Source of the DNA: an uncultured Bacteroidales bacterium
Lineage (GTDB): Bacteria; Bacteroidota; Bacteroidia; Bacteroidales; Bacteroidaceae
Length of the DNA stretch: 64,000 bases
Reading direction: 5' to 3'
Assembly (NCBI GenBank): GCA_902798425.1
Contig: CADBWR010000001.1
Span: 62,001 to 126,000 of the forward strand
Both the position numbers and the translations under genes were made by a program. The notes beneath the pieces were generated by a model. The model saw only the letters and a program-made list of their open reading frames with translations. It searched no databases and was not told the DNA's origin. Numbering within the stretch: position 1 is the first letter of the stretch; each line of letters begins with the position of its first letter. Positions 1-64,000 of the stretch are shown here, piece by piece.

Positions 1-1870
1 CGTTGGAGAGTGTGAACTCCTTTGCATCAGCGGCAGCTACGATGTTACGGTAGAACTTCAGTGCACGATGCAGATAGCATAGCGTGACTACCGACAGACC
101 ACCACCCACCAAGGCATTGTTGGCGTCGTTCCATTCTGGGCGCTGGGTGTTCATCCAGATACCACCGTTGGGAATGAAGTTGGACAGTTTAGCCAGTAGT
201 GATACGAGCACTTTCTCTAACAATGATGCTTTGATAGTTGCTCCTTGAGCATCTTTCAGCAATGCCGCATCAACGCCCTTGGCTGCCATTTCCTTCTTCA
301 GACGGTCGCTGAGTGGTGCATCAAAGCAGATAGTGTCTTTAGGGTTCTTCAGTATCTCTTGATAGCGCTTGATGCGGTAGGGCACGTTGGCAAAGGGATA
401 CGCTGGCGTATCCAGACGTGCTGCGAGATGTCCGGGGGCATGAGCTTCTTCGGCCTCCATCAGACGCAGCAAGTATATAATCTGGTGGTCGCCCCAATAG
501 CCAATGTACGACCATGGGTCTGCCGGGTCTTCTGTCTCCCAGTCAAAGCCTGCTTTGGTGACACGATAGGGGTTGTAACCGTCAGCTGTCGTACAACTGA
601 GGAATTTCTCAGTCATAGCTTCCAGCAGTGTGGGGAACGATACTGCAAGTGCCTCCCAGTTTTGGAAGATGTCACGCCAGTTGCCTTCGTAGTCCAGCAC
701 AGGTTTGCCGGTAACGGGGTCTGTGGTATTGATGTTGAACTTATTCCAAGGACGGGTGGGGTCACCATGGCGACGGCTGAAACCCAGCGGCAGTGGATTC
801 TCTGTTGAGGGTTCCGCCATGGGAATGCCGCCACGCATGATATTGAACATCGTGTTTGAGAAGTGGCGGGCTGTACGTGCCTCGTCAGCAGTATGCTGTA
901 TGCCGTCAGCCTGAGCAACCAACTGCACCAGCTGTGCTTTGGCGTCTTCCAAATCACGGTTAAGTAGCTCTTTGACATTCTCCGTGGTGCGTAGCAGCTC
1001 CATCAGACTGACAACGTCTGTCTGATCCTTCATGACATCAGCGACGATGGTCCAGGACTTCTTTTCTTTGGCGGCAATCTCAAAGGTTGTCCCCAACAGG
1101 TATGCGCCACACTCACCCTTGACAAGTGTCTCCTCGTGGAGTGGCTGTCCCTTGCGGAATGCCGGTATCTGGGCGGCTGACAGCAGATGTGTAGGATTCT
1201 CCAGTCCTGTCTGCCAGACGATATTGCATCGTAAGGCCTCGCTGGGTTCAGCACGGTCAATGATGATGGCACTCAGGCAGAACAGCCCCATACCAGTCTC
1301 CTGCTCCAACTGTGTCTGCTTATAGGCATTGACCAGATTGCTCGATGCCTGTTGCAGACCACTGGGCACTCCACAGGGCATGATATTCTGCAGACCATCC
1401 ACCATCTCTATCTTGACACTTGTTGCCCCTAGATTCTCCAGCGTTGCCTCACGTTGGAATCCAAAGCGGTCGCCAGGTGTCCAACTCCAGCGGAAGGCCA
1501 GCTGCCAGTCGTTGTTGATTTCCTCGAAGATAACGCTGTTGCCGATGCGGCTCTTGTATAGGTTGCGATTCAGCGAGAATTCTGCCTCACTGCGAATGGA
1601 GAAAGGTTCCCAGCAGCGCTTGTCGCCAGCACGGCGCAGCAATGTCTTGCTGCCCGTATACTCTGCCGAGGCTGTTACACGGTCATCGGTTTCATAAGGA
1701 AACAGCGCCCATTCGGCACTGCGGCGACCTGCGGTAATGCCACCGTTGCTGGACATGAAAGTCCAGAGGTCGGTGCCGCTCACCACGTTCATGAAGAACG
1801 GCTCCATGGTATCCACATCTTTGATTTGGAAGTATGCTTGATCCTCCATAGTTTTCGTTTGGTTACTCAT
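1..1870 (-). CDS. GH94/GH149-like glucan phosphorylase, partial (C-terminal part beyond window)
   Basis: Open reading frame from ATG at 1870 to the left edge (623 codons) with no stop. There is no signal peptide, so the product is cytoplasmic. Visible segments are an N-terminal beta-sandwich-like region with FMSSNGG near residue 35, then an (alpha/alpha)6-type region with DYEGNWRDIFQNWEAL (about 391-406), GYWGDHQIIYL (about 453-463) and RPEWNDANNALVG. Asp582 in the last motif is the likely general acid, matching the WND position of inverting GH94-type phosphorylases. In a beta-1,3-glucan locus the best guess is a beta-1,3-oligoglucan phosphorylase (GH149-like) that splits imported oligosaccharides with phosphate to glucose 1-phosphate. 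It starts 6 bp after the preceding gene, so it is the distal member of the operon. A hydrolase with the same fold cannot be excluded. The GH149 assignment is from memory of family features. Confidence 0.62.
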   Translation of the reverse strand, partial: MSNQTKTMEDQAYFQIKDVDTMEPFFMNVVSGTDLWTFMSSNGGITAGRRSAEWALFPYETDDRVTASAEYTGSKTLLRRAGDKRCWEPFSIRSEAEFSLNRNLYKSRIGNSVIFEEINNDWQLAFRWSWTPGDRFGFQREATLENLGATSVKIEMVDGLQNIMPCGVPSGLQQASSNLVNAYKQTQLEQETGMGLFCLSAIIIDRAEPSEALRCNIVWQTGLENPTHLLSAAQIPAFRKGQPLHEETLVKGECGAYLLGTTFEIAAKEKKSWTIVADVMKDQTDVVSLMELLRTTENVKELLNRDLEDAKAQLVQLVAQADGIQHTADEARTARHFSNTMFNIMRGGIPMAEPSTENPLPLGFSRRHGDPTRPWNKFNINTTDPVTGKPVLDYEGNWRDIFQNWEALAVSFPTLLEAMTEKFLSCTTADGYNPYRVTKAGFDWETEDPADPWSYIGYWGDHQIIYLLRLMEAEEAHAPGHLAARLDTPAYPFANVPYRIKRYQEILKNPKDTICFDAPLSDRLKKEMAAKGVDAALLKDAQGATIKASLLEKVLVSLLAKLSNFIPNGGIWMNTQRPEWNDANNALVGGGLSVVTLCYLHRALKFYRNIVAAADAKEFTLSN

Positions 1871-1876
1871 AATCGT

Positions 1877-3127
1877 TTATTTCTTGATGTTTGCTTGTAT
1901 CTTCTTGAAATGCTTGCGCAACTTGGCAGGTGTCGAGGAGTAGGGAAACAGACGGTGCACCTTTTTTAATAAGTAGTAGGCCTGGCGGGGGTATAGTTTG
2001 TAGAGCCCCTTCTCGTCGGGATGTCTCTTGGCGCAGATGCCAAACCACTCTTCGTTCATGTTGTTCTGTCCTTTGACATAGTCGAACTGATATCCGCCAT
2101 TAACCCATGAGGCATTTTTGTCGTGGATGTCAAGATTCCATGTCTGACCATATTTCCACCAGCCGTCGCTGAACTGAAATGTGAATCCACCGAGGCAGTT
2201 GCCTGCCAGTCCCATGCCTGCTGCATTCATGTATATCTCTTGCCAGTTGGCCAATAATATATCAGCCTGCTCCTTCTGGGCTTCCTCCCCTGTGACGGCA
2301 TTCAGCGCATCGGCACCAAATTCTGTCAGCAGAACTGGCTTGCCGTATTTCTCCTTGGCCTCCCGAAACAGATCTTCGAAGGAGTAGCCGCGATAGCAGT
2401 TGATGCCTAAGATGTCTACATCCGTGCACTCCTCTGCGATGATGTCCAAAAATAGCAAGTCGCCATTGCAGATGGCTACTGGGCGTGAGTCATCCATGGC
2501 CTTGATGTGCTGAGTGGCTTCATTCATCAGTCGGTACATGCACTTAGCCTGAAGTGTCGATTTCCTGTCAGCTACTGGTATGTCCTCCGTCTCTGCGCCA
2601 CCCCAGAACAGCCCGTAGTTGTTCTCGTTGCCTAACAAGTATAACAGTACACCAGGGATGTCTTTATAGGTCTTTACAAAACGGTCAGTCTCCTGAAGTA
2701 AGGTGGTGCGGATGTCTTCCAGGCAGTAGTCTGTGTTGGAGTAATCTACACCATTGGCTACCAGTCCGTAGCGTCCGAAGGAATGGTTGATCATGGTGTA
2801 GATGCCATAGTGCTCATAGATATACTGCACCCAGCGTGGTGGAATGGTAGCATATTGGCGGATTACATTGACTCCCATCTTTTTCAGCATGATCATCTCG
2901 TTATCCAACGCCTTGCGTATCATTTCCTCCGGCTGATCCCACAGGTTGTAGGCATAGTTGGTGCCTATGGGTGTGTAGTCCCAGTTCATGCCATTCACGA
3001 AAAGCACTTTACCGTCTATTGTCAGCCTACTCCCTTGAGCATCGTCGACAATCGCTATCCGGTGCTGTCCACAGACAGAGAGGACTTCAAGCAGAATGGC
3101 AAGTATCAGGACAACTTTCTTCAACAT
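1877..3127 (-). CDS. Secreted clan GH-A glycoside hydrolase (GH2/GH5-like TIM barrel)
   Basis: 416 residues with a type I signal peptide (about 1-20, cleaved before QHRIAI). The first 60 residues (IDGK..FVNGMNWD) match the entry to a GH2-type TIM barrel. LLGNENN places the acid/base at Glu168 and LLTEFGAD places the nucleophile at Glu269, the usual beta-strand 4 and 7 glutamates of clan GH-A retaining enzymes. The usual GH2 beta-sandwich domains are absent, so this is a stand-alone barrel. It lies 18 bp after the GH3 gene and 6 bp before the phosphorylase-like gene, so it is co-transcribed. An exo- or endo-acting beta-glucanase role is inferred from context; the family number (GH2, GH5 or GH158-like) cannot be fixed by eye. 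Confidence 0.7.
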   Translation of the reverse strand: MLKKVVLILAILLEVLSVCGQHRIAIVDDAQGSRLTIDGKVLFVNGMNWDYTPIGTNYAYNLWDQPEEMIRKALDNEMIMLKKMGVNVIRQYATIPPRWVQYIYEHYGIYTMINHSFGRYGLVANGVDYSNTDYCLEDIRTTLLQETDRFVKTYKDIPGVLLYLLGNENNYGLFWGGAETEDIPVADRKSTLQAKCMYRLMNEATQHIKAMDDSRPVAICNGDLLFLDIIAEECTDVDILGINCYRGYSFEDLFREAKEKYGKPVLLTEFGADALNAVTGEEAQKEQADILLANWQEIYMNAAGMGLAGNCLGGFTFQFSDGWWKYGQTWNLDIHDKNASWVNGGYQFDYVKGQNNMNEEWFGICAKRHPDEKGLYKLYPRQAYYLLKKVHRLFPYSSTPAKLRKHFKKIQANIKK

Positions 3128-3145
3128 AGCACTCCCCTTTATTAT

Positions 3146-5422
3146 TTAGTCCACTAACTTAAATGCTGCACGCTGCTTAATGCAATCTGCAGCGGTACCG
3201 ATGAGTGCTTCAAAGTCACCAGCCTCAGCTTTCCATGCCTGTGAAGTCTCGTCGTAGAACGAGAGTGCGTCAACATGGATGGTGAGGGTGACCGTCTTGC
3301 TCTCGCCAGCCTTCAGCCATACTTTCTGGAAGGCTTTGAGCTCCTTGACAGGGCGCTCTACAGATGCTTTCTTATCAGTGATATACAGCTGGATAGTCTC
3401 TGCACCGTCACGGCTTCCCGTGTTCTTGACAGTTACCGTGAATGACAGTTCACCGTTGCGTGACATTTCTTTGGCAGAAGACTGCACCTTGCCCACCTCG
3501 AAAGTGGTATAGCTCAGACCGTGACCGAAGGCGAAGAGTGGCTTGATTTTCTTCTTGTCCGTCCAACGATAACCTACAAAGATGTCGTCTTTGTACTCCT
3601 GCGTAAAGAGGCGGTCCTCTTCTATCCAACGGCCAGGATAGGTATTCAGGGCATGGGCACCACAGTCGTTCAACTGACGATACCATGTGTAGGGCAGTTT
3701 GCCGCTGGGGTTCACCTCACCAGTCAGTACGCGAGCCAGTGCTTCACCGCTCTCAGAGCCAATGAACCACCCCTGTACGATGGCAGGGACACGCTCAACC
3801 CATGGCATCTCGACAGCATTACCCGAGATGTTGACATACACCAGGCGAGGGTTGACCTTCAGTAGCGCCTCGATAAGTTCGTTCTGTCCATAGGGCAGGG
3901 CATAGTCTTTACGGTCGTGGCCCTCGCAGTCTTGGTAGTCTGCCTTGTTCAGTCCACCGAAGAAGATGACATAGTCGGCATCCTTGGCTTTCTCTACAGC
4001 CTCTGCCGTCAGTTCTTCAGCCGAGCGCAGGTCATAGAGGCTGCGACCTACCGTCACACCATTGTAACTCTGTATAGTGTCTCCGACATAGCCGCGGGCA
4101 TAGTCTGTTTTTATGGCTGGGTTCAGTGTTGACAACAGACTGCACAGCCCGTCAAGAGGCAGAATCTCCTTCTGTACCTTCAACGATGAGGAACCACCGC
4201 CTACAGTCATCATCTTGATGGCGTTCTCGCCCACCACGAGGATGCGCTTTGCCTTCTTCACGTCTAAGGGCAGCAGCGGAGCCGTTCCCTTTTCGTTGTT
4301 TATCCTTTTGGTATTGGCATTACGCAGTAGCACGATGCCCTCCTCGGCAATCTTCAGTGCTGCGTCGTAGTGCGCTTCGGAGCAGAGGAACCCCAGCGCT
4401 TTGTCGCGACGCATGGTAGTGCGGTAGAATAGGCGCAGCACGCGGCGCACCTTGTCGTCCAGTTCCTTGGTGGTGTACTTTCCCTCTTTGATGAGTTTCT
4501 TATAGGCGTCAGCCAAGTAGTACATGCTGTAGGCATTCGATGAACCGTCTCTCATACCGTCTGTCCATGATCCGAACTCCATATCCAGACCATTAGTAAT
4601 GGCTTCGTCCGTGTTGTGGGCACCACCCCAGTCACTTACCACTACACCGTCGTACTGCCAGTCGCCTTTCAGTATTTTGTTCAACAAAACGGCATTATGG
4701 CAACAGTGCTGTTTCAGATAGCGGTTGTATGAACCCATCAGCCCCCATACCTTACCTTCCTGTACGGCAGCCTTGAAAGCTGGCAGGTAAATCTCGTGCA
4801 AGGCTCGGTCGCTGACAATGATGTTCTGATGGAAACGGTTCTCCTCGTCGTTGTTCAGTGCATAGTGCTTCACGCACGCTGCTACTCCCTTCGACTGCAT
4901 ACCTTGTATATAAGGTACTACCATGCGTGAGGCCAGGTAAGGATCTTCGCCCATATATTCGAAGTTACGACCAGCCAGTGGCGAGCGGTTGATGTTAACA
5001 CCAGGTCCCAATATCATGCTCTTGCCACGGTAGATAGCCTCTTCGGCAAGGTTCTCACCATAGAGTCGTGAGAGTTCTGGGTTCCACGATGCAGCCAGAC
5101 ACGTCAGGGCAGGGAAGGCAACACACGAGTCGTTGCTCTGTCCAGCCTGTACCCACTGGTCCCACAATACGTCGGGACGCACACCGTGAGGGCCGTCGTC
5201 TGTCCAGAAGTCGGGAAAGCCGAGGCGTTTGACGCCTGGCGATGAGAACTTCGACTGAGCGTGGATGACAGCAATCTTCTCGTCAAGTGTCATACGGCTC
5301 AACGCATCCTCTATGCGCTGCTCCATGCTCTTTGACTCGTCTAAGTAGATAGGCAGTTTCTGGGCTGTCAGGCTTCCTGCGCTGCATACTACCGACAACA
5401 GAACGACAATGGTTTTCTTCAT
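3146..5422 (-). CDS. GH3 beta-glucosidase with Fn3-like C-terminal domain
   Basis: 758 residues with a signal peptide (about 1-20) directing it to the periplasm or beyond. The GH3 N-terminal barrel shows DGPHGVR, GRNFEYMGEDP (151-161), KHYALN (Lys185-His186) and VVSDWGG, whose Asp264 is the catalytic nucleophile. The (alpha/beta)6 sandwich follows (ILVVGENA), then a fibronectin type III-like domain near the C-terminus (TVTVKNTGSRDGAE). Size and domain order are typical of Bacteroidetes GH3 exo-beta-glucosidases. It would release glucose from the ends of beta-1,3-gluco-oligosaccharides made by the endo-enzymes upstream. It is 38 bp downstream of a 53-residue peptide gene and has no own promoter that I can see. 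Exact linkage specificity is not readable from the sequence. Confidence 0.9.
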   Translation of the reverse strand: MKKTIVVLLSVVCSAGSLTAQKLPIYLDESKSMEQRIEDALSRMTLDEKIAVIHAQSKFSSPGVKRLGFPDFWTDDGPHGVRPDVLWDQWVQAGQSNDSCVAFPALTCLAASWNPELSRLYGENLAEEAIYRGKSMILGPGVNINRSPLAGRNFEYMGEDPYLASRMVVPYIQGMQSKGVAACVKHYALNNDEENRFHQNIIVSDRALHEIYLPAFKAAVQEGKVWGLMGSYNRYLKQHCCHNAVLLNKILKGDWQYDGVVVSDWGGAHNTDEAITNGLDMEFGSWTDGMRDGSSNAYSMYYLADAYKKLIKEGKYTTKELDDKVRRVLRLFYRTTMRRDKALGFLCSEAHYDAALKIAEEGIVLLRNANTKRINNEKGTAPLLPLDVKKAKRILVVGENAIKMMTVGGGSSSLKVQKEILPLDGLCSLLSTLNPAIKTDYARGYVGDTIQSYNGVTVGRSLYDLRSAEELTAEAVEKAKDADYVIFFGGLNKADYQDCEGHDRKDYALPYGQNELIEALLKVNPRLVYVNISGNAVEMPWVERVPAIVQGWFIGSESGEALARVLTGEVNPSGKLPYTWYRQLNDCGAHALNTYPGRWIEEDRLFTQEYKDDIFVGYRWTDKKKIKPLFAFGHGLSYTTFEVGKVQSSAKEMSRNGELSFTVTVKNTGSRDGAETIQLYITDKKASVERPVKELKAFQKVWLKAGESKTVTLTIHVDALSFYDETSQAWKAEAGDFEALIGTAADCIKQRAAFKLVD

Positions 5423-5460
5423 ATCTTTTACTTTCGTGTTGTAGTGATGTTATTTTTTCT

Positions 5461-5622
5461 TTATGCTATTTCTTCGTCACTTAGGAACTCTTCTGTAGTG
5501 CCCGGCTCATTCCATATCAGGTCATTGCCTATTTGAGTGGGGGAGTTGCTGCCTGCCAGCAGAGACTGCTGACTATGCAAGTTGACAACCATAGCAAGAG
5601 GTGTTATATAGTGCTTCTTCAT
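5461..5622 (-). CDS. Small YxTP/LLAGS-type peptide (53 aa) coupled to GH81
   Basis: ATG at 5622 overlaps the TGA stop of the GH81 gene (ATGA at 5619-5622), a translational coupling arrangement. The product has 53 residues: a lysine-rich start with MKKHYITP, a hydrophobic MVV, then SLLAGS near residue 20-25 and an acidic tail (EEFLSDEEIA). It is one of three such peptides in the window (see 10574-10762 and 13981-14133) sharing MKK-x-Y-x-TP, a hydrophobic stretch and (L/M)LAGS. Each follows directly a large secreted protein with a C-terminal sorting tail. No signal peptide or known domain is apparent; the function is unknown. Conservation of the motif and of position argues that it is a real gene. 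Confidence 0.72.
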   Translation of the reverse strand: MKKHYITPLAMVVNLHSQQSLLAGSNSPTQIGNDLIWNEPGTTEEFLSDEEIA

Positions 5623-8600
5623 CTGATGACTACCTTTTTACCGTTTACAATATACAGTCCCTTCTTGGGTTGAGCAACTTTGCGACCCTGTAGATCGAAG
5701 AATACTGCTGCGGGAGCATTGTGTGCCATACTCTCCAAAGAGAGAAATTCTTCACTCTTCACTCTTAACTCTTCACCAATTGAGGTCGCTTCCTCGTCAT
5801 CGAAAGAGATGCCGCGAGTTAGCTGTTCTGCGGTAATGCCCGACAGATAGGCACGGAAGGCACCCACTGTCGTCCCACTGTTGCTGAGCCATGCCAAAGT
5901 GCCATCGCTGCGGAAGGCAGCATATCCCTCAACACCTGTTACGTGGAACTGCTGGAAGTTGCCTACCAACTTGACATTGTCTGCTGTGGTAGAGCGCTCA
6001 TTGACGCTACGCGCCAGTTCGATGTTACCCATCATGCCGTTGATAGCCAGTTCGATAGGTGCTTCCGTAGTGTTGCGCAACAGATAGGGCTTGTAGGCTG
6101 TCAGTGTGCCATCCACCTTGTTGAATCTGATGTTGTCAGTGCTGACACTTGCCAGTTCGTAGACTACGATACCAGCAGGAACGGCCACTGTCCTTGGCAG
6201 GCAGATGGTGGCATAGCTGTCAGCGGCAATGGTGCGGCTAAAGGTCAGCGTCGCGTTGCGCCCGAAATTCATGGGCAGTACGGGATAGCCGTCTTCGAAG
6301 ATTACCTTGAAACCTGTGGACTTCATCGGTAGTATCCAGCCGCCGGCATTATATGCTAAATTGTGTGTGTTGGTCAGTTTGGCTATCTGTGATGAGGCTG
6401 CATTGTCGTCGCCTCCGTTACCATCGAGCAGGATGATGACATTAGGATTGTTGGGTGTCTCCAGCATTACCGGCGTGCTGTTGTTCAGCGCAATATGGCT
6501 GAGGTCAATGGCTGTCGTCGTCTTGGGCAGTGCGGCAACATCGTTCAGGAACTGTGCCACATTGCTGTCGTTCACCCCAGTGCCAAAGGTGGTAACAGTA
6601 GAAATGCCCTTCGAGTCTGGATCACTGACATAGATGCGGTCGCCAGTCTCTGTGTAGAAGTAGACATTGGCAATGAGTGCCGCATTGCTGCCAGCCTTGT
6701 AGTCGTTGAACGAGAAGAAGAGCCAGTTGACGGTCGTATTTGTAATAGGCAGGTCTATTGTGTTCCACTGTCCGCCAGTCAGTGCCTTGGCATACTCCTT
6801 ATTTCCTGGTTCACCCTCAATATGGATGCTGAAAAGAGGTGCATCGTTGATGGGGTAGACGTCAGCATGCAGCATGTTGGCACCCTCCAGGTCAATGTTG
6901 CCCAAGGCTCCAAAACCGCATGTTCCTAACTGCTTGACATAGATGGCACGGCAGTTGGGTGTCAGCAGAAACGATGAGCCGGTACGCTCTGAACCGCCAT
7001 TATACTGGAAATTCATAGGCGACTCTTCTTCACCGACAAAGACGGGAACCTTGTCGCTTAGTGTGGCAGGACCATTGGCGGCAGAGTTGATGACGAGAAT
7101 CTGTGCTTCGCTGTCAACACCGCCCATGTGGGCTGTCACTGCATACTGACCTGTCGCTGTTGGGGTGATGGTCTTGTCTGTGGCATTGATGGTGAGTGTG
7201 GCATCGCTGTCAAAGGTTGCCTCACCCTGGTAGGGCGCACCAAACTGGTCCTTGCCTTCTATGATGAATGCGGTAGGCTGGTCTTTTACCATAATGCCAG
7301 GAACCTCAAAAGTGACTGATGCCAGCTTCAGCGCTTCTTCTACAGGCAGCATTTTGACCGCAGTCATGCCGTCAACGGTGGCTTTCACTGTCACAATGCC
7401 ATATTCCGTTGGTGTAAAGTTGTTGTCGATGAAAGTTCCGTCATCGCTGCTCCAGGAGGCTGTTACAGCCTTTGCATTCTTGGCAAAGTCGTAGCCTTGA
7501 ATGGTGAGTGCAGCAGGCTGCCCTTGTTTCAGCACGTCGTTGGCACAAGTAATTTCTACACCCATCAGGTCGTTGTCTGCAGCAGAGGCAGAACGTCCGT
7601 AGACCTCTAGTTCATAGAGTGATGTGCCATATTGTGAGGCACGCTTGACGCCAACCAGTCGCACATAGCGTCCTTCATGGTCGTCCAGTGCCAGTTCTGT
7701 CCAGTCTTCGCGTTTGCCATTGCCGCTCTTGCTGTAGGTCACCTCACCATTCTCGGTGGCACGCAGTTCAATGCGATATTCTGACGCATAGCTGGCCTCC
7801 CATCTCACGCGCACCTGATAGATATGAGCATTCTCCCCCAGGTCTACCTGCAACCATTCTCCGTCATTGGTGGCACTGCTCCAACGGGTGTTCGTCTTAC
7901 CGTCGGTGGCATATTCTTTCAGGGTGCCGGCATTCTCGTAACTGCTTGCCGTACATGCCTTGCCCAGTGCCAAATTCTTCATTACCAGGCGTTCGCGCAG
8001 GTCAGGTTCACTATCATCAACAGGATAGACATAGTTGAAGGCTGCTGATGTGACTCCCTCCACTTTCAGTTGGCGGGCAGGTACTTCTAATACGGCAGCA
8101 TCAGAGAAGTGCACAGTAATCGGTGCGTCTGTGGGGTTATAGGCCACGTGTGTTGTGACGTCGCCTTTCTTATAGGTACGTGCTGTGGGGTAGTCGGCAG
8201 TCACATCCCACTGAATGTCGCCATAGGTGCGGTGCGAGTGGGTGACGAAGTAAGTAATGCCATTGGTTGAACTGCTCTTCATGGTTCCCCAGTTGTTTGT
8301 CCATCCCTCGTCGAAGATGGCTGCAGCGTCGTCGGGGTCGCTCCACTGACGATAGGCCAGTACCACGTTACCCCAGTCTGAGTCGCGCAGGTCAGCATCG
8401 CCTATGCCGCCCTGCCCGTCCCATCCTTTATGCTCTTTGATGCGCATCAGGTATTGGTAGTCCCAGTCTGCAAAGGCCTTGTCCTCACCCAGATAGTCAA
8501 GGGCAGGGGAGATGGGCATCCACTGTATGCCCTGCATGAAGACGGGGTCGCCGCCAAACCATGTCCACCAGCCCACACCATGGCTGGTCAGGTTGGAACT

Positions 8601-10544
8601 CCAGGGCTGTATATAGTCTATTACGTTATCTCTCTTGTGCACAAATTTCGAGTAGTCGATGTTGTACTCGTCCTTGTCCGTCGCATGGCTTGTATGGAAG
8701 TCGTTGTCGATGGTCTCGCCATGGCGGTCGAACCAGTACTCGGCAGTGGCACGGCTCTCGCTGACCCAGCCGAAGATGCCGGCGTCGCGCAACTCGTCGT
8801 CACCTAAGGCCACGCCCAGCAGATACATGCCGCCCCAGCCTTGCATAGACTCTGATGTAGACTCCTGTCCGTTGCCGGCGCCATCACCCATGCCGCCCGC
8901 ATAGCAGTGGCCAGCCCAGGGGTCCATCATGCGTAGGAAGCACGACCACGTGTCGCGTTTATAGTTGTTATAGTCACGTGCCACCAGCTTGATCATCTCG
9001 CCGTAGTTCTGTTTGAAGTCGTCATCGACGAGTGCCAGCATGGCTGCTGCCAATGTGAAGTAGCCATAGTGGAAGTGGTGGTCGTTATACGTATCGCTGT
9101 CATAGCTGGTGTTGTAGCCAATGAGTCCACCGTAGCGTGGGTCACGGGCAAAGAAGTATTCACTCTCACCGGGCGTGTAGGTCAGCCAGTTGATCAGTGA
9201 TTCCTTCAGTCTGTCGTGACACTGGCGGAACAGTTCCTCATTGCCCATCTCGCGTGCAAAGCTCATGTTCAGTGCCATCTGTGTCAGTCCCTTGCCACCC
9301 CAGTAGGTGTCTCCGCCAAAGGAGCCCGTCTGCGCATAGTGTGACAGCATCTGTAGCATGATGTCTGTGTTAAAGCCGTGCTCGCCAGCATCGGTGGGTA
9401 CGGGGTACCAAGGCAGCATTCCCGTAAACTTATAAGCTATGCTGACATCATTAGAGACAACGAGTCTGAGTCGTCCACGGGGTGTCAGATATTTATCCTC
9501 GCTGAAGTAGGTGAGGTCAGTCAGCGTGCCATTGGCCTTACCGCCACTGTTGCGACGGTAGTGGTGAGGTATGAAACCCTGCAGCACATTGCTGGTGGCA
9601 GCGCCTGTACGAAGGTCGGTAGCTGATACGCGCCAGCGAGTGGTCAGCGTACCATTGCTCTGTGTGTAGTTCCATGAAACCTGTGTGTCTGTCGGTTTTG
9701 AGTAGGCATAGGGTGCATAGCTCGTTAAGTCGCTATAGCGCTTCAGCAATGCTGTGACGACAAAGCCGTTGGCGCCCAACACCACGTTGGCCTGCCCATC
9801 GGTAAAGGTTACCGTGGTACTCTCAGGCAAGTAGACACCATAGAGGTCGCTGGTCTGGGCATTGCTGATGCTGACAACAAACTGCGACAGCGTCTGGCTG
9901 CCTGTCAGTGCGTTGCCTGCACCGTCCATGAAAGCCACGGACACAGCATCCCTCAGCAGGTTGTCGGCGCCATCGTTGTCTGTCTTCACGGCAGTGATGA
10001 CGGGATTGATACCCGTCATCTCTATCCATGTGAAGGGAACACCGTGAGCTAAAGTGGTTATCAGTCGCTGACTGCCACTTTCTTCAGAGAAGGTTACTGT
10101 CCAGTCGCTCCAGCTCTCGGCCATAGGGTGTGAGGCACTGAACGTGTCGCCACACTTCACCATGAGCTTCGACTGTGCCTTCATCTCCGTACCATTGTCC
10201 ACCCAGTATTTAGGATAATGTACGTCAATGCCGTACTTCATACCCTGCACATACTGAGGGTACGACCATAGGTGGCCTGTCACTTCTCTGGCTGACCGCT
10301 CGCGGTCAGCATTGATCAGGTCAGTCCACCAGTCGTTGGTAGGAATAGGACGGTCAGCAGCTTCACGTATATACAGCTTACGATACTGCATGTACTGACT
10401 TTGGTCACCGCTGTGGTCAGCGGTTCTTGACTTCGCCAGGGGGGCGTAGGCAGCATAGCTGCCCTTGCCTACCTGAACGATGTCCTGAGCCCAAAGTGAT
10501 AGCGCTGACAGCGCCGTCAGCATAGTTAACAGAACTCTTCTCAT
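5619..10544 (-). CDS. GH81 endo-beta-1,3-glucanase, multidomain, with sorting tail
   Basis: 1641 residues with a signal peptide (about 1-19, SLWAQ). The GH81 part spans about 60-835: PIPTNDWWTDLI (67-78), YNDHHFHYGYF with Asp488 (486-496), and GNGQESTSESM with Glu561 and Glu565, the conserved acidic cluster of the family active site. Next come an F5/8 type C (discoidin/CBM32-like) domain (about 855-985), two Ig-like domains (about 990-1070 and 1073-1153), a CBM-like beta-sandwich (about 1160-1300), further beta-rich sequence, and a tail (DLQGRKVAQPKKGLYIVNGKK) of the T9SS type. It should cleave insoluble or triple-helical beta-1,3-glucan at the cell surface. The linker before the tail contains 7-bp repeats (5744-5778). 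It lies 29 bp after a small peptide gene and overlaps another at its stop. Confidence 0.9.
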   Translation of the reverse strand: MRRVLLTMLTALSALSLWAQDIVQVGKGSYAAYAPLAKSRTADHSGDQSQYMQYRKLYIREAADRPIPTNDWWTDLINADRERSAREVTGHLWSYPQYVQGMKYGIDVHYPKYWVDNGTEMKAQSKLMVKCGDTFSASHPMAESWSDWTVTFSEESGSQRLITTLAHGVPFTWIEMTGINPVITAVKTDNDGADNLLRDAVSVAFMDGAGNALTGSQTLSQFVVSISNAQTSDLYGVYLPESTTVTFTDGQANVVLGANGFVVTALLKRYSDLTSYAPYAYSKPTDTQVSWNYTQSNGTLTTRWRVSATDLRTGAATSNVLQGFIPHHYRRNSGGKANGTLTDLTYFSEDKYLTPRGRLRLVVSNDVSIAYKFTGMLPWYPVPTDAGEHGFNTDIMLQMLSHYAQTGSFGGDTYWGGKGLTQMALNMSFAREMGNEELFRQCHDRLKESLINWLTYTPGESEYFFARDPRYGGLIGYNTSYDSDTYNDHHFHYGYFTLAAAMLALVDDDFKQNYGEMIKLVARDYNNYKRDTWSCFLRMMDPWAGHCYAGGMGDGAGNGQESTSESMQGWGGMYLLGVALGDDELRDAGIFGWVSESRATAEYWFDRHGETIDNDFHTSHATDKDEYNIDYSKFVHKRDNVIDYIQPWSSNLTSHGVGWWTWFGGDPVFMQGIQWMPISPALDYLGEDKAFADWDYQYLMRIKEHKGWDGQGGIGDADLRDSDWGNVVLAYRQWSDPDDAAAIFDEGWTNNWGTMKSSSTNGITYFVTHSHRTYGDIQWDVTADYPTARTYKKGDVTTHVAYNPTDAPITVHFSDAAVLEVPARQLKVEGVTSAAFNYVYPVDDSEPDLRERLVMKNLALGKACTASSYENAGTLKEYATDGKTNTRWSSATNDGEWLQVDLGENAHIYQVRVRWEASYASEYRIELRATENGEVTYSKSGNGKREDWTELALDDHEGRYVRLVGVKRASQYGTSLYELEVYGRSASAADNDLMGVEITCANDVLKQGQPAALTIQGYDFAKNAKAVTASWSSDDGTFIDNNFTPTEYGIVTVKATVDGMTAVKMLPVEEALKLASVTFEVPGIMVKDQPTAFIIEGKDQFGAPYQGEATFDSDATLTINATDKTITPTATGQYAVTAHMGGVDSEAQILVINSAANGPATLSDKVPVFVGEEESPMNFQYNGGSERTGSSFLLTPNCRAIYVKQLGTCGFGALGNIDLEGANMLHADVYPINDAPLFSIHIEGEPGNKEYAKALTGGQWNTIDLPITNTTVNWLFFSFNDYKAGSNAALIANVYFYTETGDRIYVSDPDSKGISTVTTFGTGVNDSNVAQFLNDVAALPKTTTAIDLSHIALNNSTPVMLETPNNPNVIILLDGNGGDDNAASSQIAKLTNTHNLAYNAGGWILPMKSTGFKVIFEDGYPVLPMNFGRNATLTFSRTIAADSYATICLPRTVAVPAGIVVYELASVSTDNIRFNKVDGTLTAYKPYLLRNTTEAPIELAINGMMGNIELARSVNERSTTADNVKLVGNFQQFHVTGVEGYAAFRSDGTLAWLSNSGTTVGAFRAYLSGITAEQLTRGISFDDEEATSIGEELRVKSEEFLSLESMAHNAPAAVFFDLQGRKVAQPKKGLYIVNGKKVVIR
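5744..5778. repeat. Degenerate 7-bp tandem repeat inside GH81 linker
   Basis: On the plus strand the heptamers GAAATTC, TTCACTC, TTCACTC, TTAACTC, TTCACCA follow each other in register. They encode the EELRVKSEE-like linker just before the sorting tail of the GH81 protein. The same order of units recurs at 14360-14387. Because the unit is not a multiple of three, gain or loss of one copy would shift the frame of the tail. Confidence 0.7.
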
Positions 10545-10573
10545 CTAATACACTAACTAACTTATACTAACAA

Positions 10574-10762
10574 CTATTCGAAATCACTTAAATTGAAATT
10601 TTCTAATTCGAAGTTCTCATCACGAGCGTCAGCCCAACCAGTGCTTGTCTCGCCATCAATGTCCTGGATAAACTCATTCAGGTCACTGCCTGCCAGCAGA
10701 CTGACGTGAGAGACTATCTTTACCACCTCTATGTCGGGTGTCATATATTTCTTTTTCATCAT
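10574..10762 (-). CDS. Small YxTP/LLAGS-type peptide (62 aa)
   Basis: 62 residues starting MMKKKYMTPDIEVV, with SLLAGSD at about 21-27 and a strongly acidic C-terminal half ending NLSDFE. It begins 5 bp after the stop of the 989-residue secreted protein and ends 29 bp before the GH81 gene, so it is embedded in the operon. The Y-x-TP-x-(I/M)-EVVKI segment is nearly the same as in the peptide at 13981-14133, while the C-terminal part differs entirely. No signal peptide or metal-binding motif is seen. The leader-like constant part and variable acidic part resemble a precursor peptide, but no maturation enzymes are encoded in the window. Function unknown. Confidence 0.78.
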   Translation of the reverse strand: MMKKKYMTPDIEVVKIVSHVSLLAGSDLNEFIQDIDGETSTGWADARDENFELENFNLSDFE

Positions 10763-10767
10763 TCTTC

Positions 10768-13737
10768 TTATTTAATTACTACTTTTTTGCCGTTTACAAC
10801 ATACAGACCCTTCTGAGGCTGAGAAACCTTACGACCGTCGAGCGTGTAGTATTCATTCTTCTCGCTCTTTGACGAAATAGTGAGGTTGCTAATTCCCGTA
10901 ACATCTCCATCATCGAAGAATGCGCGAGCCTCAGTACCTGTCAGACCAGTGAAGTACACGCGGAAGGCACCAATCTTAGCGCCGGCGTTAAACTTCTTCA
11001 GCTTGCCGTCCTGAAGCGCATACTCTGCACCGGTAGCCTCAATGGCACGGGCTGTTCTGTGCATAATAATACCTGAAGTGGCAATGTCTGTACCAGCAGG
11101 ATTAGCCGTCAGGTTCAAGTCGCCCTTGGTATTGTTAGAAGCAATGACTACAGGAGCATCTGTGGTGTTGTGCAGAATGACGGGATCGTTAGCTCCCAGT
11201 GCCTGGCTGACTTGCTTGGTAAATGTAACACCACCTGTCGTAGCGGCGGTAGCCTTGTAGACCGTCACGCCATCAGGAATGGTAACAGTAGCAGGTGAGT
11301 TATAGCTTACCCAGGCATTGGCAGCAATGGTGCGGGTGTAGGCGAAGCCATCCTGCTGAGCGTCAATGATGAAGTCGTATGCCGGCTGAGCGTCGTTGTC
11401 GTCAACGATGTTGATGGCGGTAGCTGCGCGATAGTAAGGAGACTCATAGACAACCAGGTTGTTGGCTGTTACGTGAGCACCGCTCTCGTTAGGAGTACGG
11501 CCAGTACCGCCTACAACGACTACAGCATTCTGGTTGGCTGGCGTAATGGTGATATCCTCCGTGATGGTTGCTCCCTTCAGGTCAATGACGGCAGCGTTTG
11601 CTGCTGCTGTCTGCAGTGTCGTAATGTCAGCAGCGGTCACAGGACCCGTAATGACGGCCTTGTTTCCAGTGACCATTACATCCATTTCATCCTCAGCAGG
11701 CTTTGACAGATAGAAGTGATCCAGATAGAACTCTGTCTCATCGTCAAGAGCAACGAGAATGTAATTGTTTGTAAAGGTAACGGGCACCTCTACGTAGTTC
11801 CACTGGCCAGGAGTCAGTCCGCTGAATGTTGCACCAGTGTTGTAAAGGTTGTCAGAGAAGATGCGACCAGCGGTAGCGGTCTTTGGATAGATGGCAACAT
11901 GTGCCTTTGTAAAACCAGTTGCTGCGGCTGCACCAGCGGTACGGCTGTTAAAACCCTTACCAACAATGTGAATCATCTTATGCTCAGAGATGGTAATCTC
12001 CTCACAGGTGGTGTACAGTGGATTGGGAGCACCGCCGCCAACACCCCATCCGGGATTGCTGTCGTTGATACCCTTGCTATAGGTCGCACTATAAATAGCC
12101 AGCACGTTGGCTGCATCAGCGGTAGGAGCCGTAGCAATGGTGGCAGGAATAAACTGGTCTGTAGTGGTGAAGTTTACGTTCAGTCCGGTAGCAGACTCGT
12201 TGCCTGCCTTGTCAGTAGCTTTTACGGTCAGGGTGTATTCCGTCAACTTGGTCAGACCCGTAATCTCTACAGTAGCATCTTCGCCAGGCATTCCAGCGTT
12301 GGAAGCAACCTCTGTAGTGCCATTATATACCTTATAGGTTAAGAGTCCTGTGGCGTTGTCTGTAGCACTGACAGTCAGCACGGCAGAAGTGGCATCAATT
12401 GTTGTAGCCACAGCTTTTGTCATCACGGGAGCCTCCGTGTCCTCAGTAGCCTCCTCCGTTACGAGATATACATTACCAATGATAAAGGCATTTCCGTTAC
12501 CGTTTACAAAACCATCTGTAGCACCCTTTCCACCTTTGGCTGCGATACTACCAACATATTTCACCTGGAAGAACTTAGTCATAGAGACGCCGTCCGTACC
12601 GATAATCTTGTCCATCGTGATGTCCAGTGAGTTCCACTCGCCAACAGCCAGGGTAAACTCAGTACCTTTCTCTACCTCGCCAGTATTGATGGGGACAATG
12701 GTCAGCTTGCCTGCTGTCAGTCCGTAGACGTCCAGATGCAACTTGGTGGTAGCTGAAACGTTCATGCTGGTAAACTGAGAACCATAATAGGTGAAGTCGG
12801 ACATCATAAAGGCATTCTTGCCGTTAATCACCACGCCTTCGCCCTTCGTCGCAGCCCCCCAGTTGTCCCATCCATAGGCAGGAGCACTCTCGTCGCTGGT
12901 GTAAATCTTGGTTATAGTACCCGTAGTGGAAATAGCAGGAACATCTGCAGGGGCAGCGCATACGGTGATGTCGACAGTAGCCTCCTTGCCACCAACTGTA
13001 GCACTGATAGTCGTCGTACCTGCTGCCAGAGCGGTAAATACCCCATCAGCAACAGTACCTACGGCAGGAACAGAACTCTCCCACGTAATAGCGCCAGCAT
13101 CCATCGCATTGCCCATTTGGTCTTTGGCAGCGGCGGTAAGGGTAGCGGTCTGACCTGGTATACGTGTCTTCTTGTCTGCTGTCAGGGTGAGCGTTGTCAG
13201 GACGGGCACATAATTGCTATAGGCCACAAATGTGCGAATCTTCACACCCCAGGCATAGTTGGTGGCAGTTGTCGGCACAAAAACAATATAGCGGCCGCTA
13301 TTGCTCACATTCACTACAGCACTCTTTGAAGCCTCTTGGGCATTGTTGAACTCGGCAATCTTGGTCTCGCCAGTCAGCGTACCGTCTACGGCAGGTTCTG
13401 TATTTGTTACATAAATGTTAGCACCACAGTCAGCGCCTTCCCATGTGGAAGCGATGCTACCGATAGACTTCGCTTCGCCAAGGTCAATATAGAATCCTTG
13501 GATGCCCAGTGTCTTGTTGTACTCCACATTCGTGCCGTTCTCAGGAAAGAGGTATACGTTGCTCGTGTTGTTGCTCTGCGTAATCTTCTGCAGACCCGCT
13601 TCTGTCACTGACCCCTCAGGCAGGAACGCCTTCAGTCCTCCCAGAGGTACCACTGTTTTACCTGTTGTTAGGTCGTCTTGTGCCATCGTACCAATCGTAG
13701 CGATTAACGCACAAATGAGTAAAAGTGTTTTTTTCAT
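10768..13737 (-). CDS. Secreted multidomain carbohydrate-binding-like protein with sorting tail (989 aa)
   Basis: Signal peptide about 1-19 (GTMAQ). Segments in order: an F5/8-like discoidin domain (about 25-175, with GFYIDLGEAKSIG), a Big_2-type Ig-like domain (about 180-260), a CBM-like beta-sandwich (about 270-430, TKLHLDVYGL and GEWNSLDI), a fibronectin type III domain (about 435-530, TEYTLTVKATDKAGN), a second CBM-like sandwich (about 545-685, GQWNYVEVPV), beta-rich sequence, and a tail with LDGRKVSQPQKGLYVVNGKK. No glycosidase motif was found. It is the first gene of the large operon reading toward the left edge and has its own promoter at 13778-13810. Inferred role: a surface-displayed glucan-binding protein that assists GH81. 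Repeated Ig/CBM modules could also serve adhesion. Confidence 0.8.
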   Translation of the reverse strand: MKKTLLLICALIATIGTMAQDDLTTGKTVVPLGGLKAFLPEGSVTEAGLQKITQSNNTSNVYLFPENGTNVEYNKTLGIQGFYIDLGEAKSIGSIASTWEGADCGANIYVTNTEPAVDGTLTGETKIAEFNNAQEASKSAVVNVSNSGRYIVFVPTTATNYAWGVKIRTFVAYSNYVPVLTTLTLTADKKTRIPGQTATLTAAAKDQMGNAMDAGAITWESSVPAVGTVADGVFTALAAGTTTISATVGGKEATVDITVCAAPADVPAISTTGTITKIYTSDESAPAYGWDNWGAATKGEGVVINGKNAFMMSDFTYYGSQFTSMNVSATTKLHLDVYGLTAGKLTIVPINTGEVEKGTEFTLAVGEWNSLDITMDKIIGTDGVSMTKFFQVKYVGSIAAKGGKGATDGFVNGNGNAFIIGNVYLVTEEATEDTEAPVMTKAVATTIDATSAVLTVSATDNATGLLTYKVYNGTTEVASNAGMPGEDATVEITGLTKLTEYTLTVKATDKAGNESATGLNVNFTTTDQFIPATIATAPTADAANVLAIYSATYSKGINDSNPGWGVGGGAPNPLYTTCEEITISEHKMIHIVGKGFNSRTAGAAAATGFTKAHVAIYPKTATAGRIFSDNLYNTGATFSGLTPGQWNYVEVPVTFTNNYILVALDDETEFYLDHFYLSKPAEDEMDVMVTGNKAVITGPVTAADITTLQTAAANAAVIDLKGATITEDITITPANQNAVVVVGGTGRTPNESGAHVTANNLVVYESPYYRAATAINIVDDNDAQPAYDFIIDAQQDGFAYTRTIAANAWVSYNSPATVTIPDGVTVYKATAATTGGVTFTKQVSQALGANDPVILHNTTDAPVVIASNNTKGDLNLTANPAGTDIATSGIIMHRTARAIEATGAEYALQDGKLKKFNAGAKIGAFRVYFTGLTGTEARAFFDDGDVTGISNLTISSKSEKNEYYTLDGRKVSQPQKGLYVVNGKKVVIK

Positions 13738-13777
13738 AATTTTGTTGGTTAGATGTAACGTGTTATTTTTGGTGCTG

Positions 13778-13810
13778 CAAAGTTAGGGAATAATACGCCT
13801 ATATACCAAA
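13778..13810 (-). promoter_or_regulatory. Promoter of the 989-aa/GH81/GH3 operon
   Basis: Reading the minus strand, TTTG (13807-13810), a 21-nt spacer and TAACTTTG (13778-13785) match the Bacteroidetes -33/-7 form. The start of transcription would be near 13771, giving a leader of about 34 nt. The shared operator lies directly upstream at 13817-13834. Confidence 0.75.
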
Positions 13811-13816
13811 TTCTGC

Positions 13817-13834
13817 ACCTCACAAAAACCTCAC
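13817..13834 (-). promoter_or_regulatory. Shared operator copy A: two ACCTCAC words, 11-bp period
   Basis: On the plus strand ACCTCAC occurs at 13817-13823 and 13828-13834, separated by AAAA and followed by TTTT. This is the most regular of four copies (others at 16732, 25097 and 33005), each just upstream of the -33 box of a glucan-locus promoter. The inner word begins 43 bp from the upstream edge of the -7 box. A further ACCTCAC occurs at 13882-13888. Probable binding site for the LuxR-type regulator encoded at 33194. Confidence 0.68.
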
Positions 13835-13903
13835 TTTTATTGCAAAAATCACCGATTCTACCGCATCTTTGCTACTTCACCACCTCACTACGCTGCAGTG
13901 GTA

Positions 13904-13945
13904 TAAAAAAGAGCCGCTCCTTTTCGCTAAAAGGCCGCGGCTCTT
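13904..13945 (-). terminator. Rho-independent terminator after the 50-aa peptide gene
   Basis: AAGAGCCGC and GCGGCTCTT form a strong stem (13909-13917 with 13937-13945), with an inner CCTTTT/AAAAGG pairing. On the minus strand it is followed by a run of six T (13905-13910 complement). It ends the unit that starts at 16651. Confidence 0.8.
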
Positions 13946-13980
13946 ACCAAATTAACTAACTAACTACTAATATATAGATT

Positions 13981-14133
13981 CTACTCTTCGTCGTAATAGT
14001 AATCGCGGGAAGCTGCACCACCAACATTTTGATAGCCATCTCCGAATCCGATACTTTGTGTTGAGCCTGCCAGCATACTGGCGGTTTGGATCTTTACCAC
14101 TTCCATCTGTGGTGTCTTATATGTCTTTTTCAT
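13981..14133 (-). CDS. Small YxTP/LLAGS-type peptide (50 aa)
   Basis: ATG at 14133, TAG at 13981-13983; 50 residues beginning MKKTYKTPQMEVVKI, with SMLAGS at about 19-24 and a tail rich in Gly, Tyr and acidic residues (RDYYYDEE). It is the third member of the family after those at 10574 and 5461. It follows the 798-residue tailed protein but is separated from it by 121 bp that contain an inverted-repeat element (14151-14261), which probably inserted between two originally adjacent genes. A terminator follows at 13904-13945. No function is known; it is too short to show a fold. Confidence 0.76.
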   Translation of the reverse strand: MKKTYKTPQMEVVKIQTASMLAGSTQSIGFGDGYQNVGGAASRDYYYDEE

Positions 14134-14150
14134 TGTCTATTCTTTTTACG

Positions 14151-14261
14151 CCCCCTAAGTTAGGGGGATGGGGGTCTGAACAAGCGGTTATCAGACCTAA
14201 ATTATCTATTCGCCAAGGAGTCTGCGCCTGTTCAGACCCCTGTCGTCCCCTAACTTAGGGG
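14151..14261. repeat. 111-bp inverted-repeat (MITE/REP-like) element
   Basis: The left arm (14151-14182) and right arm (14229-14261) are near-perfect inverted copies of about 32 bp. Each contains an inner palindrome CCCCTAA-N-TTAGGGG and the word GGGGTCTGAACA or its complement. The 46-bp centre holds no reading frame. The right arm overlaps the 3' end of the 798-residue gene, supplying its last two codons and stop. It encodes nothing itself and would need a transposase in trans. On either strand it would fold into a long hairpin. Confidence 0.72.
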
Positions 14262-16651
14262 ACTAACACCTTCTTGCCATTCACGATATACAGGCCCTTC
14301 TGAGGTTGAGCAACCTTGCGACCTTGCAGATCGAAGACCCCTGCTGCGGGAACAGATTTTTCACTCTTCACTCTTAACTCTTCACTGATTGAGGTTACCT
14401 CCTCATCGTCGAATACGATATTGAGAGAGCGAGCGCCAGCAGGTGCAGTGTCTAAGTGCAGATAAGCCTTACCAGCAGCCAAAGCACCTTCGTTAGCACG
14501 ATAGAACAAACCATCAGTATAAAGGATATAGTCGTATCTTGATGTGCCACCAATTACTGTTGTTCCATCGCCAGCACGGAGAAGGTTCCCTGCAGGAGCA
14601 GATGCCGTAGTTACAACAGGAACGTTGTACGTGGTGCCAGCAGTGCCAATCAGCAGCAGTGGTGTGCCTGCAGGGACAGGATCCTCCACCTTTGTCATGG
14701 TAACATTGGCGGCATTTGCTGCTGTAGCAACATAAGCTTTCAGACCGTCAACAGCACTGAAGTCAAGAGCTGAAGTGGTTACATAAGTGGTTTTGTTGTA
14801 AGCGGGAGTGATGGATGCATATTCTACCCACTCCATATTCTCATTAAAATAGCTTCCTTCACAGAAGTTCACCTCACCTGGCATCGTTACATAGAGAGGT
14901 GTATACAAAGACGGTTTCGTTGTAGAAGATGCGGTTATTATCATTGTCTTCTTGTCACCACTTAAACTTAGGTTTGTGCGCATATCCGAACCACCTGAGC
15001 TTAAGGTCCAGAAAGAACCACCTAAACCAGACAAATCATCGTCAGAAGTGATAATTACCTGCCAGTTGTCCTCAGCCAAATTAACGAAATGTTTTCCCTG
15101 AATGAGAATAGTATGTCCACCAGCAGTCAACTCCAAGCCTGCGGGAGCTGGAACAACTGTCAAATTAATTGTATTTGAAATAGCGGGGTCACTTCCCTTA
15201 ACAGTTGCAGTAATAGTAACGTCACCTTCAGCCACACCAGTAACAACACCATCAACACTGACTGAAGCCTTCGTATCGTCGCTACTTACGAAGGTGATAT
15301 CACTGGGATCAAGTGTGTTGTTTCCTTGGTTCTTTACTGTCAGCTGGAGAGTCTTGCCAACAGCAACTGTTGCAGCAGGAGCAGTTACTGTGATAGAAGT
15401 CGTAGGAACAACGGGAATCTCGTTTTCAAAATATACATTGTCAATCAGCACGTCACGCGATTTGTCGGTATTATTTTCTCCCACAAAAATATCCACCCAT
15501 CGATTACCATCTTGAGCCATTGTAAGACCTGCTAAGTCAATTGCAACATGTTTCCATGCACCAGCAGTTGTAGTGAATGACATATTGTTGATATTAGTCT
15601 TTTCTATCATCACATGTCCTGTTGTTACAGCGGTAGTATAAATATCAAAATGTAACTTTGTGTATTGGGTTAAATCTGCATCAGGATAAGGGAATCCATA
15701 TGTTCCTACATTGTGAATGCGTACGCAGTTATTACCATTGATGGGTATGATATCTTTAGCTGCATATCCCCACTGATAACCAGTTCCCCAGCCGTCATAA
15801 TTATTTGCGCTATAAGTGTCACTATAAATAGCAAGAACGTCAGCGGCATTTGCTGTTGGAGCATCTGGATTAGTTCCTATCATATAGACAGGTGTTGTTA
15901 CAGATGTTCCACCACTGGTGGCCTTCAAAGTATATGTACCTGCACCCGATGCAGCACCAAATGTTAAATTCATACCATCAATTACTGCCCCTACAGGTGC
16001 ATTTCCTTCCCAAGAAAGAGTTACAGCACCCGCAAAGTCATCACCATCGACGTCAGATACGGTAGCAGAGATACCTCCAAAACCCTGTGTTGCACTCCAA
16101 ATACAATATGGCAATGTAATGCTGCCTAAGGTTTGATCTTTGTAGGCAAATATCTCAAACTCTGACATCTGAGAACCATAAAAATTGGCAGTTTCATCCG
16201 GAATATATGCAACATAACGATATGTAGCCCCGTACGCACCAACATATGACTTGTATCGGGTAGCTTCACTCAAAGCACCAACTTCATTGAAGTTTCCAAT
16301 CTCATTTCCAGGAGCCTCCAGCGTGGGAACCGTATTGCTAGCATAAATCTTATAGTTGGTACAATGCTTGCCTGTCCAGTAAATCTTCACAAAACCCAGT
16401 TTCTTAGCTTCACCGAGGTCAAAATAAAAACCGTCGTTCTTGTTATCATAATAGATATTCAGGTTGACACTGGCATCTTCTGACGATGACTTCACACCGT
16501 TTACAAGCAGGCCACGCTCTGCATCCGTGTACACATGATTAGAGCGTTGCAGCATGATTGGCAAATTCCCGCTGGTCAACATATTGTCAGCACCCCACGC
16601 CATCCCTAGCGAAGCGACAATTGCACATAAAAGTAAAATTGTTTTTTTCAT
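14255..16651 (-). CDS. Secreted multidomain carbohydrate-binding-like protein with altered sorting tail (798 aa)
   Basis: Signal peptide about 1-20 (GMAWGAD). A discoidin-like domain (about 30-170, GFYFDLGEAKKLGFVKIYW) is followed by an Ig-like segment, a CBM-like beta-sandwich (about 265-412, TKLHFDIYTT, GAWKHVAIDL, VLIDNVYF), a Big_2 domain (about 415-505), another beta-rich domain, and a tail with FDLQGRKVAQPQKGLYIVNGKKVLVP. Relatives in the window end in VVIR or VVIK; here the final VP and the stop come from the inverted-repeat element at 14151-14261. The architecture is close to that of the 989-residue protein, so the two are probably paralogues serving as surface glucan-binding proteins. 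It has its own promoter (16694-16725) and operator. No catalytic motif was seen. Confidence 0.8.
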   Translation of the reverse strand: MKKTILLLCAIVASLGMAWGADNMLTSGNLPIMLQRSNHVYTDAERGLLVNGVKSSSEDASVNLNIYYDNKNDGFYFDLGEAKKLGFVKIYWTGKHCTNYKIYASNTVPTLEAPGNEIGNFNEVGALSEATRYKSYVGAYGATYRYVAYIPDETANFYGSQMSEFEIFAYKDQTLGSITLPYCIWSATQGFGGISATVSDVDGDDFAGAVTLSWEGNAPVGAVIDGMNLTFGAASGAGTYTLKATSGGTSVTTPVYMIGTNPDAPTANAADVLAIYSDTYSANNYDGWGTGYQWGYAAKDIIPINGNNCVRIHNVGTYGFPYPDADLTQYTKLHFDIYTTAVTTGHVMIEKTNINNMSFTTTAGAWKHVAIDLAGLTMAQDGNRWVDIFVGENNTDKSRDVLIDNVYFENEIPVVPTTSITVTAPAATVAVGKTLQLTVKNQGNNTLDPSDITFVSSDDTKASVSVDGVVTGVAEGDVTITATVKGSDPAISNTINLTVVPAPAGLELTAGGHTILIQGKHFVNLAEDNWQVIITSDDDLSGLGGSFWTLSSGGSDMRTNLSLSGDKKTMIITASSTTKPSLYTPLYVTMPGEVNFCEGSYFNENMEWVEYASITPAYNKTTYVTTSALDFSAVDGLKAYVATAANAANVTMTKVEDPVPAGTPLLLIGTAGTTYNVPVVTTASAPAGNLLRAGDGTTVIGGTSRYDYILYTDGLFYRANEGALAAGKAYLHLDTAPAGARSLNIVFDDEEVTSISEELRVKSEKSVPAAGVFDLQGRKVAQPQKGLYIVNGKKVLVP
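14360..14387. repeat. 7-bp tandem repeat in the linker of the 798-aa protein
   Basis: Plus-strand heptamers TTCACTC, TTCACTC, TTAACTC, TTCACTG in register, the same order as in the GH81 gene at 5751-5778. They encode the EELRVKSEK linker before the sorting tail. Confidence 0.7.
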
Positions 16652-16693
16652 AATTGCTTTTTAGTTATTTGTTATGAGTAAATTTCTGGGTGC

Positions 16694-16725
16694 AAAGATA
16701 GTGGCATAATAAATAGGTAGCAAAA
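16694..16725 (-). promoter_or_regulatory. Promoter of the 798-aa protein gene
   Basis: On the minus strand TTTG (16722-16725), 20 nt, then TATCTTTG (16694-16701). The predicted start is near 16687, about 36 nt before the ATG at 16651. Confidence 0.72.
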
Positions 16726-16731
16726 AAATCA

Positions 16732-16748
16732 CCACGTCAAAACCTCAC
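16732..16748 (-). promoter_or_regulatory. Shared operator copy B
   Basis: The plus-strand core AAAACCTCACTTTT (ACCTCAC at 16742-16748) is preceded by an imperfect half ACCACGT (16732-16738). The core begins 41 bp from the -7 box edge. An inverted TGAGGT at 16760-16765 makes an additional imperfect palindrome that points toward the transposase gene. Confidence 0.6.
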
Positions 16749-16807
16749 TTTTTAGGAAATGAGGTACTATAATATTAGAAAAAGTTGTATCTTTGTCCTG
16801 TAAAACT

Positions 16808-17824
16808 ATGGATAGGGCAAAGTTTGAGAGCCAGAAAGTATTTGCTGGAGAGAAGAAACCATCAATGCAACGGCGCTGTATAGACAACGACTATACGGCG
16901 CGGCGAATGTATATGATTACGATGACGACAGAGGGGCGTAAGCCACTTTTCGGAAAGGTGGTGGGGCGTAGCGAGGCTGTTGAGCCGTCAGTAGAAGCTC
17001 CCCACATCGAGTTGTCGCCATTAGGGAAAGCTATCGCTGACATTTGGCAGACGATAGGCTGCCATCATCCTGAAGTGAAGGTGATAGCGCTACAAATGAT
17101 GCCCGACCATCTGCACGCCATTCTGTTTGTACAGACAAAGATGGAGAAACCATTAGGCAAGGTGCTGCTGGGCGTAAAGCAGGCCTGCAATCAAGCCTTT
17201 CGCGAGACGATGCCCGTGGAGTTGGTTGCTGTGGCACAGCAACACGCCCAACAGAAGCGAGAAAACGGGCTGCTCTTTGCCAAAGGCTTTAACGACCAGA
17301 TATTGCTCAGAGACGGGCAACTGGAGCATTGGCTTAACTACTTGAAAGACAACCCTCGCCGCCTACTGATGAAGCGGGAGCATCCTGAACTCTTTCGGGT
17401 GCAACGAGGACTTGTATATGCAGGGCAGCGCTTCTCTGCCATTGGCAACCGATTCCTGTTGGAACGGCCATTAAAGGTTCAAGTACAATGCTCTAGGAGC
17501 ATCAAGGAAACAGAGCTGCAGGCAAAGCTTCAAACCTATCTACAGGCTGCCCGTCAGGGGGCTGTGCTTGTATCGCCAGCCATCTCAAAGGGCGAGAAGA
17601 CCATCATGCGAGCAGTCTTTGAGGAAGGGCTACCACTAATCTATCTGCAAGAAAATGGCTTTACTGACTTGGCTAAACCTGGCGGCAAACGAATGGATGC
17701 CTGTGCCAAAGGTCAATTGCTGATTCTTGCTCCATGGGAGCACCATAATGAGAAACTGACCATCAAGCGTGGGCAGTGCTTAGAGCTGAACGAGATGGCA
17801 AGGATGATTTGTGAGTGCTCCTAG
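16808..17824 (+). CDS. RAYT-type (Y1/HUH) transposase with C-terminal extension
   Basis: Start chosen at ATG 16808, 12 nt after a -7-like TATCTTTG (16788-16795); 338 residues. The N-terminal domain has the HUH signature in MMPDHLHAI (His101 and His103) and a candidate catalytic Tyr178 in LNYLKDNPRR, with the YTARRMYMITM strand typical of IS200-like/REP-associated tyrosine transposases. The region after about residue 200 is an extension with VSPAISKGEKTIMRAVFEEG and a following GGKRMD, resembling a Rossmann (DprA-like) domain. RAYTs are domesticated single-strand transposases that act on palindromic REP sequences. A 21-bp palindromic array begins at the stop codon, fitting that role. It is the only plus-strand gene between minus-strand units here, suggesting insertion into the glucan locus. 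Confidence 0.82.
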   Translation: MDRAKFESQKVFAGEKKPSMQRRCIDNDYTARRMYMITMTTEGRKPLFGKVVGRSEAVEPSVEAPHIELSPLGKAIADIWQTIGCHHPEVKVIALQMMPDHLHAILFVQTKMEKPLGKVLLGVKQACNQAFRETMPVELVAVAQQHAQQKRENGLLFAKGFNDQILLRDGQLEHWLNYLKDNPRRLLMKREHPELFRVQRGLVYAGQRFSAIGNRFLLERPLKVQVQCSRSIKETELQAKLQTYLQAARQGAVLVSPAISKGEKTIMRAVFEEGLPLIYLQENGFTDLAKPGGKRMDACAKGQLLILAPWEHHNEKLTIKRGQCLELNEMARMICECS

Positions 17825-17889
17825 GAAACATTTTCCAGGCTGTGGAAACATTTTTCCAGGCTGTGGAAATATCTTTCCAGGCTGTGGAA
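17824..17889 (+). repeat. REP-like tandem array: three 21-bp palindromic units
   Basis: TTTCCAGGCTGTGGAAA or a near copy occurs at 17832-17848, 17853-17869 and 17874-17889 (last copy one base shorter), with a period of exactly 21 bp and a partial unit (GGAAACAT) from 17824. Each unit pairs TTTCCA with TGGAAA. The array begins in the transposase stop codon, as expected of REP elements recognised by a neighbouring RAYT. Confidence 0.78.
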
Positions 17890-18240
17890 CGAACTCCCGT
17901 TTGTAGTTTAACGATTTTAGTTGACTACTTGGAGCCTTACTCACGATAAGGGTTGACCCGGGTTTAACTTAATTTTAATTTACGTTGACTCGACTTTACG
18001 TTAGTCATAAACAGGGTTTACATTTGTTGTTGCCCTTCCGTAACGCTTTTGTTTGGCTCCATTTGCTTTTTCATCTGCTTACATAAACTTTCTTTTGCTT
18101 ACATTGTGTAACTTGCTGTGTATCAGTTAAGAATGTAAGATGTGTAGGCAATGTAGGCAATTTCCGCAAAATTATAAAAAATTCAATTGGGTTGAATGAT
18201 GATTATCGTGGGGGCAATGCAAATAAAAACAAGGTTTTCT
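17890..18240. other. Intergenic stretch without recognisable gene
   Basis: AT-rich, about 350 bp between the palindromic array and the aldo/keto reductase promoter. A weak CCTTA...TAAGG pairing occurs near 17935-17952. No reading frame, RNA or repeat that I can support. Confidence 0.5.
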
Positions 18241-18271
18241 TTTGTGTTTTGCTTATTTTTGTGTACCTTTG
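18241..18271 (+). promoter_or_regulatory. Promoter of aldo/keto reductase gene
   Basis: TTTG (18241-18244), 19 nt, TACCTTTG (18264-18271): a full match to the Bacteroidetes promoter form. The leader would be about 35 nt before ATG 18312. It lacks the ACCTCAC operator found at the glucan genes. Confidence 0.78.
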
Positions 18272-18311
18272 TAAGCTAAGAAAACAACACTTTGTCTTAA
18301 CTAACCCAATT

Positions 18312-19265
18312 ATGGAACAGAATGATTTTTACATGGCTTCAAATCATCGGTACGATGATGCTAACTTTTATGAGCGATGTGGGCGCAGTGGCGTTATGCT
18401 GCCCAAGGTGAGCCTGGGTTTCTGGCACAACTTTGGTGGCGTGGACACCTACGAGAGGAGTAGGGCCATCACCCACTATGCCTTTGACCACGGAATTACA
18501 CACTTTGACCTGGCCAACAACTACGGACCTCCTGCTGGTAGTGCCGAGGAAACGGTGGGCCGACTGATGGACGACGACTTCCGCCCGTATCGCGACGAGC
18601 TGTTCATCAGCAGCAAGGCAGGCTATGGCATGTGGCCCGGACCTTATGGTGAATGGGGTTCGCGCAAATACCTGATGGCCAGTCTGGATCAGAGTTTGAA
18701 GCGCATGCACCTGGACTATGTCGACCTGTTCTACAGCCACCGCTACGACCCTAATACGCCTATTGAGGAGACGCTGCAGGCGCTGGTAGACATTGTCCGT
18801 CAGGGCAAGGCACTCTATGTGGGTATCTCTAACTGGCCCTTGGAACAGTTGCGCTTGGGCGAGAAGTACCTCAGAGAGCACGATGTCCCCCTGCTCATCT
18901 ATCAAGGTCGACTGAATATGATTAATCGCGAACCAATAGATGAGGGCATTCTCTCGTTCTGTCGGGAGAGTGGGGTGGGCTTCATTGCTTTCTCGCCATT
19001 GGCTCAAGGGCTGTTGACAGACCGCTATATCAATGGCATTCCTGCCGACTCGCGCATGGCGAAGGAGGAATTTCTCAAGTCTTCGCAGCTGACTCCCGAA
19101 CTCTTGGATTTTGTGATGAAGTTGAAGGCTGAGGCAGAGGCGAAAGGCCAGACAACCAGTGAAGCGGCACTGCGCTGGATACTGGCACAGGAAGGTGTAA
19201 CCTCTGTACTCGTCGGAGCCAGCTCTGTGGCACAGCTTGAAGCAAACCTCCAGTGCGCGAAGTAG
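18312..19265 (+). CDS. Aldo/keto reductase, YghZ-like, short C-terminus
   Basis: Start at ATG 18312 because the upstream in-frame codons contain the promoter; 317 residues. Family motifs: LGFWHNFG, the DLANNYGPPAGSAEE stretch with the catalytic Asp/Tyr pair, LDYVDLFYSHRYDPN with the active-site His, and the cofactor-side GISNW and FSPLAQGLLTDRY. The closest known group is YghZ/L-glyceraldehyde 3-phosphate reductase, cytosolic and NADPH-dependent. The protein ends at EANLQCAK, roughly 15-30 residues earlier than family members I recall, so the last helix may be missing. It is a single-gene unit, unrelated to the glucan genes, bounded by the hairpin terminator at 19295-19326. Confidence 0.88.
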   Translation: MEQNDFYMASNHRYDDANFYERCGRSGVMLPKVSLGFWHNFGGVDTYERSRAITHYAFDHGITHFDLANNYGPPAGSAEETVGRLMDDDFRPYRDELFISSKAGYGMWPGPYGEWGSRKYLMASLDQSLKRMHLDYVDLFYSHRYDPNTPIEETLQALVDIVRQGKALYVGISNWPLEQLRLGEKYLREHDVPLLIYQGRLNMINREPIDEGILSFCRESGVGFIAFSPLAQGLLTDRYINGIPADSRMAKEEFLKSSQLTPELLDFVMKLKAEAEAKGQTTSEAALRWILAQEGVTSVLVGASSVAQLEANLQCAK

Positions 19266-19294
19266 TGCGTCAAGACCTGAGATGAAGACAAACG

Positions 19295-19326
19295 AAAAGC
19301 GGTTCCCCATCGAGGGAACCGCTTTT
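19295..19326. terminator. Bidirectional terminator between AKR and GH128 genes
   Basis: AAAAGCGGTTCCC and GGGAACCGCTTTT form a perfect 13-bp stem with a 6-nt loop. T-runs lie at the 3' side on both strands. It serves the convergent genes ending at 19265 (+) and 19330 (-). Confidence 0.88.
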
Positions 19327-19329
19327 ATG

Positions 19330-20865
19330 TTACATCACGACCTTGCGACCATGATAAATGTACAATCCTTTTCGTTGTGGTTTTTTGATGGCTACTCCAC
19401 TCAGTGTGTAGTAGCCATCTTCCTTACCCTTGGAGCAGGCAGGGGTGTTGCCGATGCCACTACCCGTACCGTTCAGTTGCAACTGGTTCAGCAGCACATT
19501 GGTGTTGCTCATGTTGTATAAAAGCAGGGCATACTTGCCTGCGGGCAGCGTGACCTGTATGGTGACATCCGTCCAGCTGCCACCTGTAGAGGGTAGGGCA
19601 GTGGTGTCCATCAACTTGTTGGCAGCACCAGTGGCATTGCGATAGAGACGCATGCTGGCGGCTGCCGTCGACTGCATGTGGAGCGTCAACTCGTAGCTGC
19701 CTGCTGTGGCGATGTCAACCTGATAGGACATCCAGGCACTGCCGCCCCACTGCACCTGCAGGGGAATGTCGCTGCCCGTCTCCGTGTTCGGACGCACCTT
19801 GGGTTGCTGGTCGTCCATGGCAGCATCGATATAGTCTTTGGCTAAGATAGGTTCACCATGAGTGTAGTATTTCTCCTGGTCGAATGACGACATGTGGACA
19901 TACACCTTGCCAAGTTCAGAGAGCTCGCTCGTTGGCGTGTTGCTCTGGAAGATACTCATGTAGGGCCACTCGTTGGCACCTTGCGCAATGTTCCCCATAA
20001 ACCATGCATAGCCAGCCACGAGGTCGCTCTTCTCCAGCTTCTGCAGCTTCTGCGTCATCTGGTCTATCTGGAAGTCGCGCGTAATGGCTGCCTTGTAGGG
20101 ATATTCATTGCCCGAATAAGAGCAGAACTCCGTCAGGAACATACGTGGAAAGTGTCCATGCGCCTCCTTGTAGTTCTCCAAGTACTGCACCAGATGCGGA
20201 TATTTGGCTCGGTTGGTGGAGTAGAACAGGTCACTCTCCTCCTTGTCAGTATAGAAATACTCCGTAGTTACCCAGTTGACGGCTGAATAGTAGTTCATAT
20301 AGGAGTGGAAACAGAGATAGTCGACACCCGCATCAGGTACTAGTCGGAAGAACTCGTCATACCAGGCAAAGGGCTCCCATACTCTGTCACCCACCTTGTC
20401 TCCTGTGAAGTTTAGGGCAGGTGCTACAATCTCTAAGTCGTAGTCAGCAGCTATCTGCTTCACCTTGGGCCACGCCGTGGCAGCCTGCTCAGGTGTCATC
20501 TGAGCACCACCCACATTCCACGACAGGTTAGGCTCGTTAAAGGCCAGCAGGTATCTCGTCTCACCTTGGTGCTGGCTGAGGTAGTTGCGCAACTGGGTCT
20601 CGTTGAAGTTGTCGTTCCAGCACATGGGCAGAAAGGCCATTTTGCCATCGCCCAGCCCCAGATTGTCTGCTGTCCCCGTAGGAGCAACACCCCAGTTGTA
20701 AACCCAGCAAACGCCAGGAGCCATCTTCCCGATGACACTGGCGCTTAACGCTTGGGTTTTCTCATCCCAGCTTACTCCGCGCTTGGCACTGCGTTGCTGT
20801 GCCAAGGCGGTAGTGCTGGATACAACTAACAAACTAACTACTATAACTATAAAACGATGAATCAT
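19330..20865 (-). CDS. GH128 endo-beta-1,3-glucanase with CBM6-like domain
   Basis: 511 residues with a signal peptide (about 1-22, STTALAQ). The barrel (about 25-330) contains KRGVSW, VCWVYNWG, LAFNEPN with acid/base Glu111, and MFLTEFCSYSG with nucleophile Glu246, all characteristic of GH128. A CBM6/CBM35-like beta-sandwich follows (about 345-475: WMSYQVDIATAGSYELTL, LLNQLQLNG). The C-terminus (LSGVAIKKPQRKGLYIYHGRKVVM) is a sorting tail of T9SS type. It should hydrolyse internal beta-1,3-glucan bonds at the cell surface. Its ATG overlaps the TGA of the upstream GH16 gene (ATGA at 20862-20865), so the two are translationally coupled. Confidence 0.87.
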   Translation of the reverse strand: MIHRFIVIVVSLLVVSSTTALAQQRSAKRGVSWDEKTQALSASVIGKMAPGVCWVYNWGVAPTGTADNLGLGDGKMAFLPMCWNDNFNETQLRNYLSQHQGETRYLLAFNEPNLSWNVGGAQMTPEQAATAWPKVKQIAADYDLEIVAPALNFTGDKVGDRVWEPFAWYDEFFRLVPDAGVDYLCFHSYMNYYSAVNWVTTEYFYTDKEESDLFYSTNRAKYPHLVQYLENYKEAHGHFPRMFLTEFCSYSGNEYPYKAAITRDFQIDQMTQKLQKLEKSDLVAGYAWFMGNIAQGANEWPYMSIFQSNTPTSELSELGKVYVHMSSFDQEKYYTHGEPILAKDYIDAAMDDQQPKVRPNTETGSDIPLQVQWGGSAWMSYQVDIATAGSYELTLHMQSTAAASMRLYRNATGAANKLMDTTALPSTGGSWTDVTIQVTLPAGKYALLLYNMSNTNVLLNQLQLNGTGSGIGNTPACSKGKEDGYYTLSGVAIKKPQRKGLYIYHGRKVVM

Positions 20866-23800
20866 CTGATAACAATCTTTTTGCCATTATGGATATAGAT
20901 GCCCCTTCTCAACTGGCGAGCCTCTGCAGCGTTGCAAGCCACCTTGCGACCGCTCAGGTCGTAGTACAGGCTGTTAGCCGTTGGCTGTTGGCTGTTGGTT
21001 GTCAGCTGAATGCTGGAGGGAGCCACCTTCTCGCGCCAGAAGAAGACATTGTCCATCTGGAGCTCGTCGCCCGTGTGTCCACCACTCATAAACCACACCA
21101 GATTGCCCTTCCATGCTGTCTGTCCGCCATTGCCAGTATAGAGTGCGGGGAATTTCTGCTTGATATAGCTGTAGGGAATGTCGAAGGAGTACCACTCGCC
21201 GTCGCGCTTGTAGTTGCCGACGATGGGGGTGTTCTGGTCGAAGGCAGTACCGCCGATGGTGAAACGTGACTCGGCAAAGCCTACCAGGTGGTTGCACTGG
21301 TCTGTGCCACGCATAGCGAAGTGCAGATACCAGTCGCCCTCTTCCAGAATGGTCAGGTCAGCACCCTTGTCTTCGAGGAAGCCGCCGCCAGACCAGCCTT
21401 TCGTACCTACCACCCAGTCTATCCAGCCCTGTCCCTCGATGCCGAAGGAGTTGACGACAGTGCCACTCTTGGTGCCGTTGGTATAGGTATTGCCTTCCCA
21501 GTTGTTCAGTGTGTAGTATCCTGCTACGATGTTCTCCTCTTTCGTGCCACCCTCTGTCTGCATAGAGAGGGTTGCCTCAGAGACGCTGAAGTTGATGAAG
21601 TCCTTGTTCTCAAAGGAGAAGTCGCTCTCGCCCGCTGCGTCCAGGCTCTTGTAGCCAAAGTCGCCCAAGTCGCTGACCTCAGGAGCAGTGCCGTCCTTCT
21701 TGTTCCAGAAGAACACGTTGTCGTAAGAGAAGAAGCTGCCGTTGTAGTAAGTGTCCATAGTGTTGATGCAGAACAGATACTCCTTGGCGGCCAACTGTCC
21801 GTCAGCATTCTTCTTGGTCCACAGGTTGCCCAACTTCTTCAACTCAGCCACGGGGATGTCGAAAGAGTACCACTGGCCGTCGCGGGGGAAGTCGGCAAAG
21901 AGGGGATGCGTGCTGTAGGCCCCCAGCGTCAGGATGGCATCAGCATCCTCAGAACCGATGCGGAAGCGTACGGGAACATGTCCTACGGCAGCATCACTGC
22001 GCACGCTGAAGTGCAGATAGTATGTGTCGTCAATCATCGACAGGTCGCGGACTGCATTGGTGGAATAGCCCATACCGTTCCAACCAGGATTGGCTGCTGA
22101 GGCCCATGAGGTGACTGCACCTGTGTAGACACCGGTAGAGTTGGTCACCGTCTCACCCTCCTTGCGGCTGATGAGCGTGTTGTCGCCCCATACGTAGAAG
22201 TCGTTGCCCTGAGAGTAGTCGTGCTCCTGCTTCAGCAGGTCGGTGTCCAGATACTGTCCGTCGCTGGTCACACCTTTCCACAAGTCTTCCGTCAGTGTGA
22301 TAGCGACCATGTCGCCTACCTCGTTGAGGTCAAAGGCTGACGTACCGTCCTCCTTCAGACTCTTATAGCCATATTTGCCCAAGTCCCCCTCACTGTCTGT
22401 ATAGGTAGGAATCTCCTTGGTCTTGCTCTTATAGAAGAAGATGTTGTCGAAGTTCAGTTCGCTGTCTGTCGTACCACCGCTCATAAAGGCTACGATGTTG
22501 TCGTCGAAGACCTGTGCATTTCCTTTCAGCATGGGGTCAGTAAACTGGCGCAGAGCCTTGACGGGAATGTCGAAGTAGTACCACTTGCCATCGCGCTTGA
22601 AGTCGCCAATGCTGGCCAGCTTGCCGTCGCTGCGGCCTACGATGAAGTTGGCCTGACTGATGGTAATCTGATGAGAGGTATGCTGTTCCTGGTCGTCGCC
22701 CTTCATGGCGAAGTGCAACCAGTAGCTGTCGTCAATCATGGAGAGGTCTTCATTTCTGATGTTGAAGCCCAGTCCGCTCCAGCCTACACTGGCTACGGTG
22801 AACATATTATAACCCTCGTCCCAGCCAAAGGAGTTCGTCTTGCCTTCGCGGCTGACGGGAACGTAGGTGTTGTCCCAGACGTAAAGGTTGCGGTTGTCGT
22901 TGTTGACATTGTAGTCTGTTACCTGAGCGCCAGCCTCCAGCAGATGACCTTTCACACCGTCGCTGGTAGAGATGAGCACAGCAGCCTCTACATCGCTGAA
23001 GTCAAAGGTAGATACACCTTCCGCATCCAACGCCTCTGTGGCAAAGCTGCTCAGCGGAGTGATTGTGTCGTCGTGGTGCTCGGGCTCTGGCTCGTCAGGA
23101 ATGTTGGTCTTCTTTTCACCATTCTCATCATAGTAGAGATACTGGGCATCCTGGTCGTCGTCCAACTGATAGACGCGCACCCAGTCTACAAACATCTGTG
23201 CCTCGTCGCCTGCGTTGGGCAGTGCTGTGATGCCTGAGGCATTGAAGATATTGGTGAAGGTACCACCGACGGCCAGGTTGAACAGGAAGTAGAAAGGCTT
23301 CTGGAAGTAGTGGCCGGGGGCATATACAGCATCGCTCTTCGTGATGTTCAGGGTGAAGTAGAGTGCCTGGCGCTTCTTGGCATTAGTATATCTCTCCAGA
23401 TCATAGTACATATAGAGGTAGTCGCCGTCCCACTCGATGGTGAAGATGTGGTAGTCACCCTCTACAGCGCCGATGGCTTCAAACTTGTCTCTGTCAAACT
23501 CCTGTGAGTTCTGCTGGTGGTCTTCGTTGCTGGCACTGGGACCATAGTGCAGCGTACCGCTGAAGTAGCGGTCCTGCCATCCGGCATATTTACCCGTGAT
23601 AGCATTGAAGTGACCCATCTCGATGATGTCTATCTCACCGCAGCGAGGCCATCCGTACTTGTTGATATCGTTACCCATCATCCAGTAGGCAGGCCACAGA
23701 CCATTGGCGGTCTTGGGGAACTTAATCTTAGCCTGCATGATGCCATGCTTGAAGGCTGCCTTCTGGTTGCTGTTGATACGTCCTGAGGTAAAGGCCTTGC

Positions 23801-24068
23801 CCTGGTAGTTCTCGCGCTTGGCAGTCAGTACCAGATTGCCATTGGCTACGCTGACGTTCTCACGACGATAGTACTGCAATTCCTGGTTGCCACCACCTGA
23901 ACCACTGACTTCGATGTTCCAGATGTTCTCGTTCAGGGCTGTTCCGTTAAATTCATCCTGCCACACCAGTGAGTAGCCTTCGGGAGCACCCTCAATGGCT
24001 TGGGCAGCCCCCTTGAAAGGGGCTGCAGCCATCAAACCTATTATTATAACTAAACCTAACGTTCTCAT
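20862..24068 (-). CDS. GH16 laminarinase-like protein with three CBM-like modules and sorting tail (1068 aa)
   Basis: Signal peptide about 1-22 (the region encoding it contains a palindrome at 24004-24026). The GH16 domain (about 30-303) shows VWQDEFNG, NQELQYYR, WPAYWMMG and GEIDIIEMG, with Glu145 as nucleophile, Asp147 helper and Glu150 acid/base; this form is typical of endo-beta-1,3(4)-glucanases. Three related beta-sandwich modules follow (about 341-547, 560-788, 800-1025), each with an F-D-F/F-D-L start, a W-rich middle, an RDG-x-WY-x-FDIP strand and a closing DN(I/V)FF strand. The tail ends RRGIYIHNGKKIVIR. The same module forms the neighbouring 312-residue protein. Second gene of the unit starting at 25025. 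Confidence 0.88.
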   Translation of the reverse strand: MRTLGLVIIIGLMAAAPFKGAAQAIEGAPEGYSLVWQDEFNGTALNENIWNIEVSGSGGGNQELQYYRRENVSVANGNLVLTAKRENYQGKAFTSGRINSNQKAAFKHGIMQAKIKFPKTANGLWPAYWMMGNDINKYGWPRCGEIDIIEMGHFNAITGKYAGWQDRYFSGTLHYGPSASNEDHQQNSQEFDRDKFEAIGAVEGDYHIFTIEWDGDYLYMYYDLERYTNAKKRQALYFTLNITKSDAVYAPGHYFQKPFYFLFNLAVGGTFTNIFNASGITALPNAGDEAQMFVDWVRVYQLDDDQDAQYLYYDENGEKKTNIPDEPEPEHHDDTITPLSSFATEALDAEGVSTFDFSDVEAAVLISTSDGVKGHLLEAGAQVTDYNVNNDNRNLYVWDNTYVPVSREGKTNSFGWDEGYNMFTVASVGWSGLGFNIRNEDLSMIDDSYWLHFAMKGDDQEQHTSHQITISQANFIVGRSDGKLASIGDFKRDGKWYYFDIPVKALRQFTDPMLKGNAQVFDDNIVAFMSGGTTDSELNFDNIFFYKSKTKEIPTYTDSEGDLGKYGYKSLKEDGTSAFDLNEVGDMVAITLTEDLWKGVTSDGQYLDTDLLKQEHDYSQGNDFYVWGDNTLISRKEGETVTNSTGVYTGAVTSWASAANPGWNGMGYSTNAVRDLSMIDDTYYLHFSVRSDAAVGHVPVRFRIGSEDADAILTLGAYSTHPLFADFPRDGQWYSFDIPVAELKKLGNLWTKKNADGQLAAKEYLFCINTMDTYYNGSFFSYDNVFFWNKKDGTAPEVSDLGDFGYKSLDAAGESDFSFENKDFINFSVSEATLSMQTEGGTKEENIVAGYYTLNNWEGNTYTNGTKSGTVVNSFGIEGQGWIDWVVGTKGWSGGGFLEDKGADLTILEEGDWYLHFAMRGTDQCNHLVGFAESRFTIGGTAFDQNTPIVGNYKRDGEWYSFDIPYSYIKQKFPALYTGNGGQTAWKGNLVWFMSGGHTGDELQMDNVFFWREKVAPSSIQLTTNSQQPTANSLYYDLSGRKVACNAAEARQLRRGIYIHNGKKIVIR
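20970..21011. repeat. 7-bp tandem repeat in the linker of the 1068-aa GH16 protein
   Basis: Plus-strand heptamers GCTGTTA, GCCGTTG, GCTGTTG, GCTGTTG, GTTGTCA, GCTGAAT in register. They encode the TTNSQQPTANS linker before the sorting tail. The unit sequence differs from that at 5744 and 14360, but the period and position are the same. Confidence 0.62.
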
Positions 24069-24086
24069 CTGTCTTCTCCGTTTTTT

Positions 24087-25025
24087 TTATCTCAGAAACT
24101 TCTTGCCATCCTTGATAACCATACCGCGGTAGTCATTGCTGACACGCTGACCAGAGAGGTTGTAGCATGCTCCCTCGCTATGAGAGAGGGCAGGGGTGAT
24201 GTTCTTTATGCCAGTGACATCCTTCTTGTAGAGGAATACGCCGTCGATAGCCAGGGCAGAACCTTTCTCAGTAATCGTAATGCTGTACATGCCAGTGTCG
24301 GGATCAACAGCCCCTTGGGTATATTTTGATACGGTAGCACCATCGAAACCGGCGTTGAAGATAATGTCGCTTGTAGGCTTGCTGAAGTCGCACTCAAAAC
24401 CGAAGTCGCCTTCTTCGTCCAGCAGGTCCTTGATGGGAATATCCAGATAGTACCACTTGTTCAGGTCTGGCGCATTACCTACACCTACCAGGTTGCCGAC
24501 AGCCTGGCCAACAGCCTTGTTGACAATAAGCTGAATCTCTGTGTTAGGACCGAAGTTGAATTTGAAGTTCTTGGCAGCATTCTCTGAACCGATGTTCATA
24601 AAGCCAATGTGCAATATATGGTCCTCTGTAACACAAGAGAGATCGTAGGCCTTTGCCTTCGCTCCGAAGTGACCAGCACCCCAGTCGAAGAGAGGAGTCA
24701 TGTCTAGCTTGTCTGTACCACCCCATGAGTTGTTGTGTGTGTCCTCTATATCATATAAGGTAAAGAGCTTGGCATCCCATTGTGCTGTCCAGTAGTAGAA
24801 CTGGTTGTCTACTCGGTTGGGATCCAGGTTCTGATTGCTCAGCACCTTGCTGCCCATAGCGGTAACTTGTGCATCAGGGGTATAGATGACGATATAGTCC
24901 TTGCCGTTGGCAAAATTGAAACCATTAGCAGGTGCCTCAGTGATGTACTGTGCATGTGCACTTGTCATTGCAAACATGGACATAGCCATGAAAACCATTT
25001 TTTTTGTAAAGAATTTCATACGCAT
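24087..25025 (-). CDS. Secreted single-module glucan-binding-like protein (312 aa)
   Basis: Signal peptide about 1-25 (MTSAHAQ). The mature part is one beta-sandwich module related to those in the 1068-residue GH16 protein: FNFANGKDYIVIY, KWYYLDIPIKDLL and LAIDGVFLYKK correspond to the F-D-F, WY-x-FDIP and DNVFF strands there. A tail follows (YNLSGQRVSNDYRGMVIKDGKKFLR). No catalytic residues can be assigned. It is the first gene of the unit with GH16 and GH128, under a promoter with the shared operator. Likely role: a surface glucan-binding protein. The linker before the tail contains a REP-like GC-rich inverted repeat (24172-24190). Confidence 0.72.
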   Translation of the reverse strand: MRMKFFTKKMVFMAMSMFAMTSAHAQYITEAPANGFNFANGKDYIVIYTPDAQVTAMGSKVLSNQNLDPNRVDNQFYYWTAQWDAKLFTLYDIEDTHNNSWGGTDKLDMTPLFDWGAGHFGAKAKAYDLSCVTEDHILHIGFMNIGSENAAKNFKFNFGPNTEIQLIVNKAVGQAVGNLVGVGNAPDLNKWYYLDIPIKDLLDEEGDFGFECDFSKPTSDIIFNAGFDGATVSKYTQGAVDPDTGMYSITITEKGSALAIDGVFLYKKDVTGIKNITPALSHSEGACYNLSGQRVSNDYRGMVIKDGKKFLR

Positions 25026-25057
25026 TTTGTTTTAAGTTATTCGTGATTTTCTGGGCA

Positions 25058-25089
25058 CAAAATTAGCGCGGAATCTCTTCCGCGCCAAA
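25058..25089 (-). promoter_or_regulatory. Promoter of the 312-aa/GH16/GH128 unit, with palindromic spacer
   Basis: On the minus strand TTTG (25086-25089), 20 nt, TAATTTTG (25058-25065). The spacer itself is a perfect inverted repeat, GCGCGGAA-N4-TTCCGCGC (25066-25085), a possible repressor site. The predicted start is near 25051. Confidence 0.74.
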
Positions 25090-25096
25090 TATTTCG

Positions 25097-25114
25097 CTAC
25101 GCAAAAACCTCACT
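25097..25114 (-). promoter_or_regulatory. Shared operator copy C
   Basis: Plus-strand core ACCTCAC at 25108-25114 inside AAAACCTCACTTTT, with a weaker half GCTACGC (25097-25103). The core begins 43 bp from the -7 box edge. It overlaps the terminator stem of the upstream gene. Confidence 0.62.
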
Positions 25115-25142
25115 TTTCACCAATAGCAGTGGAAAGTGAGGT
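25103..25142 (-). terminator. Terminator after the SusCD-GH16 unit
   Basis: On the minus strand ACCTCACTTT (from 25142) pairs with AAAGTGAGGT (ending 25108), with a further CAC/GTG pairing inside, then a run of five T (25103-25107 complement). It lies 29 bp after the GH16 stop at 25172. Confidence 0.72.
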
Positions 25143-25171
25143 CTTGTAGTAGTAGGCTGTCAGCGGGTGTC

Positions 25172-26548
25172 TTACTTCTTCTGGAATACACGGACATAGT
25201 CTACCTTCATAGAGAGGGGCAGGGCAGACTCGTCAACACCTTTCATGCCTCCCCAGTCGCCGCCCCATGCCAGATTGAGTATCAGGTGGAAGGGCTTGTC
25301 GTATGGATAGTTGTATACGGTATGGTCGCTGTTGTACGACAGCAGCAGTTGTCCGTCAACGTATGTCTTGATATAGTCAGCTGTCCACTCCAGTGCATAG
25401 ACGTGATATTCTGTCTCAGCAGTACCGATGTTGCGGGCTTGAGTGACCTGCGTGTTGTTGGTGTGGTTGTGTCCTTCGGAGTGCAGACTGGATGACACCT
25501 CATTGGGTACGCAGCCCACCTCCTCCATGATGTCTATCTCACCACATTTGGGCCATTTCTCTGTGTTCCAGTCGACACTGATGGGCATCATCCAGTAGGC
25601 AGGCCAGGTGCCTTTACCCTTGGGCAACAGAATGCGAGCCTCGAAGTAGCCATACTGCCAGCCCTTACCCTTGTTCTTGGCGTTGACACGACCGGAATAG
25701 ACCTTGCCGTCGGTGCCCTTGAAACAGTTGATGTACAGACGACCGTCGATAATCTCTGTGGTGTGCTTGCCGTCGATGGTCTGTGTACCGGGACGGTAGT
25801 ATTGCAACTCGTTGTTCACATTTCCTTTCTCCCAGGTTTCCCACTCCCAGTCACTGCTGTTCAGCTGGTTGCCCTCGCTGAACTCGTCGTGCCATACCAG
25901 CTTGTAACCATCGGGGATATTCATCTCACGGTCTTCTGCAGACTCCTGTGCAACGGCGATGGTGACTTTCTCTGTGGCGGTGGCTATTTCCACTGTGGCC
26001 GTACGCTTTGTTGTCGCATCGTTGGCTTGTGTGGTAATTGCTAAGGTGTTGCCGCTTTTCTGCGTGGAGATCCAGCTCTCACTGGTCGTCGCTGTCCACT
26101 CAGCACTGCTGGTCACATCGACGATGAGTGTCTCACCGCGTGAACTGAAGTATAGCTCTTGAGCTGACACCTGCAAGGCTGTTCCCTGGGTGACAGTGAT
26201 AAACTCACTCGTCAGTCCTGACTTCACCGTGATGGTTGCGGTGCGCTCAGCGCCCTTGTTGGGAGCTACCACGACGGCAATGGTGCCAGTCTGTGAGGTA
26301 GAGCCTGTTGTCGTTACCTTGAGCCATTCAACTGTTGCCCTGGCGTTCCACTCACGGCCTGTCTGCTTCACGTCGATGGTGTAGCTGCCGCCAATGGCAG
26401 GTACCTCCAGGTTCTTGACTGACAGGGTGATGGTGGCAGATGCTGTGCCACCGTTGTCGTCGGCGCTGTCGCTGCCACAAGCCATGAATGTGGTGCCACA
26501 TAGCAGCAGCATCATGCTCAGGAAAAATCTTGTCGTTCTGTAGTTCAT
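25172..26548 (-). CDS. GH16 endo-beta-glucanase lipoprotein with two BACON domains
   Basis: 458 residues with lipoprotein signal FMAC (lipidated Cys24). Two BACON domains (about 40-122 and 125-203; AIGGSYTIDV, WLKV, TATITVKSG and their counterparts) hold the enzyme away from the membrane. The GH16 domain (about 210-458) has WHDEF, NNELQYYRPG, WPAYWMMP and GEIDIMEEVG, with Glu337 nucleophile, Asp339 and Glu342 acid/base. The extra Met in EIDIME fits laminarinase/lichenase-type members. It is an outer-membrane endo-glucanase acting before SusCD import. Last gene of the SusC unit, 91 bp after the binding protein with a hairpin in between. Confidence 0.92.
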   Translation of the reverse strand: MNYRTTRFFLSMMLLLCGTTFMACGSDSADDNGGTASATITLSVKNLEVPAIGGSYTIDVKQTGREWNARATVEWLKVTTTGSTSQTGTIAVVVAPNKGAERTATITVKSGLTSEFITVTQGTALQVSAQELYFSSRGETLIVDVTSSAEWTATTSESWISTQKSGNTLAITTQANDATTKRTATVEIATATEKVTIAVAQESAEDREMNIPDGYKLVWHDEFSEGNQLNSSDWEWETWEKGNVNNELQYYRPGTQTIDGKHTTEIIDGRLYINCFKGTDGKVYSGRVNAKNKGKGWQYGYFEARILLPKGKGTWPAYWMMPISVDWNTEKWPKCGEIDIMEEVGCVPNEVSSSLHSEGHNHTNNTQVTQARNIGTAETEYHVYALEWTADYIKTYVDGQLLLSYNSDHTVYNYPYDKPFHLILNLAWGGDWGGMKGVDESALPLSMKVDYVRVFQKK

Positions 26549-26574
26549 TATACGATTTTTTATTTAACGGGAAA

Positions 26575-26611
26575 CAGCAGGCAGCCACTTTTAATGGTGG
26601 TCTGCCCGCTG
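26575..26611 (-). promoter_or_regulatory. Intercistronic hairpin between binding protein and GH16
   Basis: An imperfect long stem (CAGC...GCTG outside, GGCAG...CTGCC and CCAC...GTGG inside) occupies the 91-bp gap. It may stabilise the upstream mRNA or attenuate GH16 expression. There is no clean T-run, so a full terminator is unlikely. Confidence 0.45.
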
Positions 26612-26639
26612 GTAGAAACTAATCTTTTAAACAAACGGC

Positions 26640-28028
26640 TTATTTCGGGTTGTGCTTCTGCAGGATGAAGTTGCTCACCTTCAGCGTTGTTCCGCCAGGA
26701 GTACCGCCAAAGTCGAAGATCCACTTCATAGTGCTGGCAGCAGCAGTCATCTTCAGATGTGTGAACTCTACGATGTTATCACCCTCTTCCAACTTCAGAT
26801 CGCCTTTGTAGAACAATGCGTTGTTGTCATCGTCAGTCTGGCAAATCTTTAAGGTGTAGCGGCCAATGGCAGCACTTGATACTACCTTGCACTTGATATC
26901 GTAGAAGGCACCTTCCTCCATGTCAATGCTGACACCTTCAATAGAGGTCTGTCCTTGCCACTCGCTACCACCATTGTCTACAGCAGTGATGGTGTAAACA
27001 CCGTCCGCAAAGCTGTAGGCAGGATCGCCTACCTGGCCCCAGCCTGCGTCAGCCCACCAGAACTTCATGGTACCCAGTGTGTTGAAGCCTGCACCGAGGT
27101 TGTCGGGAGAGTCTACTGCACACCATGTGACGGGAATCGTCTCATCGGGAGCTTCTATCTTGTTCTTATCGTGGTCAATGATAACCAGATTCTCGAAGAT
27201 AACATCAGCAGGGTAGTTGCTACCACCGAAGTCGAAGACAATCTTCAGGTCGTTGGCGCAGTCGAAACCCTCCAGCAGTGTGCCGAATACGCACAGAGGC
27301 TCGTCAGCGGGGATAGCGAAATCCTTATCCATCAGAACGGGAGCGTCACCGGCACCATCAGCACCATTACATATTTTAATCTTCAGACCGGGAAGCTCCT
27401 TGGTAGAAGTGACAATCATAGAGAAGTCATACTTCTTACCAGCCTCTATGGTTACAGGCATGTGGTTGAAAGCCAGCTGCCCCTGCCATCGGTCTGGACC
27501 TACTTCGTCGAAGTGGAAGCGATATTCGCCATTCACAAAGGTTGGCTTAGCGGGTTGAGGATCCAACTCTGCCCATCCAGAATTGGCAAACCATGTGCTG
27601 AAGTTGTCTGCCACAACACCCTTCATCAGGTTGTCGGGGCTCTCTACGTCAAAGCCGGCAAAGCCGTTCATCTTCGTCTTCTCAATAGTGACCTTGTTGT
27701 CAATGGCTCCATCACTGATGCCATTCTTGTTCTTTACAAAGCACTGAACGTTGTATTCACCCTTCTTACGCCAATACTTCTTAAACGTGGTGTTGGTAGA
27801 ATACTCTGTTCCGTCAACAACCCATACAGGTGTTACCCCTTCTGTATAGGCAAAGGTAAAGGTGGCAGTATTGGTTGCCTGGTCTACGTCGACAGAAATC
27901 TTGCCGGCATAGTCACTGGCCACAGGAATCTGGCCCAAATTTACACCATTGTGGTCCTCAGGCGAGCAGGCCATGAAAGCCAAGCCGATGGTCATGAGAC
28001 CAATGATGTTTGAAAATATCTTTTTCAT
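26640..28028 (-). CDS. Surface glycan-binding lipoprotein (SusE/F-position, 462 aa)
   Basis: Start at ATG 28028, which gives a lipoprotein signal MKKIFSNIIGLMTIGLAFMAC with lipid Cys at the end; the in-frame extension to 28082 overlaps SusD and lacks this signal. A PKD-like domain comes first (about 35-110, WVVDGTEY and KGEYNVQCFVKNKNG), then two CBM4-like beta-sandwiches of similar pattern (about 120-290 and 295-462; both contain a SPDNL start, GxWQGQ and a DFGG segment). No enzyme motif. It sits between SusD and GH16, the usual place for a surface glycan-binding protein that holds polysaccharide at the cell surface. Confidence 0.83.
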   Translation of the reverse strand: MKKIFSNIIGLMTIGLAFMACSPEDHNGVNLGQIPVASDYAGKISVDVDQATNTATFTFAYTEGVTPVWVVDGTEYSTNTTFKKYWRKKGEYNVQCFVKNKNGISDGAIDNKVTIEKTKMNGFAGFDVESPDNLMKGVVADNFSTWFANSGWAELDPQPAKPTFVNGEYRFHFDEVGPDRWQGQLAFNHMPVTIEAGKKYDFSMIVTSTKELPGLKIKICNGADGAGDAPVLMDKDFAIPADEPLCVFGTLLEGFDCANDLKIVFDFGGSNYPADVIFENLVIIDHDKNKIEAPDETIPVTWCAVDSPDNLGAGFNTLGTMKFWWADAGWGQVGDPAYSFADGVYTITAVDNGGSEWQGQTSIEGVSIDMEEGAFYDIKCKVVSSAAIGRYTLKICQTDDDNNALFYKGDLKLEEGDNIVEFTHLKMTAAASTMKWIFDFGGTPGGTTLKVSNFILQKHNPK

Positions 28029-28062
28029 AATAATATAGTCTTCTGAATGAGGTTGTGTTAAA

Positions 28063-29646
28063 TTACTGGAAATAAGCAGCATTCTGCTTCAGTTCAGGGT
28101 CAGAGTCAAGCTCAGCCTGTGCAATGGGGATGTACTTTTTGTTAGCAGTCCAGGCACGTGTGCGGATGGCAGCATCAGCAGCTACACCCTCCGTAGCGGG
28201 ATCCAGTGGAATGAGTGCACCGGTAGCCTTGTTCTGGGCAGAAACACCAGCAATACCTTCAGCACGTACGAGGTCGAAGTAGCGCTTGCCCTCACCAATG
28301 AACTCCTTGTGACGCTCGGTAAGGATGTTGTCGATGGTGACACCACTGATAGCACCCAGTCCGGCACGCTGGCGAACCTTAGTAACCCACTGGTCTGCAC
28401 TGGTCTGGTCAGCACCTGTACGTACGGCAAACTCAGCAGCATAGAGCAGGGCCTCAGCGTAGCGGTAGTAGCGGAAGTTGTTGCTGTAGTTCAGGTTGGC
28501 TGAAGATACAGCAGGCTTGTTGTTCTTCTCGTAGGGACGATACTTCTGCAGCCACAGACCAGTGTCAGCATTACGCTTGGTATAGGCCAGTGTGGGCTCC
28601 CAGACGGTACCTGCCAGACGGTTGTCGCCAGCCAGCAGTGTCTTCACTGCCTTGCGGATGGGCATGAAGCCCCAGCCGTCCTGACCTGCACCCCATTCAT
28701 CGTCGCCAGGATACTGGTTCGGAGAAATCAGGGTTGGGATAACCATACCACCAATGTTGATAGCAGCATCTCCCCAGTCACGCTCGGTGATGTCCTTGTC
28801 GTAGTTGATCTCCCAGATAGACTCCTGGTTCCACTCGTTGGCGGTGTCCCAGTAATCCTTGAAGTTGGGGAACAGGTCATACAGACCGCTGCCGATGATG
28901 GCCTTCAGATAGGTGAGGGCCTTAGAGAAACGAGACTCGTCGTTCTGGTAAGCAACCATCTCAGCATACATCATGATGGCCATAGCCTGACTGACACGTC
29001 CGGCATTGGCATTGTCCCACTTCATGGGCAGAACGTCGGAAGCCAGTACCTCTTCCAGTTCGACAATCAACTTGTTGTACACTTCGTCAGCACTCAGCTG
29101 AGGAGCGGTGTAGGGAGGTTCTCCCAGATTCTGCAGATAGAAAGGAATATTGCCAAAGTAGTGCCACAGGTTATTGTAGTAGTACACACGCATAGCACGT
29201 ACCTGAGCACGGGCCTTAGCCTCATATTCGCTGCTCAGTTTGCCGGCAGCATAGTTGTCCATATAGAACAGGGCGTCGTTGCAGCGCTTGATACCGCTGT
29301 AGTCAATGGTCCACAGCGTTCCGAGTGTGTTGTCGCCATTACCTACGAAGTCAGCCAGCATGTGCCAGTGCTTCATATCGTCATAGTTGGCACCGCCTAC
29401 ATAGACGTCGTCACTCATGATGTCGGCACAGATGTTATAGGCATTATACTGTCCCAGTCCCCAGTCGTGCCAGTGGATGGGGTCGTAGGCGGCAATCACG
29501 GCCTCCTCGATGTGTTCCTGATTGGTATAGTAGGTGTCGAGGTTGTCACCATCGGGTTTGTCAACCTCCAGGAACGACTCTGTGCAACCGGTGAAAGCCA
29601 TTGCTGAGAGGAGCATTCCCGTCAAAAGAAATTTATTTGTTTTCAT
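28063..29646 (-). CDS. SusD/RagB-family nutrient-binding lipoprotein
   Basis: 527 residues with lipobox FTGC (Cys21). The SusD pattern is clear: N-terminal YYTNQEHIEEAVIAAYDPI, TPR-like helices (RAQVRAMRVYYYNNLWHYFGNIPFY), a central binding region, and the C-terminal RYAEALLYAAEFAVRTG and LTERHKEFIGEGKRYFDLVRAEG. SusD-like proteins form the lid of the SusC transporter and bind oligosaccharides. It begins 22 bp after SusC and is followed 34 bp later by the binding lipoprotein. The context indicates beta-1,3-gluco-oligosaccharides as ligand. Confidence 0.95.
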   Translation of the reverse strand: MKTNKFLLTGMLLSAMAFTGCTESFLEVDKPDGDNLDTYYTNQEHIEEAVIAAYDPIHWHDWGLGQYNAYNICADIMSDDVYVGGANYDDMKHWHMLADFVGNGDNTLGTLWTIDYSGIKRCNDALFYMDNYAAGKLSSEYEAKARAQVRAMRVYYYNNLWHYFGNIPFYLQNLGEPPYTAPQLSADEVYNKLIVELEEVLASDVLPMKWDNANAGRVSQAMAIMMYAEMVAYQNDESRFSKALTYLKAIIGSGLYDLFPNFKDYWDTANEWNQESIWEINYDKDITERDWGDAAINIGGMVIPTLISPNQYPGDDEWGAGQDGWGFMPIRKAVKTLLAGDNRLAGTVWEPTLAYTKRNADTGLWLQKYRPYEKNNKPAVSSANLNYSNNFRYYRYAEALLYAAEFAVRTGADQTSADQWVTKVRQRAGLGAISGVTIDNILTERHKEFIGEGKRYFDLVRAEGIAGVSAQNKATGALIPLDPATEGVAADAAIRTRAWTANKKYIPIAQAELDSDPELKQNAAYFQ

Positions 29647-29668
29647 ATTGTGTTGCTATTTTGAGAAT

Positions 29669-32600
29669 TTAGAATGAGAGATTGAAACCGACAGTCCATG
29701 TGCGGGCCTGTGGATAGATACCCTTATCAATACCCAGTGAGGTACCACCGTTACCGATTTCTGGATCGAAGCCGTGATACTTGGTCCAGGTGAACAGGTT
29801 CTCTGCCATCACGTAGACACGGAAACGGCTGATGCCTGCCAGCTGTGTGATGTGCTGTGGAATGGTGTAACCCAGTGAGATGTTCTTCAGACGCAGGTAA
29901 GAGCCGTCGAAGACGTACATGTCAGACATGTTCCAGTTGTTGTTGGTGTTGGCACCAATACGGGGAACCTTGTTTGAAGTGTTAGGACCAGTCCAGCGGT
30001 CAAGAATCCAGGTAGGATAGTTGCCAGAGAAGACGTCGGTACGATAGGTAGCGTCGAAGATGTCAGCGCCGCTAACACCCTGCAGGAACAGGTTGAAATC
30101 GAAGCCTTTCCAGTCAGCGTTCAGGTTCAGACCGAAGGTCCAGTCAGGAGTACCGTTACCAATATCTGTACGGTCGTTATCGTCAATCTTACCGTCACCG
30201 TTCAGGTCGGCAAAGCGTACATCACCAGGCTGTGCGTTAGGCTGGATGAGGTTGCCGTCCTTGGTATAGGCATTGACCTCGTCCCATGTCTGGAAGATGC
30301 CATTGGTCTTGTAACCATAGAAGAATGGGAAGGGCTTGCCGTTCTCGGCACGTGTGCCACCACCGCTGATGCCCTGTACACCGTCGAGGTTCAGGAAACC
30401 AGTGTCGTTACCCAGATTCTTCAGGGTGTTCTTCAGGTAAGAAGCGTTACCCTTGATGGCGAAGTGTGCGTCAGCAATGTTAAACTTGTAGCCAAGTTCG
30501 AACTCGATACCCTTGTTCTCCATGTCACCCACGTTGCCGAGGGGCTTGTTCTCACCTACGTAAGAGGGGATAGGCATAGCGATGATCATACCATTGGTCT
30601 TCTTGATGAAGTAGTCAACGGTGAAGGTCAGCTTGTTGTTGAAGAAACCCAGGTCGATACCGAAGTCGGTCTGCTCACTCTCCTCCCACTTCAGGTCGGG
30701 GTTGGCAATAGCGGTAGCCTTAGAACCTGACTGCTTGGTAACAGGGTTGCCGAAGAGTACGTTGTTGCCCATGGCGGTCAACACGGTATATGCGAAGTCG
30801 CCAATCTGCTCGTTACCGTTCTTACCCCAAGAGAAGCGTACCTTCAAGTTAGACAGCTTGGCAGCCTCCTTGGCTTTCTGGAAGAATGGCTCGTTGGTGA
30901 CATTCCAACCCAGTGAGAATGAGGGGAAGGTACCCCACTTGTTGTTAGGACCGAAGCGGCTTGAACCGTCACGACGGATGGTAGCCTGCAGCATGTAGCG
31001 CTCGTCGTAGTTATAAGAAACACGACCGAAGTAAGAAGCGAGATGATGTTCTGTCCAGATGCCGCCACCGACACCGTAGGGAACCTGTACGTCAGTGTGG
31101 TCTTCATTCCACTCCATGATGGGGTTGGTATAGTTCAGGTAAGGCTTGTCGTTGTTGATGATGTTCCATTTCCAACCGCTCAGGTCGTCACCTTTATATT
31201 TCAGAGCTGACTGACCAAGGACAACAGCAATGCTGTGCTTGCCAATCTGCTTGTCGTAAGTCAGCGTGTTCTCAATCTGCCACTGGGTGTTCTGTGCCTT
31301 ATACATGCTGACAGAGGTGTGCTCAGCCTGGTTGTTACCTGACAGGCGGTACTTGGTGAGCGTTGCACCTTCGTTGCCCCAGAATGAGAAGTCTGCATTG
31401 TAGTTGAAGTGGTATTTCAGGTTATCCCACAACTGTACGTCGAAACCGAACTTAGCCATGAAGTGGTGGCTCCAGTTCTTGGTGGGGTTCAGTGACAGCA
31501 TAGCCAGCGGGTTGTTCATCTCCTGATAGGTACCGAAGTAGCCAGGGATGGTGTAGGGGTTGCCATACTCGTCGGCGGGCAACTGATACTTGCCACCTTG
31601 CTCGTAGGCTGTTCTCATGCCGGTAGCAACATCACCCTTGGCAATAGGAGCCAGTGTGGGAGCCAGATAAAGGGCTGAACCCAGTACTGAGCCATACTCT
31701 GAGTTGGTGCCGATACCGGTAGAGTGGGTGCGGATGTAGCTGACATTGACGTTCAAGTCAATCTTGTTCAGGAAGTTACGCTCCTTCTCGGCATCCAGCA
31801 CGTTATAGGTGGTGTTAGAACGCAGAGTCAGCTTGTCATAGTTTGACTGACCGTAGTTGCCACCAACGATACCATCCTGCTTGAAGTAACCCATTGACAG
31901 GTAGTAGTTGACCTTCTCTGAAGCACCGCTGATGGTCACATCGTGGTTCATCACGGGAGCATTGTCGTTGAAGACCAGATCCTGCCAGTTGGTACCGAAG
32001 CCACTGATGGCATCGCCGTTAGAGTCTGTCAGGTGGAGGGGGTCAAACTTAGGAGCTGAGCCTCCGGCCAGTGCATACTCGTTCTGCAGTACGGCATACT
32101 CAGTAGCAGAGGTCACGTCGCGACGTTTCCATGCTTTCTGCCAGCCGTAAGAAAAGTTGTAGTTCACCTGCGTCTTGCCGAGCTTACCCTTCTTGGTGGT
32201 AACGAGGATGACGCCGTTTGCAGCACGGGCACCATAGATGGCACCAGAGGCAGCGTCCTTCAGAACCTCGATACTCTCAATGTCATTGGGGTTGACAATG
32301 TCTAGACCACCAGTGATAGGCATACCGTCGACAATGTATAGAGGGTCACTATTATTAATGGTACCTGTACCGCGTACGCGTATGCGTGAACCTTCACCAG
32401 GCTGACCTGAGTTAGAGGTTACGTTAACACCGGCAGCCAGACCTTTCAGGGCATTATCCATACGGACGGCACCCTTGCCAGCCAGGTCGTCAGCGGTAAC
32501 CTTGGCGATACTGGCGGTTACGACGCTCTTCTTCTGAACACCATAACCAACGACAACGACGTCTTGCAACATCTGGCTGTCATCTTTCATAACAACTCTC

Positions 32601-32866
32601 ATGGTAGGGGTAGCCTTGACCTCTTGGGCGACATAGCCGACATAAGAGAAAGCAATGGTTGCTCCAGACTCAACCTGAAGTGTAAACTGTCCATCGAAGT
32701 CTGTGACGGTTCCGTTCTGGGTACCCTTTTCTTTTACTGTGGCACCGATAACGGCCTCACCTTGACTGTCGACCACTGTGCCCTTGACATTCAGTTTCTG
32801 GGCATTGGCTGTCGTGAAGGCTGTAAACGCCATCAGCAGCAGGAGAACATGTCTCAGTTTTTTCAT
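29669..32866 (-). CDS. SusC/RagA-family TonB-dependent transporter
   Basis: 1065 residues, signal peptide about 1-22. A CarboxypepD_reg-like domain (about 26-95, KGTVVDSQGEAVIGATV) precedes the plug (about 115-230, LYIVDGMPI and IESIEVLKDAASGAIYGARAANG, the SusC signature) and a 22-strand barrel ending in TWTVGFNLSF. VVVVGYGVQKKSVVTAS is the usual segment joining the two N-terminal parts. The protein imports oligosaccharides across the outer membrane using TonB energy, together with SusD. It is first in its unit, with promoter 32967-32997 and the shared operator, divergent from the regulator gene. Confidence 0.95.
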   Translation of the reverse strand: MKKLRHVLLLLMAFTAFTTANAQKLNVKGTVVDSQGEAVIGATVKEKGTQNGTVTDFDGQFTLQVESGATIAFSYVGYVAQEVKATPTMRVVMKDDSQMLQDVVVVGYGVQKKSVVTASIAKVTADDLAGKGAVRMDNALKGLAAGVNVTSNSGQPGEGSRIRVRGTGTINNSDPLYIVDGMPITGGLDIVNPNDIESIEVLKDAASGAIYGARAANGVILVTTKKGKLGKTQVNYNFSYGWQKAWKRRDVTSATEYAVLQNEYALAGGSAPKFDPLHLTDSNGDAISGFGTNWQDLVFNDNAPVMNHDVTISGASEKVNYYLSMGYFKQDGIVGGNYGQSNYDKLTLRSNTTYNVLDAEKERNFLNKIDLNVNVSYIRTHSTGIGTNSEYGSVLGSALYLAPTLAPIAKGDVATGMRTAYEQGGKYQLPADEYGNPYTIPGYFGTYQEMNNPLAMLSLNPTKNWSHHFMAKFGFDVQLWDNLKYHFNYNADFSFWGNEGATLTKYRLSGNNQAEHTSVSMYKAQNTQWQIENTLTYDKQIGKHSIAVVLGQSALKYKGDDLSGWKWNIINNDKPYLNYTNPIMEWNEDHTDVQVPYGVGGGIWTEHHLASYFGRVSYNYDERYMLQATIRRDGSSRFGPNNKWGTFPSFSLGWNVTNEPFFQKAKEAAKLSNLKVRFSWGKNGNEQIGDFAYTVLTAMGNNVLFGNPVTKQSGSKATAIANPDLKWEESEQTDFGIDLGFFNNKLTFTVDYFIKKTNGMIIAMPIPSYVGENKPLGNVGDMENKGIEFELGYKFNIADAHFAIKGNASYLKNTLKNLGNDTGFLNLDGVQGISGGGTRAENGKPFPFFYGYKTNGIFQTWDEVNAYTKDGNLIQPNAQPGDVRFADLNGDGKIDDNDRTDIGNGTPDWTFGLNLNADWKGFDFNLFLQGVSGADIFDATYRTDVFSGNYPTWILDRWTGPNTSNKVPRIGANTNNNWNMSDMYVFDGSYLRLKNISLGYTIPQHITQLAGISRFRVYVMAENLFTWTKYHGFDPEIGNGGTSLGIDKGIYPQARTWTVGFNLSF

Positions 32867-32966
32867 AATTTTGCTAAGTTTTTTTGTTTTGGGTTGTATG
32901 TGTTTTTGTAAAGTGGTTGTGCGTAACTTTGGTTAGCATCAGGCCTGTTTAGTTCTTTAACCGCTG

Positions 32967-32997
32967 CAAAATTACAATAAATATGCTTTAGTCCCAA
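32967..32997 (-). promoter_or_regulatory. Promoter of the SusC unit
   Basis: On the minus strand TTG (32995-32997), 20 nt, TAATTTTG (32967-32974). The leader would be about 94 nt, the longest of the four glucan promoters, which leaves room for post-transcriptional control. Confidence 0.7.
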
Positions 32998-33004
32998 GAA
33001 AATG

Positions 33005-33022
33005 ACCACACAAAAACCTCAC
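33005..33022 (-). promoter_or_regulatory. Shared operator copy D
   Basis: Plus-strand ACCACAC (33005-33011), AAAA, ACCTCAC (33016-33022), then TTTTTT; period 11 bp, one mismatch between halves. The core begins 42 bp from the -7 box edge. Confidence 0.65.
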
Positions 33023-33158
33023 TTTTTTCTTTTCTTCTATTACGCAGAATAATAGCGAAAGTCCCTAAATACGGCATTTTTGCCCCTCAGCATACCTCAA
33101 AATGCACTACTACAATCATTTTGTTGTGGAAATATTTTTTTGTTTGCCGTGATTTTTG

Positions 33159-33166
33159 TACTTTTG
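33159..33166 (+). promoter_or_regulatory. -7 box of the regulator gene
   Basis: TACTTTTG, 27 nt before ATG 33194. No clear -33 box at the standard distance and no ACCTCAC operator, so expression may be weak and independent of the regulon. Confidence 0.55.
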
Positions 33167-33193
33167 CAGCAAAACTGACACATATTACCAATA

Positions 33194-36136
33194 ATGACAA
33201 AGAGACTTCTAATAACTATAGCACTCTTCTGCTCATGCTTTTGTACGTTGCTGGCACAAAATCCTATGCTGCGCAACTATTCTGCAACAGACTATCGTGG
33301 CGGTACCCAGAACTGGTGCATACAGAAGACGGCAGACAACAGACTGCTGTTTGCCAACAATCAGGGACTGCTGGAGTTCGACAGTCATTGGTGGCGTGTG
33401 TTTCCACTACGCAACTACAGTATCGTCCGCTCTATCCTCTTCGACGAGGAGAATCTCCTTGTTTGGGCAGGAGGTAGCGATGAGTTCGGTTATTATAAAC
33501 TCTCTCCCCGTAATTTCTCTGTCGAGTATCATTCACTCTGCGACTCGCTGTCTGCCGGTGAACACGACTTTGCCGACATCTGGCGCATCGTGAAAATGAA
33601 GGATGGTACCGTCGTCTTTCAAGGTAAGTCGCGCCTGTTCTTCTACCGCAACGGCGTGATGAAGTCTTTGGCTACACCTTATATTATAGAGTGTATGGGA
33701 CTGGTCAATGATCAGCTCTTTGTCGTCAGTCGGGAGAATGTCTATCTCGTCGACAACGGAAAACTGAAACGCCTGGAGGGTACAGAACCACTGCATGGCA
33801 CAACCATCAGAGCTGTTTTGCCCTATGGCAATAAGGCGATATTTGCCACCACTACGCATGGACTGTTCGCTTATGATGGCAAGCAGACCGTACCTTTCTT
33901 AGAACATCTGACGCCTTTTATCGCCCAGCACCACCTGTTCTGTGCGGATATCCAAAACGACCGGATAGCCATTGGTACTGTTCGCAAGGGCTTGCTGGTG
34001 TACAATATCAAGACAGGGCAGACCCTCTATGCCAACCGTCAAACGGGACTGCAGAATAATACGGTGCTGTCGTTGCGCTTCGACGAGCAAGAGAATGTGT
34101 GGCTCGGACTGGACCAGGGCGTGAGCTATGTCATGCAGGGCTTCCCATCGACTTATCTGATGAGCAACAATAGTCCGATAGGTACAGGCTATGCCTCTCT
34201 GAAGACGCACGACCGCCTTTATCTGGGTACCAATCAGGGACTCTATACCATTCCTTATCCGCTGGTCAGCAGTCCTACACCTCCCAATCCCCAGCCTGTC
34301 GAACAGATAACAGGTCAGATATGGGGATTAAAGGAGATTGACGGCACGCTATTCTGTGGTGCTGATGCCGGCACCTTTATCCTTAACGGCATGACGGCTA
34401 TTAAGGTTAATGGTCCCGAGGGTACGTGGAACTTCATACCGCTGCAAGGACATCCGGATTTGGTGTTAGGATGTGACTACCGCGGACTCTTCCTGCTGCG
34501 TAAGGAGGCAGGTCGGTGGGTCTACGATGGGCGCGTAGAGGGCTTCTCAGAGAATAGCAGTGTTTTCATGCAGGCTACCGACGGGGCTATCTGGCTGGCT
34601 CACTGGCAGAAGGGTGTCTACCGTCTGACGCTCTCTGCTGATGCACGCAAGGTGGAAACGACACAGGTCTTCAACAGCAAGAATGGCTTGCTGGTCGACG
34701 ACAACAACCTTGTCTGTATGATTCGCGACCGCATCTATGTCTCCAGTGTCGATGGCTTCTACTACTATGATAGCAAGGGTAAGGTGCTGAAGCCAGCTAA
34801 CGAGATAACCCGTATCTTCAATACCTATGGTGTCTCGTTGCGTATCTATGAGACGCCTTCCCATCAGTTGTGGGCCTACAAGCCTGGCTATTTTGCACTG
34901 GCCCGTCCCCAGCAGGATGGGGGGTACAAGGTCGACTCCATCTGCTACAAGAATGTGGAGCGTGAATTACAGATGATACTTGGTCATCCCAGTTTTCTGG
35001 AGAACAACCAGGCAATCTATAACAGCATCAACGGCTTCTTCCTGGTCAATGGCAACTATGCCATCCAGCAACAGCCAGAGCACATCATCTTCCAGGGCAT
35101 TATTGGCGCTAATGAGGGGGAGGTAGAGTTGTATGCCTGCAACCCCATGCCTCAGGACTATGTCTACCGCATTCCCCATAAACAGAACTCTATCCGTTTC
35201 CGTTTCGTTATGCCTGAATATGTCAGACCGCAGGAGATAGAGTATACGTGTTGGCTGGAGGGATACGAAAATGACTGGAATGCTCCGCAGACCATCGGTG
35301 TCAAGGAGTACACGCAACTCTCACGTGGTACCTATACTTTCCACTTGAAGGCCAAGAACCGCATCACGGGTGTGGAGGACGAACAGAGTATAACTATCTA
35401 TGTTGAACCGGCATGGTATGAGACGTGGTGGGCTTATATCATCTATTTGGTGCTGTCCGTCTGTTTGGTATGGCTCTTCGTTCATTGGATCAAGAGCATG
35501 CAGGAGCGTAAGTTGCGCGAACTGGCTGCCAAGAACGAGGAGGAGATGCGCCGTCAGGAGGAGTTGTTCCGCATGGAGCAGGAGCGCAAGGAAATGCAAC
35601 TTCGTGAACAGCAGGCTCGTCTGGAGGCTGAGGAACACCGTCGTAAGAGTGAGGTGGCGCAGCTGAAGAACGACCAACTGGAGACGGAACTGAAGCATCG
35701 GCAGAGTGAGTTGGCTGACTCTACCATGAACTTGATGCGTAAGAACGACATGCTGCAGGCGCTCGATACGCAGATGGACGAGCTCTCTGAGAGTGTGCGC
35801 CGTGAGGAGGCCAAAGCGCGTATCACCAACAAGATTAAGGAGATACGTCACGATATCCAGCAGAATATCAATGAGGATGAGGGGTGGGATAAGTTTGAAG
35901 AGAACTTCAACCTGGTCTATGAGAACTTCATGCAGCGCCTCACGGCACGCTTCCCTGACCTTAAACTGAGCGACCGCAAGCTCTGTGCCTACCTGCGTAT
36001 GGGTCTTTCTTCCAAGGAAATGGCTTCACTGCTCAATACCTCTGTGCGCAGCATTGAGACGGCCCGCTATCGCCTCCGTAAGAAACTGGATATGGAACAG
36101 GGTGATAATCTAACTGAATTTATTCAAAATTTTTAA
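33194..36136 (+). CDS. Membrane-spanning Y_Y_Y/LuxR-type sensor regulator of the glucan locus
   Basis: 980 residues. A signal peptide (about 1-22) is followed by a periplasmic beta-propeller made of two-component-regulator-propeller-like repeats (for example NRQTGLQNNTVLSLRFDEQ and NSKNGLLVDDNNLVCM), a Y_Y_Y domain (about 680-735), one transmembrane helix (about 744-766, IIYLVLSVCLVWLFVHW), a long Glu/Arg-rich coiled coil (about 768-900) and a LuxR/GerE-like HTH (about 920-975, LRMGLSSKEMASLLNTSVRSIETARYRLRKKL). There are no histidine-kinase or receiver domains, so ligand sensing in the periplasm is passed directly to the DNA-binding end. It is divergent from SusC, the standard place for the local regulator, and probably binds the ACCTCAC repeats. 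Confidence 0.9.
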   Translation: MTKRLLITIALFCSCFCTLLAQNPMLRNYSATDYRGGTQNWCIQKTADNRLLFANNQGLLEFDSHWWRVFPLRNYSIVRSILFDEENLLVWAGGSDEFGYYKLSPRNFSVEYHSLCDSLSAGEHDFADIWRIVKMKDGTVVFQGKSRLFFYRNGVMKSLATPYIIECMGLVNDQLFVVSRENVYLVDNGKLKRLEGTEPLHGTTIRAVLPYGNKAIFATTTHGLFAYDGKQTVPFLEHLTPFIAQHHLFCADIQNDRIAIGTVRKGLLVYNIKTGQTLYANRQTGLQNNTVLSLRFDEQENVWLGLDQGVSYVMQGFPSTYLMSNNSPIGTGYASLKTHDRLYLGTNQGLYTIPYPLVSSPTPPNPQPVEQITGQIWGLKEIDGTLFCGADAGTFILNGMTAIKVNGPEGTWNFIPLQGHPDLVLGCDYRGLFLLRKEAGRWVYDGRVEGFSENSSVFMQATDGAIWLAHWQKGVYRLTLSADARKVETTQVFNSKNGLLVDDNNLVCMIRDRIYVSSVDGFYYYDSKGKVLKPANEITRIFNTYGVSLRIYETPSHQLWAYKPGYFALARPQQDGGYKVDSICYKNVERELQMILGHPSFLENNQAIYNSINGFFLVNGNYAIQQQPEHIIFQGIIGANEGEVELYACNPMPQDYVYRIPHKQNSIRFRFVMPEYVRPQEIEYTCWLEGYENDWNAPQTIGVKEYTQLSRGTYTFHLKAKNRITGVEDEQSITIYVEPAWYETWWAYIIYLVLSVCLVWLFVHWIKSMQERKLRELAAKNEEEMRRQEELFRMEQERKEMQLREQQARLEAEEHRRKSEVAQLKNDQLETELKHRQSELADSTMNLMRKNDMLQALDTQMDELSESVRREEAKARITNKIKEIRHDIQQNINEDEGWDKFEENFNLVYENFMQRLTARFPDLKLSDRKLCAYLRMGLSSKEMASLLNTSVRSIETARYRLRKKLDMEQGDNLTEFIQNF

Positions 36137-36366
36137 TGGTGGTGTAGAAGCGCTCGTATAGCATTTTTGCGTAGACGGATAGTTGATTGTAGACGTTTCT
36201 CAAAATTGCAATACTCTTTTAGCATATACCTTTCCTCGATGCTCGCCTCTCTGACTTTGTTGTTCGAGAGTGTGGTGGCTTTCTGACTCGATTTGATGTA
36301 ATAGTGTAAATAATTATTTCTAACATTTTTACCCTTTCGGGCTTCTATTTCAAGAAGAAAAGACAA
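36133..36366 (-). CDS. Possible small basic protein (77 aa), doubtful
   Basis: An open frame in otherwise empty DNA, convergent with the regulator gene and overlapping its stop codon by 4 nt. The product is rich in Lys, Arg and Glu and looks helical (KEYCNFEKRLQSTIRLRKNAIRALL). It is not a shadow of another gene, but no promoter, signal or known domain is seen. Confidence 0.3.
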   Translation of the reverse strand: MSFLLEIEARKGKNVRNNYLHYYIKSSQKATTLSNNKVREASIEERYMLKEYCNFEKRLQSTIRLRKNAIRALLHHH

Positions 36367-36484
36367 TTCAATCCGATGGTTGCTGTTTTTTTAACGAAAA
36401 AACTCCATTTTGCTGTTTGTTTTTTACCACTTTTGACCAAAATCAAGAAAAAACGCGCGTATTATTAAAATAATCGACAAAATG
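36367..36484. other. AT-rich leader region of the fimbrial operon
   Basis: Together with 36137-36366 this is the 350-bp gap before the fimbrial promoter. It contains two TTGCTGTTT-type direct words (near 36379 and 36410) and many A/T runs. I looked for long inverted repeats of an invertible promoter and saw none. Confidence 0.45.
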
Positions 36485-36516
36485 TTTGCATAATTCAACA
36501 ATTCATCCTAATTTTG
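36485..36516 (+). promoter_or_regulatory. Promoter of the fimbria-type operon
   Basis: TTTG (36485-36488), 20 nt, TAATTTTG (36509-36516): full consensus. The leader to ATG 36592 is about 70 nt. No ACCTCAC element, so it is outside the glucan regulon. Confidence 0.78.
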
Positions 36517-36591
36517 CAAATATTAATAGTTGACGCTGCCATAAAGCTCGACAAAACGCGACTAAAGTTAAAAAACCACAACTTAAAACTC

Positions 36592-38106
36592 ATGAAAAAG
36601 TGTGCGTCATATAGCTCTATTTTTCGGTACGATAATTATCGTGCTCAAAGATGCTGTGGATTGTTGCTTTTGCTCATGAGTTTTGCGTTGCAAGTGATGG
36701 CCCAACAGTCTGTTCCTGTCACAAGCCGCATCAACAAAGATTATCCCTATATCTGGTTTGTGGAGAAAAGAGACTCCATCCGCTTGACGGACGAAGACTT
36801 CTTCAATAGCTGTGCCAAGGTGGTATTCCCCGTTAACAAGTTTGATTTACCCAAGAACGATAAGATACTCAATGAGTTAGATCAAATTGTACTGCCCCGT
36901 GTCAATCAGGACAGCTTGAGTCTGGTGGGTATCGTCATTCGTGGTGCAGCCTCTCCTGAAGGCCCCTACTCGTTCAACAAGATGCTGAGTGAGAAGCGTG
37001 GCAAGGCACTGTCTGATTTCGTAAAGCAGCGCATCTCGTTCAGCGACTTCCGCAATGCTACCATCAAACGACTCAGCGAAGACTATGTCACTGAGGATTA
37101 CCGTTCGCTGTGTATTGCTATGAAGCAGGCCGGTGACCCGAACTACAACTACGTAAAGGATCTCTGCGACTACTATCTGGGCAAGAACGACGAAAAAAGA
37201 TTGAAGCAGGCGCTGATGAAAGTTCAGCAAGGACGCCTCTGGAAACACTTGCTGAAGACCTACTTCCCTGAGTTGCGTGCTGCTCGCTTTATGCTGTTCT
37301 TCCGTCAGTTGCCTCAGGTGACACTTGACCCACAGATTCTCCGGGAGACTATACTTCCCCCAATGCAGCAGCCCGAATTACCTGTTCCTATGCTGTCTGC
37401 ACTGCCCCGTGAGGAGTTCTTGCTGCGTAAGAAAATGCTGTCTGTGAAGACCAACCTGCTGCTCTATGGCGCCTATATTCCTGGCTACGACCGTTGGGCT
37501 CCGATACCCAACGTGGCGATAGAGTACTATCCGCTGGGCGGTCACTTTACCTTCGGTGCTTCGTTTGACATGCCTTGGTGGCAGGACTATAATGCCCACA
37601 AGTATTTCCAGTTCCGAAACTATCAAGTGGAGGCACGCTGGTATGCCCGTGGGGCCAAGAAGAGCGACCCCGCCCGAATATATAACAAAAAAGCCTACAC
37701 GGGCTTCTACTTACAAGGCTATGCCCACTTGGCGGTCTTTGGAATCTGCTTCGATGAAAATCGCGGTTGGGTAGGCGAGGGTGCCGGTGCCGGAGTAGGT
37801 GCCGGCTATGTGCTTCCTATCAGTAAGAGTGGCCGCTGGAAGTTGGAGGTCGGCGCACAGTTAGGCTTCTTCCGCTGTAAGTACGACCCCTACCAGTTCG
37901 AGAATCCTGTGAATCTCGCCTATCGTGACGGACTCTACTACTATAAGTGGACACAGAAGCCCGAACTGTTTAAGAAGCGTCAGTATCGTTGGAACTGGAT
38001 AGGTCCGACGCGCATAGGAGTAACCTTGAGCTACGACCTGCTGTATCGTCGCATACAGAAGAAGGGCGTCAGCCTGAAGAGCACAGAAAGGAGGGTAGAG
38101 CCATGA
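36592..38106 (+). CDS. OmpA-like/DUF3575 fimbrial accessory protein
   Basis: Start at ATG 36592, 504 residues; upstream in-frame codons contain the promoter. Signal peptide with a long n-region (cleavage near QVMAQQ). An OmpA-like periplasmic domain is visible (about 60-150: VVFPVNKFDLPKND, IVIRGAASPEGPYSFN, LSEKRGKALSDF), and the C-terminal half is a DUF3575 outer-membrane beta-barrel (LSVKTNLLLYGAYIPG, PNVAIEYYPLGGHFTFG). DUF3575 genes open many Bacteroidales fimbrillin loci. The probable role is an outer-membrane accessory factor linked to peptidoglycan during fimbria assembly. Its stop overlaps the start of the DUF5119 gene (ATGA at 38103-38106). Confidence 0.83.
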   Translation: MKKCASYSSIFRYDNYRAQRCCGLLLLLMSFALQVMAQQSVPVTSRINKDYPYIWFVEKRDSIRLTDEDFFNSCAKVVFPVNKFDLPKNDKILNELDQIVLPRVNQDSLSLVGIVIRGAASPEGPYSFNKMLSEKRGKALSDFVKQRISFSDFRNATIKRLSEDYVTEDYRSLCIAMKQAGDPNYNYVKDLCDYYLGKNDEKRLKQALMKVQQGRLWKHLLKTYFPELRAARFMLFFRQLPQVTLDPQILRETILPPMQQPELPVPMLSALPREEFLLRKKMLSVKTNLLLYGAYIPGYDRWAPIPNVAIEYYPLGGHFTFGASFDMPWWQDYNAHKYFQFRNYQVEARWYARGAKKSDPARIYNKKAYTGFYLQGYAHLAVFGICFDENRGWVGEGAGAGVGAGYVLPISKSGRWKLEVGAQLGFFRCKYDPYQFENPVNLAYRDGLYYYKWTQKPELFKKRQYRWNWIGPTRIGVTLSYDLLYRRIQKKGVSLKSTERRVEP

Positions 38107-39251
38107 AGAAGTTACCCGTCATTCTGATGTTTATTCTGCTGGGCTTTGTCGGTTGTACACCCGAACCGCCTCTGCACCTCTACGACGAGGCTGCCGTGGA
38201 CTTTGATATGCCCGTTATTGACCTCTCTCTCGAAGTCTATTGGGACTACGAGATGACCTATGACGTGAAGTACGAGTGGGAGGCTGAATGGTACTATGGC
38301 TGGGATGAAATCGACACGGACATCTTCGGTGAGTTAGGCTATACAGAACCCAGCGTGTTCAATCTGCGCCGCTACTTTACAGGAGAAACACCCTATGCCC
38401 CGCATACCTCGGTACAGAACGATGTCATTTACGGCACCAACTTCCAGGGACGTTATAATTGGGGCTTCTGGGATATGCTGATATGGAACGATGTCAAGAC
38501 CCTTGATGGTGTGCAGAGCCTTGTCTTCGATGAGACATCGTCATTGGACTATGTCACGGCCTATACCAACCAGACCATGCAACAGTCACGCTATCAGGCA
38601 CCCCGCTATACGCGGTCGTTCTACTCTCCAGAGCCACTATTTACGGGCTATACGCAAGGTGTCGAGATCGATCCCACACTGAAGAACTTCGAGTACGACC
38701 CCGAGCGCAAAGTCTATGTAAGACGACTGAATATGGTGTTGGAACCTGTCACCTACATCTATCTGACACAGGTCATCCTGCACCACAACAACGGACGCGT
38801 CACCTCTACCGATGGCTCGTCGAACCTCTCGGGAATGGCCCGCTCAGTGGTGCTCAATACGGGAGTAGCAGGCTCTGATGCTATTACGGTCTATTATAAT
38901 ACGCGCATGAAGAAAGATTGCAAGAAGGATGAGGAACTTGTCGACATCATTGGCGGTCGTCTGATGACTTTCGGCATCTGCAACCTGAATGCCAACCGCG
39001 TCTCCCGCGGTGTAGACATCAAGGATGGCAAGCGCCACTATATGGACTGCACTATGCAGTTTAACAATGGTATGGACTCTACCTTCGTCTTCGACGTCAC
39101 CGACCAGGTGCGCAAACTCTATAAGGGTGGCGTTATCACGGTGGAACTTGATATGGACACCGTCCCGATTCCTCAGCGTTCCGGAGGCTCCGGTTTCAAT
39201 GCGGTAGTGAAGGACACAGAAGATGGTGGAACCTACGAATTTGATATGTAA
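38103..39251 (+). CDS. DUF5119 fimbrial-locus lipoprotein
   Basis: ATG at 38103 inside the preceding stop; 382 residues. The lipobox is LGFVGC (lipid Cys at 18). The acidic and Tyr/Trp-rich N-terminal part (VYWDYEMTYDVKYEWEAEW) and FTGETPYAPH are characteristic of DUF5119 proteins, which accompany DUF3575 and fimbrillins. A beta-rich C-terminal region (TFVFDVTDQVRKLYKGG) resembles Mfa2/FimB-type anchors. Likely outer-membrane anchor or assembly factor; the exact role is unknown. Confidence 0.78.
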   Translation: MKKLPVILMFILLGFVGCTPEPPLHLYDEAAVDFDMPVIDLSLEVYWDYEMTYDVKYEWEAEWYYGWDEIDTDIFGELGYTEPSVFNLRRYFTGETPYAPHTSVQNDVIYGTNFQGRYNWGFWDMLIWNDVKTLDGVQSLVFDETSSLDYVTAYTNQTMQQSRYQAPRYTRSFYSPEPLFTGYTQGVEIDPTLKNFEYDPERKVYVRRLNMVLEPVTYIYLTQVILHHNNGRVTSTDGSSNLSGMARSVVLNTGVAGSDAITVYYNTRMKKDCKKDEELVDIIGGRLMTFGICNLNANRVSRGVDIKDGKRHYMDCTMQFNNGMDSTFVFDVTDQVRKLYKGGVITVELDMDTVPIPQRSGGSGFNAVVKDTEDGGTYEFDM

Positions 39252-39279
39252 CGAGATACAATAAAAATAGATATTAACA

Positions 39280-41190
39280 ATGAAAAATGATACGACTATG
39301 AAAAGGAACATTTTCTTCCTCGCGGCTGTGGTTAGTATACTGATTACCAGCTGCTCGGGTGACGAGCTTGCCACTTCGTCCCCTGTTATGACTAGTTCTG
39401 TTGTGCAGCGTGGCATCTCCTTTGGTGGAGGTTCCAGCGCTATCACCCGTGGTGATTTCTATGGCTCTGATGCTGCTACCAAGCTGGGTGGCAAGTTTGT
39501 AGTATATGGCACGAAGCATGTTGCTGCTGAAGATAACACAGCAGCCAACGATGCCACCGTATTCAACAACTTCCAGGTGGCATATACTGCCTCTACGGCA
39601 GGTACTACCGCTTCTAACACCAGCGACTGGGAGTATGTTGGACTGCAGGCCTACGATGCTACACCGTCCTCTCAGGGTATTAAGTATTGGGACTTTGGTG
39701 CAGCACAGGGACACACGTTCTATGCTTTCTCCAGCTCTGACATCAGCTATCCGAAGGATGAGACTAACGACAAGGTGCTGGTGACTAAGGTTCTTGCTGA
39801 TACACCAACAGCTCCTGCCACAGGCTCTTTGTATAACAAGGGCTATGCTGTTACTGTCAAGGCTGGTGCAAATCTCAACAACCTGTTCTTCTCAGACCGC
39901 GTTCCCGTGGCAAAAGCGGATTATGAAAAGACCGTCAACTTCACCTTCCGCAATATCGGTTCCAAGGTGCGCTTTGGCTTCTATGAGACTGTCCCTGGCT
40001 ATAAAGTTAAAATCGACAAGTTCTACATCGATGATGCCAATGCTGCTGTTGTTACGAACTTCGCTACGATGAATGATGCGAAGACAGATGGCTTCTATGC
40101 TTCTCTGCAGAACGTGAAGATGGCTGCTAATCAGACTGTTAACGTCACTTACTATGACAACACGGATGCTGCCATCGAGAATCAGCCGAAGGTAAGCAAT
40201 CCTACTGGTGGATATGATTACAATATCAAACTGGGTAGTGCATCAACGATTATTGGTAAAGAACTGGCAACCTCTTCTACTACCCCGACTTGGGTTGTTG
40301 AAGGAGGTGATTACAGTACCGTATTCCCCTTCGAGGGCAATACCAATCCATTGCTGATGAAGCTCGACTTCACGCTGACGGCAGAAGACGGCTCACCAGA
40401 TGTTATCCATGTACGTGGCGCCCGTGCCATCGTTCCTGCTGCTTATGTTCAGTGGAAGGGCAACTTTGCCTATACCTACATCTTCAAGATTACCGACAAG
40501 ACCAATGGTACTACGGGTAATGTTGATGATAATGACGATCCCACAGATCCTGAGGGGCTGAAGCCTATCACCTTCGACGCCGTCGTAGTTGATGTTACCG
40601 AGGAGCGTCAGGAGACCATCTCTTCTATCTCTACGAACAGCATTACCACCTATGCTGAGGGTGCTGTTGCCAATGAGTACAAAGCCGGAGAGCCCGTTTA
40701 TGTTGCTGTGACAAATCATGCGGATGCCACTCATCCTGTAATCACTCCAAGTGGTATTGGCGACACAGCTGGTAAAGCTCAGGTGTATCAGTTGAATAGA
40801 GCTGCCACCGAGGCTGAACTCTTTGCCCAGCTGACAGGCTCACCCATTGGTCTCACGTTGACAGCTGTTACAGGTGCTGAAATTGGAACGACTGTTCCGC
40901 TTGCTGACGGCTCTACTCTTGCTATCAGTAACGTGAAATTCACGCCCGCTGCAGGTACTTATGCTTATGTGTATACCAGAACGGCTTATGTCGCTCCGAC
41001 CTACGAAGTACAGTCTGCTGGGACCTACGATTCCGGCAAGACCTACTACCTGAAGAGTGGTAGCAATGTGTACTTTGCTGTCCCAGTGGCAAGCGAGGCT
41101 GCCTTCAATGCCAACAAGGCTAACCTCTATCTGCAGACCGCTGCAGGTACTGCTGGTGTGTACGACATAAAGGTCATAAAAGTACAATAA
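39280..41190 (+). CDS. Fimbrillin-like lipoprotein 1 (large type)
   Basis: 636 residues from ATG 39280 (an alternative ATG at 39298 gives a more standard n-region). Lipobox ITSC. A Mfa1/FimA-like two-domain beta-sandwich occupies about 35-450: NFQVAYTAST, WEYVGLQAYD, IKYWDFGAAQGHTFYAFS, FRNIGSKVRFGFYETVPGYKVKID, GNFAYTYIFKITD. The C-terminal 90 residues form an extra module (YVYTRTAYVAPTYEV, GTYDSGKTYYLKSG, NLYLQTAAGTAGVYDIKVI). Fimbrillins of this kind are lipidated, trimmed by Arg-gingipain-like proteases in Porphyromonas, and polymerise by donor strand. First of three close paralogues. Confidence 0.82.
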   Translation: MKNDTTMKRNIFFLAAVVSILITSCSGDELATSSPVMTSSVVQRGISFGGGSSAITRGDFYGSDAATKLGGKFVVYGTKHVAAEDNTAANDATVFNNFQVAYTASTAGTTASNTSDWEYVGLQAYDATPSSQGIKYWDFGAAQGHTFYAFSSSDISYPKDETNDKVLVTKVLADTPTAPATGSLYNKGYAVTVKAGANLNNLFFSDRVPVAKADYEKTVNFTFRNIGSKVRFGFYETVPGYKVKIDKFYIDDANAAVVTNFATMNDAKTDGFYASLQNVKMAANQTVNVTYYDNTDAAIENQPKVSNPTGGYDYNIKLGSASTIIGKELATSSTTPTWVVEGGDYSTVFPFEGNTNPLLMKLDFTLTAEDGSPDVIHVRGARAIVPAAYVQWKGNFAYTYIFKITDKTNGTTGNVDDNDDPTDPEGLKPITFDAVVVDVTEERQETISSISTNSITTYAEGAVANEYKAGEPVYVAVTNHADATHPVITPSGIGDTAGKAQVYQLNRAATEAELFAQLTGSPIGLTLTAVTGAEIGTTVPLADGSTLAISNVKFTPAAGTYAYVYTRTAYVAPTYEVQSAGTYDSGKTYYLKSGSNVYFAVPVASEAAFNANKANLYLQTAAGTAGVYDIKVIKVQ

Positions 41191-41252
41191 TATAATACAA
41201 TAAGGTGTGCAAACAATATGTGTGTAAACCAATAACAATAATTTAAACATAG

Positions 41253-43154
41253 ATGATGATGAAAAAGTATCTATTCATTACAACTGCTCTTTTAGCCTTA
41301 GCCAGTTGTTCAGAGGATTCCTTCGTGGGGGACAACAGCCCTAACACGATAGGTGAGAGTGCTACCGAAGCCATCAACTTTGGCTTTGATATGCAGAATG
41401 TTACGCGTGCAGGCGACATTGTGGGTTCTTCTGCAGCAGCGAAGTTACAGAACGAGTTCCTCGTATATGCTACCAAGCATATTTCTGCTGAGGCTGCAGA
41501 TGCCACTAACGATATGGCCGTATTTACGAACTACAAAGTGGGGTATACTGAAAATTCTGCAGGTCATACTACTTCTAATACCAACAACTGGGAGTATGTT
41601 GGCCTCACCCCTTATGATGTAGCCAAGGTTTCTCCTGCAGCAACTCAACAGACAATTAAGTACTGGGACTATAGCGCAGAAAATGGTTATACCTTCTATG
41701 GTATTGCGTCAAAGGATGATATTACTAACGATAAGGTTACTGTCACCAAGACGACTACTGGTACCACTGTTTACGACAAGGGTTATAGTGTTGTTGTCAA
41801 GAGTGGTGCTGACCTGAGTAATTTGTACATAGCCGACCGTCTACCTGTTGCTAAGGCAGACTATAACAAGCCAGTGACTTTGAAGTTCCGTAACTTCGGT
41901 ACCCAGGTGCGTGTTGGTTTCTATGAGACCATCCCGGGTTACAAGGTGAAGATAGACAAATTCTATACTGATGCCGATGCTTCTGCAGCTGTGACAACAT
42001 TTGGGGAAATGGACACAGAGAACGCAACAAACTTTGCAGCATCATTGCAAAACATTAAGACCAGCCCAAGTGAATCAGGCAATACGATGACAGTTTCTTA
42101 TTACAACGGCACTGACGGTCCTGTAAATCAGGTTAAGTTGGGTGCTTCTACTGTAGAATACAGCTATGCATTGACGCTTGGTACAGGTGTTGTTAGTGCT
42201 ACAGAGTTGGCTACATCAGCTGCTACTCCTACATGGGATAATGCAGGTGGCGCTTATACTACCGTATATCCTTTTGAGGCTAATGCTAACCCCATGTTGG
42301 TGAAGGTTGACTATACGCTGACTGCTGAAGATGGCAGTAATGAGGTAATCCATGTGAAGGGTGCAAATGTTGTGGTTCCTACTCAGTATGTTAAGTGGAA
42401 GAACAACTTCGCCTACACTTACATCTTCAAGATTGCTCCTAATACCAATGGTACTACTGGTGGTACCGTCCAGGGTCTTTATCCCATCACCTTCGATGCT
42501 GTCGTCGTTGATGTGCAGGACAACAAGACTCAGGAGACTATTACTACCTTCGAGGACTATTCTGTCACAACCTATGCTAATGGTTCTAAGGTTACGGTTA
42601 ACAGTGAGTACAAAGCTGGCGAAAACATCTATGTTGTTAAGACTAACAACTCTAATGGTGCTGTTGTGGCTCCTACTGCTATCGGTACAGAAGCAAACAA
42701 TGTGCAGGTTTATACTGCTACATCAACTGGCGATGCTATCTCAGAGGCAACTATCAAGGCTAACTTGACAGGCTCACCAAATGGTATTACCTTGACAGCG
42801 GTTGATCCTGTTGCCTCTCTCGTTGCTGACGGAAAAGTTCCCGCTGCTGATGCTACCAATTACGATTTTGGCTCTAACGGCGCTGTGAAGTTTACTCCTG
42901 GTGCTGCTGGTAAATATGTATATGTATTTACTCGTACTAAACATGTCGCTCCGACTTATGCAGCAGTTGGTGATGGTACATTTAATGGCGGTACGACCTA
43001 CTATTTCAAGACAAGTGAGGATGTTTATTATCCTGCAGCAGGAATTAGCGCAGAGAACTTTGCAACATACAAAGCAAATCTGTATACTCAAACTGCAGCT
43101 GGTACACCTGGTGAGTATGATATCAAGATAATCAACGTTGTTGCTGGTTCTTAA
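41253..43154 (+). CDS. Fimbrillin-like lipoprotein 2 (large type)
   Basis: 633 residues, lipobox LASC. It aligns over its length with fimbrillin 1: NYKVGYTENSAGH, WEYVGLTPYD, KYWDYSAENGYTFYG, FRNFGTQVRVGFYETIPGYKVKID, NNFAYTYIFKIAPNTNGTTGG, and the same C-terminal module (YVFTRTKHVAPTYAAV, GTTYYFKTS, NLYTQTAAGTPGEYDIKII). Several stretches are nearly identical in protein, which points to tandem duplication. Role as a pilus subunit is inferred from family and position. Confidence 0.82.
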   Translation: MMMKKYLFITTALLALASCSEDSFVGDNSPNTIGESATEAINFGFDMQNVTRAGDIVGSSAAAKLQNEFLVYATKHISAEAADATNDMAVFTNYKVGYTENSAGHTTSNTNNWEYVGLTPYDVAKVSPAATQQTIKYWDYSAENGYTFYGIASKDDITNDKVTVTKTTTGTTVYDKGYSVVVKSGADLSNLYIADRLPVAKADYNKPVTLKFRNFGTQVRVGFYETIPGYKVKIDKFYTDADASAAVTTFGEMDTENATNFAASLQNIKTSPSESGNTMTVSYYNGTDGPVNQVKLGASTVEYSYALTLGTGVVSATELATSAATPTWDNAGGAYTTVYPFEANANPMLVKVDYTLTAEDGSNEVIHVKGANVVVPTQYVKWKNNFAYTYIFKIAPNTNGTTGGTVQGLYPITFDAVVVDVQDNKTQETITTFEDYSVTTYANGSKVTVNSEYKAGENIYVVKTNNSNGAVVAPTAIGTEANNVQVYTATSTGDAISEATIKANLTGSPNGITLTAVDPVASLVADGKVPAADATNYDFGSNGAVKFTPGAAGKYVYVFTRTKHVAPTYAAVGDGTFNGGTTYYFKTSEDVYYPAAGISAENFATYKANLYTQTAAGTPGEYDIKIINVVAGS

Positions 43155-43194
43155 TCCACATATAAGTTCGAATAACATAAATACCTTATCAATT

Positions 43195-45135
43195 ATGAAA
43201 GCAAAGATATTTTACGCAGCACTGGCATTAGTATTATTTGCAGGCTGTTCAGATAATGATTACGTAGGCGACAAGAGCCTATTGGAGAATAATGGTGGCG
43301 GTGGAGCAATTAGCTTTACCAGCGGAATGCCATCTATAACGAGAGCTGCAGGAGATAAAACTGGAGCTGCCGCTGCTACTGATTTGAATAATCAGTTCTA
43401 TGTATATGCCATCAAAAATGAGTCTACGGATGGAGCAGGAAACGTAGGTTCTGGAAACCTGGTTTTTAATAACTATGTTGTGAAGTGGACTGATAATACA
43501 GCCTATACAACGACCTCAAACACTAAGAACTGGGAGTATGTAGGCTATACGTTGTCTGCTAAAGAGCAAGCTAATGTTATTACAAATAGTGCAGCCGCTG
43601 CTCAGACTGTTAAGTATTGGGACTTTGGAGCAGCTGATTATACGTTCTATGCATTCTCAGCGCTGCCTGCTGATATTGAAGGAGATCAAGTACAGGTTTC
43701 AAAAGTGCAAAATAAAAAGACAACAGACGAGCCAGCTCATACGGTCTATGACAATGGCTATACTGTTACGCTTACTGCAGATGCAAACCTCGACAAATTG
43801 TTCTTTGCCGAGCGCCAGTCCATAGCAAAGACAACTAACACCGATCGTACACAAACCAACACATACGGCGGTAACGTTACTTTCCGTTTCCACAATGTGA
43901 CAACTAAAGTGCGTGTGGCTATGTATGAAACTGTTCCAGGATATTCTGTTACTATCAAGAAATTCTCTGTCGACAATGATGGTACTAATCCTACTTTCGG
44001 CGATATGACAGATAACGTTACTGCAAACTTCGCTGCTAACTTGCAGAACAGTGCTTCGGGTACAGCAGGTAACATGGCAGTGACCTACGTTTCTTCTGGT
44101 ACAAACATCAATTATCCCTCCATTTCGTTTACTCCAACAGCTGCCGCTGCATGTGTATTAAATCTGGGTACAGGTTTGAAGGAAAACGTGACTATCGGAA
44201 CAAATGCTACTGAGGCAACCTACGACAAGGACGCCAAAGCTTACACCAGCGTGTTCCCTAACGAGAGCAATACACAGAATCTGAAGCTGAAGGTTAGCTA
44301 TACGCTCACAGCTCCTGGTACTGGTGAGACTATTGAGGTTACAGACAAAACAGCAGAAATCCCTGCAAACTACTTGAAGTGGAAGCCTGGTTTTGCCTAT
44401 ACGTACATCTTTAAGATTACCGACGATGCTCTCTACCCAATTACTTTCGACGCTATCGAGGTTGTTGATGGAGATGGTGTTGCAGAATACATTACGACAG
44501 TTAGTAATCCCAGCATTACAACGTTTGGCGTCAAAGAAAGCAAGTACACTGCTGAAAAGAATGAGTACGAGGCTGGTAGCGACATCTACGCAACAATCAT
44601 GGATGGTAGCAGTGTGGCAGACTTCACATTCAATAGTCAAGCAGCAGGTGGCGTAAACGTATATCTGGCTACTACTACCGATGCTACAAACTTCCCAATC
44701 ACTGAGGCATCTGTTGCTGAGTCTCTCGCTGAACTCTCTACAGGAACAAAGAAGATTACATGCACACCGAAGAATACTGATGGAACAACAAGCTTCACTG
44801 CTACACCAGATAAGGTAACTACTGTACCTGCTGAGGATGGTACAACCAAGACCATCAATGCTCTGAAACTCACAGGAGCTGCAGCTACAACAGCCACAAC
44901 TGCTTTGGTAGTAGAGTATATCAAGACTCCTGCTACGTACAATACTGAAACTGTAGCGATTGCAGACCAAGATGCATTGGATGCTGCTCTTGCGACAGGC
45001 AAGCTATACACTAATTCTGCTGGTACAACAGAAGCAAGTGCGACATATGACGGCGAAGCTACCTACTTCAGACGTACATCTGTAAACACCGTAGGCGTTT
45101 ATGCTTACAAGGTTATCAGAGTGGTTGCTCCTTAA
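43195..45135 (+). CDS. Fimbrillin-like lipoprotein 3 (large type)
   Basis: Start at ATG 43195, which gives a lipoprotein signal MKAKIFYAALALVLFAGC; the earlier in-frame codons overlap fimbrillin 2. 646 residues. Shared features: NYVVKWTDNTAYTTTSNT, WEYVGYTL, VKYWDFGAADYTFYAFS, FRFHNVTTKVRVAMYETVPGYSVTIK, PGFAYTYIFKITD. The C-terminal module is more divergent (ATYDGEATYFRRTSVNTVGVYAYKVIRV). It is the most diverged of the three large paralogues. Confidence 0.81.
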   Translation: MKAKIFYAALALVLFAGCSDNDYVGDKSLLENNGGGGAISFTSGMPSITRAAGDKTGAAAATDLNNQFYVYAIKNESTDGAGNVGSGNLVFNNYVVKWTDNTAYTTTSNTKNWEYVGYTLSAKEQANVITNSAAAAQTVKYWDFGAADYTFYAFSALPADIEGDQVQVSKVQNKKTTDEPAHTVYDNGYTVTLTADANLDKLFFAERQSIAKTTNTDRTQTNTYGGNVTFRFHNVTTKVRVAMYETVPGYSVTIKKFSVDNDGTNPTFGDMTDNVTANFAANLQNSASGTAGNMAVTYVSSGTNINYPSISFTPTAAAACVLNLGTGLKENVTIGTNATEATYDKDAKAYTSVFPNESNTQNLKLKVSYTLTAPGTGETIEVTDKTAEIPANYLKWKPGFAYTYIFKITDDALYPITFDAIEVVDGDGVAEYITTVSNPSITTFGVKESKYTAEKNEYEAGSDIYATIMDGSSVADFTFNSQAAGGVNVYLATTTDATNFPITEASVAESLAELSTGTKKITCTPKNTDGTTSFTATPDKVTTVPAEDGTTKTINALKLTGAAATTATTALVVEYIKTPATYNTETVAIADQDALDAALATGKLYTNSAGTTEASATYDGEATYFRRTSVNTVGVYAYKVIRVVAP

Positions 45136-45159
45136 TATAGGAATTTAGTAGATAAGATA

Positions 45160-46290
45160 ATGACTGAGCAAAAGCTGAAGAAACTGATAGGGCTAATGAG
45201 CCTCATGGGAATTATAGGCTCCATGGGACTTATGGGGTGTTCCTCGGAAAATACTGAGGAGCAGGGAAGTCCTACACCACCTCCAACGGAGGTGGCTATC
45301 AGCTTTAGCGGCAGTGAGAGTCAGGAGAATGCAGTGACCAGAGCGGCAGGCACCCCACTGAGCGCTGCTGGCGTGTACCAATTCCATGTCTGGGGCTATA
45401 AGAATATGGACTACAATGATGGAACAGGGGCCTATGGCGGCAAGCAGACCGTATTCCCTGGCTATCAGGTAGACTGGCACGAGAATACGGCTGCCACAAC
45501 AACGACGAACAGCAGCGGCTGGGAGTACATACAGCCCGGTTTGCCCGACCAGACCATCAAGTACTGGGACTGGGGCGCCAAGGCATATAGGTATTTCGCA
45601 GTGACGGGAACGCCAACGCATACACTCAATGGTACTGCTCATGAGTTTACCTTTGCTGCTGATGCCAGCAGTACAGAAGCAATGAATGTTACGCCGTATT
45701 TCACACGACTGTGGTTCTCGACCGGAAATCAGGTGGCTTATCCTGACAAGCAGTTTGGCAAACCAGTGACCTTAGAGTTCGTGAAGCCCTATGCGCGCGT
45801 GCGATACCTATTTAAGTACGCGTACCCGCGCGAGGGTATTAAGTTGACGGAAAAGAGCTTTAAGCCATCAGACGGCAGCAAGCACATAGCCCGCAAGGGA
45901 ACAGTGACAGTACACTACCCCACCGAAGGCACAGCCATCAAGGAGTGGTTTACCGTAACTCCAGTGACGGGTGCAGGTTCAGGGGAGTTGACAGAGTTCA
46001 CCGAGGACTACGACCCGGACGATGACGGAAAGGTCTATTTAGAGACGAATGAAGGCTGGTACATGGTGCTCCCAAGAGACACTCAGGGCAGCTATACGTT
46101 GTCGGTGAGTGTCAACGGAATTGCAAGAACGGCCGTAGTGCCAGCAGAATATATGCAGTGGTTGCCAGGCTACAGCTATACCTACATCTTCAAGATTACC
46201 GAAGAAGGCGGTGTGGAGATTGGCTGGGTAGAATATGCCGTGGTGCCCTGGATTGAGATGGAAGTCAGTAAATCTGTGTATAATTGGTAA
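45160..46290 (+). CDS. Fimbrillin-like lipoprotein 4 (short type)
   Basis: 376 residues, signal ending in GLMGC (lipid Cys about 27). Fimbrillin hallmarks: GVYQFHVWGYKNMDYN, PGYQVDWHEN, WEYIQPG, IKYWDWGAKAYRYFA, VTLEFVKPYARVRYLFKY and PGYSYTYIFKITEEGGV. It lacks the C-terminal module of the three large ones. In Mfa/Fim systems shorter fimbrillins at the end of the gene row serve as accessory or tip components; that role is inferred. It starts 24 bp after fimbrillin 3. Confidence 0.8.
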   Translation: MTEQKLKKLIGLMSLMGIIGSMGLMGCSSENTEEQGSPTPPPTEVAISFSGSESQENAVTRAAGTPLSAAGVYQFHVWGYKNMDYNDGTGAYGGKQTVFPGYQVDWHENTAATTTTNSSGWEYIQPGLPDQTIKYWDWGAKAYRYFAVTGTPTHTLNGTAHEFTFAADASSTEAMNVTPYFTRLWFSTGNQVAYPDKQFGKPVTLEFVKPYARVRYLFKYAYPREGIKLTEKSFKPSDGSKHIARKGTVTVHYPTEGTAIKEWFTVTPVTGAGSGELTEFTEDYDPDDDGKVYLETNEGWYMVLPRDTQGSYTLSVSVNGIARTAVVPAEYMQWLPGYSYTYIFKITEEGGVEIGWVEYAVVPWIEMEVSKSVYNW

Positions 46291-46302
46291 CTGAAAGTTG
46301 AA
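46289..46302 (+). repeat. Two degenerate heptamers at the start of fimbrillin 5
   Basis: AACTGAA, AGTTGAA in register just ahead of and across the TTG start used here. It is weak on its own but has the same period as the repeats at 47435 and in the sorting-tail linkers. Confidence 0.35.
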
Positions 46303-47440
46303 AGAAATAAAAACCATAGTAAGGATACTGGTACTCATGGGGCTTATGGTACTCATGGGCTGCTCGGCAGACTCTGAACTGGAGACGTCGGAGATGAAGA
46401 CGGCTGCGGTAGAGGTGGTAAGTTATGCAAGGTGGTTTGACGAGGCCTATGGAACCAATAGGGCATGGGCTATTCCTTCTGGCTATACGGCATACGAGGG
46501 AGGAGATCAGCCTATCAGCATCGCCTTTACACAGAATAATCAAACTCCCCAGATTGGCAGCTTCTTTAAGAGCGGCGACAAGTGGCGCACAAACATCGAA
46601 ACAATTCCTTCAGGTACTTCTTACCTCTATGGATATATACCGGAATTGCCCGCCATCAGATATAGCATTACCGATCGTGATGGAGCTAATGCTGCATATA
46701 ACGGAGGAGCTATCATGACCCTGCAAAATGTGCCCACCGTGATGCCTAACGACCTCTGCGTGGTCATTGGTGCCAAGCATGGTTATGATAAAGAACATGA
46801 CGGTGATAACACCGACCCCCGCACGAATCGCTTGCGCCAGGGCGACTTCAGCTTTACGGCAGCAGGCTCTGCTACGGGCAACTATGTCTTCCTGCTCTTC
46901 GACCACCTCTACGCTGCCCTGCGCATCAGGATGAGAATGCATGACGACTATGCAGCGCTCCGAACCATCAAACTGAAGTCGCTGCAATTGGGTACTATGG
47001 CTGATGCTTCGACAACCAGACAGAAGACCGATATCACCATTAGCCTGCAGACAACAGATGGTAGTGTGAGTCCCATCACTGGCATCACGTATGCTCAACC
47101 CGACACGTATCCAGTCATTGACGGCACAGGTTTGGAGTTCTGGTCAGATCCTGCAGGTACAGCGCTAACTACTGATTTCCAGCCATTTATCGGTCACTTT
47201 ATGCCGACGGGAATTACCAAGCTCATCCTGACCAGCACGTACGATGTGTATGACAGAAAGGGTAACTTGATTCGACTAAACTGTAAAGCCACGAACACCA
47301 TGGCACTGAAAGACATGCTGACAGACCAGACCGTGACAGAACGTGGCAAACGATATACGATTAACATGACCATCCAACCGACATACCTGTATATGTTGTC
47401 GGAGCCAGATTTGGACAATCCAACGGTTATTATTAATTGA
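46298..47440 (+). CDS. Fimbrillin-like lipoprotein 5 (short type)
   Basis: 380 residues if the TTG at 46298 is used; that start gives a good lipoprotein signal (KEIKTIVRILVLMGLMVLMGC). The first ATG, 13 codons later, would leave almost no n-region. Mature segments: VVSYARWFDEAYGTNRAW, GSFFKSGDKWRTNIETIP, LRQGDFSFTAAGSATGNYVFLLFDHLYAALRIRM, TDFQPFIGHFMPTGITKLILTSTYDVYD and a C-terminal GKRYTINMTIQPTYLYMLSEPDLDNP. This fits the Mfa-like fimbrillin family, with a DHLYAALRI core strand. Probable minor or tip-proximal subunit directly before the giant proteins. Confidence 0.75.
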   Translation: MKEIKTIVRILVLMGLMVLMGCSADSELETSEMKTAAVEVVSYARWFDEAYGTNRAWAIPSGYTAYEGGDQPISIAFTQNNQTPQIGSFFKSGDKWRTNIETIPSGTSYLYGYIPELPAIRYSITDRDGANAAYNGGAIMTLQNVPTVMPNDLCVVIGAKHGYDKEHDGDNTDPRTNRLRQGDFSFTAAGSATGNYVFLLFDHLYAALRIRMRMHDDYAALRTIKLKSLQLGTMADASTTRQKTDITISLQTTDGSVSPITGITYAQPDTYPVIDGTGLEFWSDPAGTALTTDFQPFIGHFMPTGITKLILTSTYDVYDRKGNLIRLNCKATNTMALKDMLTDQTVTERGKRYTINMTIQPTYLYMLSEPDLDNPTVIIN

Positions 47441-47462
47441 CAATTGAGAATTGACGATATGA
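47435..47462 (+). repeat. 7-bp tandem repeat before the giant protein gene
   Basis: AATTGAC, AATTGAG, AATTGAC, GATATGA in register, filling most of the 18-bp gap between fimbrillin 5 and the giant gene and reaching into its ATG. Copy changes would alter the spacing of the start region. Confidence 0.65.
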
Positions 47463-50400
47463 GAAGATATATTACCATAATGATGATGATACTCCTGAGC
47501 ACGATAGTAGCGCAGGGGCAGATTAAGATTGGTGGTAATGTGTATGGTGGCGGCAACCATGCCGAGGTACGAGGAAGCACGAAGGTGACCGTATTGAAGG
47601 GAGATATTGGCGCCGTGATGGATCCAAATGCCGTACGCCCACTGGCAGATCCCAGTGGAAGAGTGTTCGGCGGTGCCCGTATGGCCAATGTGCGTGGAAG
47701 CTCATTCGTCAATATTGATGGCGAGAACGCCACTGGCTATATCCTTATCAATCAGGTATTTGGCGGTAATGATATCGCCGGACAGGTAGGTACTGCAGCG
47801 GCAGTAGGAGAGGATATTCCTACGGAATTGACAGCCGTCAAGCGTGTTCCTGCGGATGATACAGATTATAAGAAGAATGCCGTTGACAACACTTTCAATA
47901 GCTATGTGCGTATAAGTACAAAGACGAAGGACCCCCATGATTCGGATTCTTATTATACACAGGACGAGATTACTGCCGCCTCAACGAATCCTGAGGCTGC
48001 TGCATACGGTAAGAAAACAACCGACATCAAGCCCGCGGATGATGCGGAGAAGGTATATATTGGTCAACTCTTTGGTGGCGGTAATGGTGACTTTGACTAC
48101 GAACAGACTCCTGGTCCAGCAGCAGGCAAGGTGACACATAGAATCTATAACTGGAGTGACAAGTCCCATCAGTATCCTATTGCAGAACTCGTAACCGACG
48201 AGGGTGAGGTGGGCTTCCAACTGCCTGAGCTGAATAAGACCTATCTGGAAATCAAGGGCGGCTCTATCGTCTATGGCTATGGTGGTGGTAACAATGCCAC
48301 AGTTAAACAGCAGAACATCATCCACATTGACAACCCCAGTGCGGTGGTGAACCATATCAAGGTAGATGCGGCAGGCAACGAAGATGCTAATGGTACCGAC
48401 CTGCTTACTGATGCCCGTTTCAAGGAGATGGGTATCAATACCACCTTCTCATTCCCCAGCAGTGGCGCATTCCAGGTAGGCCGCTTCTTTGGCGGAAACA
48501 ACAAGGCTGAGATGGATATCCGTCCTACGTGGAACCTGCTCGCCGGTAAGGTGCGTAACCTCTACAGTGGTGGCAATAAAGGCGCTATGACCAGTCCAGA
48601 AGGCTTGCTTCTTGAAATCAAGGATTCCTCCAGCCTTATCGTTGACAACCTCTATGGCGGTTGCCGTATGGCTGATGTGAAGCCTACCGTGAATGGCGAA
48701 TACGTACCTTGCACAAACTTGCCAGGCTATTACTTCCCGAGTGAACTGTCAGCCCGTGTGCTGGTTAAAGGTGGTCACGTCAATAATGTATACGGTGGTA
48801 ACGACGTAACAGGTACTGTCTATGGCGGTAATGCCGTTGATATTAGTACTGCAGTATATGGTGATGTATACGGTGGTGGTAATGGTGCTTACCCCTATAC
48901 CGATTCGGAATACATGAAAGATGATCCCACCTATGGCGATTTCTACTTTGGTGATAGCGGTTCAGGTACTGATGCCCTCAACGCCTTCCGTCCCAATGCC
49001 GAGCAGGTGTCTGTTCACCTGTCGGGTACGGAGTCAAACAAAACGGTTATCAAGGGTTCTGTGTTCGTTGGCGGTAACTGTGCATCGCTTGCTACCAAGA
49101 AACCTCAGCCGTTGGTGGAACTGAAGATTGGTTCTCATGTCATTGCCGACAAGGTGTTCCTTGGCAACAATGGTGAGAAGATGGTTGATCCGAGCCTCCT
49201 TGAACTATATAAGACAAACAGCTCTATCAGCTTGGACGATAAGTCTGTGTTTGCAAGCTATATGGAAGGTGTTGCCATGCCCTTGAAACCAAACATTGTG
49301 TTTGATAATACGGCCAATGGCGATGCTGCTACTTATTTGGACAATACGAGTATGATAGGCTCGTTCTACGGCGGTGGTAACAGAGGTAGTATGGCGGTAG
49401 CCGGCAAGACCACTTTGAAATTCGACAGGAAGCTGATTATCTTCGATAAACTGGTAGGTGGTTGCAACAATGCCAATGTGGAAAAAACCCAGCTTAATGC
49501 AGCCTACGAAGGTGGTCTGTTGGGTTCGGCAGATGAACGTGAAAGCTATACCGATGGTGGTAAGATAAAAGACCGCATAGAGTTGAACCTTGATAACGTC
49601 GTCATCAGACCAAAACGCTGGAATGATACGTTTACAAAGATTACAACAGGCAAGTTAACAGCCGGTAAGGAGTATTACGAGACCGACCTGCACGGAACCA
49701 AGTTTATTGCTGACGGCACAGAGACTGCAACCGAAACGAATCCTTACTACGAGTTAGCGACTATCGGTACGGAACTGGTGTGGAATACGGTAAAATGGAA
49801 TATTGGTGAAGACGACTTCATCAGTACCGGAACTACTGACACCGCTGACGACCAAGTCCGTCGTCTGATAGAAGGCAGCGTTTATGGTGGTTGCTACAAT
49901 AGTGGTCACGTCAATGGTAATGTCGTCATCAATATCAATCAGGATTTGGTGGAGCGTGATGTCATCTTTGCCCAGACCACCACTGATCCATACGTCATCA
50001 GCGGTGATCGCCGTACTGGTGTGCTCAAGGAAGCTCAGGGTGACGACGTCCAGTCATCTGCCTTGGCTGTCTACGGTGGCGGCTATGGTGAGGATACCGA
50101 GATATGGGGTAGCGCCACAATCAACCACAACAATGGCTATGCCTTCCAGTTGTTTGGAGGTGGCGAGCAAGGTGTTGTCGGTAAGAAAAATACAGAGGGC
50201 AACTACGTATATAACGCAGCCTACAGCACCACGGTTAATCTGAAAGGTATCAATGCCGGCTATTCGGAAGATATAAAAGATGGTCTGCCAATTCCTGAGT
50301 CAGAATATATCTATGGTGGCGGTAATGAAGGCGATGTCCTCGGTGACTCTTACGTCTATCTGGGCAATGGTCGCGTCTACGATGCTTTCGGAGGTGCTTC

Positions 50401-53400
50401 CAATGCCGATATCTATGGTGGTACTGAGGTACATATCGGATACAACGGCGGTTTCCCGTGGATTCGAGACAATGTCTATGGCGGTAACGACTTCGGTGGA
50501 ATCATTAGGGGTGATAGAAACCAGTACATGGTTACCTCACGACCCGTCTTCGAAGAAAAATTAAAGCGATCCAGCACCTATGTGAAGTACATCCAGGGTC
50601 GTGTCGATTCTATCTTTGGTGGAAACTATGGTTACTATGACTATGCAGACCCCATCTTCAAAGACTATACCTATTCAAGAGGTGAGGAGCCTATTCCAAC
50701 TGGATATGCTCCTGGCGCTCCCCGTCTGGATGGGGAGGGGAATCCTGTATTCTCTTTCCCCCATCTGAGCGACAACTCCTTCGTTCACTTCGTGCCAGAG
50801 GACCACTCCAGCAATTATGTGGGTTACATCTTTGGTGGTAGTGCTGGTTTCCCAGGCCATGAAAAGTTGTGTAATTCCATGCAGAAAGAAACCTATGTAC
50901 TCCTCGATGATACCAAAACTAAGGATGCCAACCGCTTTGCCAACGTCGACGTTTACGGTGGTGGTGCCTTCGCAGGTGTAGGTGAGTCATTTACTACCTT
51001 GGGTGCAGGCCGTACTGCTATCGACCTGTTTGCCGGAAGCTTCCACAACATCTATGGAGGCTGTAACCAGGAGGGCTTGGTGGGCTATACCCGTGTCAAT
51101 GTGCCAACAGAATCCACTGCCAAGGTGAATGCTCTCTTTGGTGGTGGTAAGGGATATGATCCTGAAAAGTTCAAGGTGGATGCGACGAAAGCATTGGCTG
51201 AGCGCTTCTGCGACCACTATGTCACCTGTATTGACTTTAAGAGTAAGAATGCCATTGTGAACGATGCCATCTATGGTGGTAACGAGAATTGCCGTGTCGC
51301 GTGCGATACCTATATTAATATAGAAGCCCCTGTGATGCAGAGCAGTGGCTATCAGGCTACTATCTATGGTGCCGGTTACGGACGAAAGACCGTCTCAGGT
51401 CGTACCAATGTATTTATGAACAACGGTTCGAATGCCTATAAGGTGTTTGGTGGCGGACGTGATGGTAATGCCTTTAACTTCGCATCGCTGACACAGTGGC
51501 TCCGAAACCAATACATTGAAGCAGGAGCAGCAGATGTGGATAAAGAACTGCTTGCCTATCGTGGTCTTATGGTAGCCTTTGGCACCTTTTTGGCAGATAA
51601 TCCTCTTAGTCTGCCGACCAATATTGGTACATACCCCAACGCTGAAGGCGCATACACCGGTTCCTATACTAATGATATTCTGACAAACAACGAGTACCAC
51701 CAGACCAATGTACACATTATGAATGGTGGTAATGTAAGTGGCTATGCCTATGGCGGCGGTTATGGTCTTAATGCCGTGGTAGCAGGTTCTACCTATATTG
51801 AGTTAAAGGGTGGTAACGTTAATAAGGATATCTATGGCGGTGGTGAAGGAGGACCAGTATTTGACGAGTTCGCACTGAAGTCCTTTAATGCTACTACCAA
51901 TGTCAATATCGAAGGTGGTATGGCTCGTAACGTCTATGGTGGCGGATACGAGGGGCACGTGGGTAAGCATGAAGGTGATATATCTGCTTCTAATACGGGT
52001 GACATCCCAGCTATTACCAATGTGATTGTCGGTAAGGCGGATGGTACTAACTTCTATAATGGTATTCCTGCTATCCAGCGTAACGCTTATGGTGGTGGTG
52101 AGGGTGGTTCCGTATTTGGTACTACCAATCTGACGATTAACAATGGTTATATTGGTTATCGCTACAAGAACATCTCTACTACAAGTATTCCTGCATACGA
52201 ATACGTACCTGAACTGGACGACCAGACTCCTAATGCTATCGAGTTGGCAGGTAATGCCTTCGGTGGCGGATATGTGATTAACAGCTACGTCGACAATGCC
52301 AACGTCAGAATGTATGGAGGTATTGTACGTGGCAGCCTCTATGGTGGCGGTGAGCTTGGTCCTATCGGACGTGGTACGATGAAGGACGGCGCCACCATCG
52401 CCAATGGTGGTGTCAAGAATGGTAAGGCTACCATCTACAAGGCAGGTAAGACGCATGTACAATTGTTTGATGGTCAGGTGCTCCGCAATGTCTTCGGTGG
52501 CGGCCGTGGTAAGGATAGCTGGGGTGGCGATGGTACAAAGTACATGGATGCTGATCTGTTGCTAACTCTGGACCTCAAGTCTAAAGGCTATGTCTTTGGA
52601 CAGACTGAGGTGGAAATCCATGGTGGTGAGGTAGGTACCGACGAGGGTGTTGCCCAAGGTTACGGCAACGTCTTCGGTGCTGGTGATATCGGTTGTGTCT
52701 ATAGTGCCTACGAAAACGAGAGTGGTGTCTTGAGTATTGGTAAGAAGTCTGGCGTGCGCTATGGTACAGAAAATACAGACGAGGGCTACTACTATAAGTA
52801 TGAGAATGAGGCGTATAAAAAGGATGGCGACGAGAAGATTCTCACCGAGGACTGTAAGGTCGTTGTAGCACCTTCATGTAAGGCCAACTCTGACGTTGAA
52901 ATCAACGGCACCACCTATGCCGCAGGTGTCTATGTTCCTATATCAGCACTGAACTATTTAGGTAATAAGACTGCCAGCGCTACTGAATGGACTGCTCTTG
53001 GTAAGACGGATGTTAACAAAGAAGGCGTCATTATCCATAATGCCGTCTTTGCCGGTGGTAACACCTCTCCTGGTTCTACTGAGGTATTTGCTAACACCCC
53101 GACAGTATTTGGTAATGCTACGGCATCTATCCACGATGTCTATAACCGTGACCTTATCTCTATCGGAAGAGGTCGTGTGGGTGGACTCTATGGTGATGGT
53201 AACCTGACTTTGGTTGATGGCTATCGTGAGTTGAACATCACCAACTATGGTACCGACTTCTACCATATTAATCCGGAGATTACCTTGGAGCAGTACAATA
53301 CTCTCACAAATCGTGAAGCTGCATACTATGAGATTCGCTATAAATGTCTGGTGTCGTGTACCGATAAGGATGGCAAGACCTATGCAGAGGGTGCTACCAT

Positions 53401-56400
53401 TACCGCTGATGAGTTGCTGACAGTCTTTGAAGGCGTTGAGGTGGGTGGCGTTCCTATGATAGGAGCCGATGGTAAACCTTTGGCAACATACTGGAAGGAG
53501 AATGGTGTCTGCTCACGCTATGCCGGTCGTCCGATGAATACCATTCAGCGTGCAGACTTCTGTGGTGTCTTCGGTAGTCGTATGGTCATGCAGGGCGCAC
53601 AAGACCGTGTGCCTGAGGTCGTTGACTATACCAACTATACGATCAACCGTGTCCGTGAGGTGTCGCTGAATAAGAAGATGTCAGTACGTTCTGGTGACGA
53701 AAGCGATGCCAAGAACAAGGAGCACGGCAACTACTTCGGTATCTATAGCGTCGTGAACTTCCTTGGTGCTCTGACGAGTGATTTGGACTTCCATTCTGCC
53801 GCTCGTGTAACGGATAATACTGATGCGACTACTTATCAATGTGCAGCAAATGAAAAAGCCTATGGAACTGCTACTTACTATGACTGGAAGGACTACTTCC
53901 ATGCAGAACGTAGACGTAATAATGGTAATTCACACAACAAGGTGGCCCTCGCTTCCGGTGTCTATCTGGAGCTGACCTCTGAGAAGAGTACCGGTAAGGG
54001 ACTTAACGAAAAAGACTGGGGTTATATCACAGGTGTCGTAGAACTCGACCTCATCAATGTGCAGCCTGGTATGGGTGGTGGTTATGTCTATGCCAAGAAT
54101 GAGCATGGCCAACGCAGTGGTACGGGTAAGACTCACACCATTCTGGCCACTTTGAATACGGGTGCTGTTACCAACAAGTCGTTCCAATACGACCCTGCCG
54201 ATGACACCAAGAAAGAGTGGGAGACCTCTGGCAACTTCGTCCACAGCACGCAGACCATTATTGATGACTGCTATAATATTGGTAACAAGTATAAAGCACC
54301 CGATGCTGTTCCTGCCCACTACTGGTTTATCAAGGGTGCTATCTATGTCTACGACCAGTATATCTCTGCATACACTGGTTCTCCAAATGCCTTTAGCGAG
54401 GCTGTCAGCATTCCATTGACCATCACCTCAGCTTCTCATGGTAAGATGACCTTGCTGGATGTGATGCCAAACCGCTATGCATACTATGCAAATGGTAAAA
54501 GAGATGCAAAGCTTGGTGCAGACCAGAAGATAACCATCCGTGAGAAGGAATATGGTCTCAACGATGTTATCAACTACTGGGATTATAGTCAGCTCACCGC
54601 TACAGAGAAGAATATGTTTGTGGACGACACCTACATCACCATAGCAGCATGTAAGATAGGCAATACTACCTATCCTGCAGGTGAGGTATTGCTGCCTTCT
54701 GAGTATAGTGCGCTGAAGGCTGCCAATCCTACCGTTTACCATGTGGTGAAGGAGAAGGATGTCGACTTCGATGAGGTCTTCCGCTCTTCTAATAATGTCA
54801 GCCACAATACCGGCTACATCCTGACCTACAACATCGACAACCCGAACTTGTGGAATAAGTGGTATACGAAGGCTGATGGTACGGCACCAAAGAACCAGAT
54901 TGGTGGAACGGACTTTGAAGACGGTCCTACCTATACGCCAACAAATACTGGTATGTTTGGTCAGAACGACTACAAGGTCGCAAGCATCATCTCTAAGGAT
55001 GATTATGATTCCTATCAAGCTGTAGCCACAAACCATCCGACGGCTATTCCTGCGGATCATGCAACCTTCGTTCCTGCATATATGGTTACTGCAGAGGTTC
55101 TGGAAACCAAGAACAAGGATGATATCGACCAGCGTTTGCATAAGGGTGCTACCTTGGCTAAGGAAGAGTATACTGATGCTCAATGGTCAGCGATAACAGG
55201 TAATGTAGCTTCTGCGTATGTAGCTACCAAGACCGTTCAGCTCAGTAACACGGAGTTTATCTATCGCAATACCTATCTTACACAAGCTCAGAAGAATGAA
55301 TATAAGGCAACATATCCTGCTCTTGCTGAAGCAATAGAGAGTGCTGTACAGCCTGCTTACTACTGTCTCACAGCAGGTAAGTATGGTGGTAACTACTATC
55401 AGGCAGGTCACAACTACCGTGCGCTGAGTGCCTTCACTGCCATGACTCAGAATGATCGTAGCAACTTCAACTATAACTACGACGCTCTTGACTTGCTCAT
55501 TGACCCAGACTACAGTAGGTCAGAGGGTGTGAAGTATCAGTATGACGGTAAAGACTATGACACAGCAGATAAGGCTCGCCAGAACAAGGCGACCTACTCA
55601 CTTCCTACGTCAATAGACTATCAGGCAACGTATAAGGGAAATGTGTCGTTTAAGTACATTGATGACAATAATCAAGAACAGACCATCAAGACGGACGGTA
55701 CTTCTGTCCTCTCTCGTGATGAGTATGAGCGTTTGCCTAACGAGCAGTACTATTGGGCTCCAATTTCTGTGACAACAACAGAGCCAAACTACTATGTGGT
55801 GAAGGAGACGATTGTCCTTGGCGATACACCATACGCTGCCGGACAGGTTATCACGAAAGATACCTATGACGGACTGAGTGTTACGGACCAGGCTAAGGTG
55901 GCAAAGCTGACATTCCCCAGCACCGGTGACTATTACTATTGCCGTGAGAGTTATCCGATTTCAACTGGCGACGATGGTCACGCAGTCAATAGTGCTACTG
56001 GCGTAACCGGTGCTGTCGGTGGCAACTACGCTAAAGGTCAGGAAGTGGCTACGGGTGTTGTTATTGATAAAGTTGCTTATGACAATCTCACCAATAGACA
56101 GAGGTTCTTTGCCATCCACGGTGTATCTCCAACGGAGACCAGTACGCTGTATGTCACTCGTGGCTCTGATATCTTCGACTTGTCGAAGGAGAAGATAATC
56201 ACAGTAATCTATCAGTACGACTATGTAGAGAGTGATATGAACGGTCAGCACATCACACCAGTGAGCGAGCGCCACATTCTGAATATCCATCTGAACTTCA
56301 AGAGTGGTGTTCCGACCGTGGAGGATATCCGTCAGCCGGACATCATCCTGCCAGGTACTTCACTGTCTATGCCTGAACCGTATGTTACCCCTGGTGCTTA

Positions 56401-59341
56401 CGAAATCACAGGTGGCGGTTGGAAACTGTTCGAGAAAGAGAGCGATGCTGAAAGCCATATCAATGGTGTAGAGTATACGCCTTCCGAAGAACCGCTGTAC
56501 CTCTATCAGAATAAGTATTATCTGGCTTACTACACCAAGACGTATCTGGGTGAGACCTACTCGAACCATGTTCCTGTCAGCGTGGCTAACTACCATGACC
56601 TGAAGAAGGTGATGGATGCCAAGACTCACCACTATTACATCGACCACAAGGATGTACACGACCGCCTGAAGGTAGAGCCAAAGATTTATATCAACGACTA
56701 TAGCAGCAGTTCGGAGAATGGTCTTGACCTGCTCAAGAACCTGTACGACCTGAGCCTGTTGACAACTCCTGCAGAATCTGGTGATTTGGTAGGACATACT
56801 CTGCTGAATGAGCGTATCAAGGGCGGCGAGAACCTTGAGTTCTTCCTGCGTACAGATATCGACCATCCTGCAACATGGACACCTATTGGCACCGATGCGG
56901 AATGCTTCAAGGGTACCCTCCATGGCGATGGTCACACTATCAGTGGTCTGGATCACTCACTGTTCAACAACCTCTGTGGTAATGTCTATAATCTCGGCGT
57001 AACCGGTTCGTTCAATAGCGCTGGTGTTGCCGACAAGGGTCCTGGTTATGTAGAGAGTGCTTGGGTGAAGACCACCAATGCTACTCCATTGGGTACGAAA
57101 CCTAATGCAGTATTTGGCGCTCCATCAGACAGTCAGGGCTCTCAGTTGGTGAACTCGTACTTCTATGCAGGCAATAACGACCTGTATAATACCATCACTA
57201 CAGATGGTGTTACCACTTCTGGCGATGCTCGTGGTACAGCTCGTGCCATGACTGCTCAGGAGTTCTACAATGGTACGGTGGCTTACAACCTGAACAACTT
57301 CTACCTGTACAAGCGTTACAGCGACCAGATGGTGACATCAGGCAGTGAGAACGAGAAGTATAGCTACTTCACTATTGACAACGAGGGTAAGCTGGTACTT
57401 CAGAACAACCACTACTATACCGCAAATGCAGCTCTCTGCTCAACGGGCCATGAGGACAAGGAAAGCAATGTTATCATGTACGTTGAGGACCGCTTTGCCG
57501 ATGGTGACTTCCGCTATGCAGGAGGTACTATTCCTGATAGTGAGGACGAACGTTTCTATACCTGGACTGTTACCGATCCAGATACCGGTAAGGAGACAGT
57601 AGAAAGCACCTTCTTCCCCATCTGGCCTGACGATTATATCTTCTTCGGACAGAAGTTGACCTATGGCTGGGCTGTTGAGGCCCACCAGGATGTTCCTGCT
57701 GCTGTGGTCCGTGATGGTGGCCGCCTGTCTTACGGCAACGATGCTAACCGCGTCTATCGTGCTCCTGCATATTACCGTTCAAAGACTATGGGTGTGGCTC
57801 ACTTCAACCCACAGGCTTATCTGGCACAGACCAAGAAGGATGTTCCTACTACATTGGCTTATCCTAACATGACGGCTATTGACTTTGCAGGACACAATGA
57901 CATGCATGATGAGGCTACAGAGGCTAAGAAGCCTTATGAGTTGGGCATGAATGCGGGTAAGTTCTACGCTCCGCTGCTTGACGACGGCGGCCTGAGAGGT
58001 ATCGTCAACTGTGATGAGACGAAGAATCTCTTGGCTTATGCTCCTGCTGAGGCTGACAACAAGCAGACGCTTGATGTGCTGGATGCTTACTTCTCAGAAC
58101 CTATTTACGAAAACCACTATGACAACTCCATTGGCTATCGTCTTGTCAGTGAGGCTGCTACGGCAACGGTTCATGGTCACCTCGTACAGAATACCCTGAA
58201 GGCTGCCAACGACCATCTGCTGGTTGACCATCAGGACTTCAATGCTCCGTTCGCTTACGATTTCGATAAAGACCACCTGATGTGGTATCAGCGTATACCT
58301 GCTGACGAGGAGTATGTCGATCTGACGAAGGGTTGGCAGGGCATCAGTGTACCATTCACTGCTGAGTTGGTAACGACCAACCAGAAGGGTGAGATTACCC
58401 ACTTCTACAGTGGTAGCGACGAAAGCCATAATGGAACTGAAACGAAGAAGGGCCATGAGTACTGGCTGCGTCAGTTGACCGATGGCGAAACGATGACTGA
58501 GCAGATTGCTGGTATCTTAAAAGCTAACTTCCACTACCCGGAAGCAACAGGTTCTGACAGTAAGACTGTAGAGAATTCCTTCCTGTGGGATTACTACTAC
58601 AAGAACGAGAGCGTACACGACCAGCAGGATAAGAATGCTGATACATATTTGGAGTACCGTCAGTACTACAAGACAGCTCGCTCTTACGCTAATTATCCAA
58701 TGCTGTCAGCTGCTACACCATATATCCTTGGTTTGCCAGGACAGACCTACTACGAGTTCGATCTCAGCGGTAAGTTTGAGGCTCTGAATACGGCAGCAGC
58801 CATCAGTAAGCTGGGTAAGCAGATTATCACCCTCGCTTCTAATAAGGGTGAACACATCGGAGTCAGCGATGACGAGATGACGGGAATGGTAGCGAAGTTT
58901 GGTGGTAACAACTATACCTTCAAGCCAAGCTACATGAACGAAACTCTTAGTGCCGACAACTACTATGCCCTCAATGCTGCTGGCAGCAGCTATGACAAGG
59001 TCACTGCAACGACCAATGTCAGTGCCTTCCGTCCGTACTTCACTGTTTCCGCTTCTGCTGGTGCCCGACAGTATATGCCTAAGCAGATTGTCTTTGGTGC
59101 TGCTAATGGTGAGCTGAAGGACGGTCCTGAGTCAGCCCTTGACGGTGGCCTCGAGATTTACGTGAAGGATCATAAGATTGTCACCACGTCTCACCTCAAG
59201 GAGGCTACAACCATCAGCATCGTCAATGTTAGCGGTATTCGTCTCGCTGACTACGTGCTGAAGCCTGGCGACACAATCGAGACACCTGTCCACAACGCTG
59301 GCGTCTTCATCGTGAACAAGAAGAAGGTATTTGTAAGATAA
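47459..59341 (+). CDS. Giant secreted YGGG-repeat protein with sorting tail (3960 aa)
   Basis: Start at ATG 47459 (MRRYITIMMM), giving a signal peptide cleaved near VAQGQ. Residues about 20-1920 carry at least 35 copies of a short motif (V/I)(Y/F)GGG(N/Y)xxxV, as in NVYGGGNHAEV, QVFGGNDIAGQV, NLYGGCRMADV, DIYGGGEGGPVF and NVFGGGRGKDS. The copies are irregularly spaced among beta-strand-rich sequence and suggest a long beta-helix or beta-roll. From about 1800 to 2900 another repeat recurs (G-x-x-Y-x-AG-x-x-(I/L)). Around 3135-3200 there is a GLUG-like segment (GTLHGDGHTISGL). The C-terminus (VSGIRLADYVL...AGVFIVNKKKVFVR) is a T9SS-type tail. It follows five fimbrillins, so a fimbria-associated adhesin is likely, comparable in position to Mfa5. 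No enzyme motif seen. Confidence 0.8.
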   Translation: MRRYITIMMMILLSTIVAQGQIKIGGNVYGGGNHAEVRGSTKVTVLKGDIGAVMDPNAVRPLADPSGRVFGGARMANVRGSSFVNIDGENATGYILINQVFGGNDIAGQVGTAAAVGEDIPTELTAVKRVPADDTDYKKNAVDNTFNSYVRISTKTKDPHDSDSYYTQDEITAASTNPEAAAYGKKTTDIKPADDAEKVYIGQLFGGGNGDFDYEQTPGPAAGKVTHRIYNWSDKSHQYPIAELVTDEGEVGFQLPELNKTYLEIKGGSIVYGYGGGNNATVKQQNIIHIDNPSAVVNHIKVDAAGNEDANGTDLLTDARFKEMGINTTFSFPSSGAFQVGRFFGGNNKAEMDIRPTWNLLAGKVRNLYSGGNKGAMTSPEGLLLEIKDSSSLIVDNLYGGCRMADVKPTVNGEYVPCTNLPGYYFPSELSARVLVKGGHVNNVYGGNDVTGTVYGGNAVDISTAVYGDVYGGGNGAYPYTDSEYMKDDPTYGDFYFGDSGSGTDALNAFRPNAEQVSVHLSGTESNKTVIKGSVFVGGNCASLATKKPQPLVELKIGSHVIADKVFLGNNGEKMVDPSLLELYKTNSSISLDDKSVFASYMEGVAMPLKPNIVFDNTANGDAATYLDNTSMIGSFYGGGNRGSMAVAGKTTLKFDRKLIIFDKLVGGCNNANVEKTQLNAAYEGGLLGSADERESYTDGGKIKDRIELNLDNVVIRPKRWNDTFTKITTGKLTAGKEYYETDLHGTKFIADGTETATETNPYYELATIGTELVWNTVKWNIGEDDFISTGTTDTADDQVRRLIEGSVYGGCYNSGHVNGNVVININQDLVERDVIFAQTTTDPYVISGDRRTGVLKEAQGDDVQSSALAVYGGGYGEDTEIWGSATINHNNGYAFQLFGGGEQGVVGKKNTEGNYVYNAAYSTTVNLKGINAGYSEDIKDGLPIPESEYIYGGGNEGDVLGDSYVYLGNGRVYDAFGGASNADIYGGTEVHIGYNGGFPWIRDNVYGGNDFGGIIRGDRNQYMVTSRPVFEEKLKRSSTYVKYIQGRVDSIFGGNYGYYDYADPIFKDYTYSRGEEPIPTGYAPGAPRLDGEGNPVFSFPHLSDNSFVHFVPEDHSSNYVGYIFGGSAGFPGHEKLCNSMQKETYVLLDDTKTKDANRFANVDVYGGGAFAGVGESFTTLGAGRTAIDLFAGSFHNIYGGCNQEGLVGYTRVNVPTESTAKVNALFGGGKGYDPEKFKVDATKALAERFCDHYVTCIDFKSKNAIVNDAIYGGNENCRVACDTYINIEAPVMQSSGYQATIYGAGYGRKTVSGRTNVFMNNGSNAYKVFGGGRDGNAFNFASLTQWLRNQYIEAGAADVDKELLAYRGLMVAFGTFLADNPLSLPTNIGTYPNAEGAYTGSYTNDILTNNEYHQTNVHIMNGGNVSGYAYGGGYGLNAVVAGSTYIELKGGNVNKDIYGGGEGGPVFDEFALKSFNATTNVNIEGGMARNVYGGGYEGHVGKHEGDISASNTGDIPAITNVIVGKADGTNFYNGIPAIQRNAYGGGEGGSVFGTTNLTINNGYIGYRYKNISTTSIPAYEYVPELDDQTPNAIELAGNAFGGGYVINSYVDNANVRMYGGIVRGSLYGGGELGPIGRGTMKDGATIANGGVKNGKATIYKAGKTHVQLFDGQVLRNVFGGGRGKDSWGGDGTKYMDADLLLTLDLKSKGYVFGQTEVEIHGGEVGTDEGVAQGYGNVFGAGDIGCVYSAYENESGVLSIGKKSGVRYGTENTDEGYYYKYENEAYKKDGDEKILTEDCKVVVAPSCKANSDVEINGTTYAAGVYVPISALNYLGNKTASATEWTALGKTDVNKEGVIIHNAVFAGGNTSPGSTEVFANTPTVFGNATASIHDVYNRDLISIGRGRVGGLYGDGNLTLVDGYRELNITNYGTDFYHINPEITLEQYNTLTNREAAYYEIRYKCLVSCTDKDGKTYAEGATITADELLTVFEGVEVGGVPMIGADGKPLATYWKENGVCSRYAGRPMNTIQRADFCGVFGSRMVMQGAQDRVPEVVDYTNYTINRVREVSLNKKMSVRSGDESDAKNKEHGNYFGIYSVVNFLGALTSDLDFHSAARVTDNTDATTYQCAANEKAYGTATYYDWKDYFHAERRRNNGNSHNKVALASGVYLELTSEKSTGKGLNEKDWGYITGVVELDLINVQPGMGGGYVYAKNEHGQRSGTGKTHTILATLNTGAVTNKSFQYDPADDTKKEWETSGNFVHSTQTIIDDCYNIGNKYKAPDAVPAHYWFIKGAIYVYDQYISAYTGSPNAFSEAVSIPLTITSASHGKMTLLDVMPNRYAYYANGKRDAKLGADQKITIREKEYGLNDVINYWDYSQLTATEKNMFVDDTYITIAACKIGNTTYPAGEVLLPSEYSALKAANPTVYHVVKEKDVDFDEVFRSSNNVSHNTGYILTYNIDNPNLWNKWYTKADGTAPKNQIGGTDFEDGPTYTPTNTGMFGQNDYKVASIISKDDYDSYQAVATNHPTAIPADHATFVPAYMVTAEVLETKNKDDIDQRLHKGATLAKEEYTDAQWSAITGNVASAYVATKTVQLSNTEFIYRNTYLTQAQKNEYKATYPALAEAIESAVQPAYYCLTAGKYGGNYYQAGHNYRALSAFTAMTQNDRSNFNYNYDALDLLIDPDYSRSEGVKYQYDGKDYDTADKARQNKATYSLPTSIDYQATYKGNVSFKYIDDNNQEQTIKTDGTSVLSRDEYERLPNEQYYWAPISVTTTEPNYYVVKETIVLGDTPYAAGQVITKDTYDGLSVTDQAKVAKLTFPSTGDYYYCRESYPISTGDDGHAVNSATGVTGAVGGNYAKGQEVATGVVIDKVAYDNLTNRQRFFAIHGVSPTETSTLYVTRGSDIFDLSKEKIITVIYQYDYVESDMNGQHITPVSERHILNIHLNFKSGVPTVEDIRQPDIILPGTSLSMPEPYVTPGAYEITGGGWKLFEKESDAESHINGVEYTPSEEPLYLYQNKYYLAYYTKTYLGETYSNHVPVSVANYHDLKKVMDAKTHHYYIDHKDVHDRLKVEPKIYINDYSSSSENGLDLLKNLYDLSLLTTPAESGDLVGHTLLNERIKGGENLEFFLRTDIDHPATWTPIGTDAECFKGTLHGDGHTISGLDHSLFNNLCGNVYNLGVTGSFNSAGVADKGPGYVESAWVKTTNATPLGTKPNAVFGAPSDSQGSQLVNSYFYAGNNDLYNTITTDGVTTSGDARGTARAMTAQEFYNGTVAYNLNNFYLYKRYSDQMVTSGSENEKYSYFTIDNEGKLVLQNNHYYTANAALCSTGHEDKESNVIMYVEDRFADGDFRYAGGTIPDSEDERFYTWTVTDPDTGKETVESTFFPIWPDDYIFFGQKLTYGWAVEAHQDVPAAVVRDGGRLSYGNDANRVYRAPAYYRSKTMGVAHFNPQAYLAQTKKDVPTTLAYPNMTAIDFAGHNDMHDEATEAKKPYELGMNAGKFYAPLLDDGGLRGIVNCDETKNLLAYAPAEADNKQTLDVLDAYFSEPIYENHYDNSIGYRLVSEAATATVHGHLVQNTLKAANDHLLVDHQDFNAPFAYDFDKDHLMWYQRIPADEEYVDLTKGWQGISVPFTAELVTTNQKGEITHFYSGSDESHNGTETKKGHEYWLRQLTDGETMTEQIAGILKANFHYPEATGSDSKTVENSFLWDYYYKNESVHDQQDKNADTYLEYRQYYKTARSYANYPMLSAATPYILGLPGQTYYEFDLSGKFEALNTAAAISKLGKQIITLASNKGEHIGVSDDEMTGMVAKFGGNNYTFKPSYMNETLSADNYYALNAAGSSYDKVTATTNVSAFRPYFTVSASAGARQYMPKQIVFGAANGELKDGPESALDGGLEIYVKDHKIVTTSHLKEATTISIVNVSGIRLADYVLKPGDTIETPVHNAGVFIVNKKKVFVR
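47510..53200 (+). repeat. Coding region of the YGGG repeats
   Basis: At least 35 degenerate copies of an 11-12 residue motif centred on (Y/F)GGG or (Y/F)GGN. DNA copies are not identical, so the array is old. Inter-copy distance varies from about 12 to more than 100 residues. Confidence 0.7.
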
Positions 59342-59346
59342 AGTGT

Positions 59347-59369
59347 TTCCAGCGGTTCTACCGCTGGAA
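59347..59369 (+). promoter_or_regulatory. Hairpin between the two giant genes
   Basis: TTCCAGCGG, TTCTA, CCGCTGGAA: a perfect 9-bp stem 5 bp after the first giant gene's stop. No T-run follows, so it is more likely an mRNA-stability or attenuation structure than a terminator. Confidence 0.55.
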
Positions 59370-59393
59370 TAAAGAGAAATATATACAAAAGAT

Positions 59394-62300
59394 ATGACAC
59401 ACAATATGAACGTTTACGGTAAGTTTACAGACATGTTTAAGTACTCTATAAAGGGAACGGCAGTTCTCCGAAGCATATTTCTATTATTGACTCTGACGGT
59501 CCTCGGTGCCAGCAATGCTTTTGGTGTTACCATTACTTATCATATCATCAATTTAGGTAGATTAAACGACGACGGAACTATCTCTACCATTCGTACGGAG
59601 GCGTTGCAATTCACCAGTACAGACGCGACCTTGGGCGTACCAGCCCAATATAAGAGTCCGTTGGCTAAAAACTGGAAATATTATCAAGCCAGTGAAGTAA
59701 CCTATAATAGTGGCACAAAAGTTTGCACTTTCAATTCCGAACCAACTCTCTCTGAAGGTGACGCGATGGCTTCTAATGAAGATATCTATGTGACCTATGA
59801 ACTTGATGAGACAGCCTTAAGTAACTTCATAGTGAATGACGGCGATATTTGTAACATTAAATTTAATGATGACAAATACCTTTATCAAAGTGAATGGCAA
59901 GGTGACCCGAATACCGCCAGTGCTGTAATTGCTAATCCAACAACTACATCAGAATATTGTTGGAAAATCAATATCAAAGACCCTTACCAAGTTACCATAC
60001 AAAGCAAGAGTGATAGTTATAATGATTTCTATCTTTCTTCCACCCCTTCAGGTGAGTTCCCTAATATACGACTTAAGAATGGGCTATCAACAGCAAAGAA
60101 TTGTAAAATTTGGGCATTCGGTTTGCTCTCGGGTGGTGCAACAGACACTTATCGCCTGGTTGTCGCTGACGGCTATACGACAGCTAAAAACAACAACAAC
60201 AAATTAGATGACTTTGGACATGGCTATCTCAACAATCAGAGAGAGGGCTATAAGACTACTTATCAGTTATATGAGGGTACTAAATACCTGAAGTGTGATC
60301 TTGAATTCGAGCCTATCCAACAAACCTACACCTATCACATAGTTGACACCCATGGTAATATCGCCATTTCATACACGATGTCTGAAGCAACGGCAACAGG
60401 TCAGGCTTTGAATGGCTATGCCAGTATTCCTGCTGCCATCCGTAGCCCGTATATCGCAGATGAGACGATTACATTCTATAATCATGCTGATTGTGCTGAC
60501 CAGCATTTGATTACAAAAACACCACCAACAAGGAATATCTATGTAAAATACACGACGTCTCACTTAGATAATAAGTTCCTGCATCTGAGAGGCGCTCGTG
60601 CCATGAATGTTAAGATAAACGGCGAATTAATATATGATGATAATGGATCGCTGAGTCATCAGGCTGGTGATGAAAATACAACCAAACCATACTTGTGGTA
60701 TTTCTCTGGAGAAGATCCATACGCTATAGAGATAAGTAATGGTAATAGTGGGAACAAGTTAGGCTATGCCTCCTCACCTTCTTCACTTTTATATGCAGAG
60801 TCACCAGAAAATACGAAGTTTATCCTTATGACGGGCAGTGCCAATGATACTGGAGATCCGAGAACCTACGAACAGATGGAGCTGATGGCTGCTACGGTTG
60901 ATGGTAACTACTATCGCGTTGGGCGTACGGGCGATGCCTTCAGTATTAGCACGACAACTACAGGTGATGCTTCTCTGCAGATTAAGGTAAATCCCGTCAC
61001 GATTCCTGCCACGTTTAAATTGATTGATAAGGCTGGTAAGATTCTAAAGGAAATTTCCAGCACGTCTGGAGCTGTAGAGCTGCCCGATGAATGGAAAAGT
61101 CCGCTGGTATCGGAGTATCAATATTGGAAAGAAAGTGCTTTCACAATTGAGGGCGATGTCTATACCCTCAAGGCGGAACCCGACGAATCTGACAAAGTCA
61201 TAAGCGTTACAGATGTTAGTACCATCTATGTCACATACAAAGTAAACGATAATTTCGATTTCAATACAACTGCTGATGCTGAGTCTGGCTCTACTTACAG
61301 GCTAAAGTTCGTCAATGGTGAGAGCTTTAAACAGGAGAACGGAAAAGATGCTGTGATGACTGAGGCTCAAGAAGGCGTCTATCCTTACTTCTGTGGTGAT
61401 GGTATGTTCTATGTCTATGGTGATGAGCAGTGGAATACGCAGTTGAGTTCCGGTGCCAGTACCCGTTCGCGCTGGCTGTGGTATGTTGTCAGCCCTACCA
61501 GCGACCCATACCACGTAAAGATCATGAGCAATCAGCTCAATGCGAAGCCCATCAATACCAGTCATGGATATTTCCGCACCTTTCCTGTGACTTATACAGA
61601 TCGTCAGGCAGGTACAGAAGTTACACGATATGTGACGAGTTTAACCACGCTGGAAGATGACGCAGCCAGTGCGCCCCCTACCGAGTATATGGTACTGACG
61701 GGTGCCGACGATCATTGTAAGTTGGTAGCTATCATTGACGGCGTGCGTCACACTGTGAATAGTTTTGAACAGTACTGGAAGAATAACCCAACGGTTCAGA
61801 ACACATTGGGTAATGCCAAGGTGACACAGGAAGAGACCTACAGCGGCAATATCACCCTTACTGACCAACAGGAAGCGATCTTGCCTACCTATTGGCATAC
61901 CTATCAGAGCCTTGTCAATTCTGCTCCGTGGGTTGGATGGACTGGTGATGGACATTCTGGTACCGGTAGGCAATACAAGAACAAGAACCACTGGTTCCAG
62001 ACTGTCAATATGTCAACCGCAGTGGGTTCTGATGGTGAGTTTGAATTCGTTGAAACCACTCTACAGCCCCAGGTTATCCTTGTTGATAATCATGGTTGGG
62101 AAATCATGCGTAAGCCGCTATACGACAAAGACGGAAACGTTAATGCAGAGTTGAAGTTGTACGATAGTCCTATGGTGCAAAATTATTATTGGCATCCTAC
62201 ATCAACGAAAGCGGACGGCTATCACAAATACAATATTAATGAAGGTGATGACGTCATCACTATCTATTACAAAAATGATGCAGGCAAGTGGGTGCCTAAT

Positions 62301-64000
62301 GGTGAAACAACCACCCATACATCGACCACCTTATTTGACAGCCCTTATAGCCATATTACTCCAACTCAGGACAAAAGCGTGATGACTGACTTCTACGTCA
62401 CTTACGATGTAAAGCCAGAATATGCAAACCTTTACAAAGGTGCAGCTACCGAAGAGGACGTAAATGTTTCTGCCTTCTGGGTAAAACAAGGTACCGAATA
62501 TGCAAAAAATGAGGGTAATGCACTTACAACAACTACCGTTGAGACTGATGACAACGAATTGAAATGGAATGTGAAGCCTAATTTCAATATTGATGCAGAG
62601 ATGGGCTATCAGTACAGTGGTGAACACGGAGAAAAGACTAAGAGTGAAACCGAAGAGGAATATGTGGCTGCTGGCAAGAACGGTTTTGACCCCTATAACA
62701 TTCAGATACAGAGTGTAAGTAATCCGTTCTATTATTTTAAGACCAATACTACTGGTTCTCATCTTTCTGGTGGTTGGTCAGGCACCTCTACGGATTTGAT
62801 CCTGCAGCAGATGTCTTCTGACATACAGAATAACGTTGAAGGTAATGATCAGACCAAGTTGAGTATTACTAATGCAACCTTCATGGCGGTAAAGGACGAA
62901 AGAGACCACATGCTGCTGATGCCTCGCTTCGACCACACGAAGGTAGTGAACTCGTTTAGTGGAACACAACTTGTGGCTCCCGGTGCAGCAACACAGACTT
63001 TGGAACTTAAGATGGCTCCTAAGGTGATTCATTATTCTAGTGAGTTTGCCGGTATGAATGGGCAATATTTCTTGGCTGAGGACTTTGAATTTGTTGAAGG
63101 TTTTGAGTCGTTAGGTTCAGCAGAGAGTCCTTTTACTGGTTCTATCGATGGTGGTCTCCATACGCTTAAAAAAGGTCTTGAATATCTTACAACACCATTG
63201 ATAGCATACGCTGATGGTGCTATTATCAAGAATATCATACTGGATGAGGCCAATATCACTACAGGAACTAATGTTGGTGCTATTGTTGCCAATGCCACTG
63301 GTGAAACCCGAATCTATAACTGCGGTATCAATGGCGGTAGCATAGGTGGTAGTGGAAATGTTGGTGGTATCGTAGGAAATTTGCATGGTGAGGAAATAAC
63401 AGAAGGAGGAAAAAAGAAATATGTTGGAGCTCGTGTGATAAATTGTTATAGTTATGCCACTATCACAGGTGGAACAAATGTTGGCGGTATTGTAGGAAAC
63501 AATGATTTCGCTTCTACGTCATCCAAAATTGCGACCATGGTAATGAACTGTATGTTCTACGGTGACATCACTGGTGGTAGCAACAAGTCACCTGTTTATG
63601 GTGGAACAAATATCGCGAACCTACATGGCGGTCTGAATACCTATAATTATTATGCATACCAACAGTTGCCTACCAGTCATATTACCGATGGTAAATACAA
63701 TAGTGCACTGGCTATATATGAAAAATACCTGAACCGCTTTGAGTTCTATCGTCTGTTACTGAATAGTAACAAGAAATTGGCTGCGTACTATGCATCATCA
63801 TCAGAGGAAACGGTGAAACCCTCGGATATGATGAAATGGGTATTAGAGACGGCAGATAGATCAATCGTTGCGCCAAATGAGCCAAAGCCTTATCCTGTAT
63901 TGAAGCCTCAGGGCTATTATCCTTCAATCATTAACTATGACACCAGAGACCTTGATAACTATAGTGAGGAAAACCGTAACAAGGGCCTGAAGATAGGAGA
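59394..64000 (+). CDS. Second giant secreted protein, partial, with GLUG repeats
   Basis: Open from ATG 59394 (alternative ATG 59406) to the right edge, 1535 codons without a stop. Signal segment VLRSIFLLLTLTVLGASNAFG, then mature protein. Several modules of about 90-100 residues recur, starting with YHI(I/V)(N/D) or F-K-L-I-D-K-x-G and ending in IYVTY (near residues 50-145, 305-400, 535-630, 895-1010), resembling MucBP-like beta modules. From about 1230 a new region has GSIDGGLHTL and two GLUG repeats (NVGGIVGN at about 1328 and 1362). Such repeats occur in large bacterial adhesins. It is 52 bp after the first giant gene and so in the same operon. A sorting tail, if any, is outside the window. 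Confidence 0.75.
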   Translation, partial: MTHNMNVYGKFTDMFKYSIKGTAVLRSIFLLLTLTVLGASNAFGVTITYHIINLGRLNDDGTISTIRTEALQFTSTDATLGVPAQYKSPLAKNWKYYQASEVTYNSGTKVCTFNSEPTLSEGDAMASNEDIYVTYELDETALSNFIVNDGDICNIKFNDDKYLYQSEWQGDPNTASAVIANPTTTSEYCWKINIKDPYQVTIQSKSDSYNDFYLSSTPSGEFPNIRLKNGLSTAKNCKIWAFGLLSGGATDTYRLVVADGYTTAKNNNNKLDDFGHGYLNNQREGYKTTYQLYEGTKYLKCDLEFEPIQQTYTYHIVDTHGNIAISYTMSEATATGQALNGYASIPAAIRSPYIADETITFYNHADCADQHLITKTPPTRNIYVKYTTSHLDNKFLHLRGARAMNVKINGELIYDDNGSLSHQAGDENTTKPYLWYFSGEDPYAIEISNGNSGNKLGYASSPSSLLYAESPENTKFILMTGSANDTGDPRTYEQMELMAATVDGNYYRVGRTGDAFSISTTTTGDASLQIKVNPVTIPATFKLIDKAGKILKEISSTSGAVELPDEWKSPLVSEYQYWKESAFTIEGDVYTLKAEPDESDKVISVTDVSTIYVTYKVNDNFDFNTTADAESGSTYRLKFVNGESFKQENGKDAVMTEAQEGVYPYFCGDGMFYVYGDEQWNTQLSSGASTRSRWLWYVVSPTSDPYHVKIMSNQLNAKPINTSHGYFRTFPVTYTDRQAGTEVTRYVTSLTTLEDDAASAPPTEYMVLTGADDHCKLVAIIDGVRHTVNSFEQYWKNNPTVQNTLGNAKVTQEETYSGNITLTDQQEAILPTYWHTYQSLVNSAPWVGWTGDGHSGTGRQYKNKNHWFQTVNMSTAVGSDGEFEFVETTLQPQVILVDNHGWEIMRKPLYDKDGNVNAELKLYDSPMVQNYYWHPTSTKADGYHKYNINEGDDVITIYYKNDAGKWVPNGETTTHTSTTLFDSPYSHITPTQDKSVMTDFYVTYDVKPEYANLYKGAATEEDVNVSAFWVKQGTEYAKNEGNALTTTTVETDDNELKWNVKPNFNIDAEMGYQYSGEHGEKTKSETEEEYVAAGKNGFDPYNIQIQSVSNPFYYFKTNTTGSHLSGGWSGTSTDLILQQMSSDIQNNVEGNDQTKLSITNATFMAVKDERDHMLLMPRFDHTKVVNSFSGTQLVAPGAATQTLELKMAPKVIHYSSEFAGMNGQYFLAEDFEFVEGFESLGSAESPFTGSIDGGLHTLKKGLEYLTTPLIAYADGAIIKNIILDEANITTGTNVGAIVANATGETRIYNCGINGGSIGGSGNVGGIVGNLHGEEITEGGKKKYVGARVINCYSYATITGGTNVGGIVGNNDFASTSSKIATMVMNCMFYGDITGGSNKSPVYGGTNIANLHGGLNTYNYYAYQQLPTSHITDGKYNSALAIYEKYLNRFEFYRLLLNSNKKLAAYYASSSEETVKPSDMMKWVLETADRSIVAPNEPKPYPVLKPQGYYPSIINYDTRDLDNYSEENRNKGLKIG

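Follow-up and report, generated by a model that had tools for sequence, protein, structure and literature searches.

RiPPs are ribosomally made, modified peptides, and the leader motif to which RiPP recognition elements (RREs) bind is YxxP. The closest described relatives of the peptides considered here are the linear polyphosphorylated peptides (LPPs), reported in 2026 as a RiPP family patchily distributed in, and called restricted to, Bacillota, without an assigned role or final product (PMC13381572). The LPP genes of Paenibacillus alginolyticus are LppA/B/K/S/D/N, the full leader consensus is YxxPxVLxHQxIxFETxxS, and the phosphorylated Ser of LppA lies at Y+18 in that paper's numbering (PMC13381572). 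A term search of the available text of the same paper returned no mention of Bacteroid* or Prevotella.

Here, we describe three small genes in a 64,000-nt window of DNA from an uncultured Bacteroidales bacterium (contig CADBWR010000001.1, positions 62,001 to 126,000), and argue, with a probability of about 0.72, that they encode precursors of an LPP-like RiPP system working in trans, in which one maturation locus serves peptides that are each co-expressed with a surface protein. All three are minus-strand open reading frames, predicted to be RiPP precursors from the ORF call and homologues, and their coordinates and frames agree with the initial annotation: peptide gene 1 (13981..14133, 50 aa), peptide gene 2 (10574..10762, 62 aa, with a second ATG at 10759) and peptide gene 3 (5461..5622, 53 aa). 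M-K-K-x-Y-x-T-P, V-V and (L/M)LAGS are common to all of them, bearing out the common N-terminal half MKKxYxTP...LLAGS that had been claimed, and this likeness is not due to chance, because a profile built from the three matches 19 places in the genome. No Pfam or NCBIfam family scores above its cut-off in the peptides (lasso precursor matches are weak). On the basis of conservation and by analogy with PMC13381572, the predicted kinase targets are Ser24 of peptide 1 (codon 14062..14064, Y+19), Ser26 of peptide 2 (10685..10687, Y+20) and Ser25 of peptide 3 (5548..5550, Y+20), all on the minus strand.

Each peptide gene lies directly behind a minus-strand gene for a large protein with a short CTD-like tail, as the initial annotation had stated. 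The partner of peptide 1 is a 798-aa Big_2 protein (14255..16651; gap of 121 nt), whose tail (14255..14398, 47 aa from VTSI) contains FDLQGRKV, KGLYI and NGKK, motifs as in PMC11969387; that of peptide 2 is a 989-aa protein with a borderline Big_2 and a weak fn3 match (10768..13737; gap of 5 nt; tail 10768..10902, 44 aa from VTGI); and that of peptide 3 is a 1641-aa GH81 and F5/8 type C protein (5619..10544; 4-nt ATGA overlap; tail 5619..5789, 56 aa from ATSI). The three proteins end in ...KGLYIVNGKKVLVP (798 aa), ...KGLYVVNGKKVVIK (989 aa) and ...KGLYIVNGKKVVIR (1641 aa). General sorting-domain models gave no match to them at E<=0.1 (Pfam) or E<=1 (NCBIfam). The tails do carry the short-CTD motifs described in the available text of PMC11969387 for type IX secretion system (T9SS) cargo of Prevotella intermedia, namely a length of ~45-56 aa, a T(G/S)I cleavage-like site (TSI rather than TGI in two of the three), the Gly of motif B, the GxY of motif D and the basic end of motif E. 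As in P. intermedia, the T9SS marker SprA is encoded in the genome (match at 2583.7 bits). A peptide partner gene, present here, is not mentioned in the available portion of PMC11969387. Pfam was also run on ten more of the genome's partner proteins, truncated at 1.5 kb, and named a single domain, LRR_5, in one of them.

The peptides belong to a large family. Twenty copies are listed in the genome of origin, 17 of them behind a tail protein, two of these tails (behind L005 and L012) being of an alternative and weak form judged by eye. A twenty-first copy, L188, was located by inspecting the regions behind tails and was therefore left out of this count, yet included in the reverse one, in which a peptide is known behind 16 of the 64 tails detected at E<=0.01 (a figure that leaves out tails C3:10508, C25:25110, C38:2807 and C3:85184). 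Of the 151 genomes examined from the host's family, 107 have peptide matches, with a maximum of 24 in any one genome; the lack of a match in the other 44 counts against the LPP-like reading. The leader Tyr and Pro are near-invariant, a hydrophobic residue stands at P+2 in 152/182 peptides, and a Ser falls at Y+17..21 in 177/182 against 34% expected, giving the family consensus YxxPxxxVVxLxxxxxLLAGS. The relatives compared, going by inferred taxon names, were an uncultured Prevotella sp., a Bacteroidaceae and a Bacteroidales MAG, and Sphingobacterium faecale. The second halves had been said to differ completely in acidic tails; acidic they are, in 127/129 tail-associated peptides and in 23/24 of those placed before lipoprotein-like genes, but by a loose pattern about three quarters also have, close to the C-terminus, an aromatic residue with acidic residues after it, so that they are not completely different.

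The association with sorting-tail proteins proved real when neighbours were recorded across the family: a tail protein directly precedes 129 of 183 distinct peptides, compared with 4 of 173 background genes. The 183 are not a random sample, as they comprise the best-scoring loci, four named loci, 60 hand-picked among the matches listed and 8 picked regions, and the Fisher tests of the counts ignore phylogeny. Twenty-four further peptides lie just upstream of a lipoprotein-like gene and 29 were sorted as 'other'; within the latter, weak tails at L012, L112, L114, L117 and L128 and a lipoprotein-like gene at L220 were noted by eye. Peptide and SprA occur together in 98 of the 151 genomes, peptide only in 9, SprA only in 14 and neither in 30. 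In eight T9SS-lacking genomes, defined as genomes without a SprA match, 12 of 16 peptides precede a lipoprotein-like gene and none lies behind a tail, and a strict T9SS-only role was dropped on this account. We infer the labels 'lipoprotein' and 'fimbrillin-like' from the lipobox pattern and general appearance, since Pfam named no fimbrillin family at 1e-3 in ten downstream proteins of such contexts. We know of no function that unites the T9SS-cargo and lipoprotein contexts, which counts against the LPP-like reading.

A candidate maturation locus is present in the same genome on contig C12, where a single stand-alone RRE of the PqqD type (89 aa, 76560-76829) shares an operon with genes for an HprK-like kinase, a signal peptidase-like protease and an ABC exporter. 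PqqD was found in 141/151 genomes of the family; 37 of these 141 are without a peptide match and 3 of the 107 peptide genomes without a PqqD match, both of which weigh against the LPP-like reading. Twenty PqqD loci, six of which were selected because a peptide lies close by, contain an HprK-like gene in 19 cases, a signal peptidase-like gene in 14 (not found in 6), an NTP transferase in 9 and an ABC gene in 7 (not found in 13; one of the seven is not adjacent). The kinase keeps the P-loop SGTGKST, and the protease keeps GxSM, HRI and GD, which by analogy with LppS would supply the catalytic Ser, His and Asp. Against this, both enzymes of the genome fall under the curated cut-offs (PF07475, 19.7 of 33.3 bits; TIGR02228, 24.8 of 51.85). 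MsbA models are among the best matches of the exporter, also under cut-off. The NTP transferase family PF14907 has three matches in the genome and none in the PqqD operon, a further point against.

A single-sequence PDB search with this RRE returned nothing at E<=1. A 17-row RRE profile matched TfuB1 (8.7e-10), TbiB1 (7.6e-7), PbaB1 (1.3e-4) and LppB (0.003), and the placing of the lasso protein TfuB1 above LppB counts against the LPP-like reading. In the printed alignment, read by eye, N35, Y64 and D74 of the RRE align with Asn33, Tyr60 and Asp70 of LppB; across the 17 rows, Y64 and D74 do not vary, while N35 is kept in at least 90%. A discrete RRE with conserved residues of the kind that hold the leader Tyr and Pro, a mark of LPPs, is present here as well.

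The 20 listed copies of the genome all lie outside its PqqD cluster, which contains no precursor, and the peptide profile scored no other YxxP candidate within 14.5 kb around the operon. Across the family, machinery genes are absent from all but a handful of the peptide loci scanned, which again counts against an LPP-like system. Shared operons or loci comprise a run of peptide, lipoprotein, kinase, PqqD and NTP transferase (L260), a run of tail protein, peptide, NTP transferase and kinase (L046), one of peptide, kinase and protease (L116), and a peptide divergent from kinase, protease, PqqD and ABC genes (L107). In the SprA-lacking set of eight genomes, a listed PqqD gene is no more than 10 kb away from 6 of 16 peptides, against 0.15 expected, by distances worked out by hand.

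Set beside the LPPs (PMC13381572), the family shows the same YxxP leader, hydrophobic residue after the Pro and variable core, a single conserved Ser some 18-20 residues further along, and the same enzyme set of discrete RRE, HprK-like kinase, archaeal-type signal peptidase-like protease and MsbA-like exporter, with an NTP transferase often present and no need of a lasso B2 protein. It differs in its hosts (Bacteroidota here, Bacillota there), in its leader end (LLAGS here, FETxxS there; with neither HQ nor FET in the family consensus, the full LPP leader consensus is not reproduced), and in its surroundings, the precursors having T9SS cargo or lipoproteins as neighbours, while capsule loci are a frequent setting of LPP clusters. 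LPP clusters hold 1-3 precursors each (PMC13381572), while up to 24 occur per genome here and those of the genome of origin lie away from the cluster; an LPP-type layout is seen in L260, L116 and L046. The earlier statement that no characterised family has this arrangement thus holds in part: leader motif and enzyme set match the LPPs, and in the literature searched, where only the LPP paper matched, we found neither the family described for Bacteroidota nor precursors scattered next to T9SS cargo.

At the level of sequence, then, the family, its neighbours, the machinery, the shared operons or loci and the conserved predicted binding and catalytic residues are in place, and the suggestion of a processed peptide family with a leader-like constant half and a variable half gains inferential support. 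In the LPP-like system we propose, one operon would yield both tail protein and peptide, as the gene spacing suggests. By extension from the Bacillota LPP work, the single stand-alone PqqD RRE would bind the leader MKKxYxxPx[hydrophobic]..VVxL via its Tyr and Pro, the neighbouring HprK-like kinase would phosphorylate the near-invariant LLAGS Ser, just before which the archaeal-type signal peptidase-like protease would remove the leader (predicted LL|AGS), and what is left, an acidic core of roughly 25-40 residues, would exit via the neighbouring ABC exporter. Outside, by our own extrapolation, the core may act with the co-expressed surface protein, mostly a T9SS cargo and otherwise a lipoprotein. 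More tentatively, and with somewhat less than even confidence, one RRE-kinase-protease-exporter locus in many Bacteroidota may make a whole phosphopeptide repertoire from scattered precursors, each tied as a companion to the operon of a surface protein (T9SS cargo or fimbrillin-like lipoprotein) and perhaps joined to the surface polysaccharide to which T9SS cargo is also anchored. On the LPP-like reading, such a system is widespread in a Bacteroidota family, with RREs in 141 and precursors in 107 of 151 genomes, and a function is suggested for a conserved PqqD operon. With precursors that are many, dispersed and each linked to a partner that can be identified, the role of phosphorylated RiPPs becomes testable through T9SS cargo and surface lipoproteins; the data hint that many Bacteroidota release a small peptide as the companion of a surface protein, possibly a new layer of surface display.

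The YxxP resemblance might instead be convergent, the PqqD-kinase-protease operon modifying other peptides and the small proteins having an unrelated cytosolic or regulatory role. The distance of the genome's own peptides from its PqqD locus, the scarcity of machinery genes in peptide loci and the sub-threshold kinase and protease homology fit such a view; we nonetheless regard it as unlikely, given the shared loci in several lineages (L046, L107, L116, L260), the co-localisation in SprA-lacking genomes, the conservation of the RRE residues that hold YxxP and the lack of another candidate scored around the operon. Quite unlikely, too, is a role as the neighbouring protein's own escort or chaperone, in which a peptide translated from the shared message would bind the basic C-terminal tail with its acidic half and aid T9SS export. 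Close adjacency, with start and stop codons overlapping in places, the acidity of the C-terminal half and the co-occurrence with SprA would all follow from it. Yet only 16 of 64 tails have a known peptide, the peptides of T9SS-lacking genomes stand mostly before lipoprotein-like genes and never behind a tail, lipoprotein-type peptides have the same acidic half, and the YxxP motif, the conserved Ser and the loci shared with RRE and kinase would be left unexplained. The first two of these points also leave unsupported the initial suggestion that the peptides are partners in exporting the neighbouring protein.

Paeninodin-type lasso peptides share the [Y/W]xxP leader, discrete PqqD RRE, HprK-like kinase and NTP transferase, and precursors of this kind would add macrolactam formation to the same leader recognition. 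Among NCBIfam models, lasso precursor families alone are matched by two or more of the 68 peptides searched, and only weakly (by 4 and 2 of them; best E 0.12 and 0.0066), and the PqqD protein matches lasso_PqqD models under their cut-offs. We consider this very unlikely: the transglutaminase-like B2 leader protease PF13471 occurs in 8/151 genomes at E<=0.001, over its cut-off in 2 and not in the genome of origin, and no asparagine synthetase-like macrolactam cyclase was found among the operon genes scanned. The family also differs from the paeninodin type in its signal peptidase-like protease and in a motif with Tyr rather than Trp. Lasso processing via B2, largely contradicted by the missing protease, was dropped. 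Scarcely credible is the idea of double-glycine leader peptides leaving through an ABC transporter with a C39 peptidase. LLAGS has a superficial likeness to a double-glycine site, bacteroidetocins are likewise small leader-plus-core peptides of Bacteroidetes (PMC6671954), and Bacteroidales GG-motif precursors with such exporters have been described (PMC10352776). Here, however, there is no consistent GG site, the residue before the Ser being Gly in only 71/172 peptides, and C39 matches are lacking in the genome of origin and in 66 of 107 peptide-bearing genomes, 15 of them with ten or more peptides; this absence contradicts C39 export, which was rejected. That the genes are untranslated or attenuator-like is highly improbable; the ORFs are short and without a family over cut-off, but a dN/dS of ~0.27 in close homologous pairs (21 pairs, not independent) indicates purifying selection, the conserved residues hold across genera, and the peptides occur both 3' and 5' of the partner gene.

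Three small minus-strand open reading frames of 50, 62 and 53 aa, which the initial annotation had placed at 13981-14133, 10574-10762 and 5461-5622 of the window, were recovered at those positions. In alignment they share MKKxYxTPxxxVV....(L/M)LAGS and then continue into an acidic half. Directly upstream of each lies a large partner protein: a 798-aa protein with a Big_2 domain (Pfam) for the 50-aa peptide, a 989-aa protein with a borderline Big_2 and a weak fn3 match (Pfam) for the 62-aa peptide, and a 1641-aa protein combining GH81 and F5/8 type C domains (Pfam) for the 53-aa peptide, all three with a common C-terminal end, KGLY(I/V)VNGKKV... The tails share a T(G/S)I cleavage-like site, the Gly of motif B, GxY and a basic end with the short C-terminal domains (CTDs) reported for Prevotella intermedia cargo of the type IX secretion system (T9SS; PMC11969387). 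Since neither Pfam nor NCBIfam listed a general CTD model for the three partner proteins, the short-CTD assignment rests on these motifs.

A link between such peptides and sorting-tail proteins had also been claimed, and a family-wide search bears it out. Among 183 distinct peptides, taken from best-scoring and hand-picked loci rather than sampled at random, 129 have a tail gene directly before them (111 recognised by the profile only, 9 through an alternative tail, and 9 with a lipoprotein-like gene after them as well), compared with 4 of 173 non-adjacent complete ORFs in the same loci. A further 24 only precede a lipoprotein-like gene, judged by lipobox pattern and general look (background 16/173), 29 have neither neighbour by the rules used, and one lies at an edge. 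With phylogeny ignored, Fisher tests gave p = 6e-47 for the tail and, among the remaining peptides, p = 4e-8 for the lipoprotein-like gene. In the reverse direction, a peptide is known behind 16 of the 64 tails that the window's own genome yields at E<=0.01, so that the pairing is strong from the peptide side yet partial from the tail side. The alternative tail (..KNGKLYIGNFNVAGQQVK / NGVKYNVAGAKLY), in which the usual motifs seem to have changed places, also has a peptide behind it (loci L005/L021, L023, L051, L065, L066, L069 and L073).

SprA is present in the own genome, and across 151 genomes the presence of peptide and SprA co-varied: they occurred together in 98, peptide alone in 9, SprA alone in 14 and neither in 30. 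One of the nine genomes with peptide but no SprA (G193) carries 20 peptide matches with the usual tail neighbours; in the other eight, none of 16 peptides lies behind a tail, 12 directly precede a lipoprotein-like gene and 4 do neither, so the peptide is not a component of the T9SS. The common factor of the two contexts is a surface protein.

A three-sequence profile matched 19 places in the own genome, and a 68-sequence profile listed 20 copies, 17 of them directly behind a tail protein (two of these tails judged by eye); of the other three, the copy on contig C34 precedes a lipoprotein-like gene, that on C13 lies elsewhere and that on C62 is an 18-aa fragment. Matches were found in 38/40 genomes at genus level, own included, and in 107/151 genomes and 16/22 genera at family level. 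An even draw across the order gave only 6/148 genomes at E<=0.001, own included, although two of those outside the family carry 17 and 4 copies; a named relative is found in Sphingobacterium faecale. A dN/dS of 0.27 (21 non-independent pairs) indicates purifying selection.

In the leader, Tyr and Pro are near-invariant, a hydrophobic residue stands at P+2 in 152/182 peptides, and Ser occurs at Y+17..21 in 177/182 versus 34% expected. The second half is acidic in 127/129 tail-context and 23/24 lipoprotein-context peptides. In a search of 68 peptides against NCBIfam, lasso precursor families were the only models that more than one peptide matched, and these matches were weak. In lasso and linear polyphosphorylated peptide (LPP) systems, the RiPP recognition element (RRE) binds a YxxP motif (PMC13381572).

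PqqD/RRE genes occur in 141/151 genomes. The own copy (C12:76560-76829) shares its operon with genes for an HprK-like kinase, a signal peptidase-like protease and an ABC exporter; an NTP transferase is absent from this operon. Kinase and protease score under curated cut-offs, yet retain the P-loop and the GxSM, HRI and GD signatures. The operon directly adjoins the co-oriented glycine-lipid synthesis genes GlsB and GlsA (C12, L257:8645-10493). Across 20 PqqD loci, six of them chosen for a nearby peptide, we found the kinase in 19, the protease in 14, the NTP transferase in 9 and an ABC gene in 7 (one not adjacent). Best PDB matches of the RRE profile were leader-binding lasso and LPP RREs, with TfuB1 scoring above LppB. 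The LppB residues gripping Tyr and Pro (Asp70, Tyr60 and Asn33) align with D74, Y64 and N35 of the own protein, all conserved (numbering read off the alignment).

Several loci join peptide and machinery: L260 (peptide, lipoprotein-like gene, kinase, PqqD, NTase) and, from a scan of fetched peptide loci, L046 (tail protein, peptide, NTase, kinase), L116 from another family (peptide, kinase, protease) and L107, where peptide and lipoprotein-like gene diverge from kinase, protease, PqqD and ABC. Machinery genes were rare in that scan (PqqD in 1 locus, kinase in 3, protease in 2, NTase in 1). In the eight SprA-lacking genomes, 6/16 peptides have a listed PqqD gene within 10 kb, where 0.15 would be expected. 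Co-variation of PqqD and peptide was modest (both in 104 genomes, peptide without PqqD match in 3, PqqD without peptide match in 37, neither in 7; p 0.007).

Peptides and machinery point to an LPP-like system. The combination of a YxxP precursor with an RRE, an HprK-like kinase, a signal peptidase-like protease, an ABC exporter and, frequently, an NTP transferase, but no lasso B2 protease, is the one described for LPPs (PMC13381572). In that system the kinase phosphorylates core Ser3, and the protease receives the leader from the RRE; on this model, the near-invariant Ser would be the predicted phosphorylation target and LL|AGS the likely leader cut. Weighing against the reading are the higher RRE profile score for TfuB1 than for LppB, the 37 PqqD genomes with no peptide match and 3 peptide genomes with no PqqD match, and the missing NTP transferase in the own operon. 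The same paper calls LPPs restricted to Bacillota, and the present system differs from them in phylum, precursor number and scatter, partner genes and the C-terminal end of the leader; because these differences are large, we call it LPP-like and not an LPP member. The own genome, 92.8% complete, has no C39 match; within that completeness C39 export is ruled out there, and it is unlikely for the 66/107 peptide genomes that have no C39 match.

In the window, the same 24-mer, GAAGAGTTAAGAGTGAAGAGTGAA, occurs at 5751-5774 and 14360-14383 (0 expected in 100 shuffles), encoding in frame EELRVKSE within two otherwise different tail genes, directly ahead of the conserved tail motifs; it resembles an inserted repeat or a 3' end that has been shuffled. 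The interval separating the 798-aa gene from its peptide gene is largely taken up by nested inverted repeats at 14152-14261 (15 nt perfect; 16 nt at 94%), possibly a small repeat element. A plus-strand gene run at 36514-59341 includes DUF3575 (36514-38106), DUF5119 (37989-39251) and a 3965-aa ORF (47444-59341, plus strand) with no Pfam match at 1e-5. The peptides themselves are surrounded by a beta-glucan utilisation locus (1877-36136), presumably of laminarin type, with SusC, SusD, two GH16, GH81, GH3 and a Y_Y_Y protein; the Y_Y_Y protein is probably the regulator of the locus.
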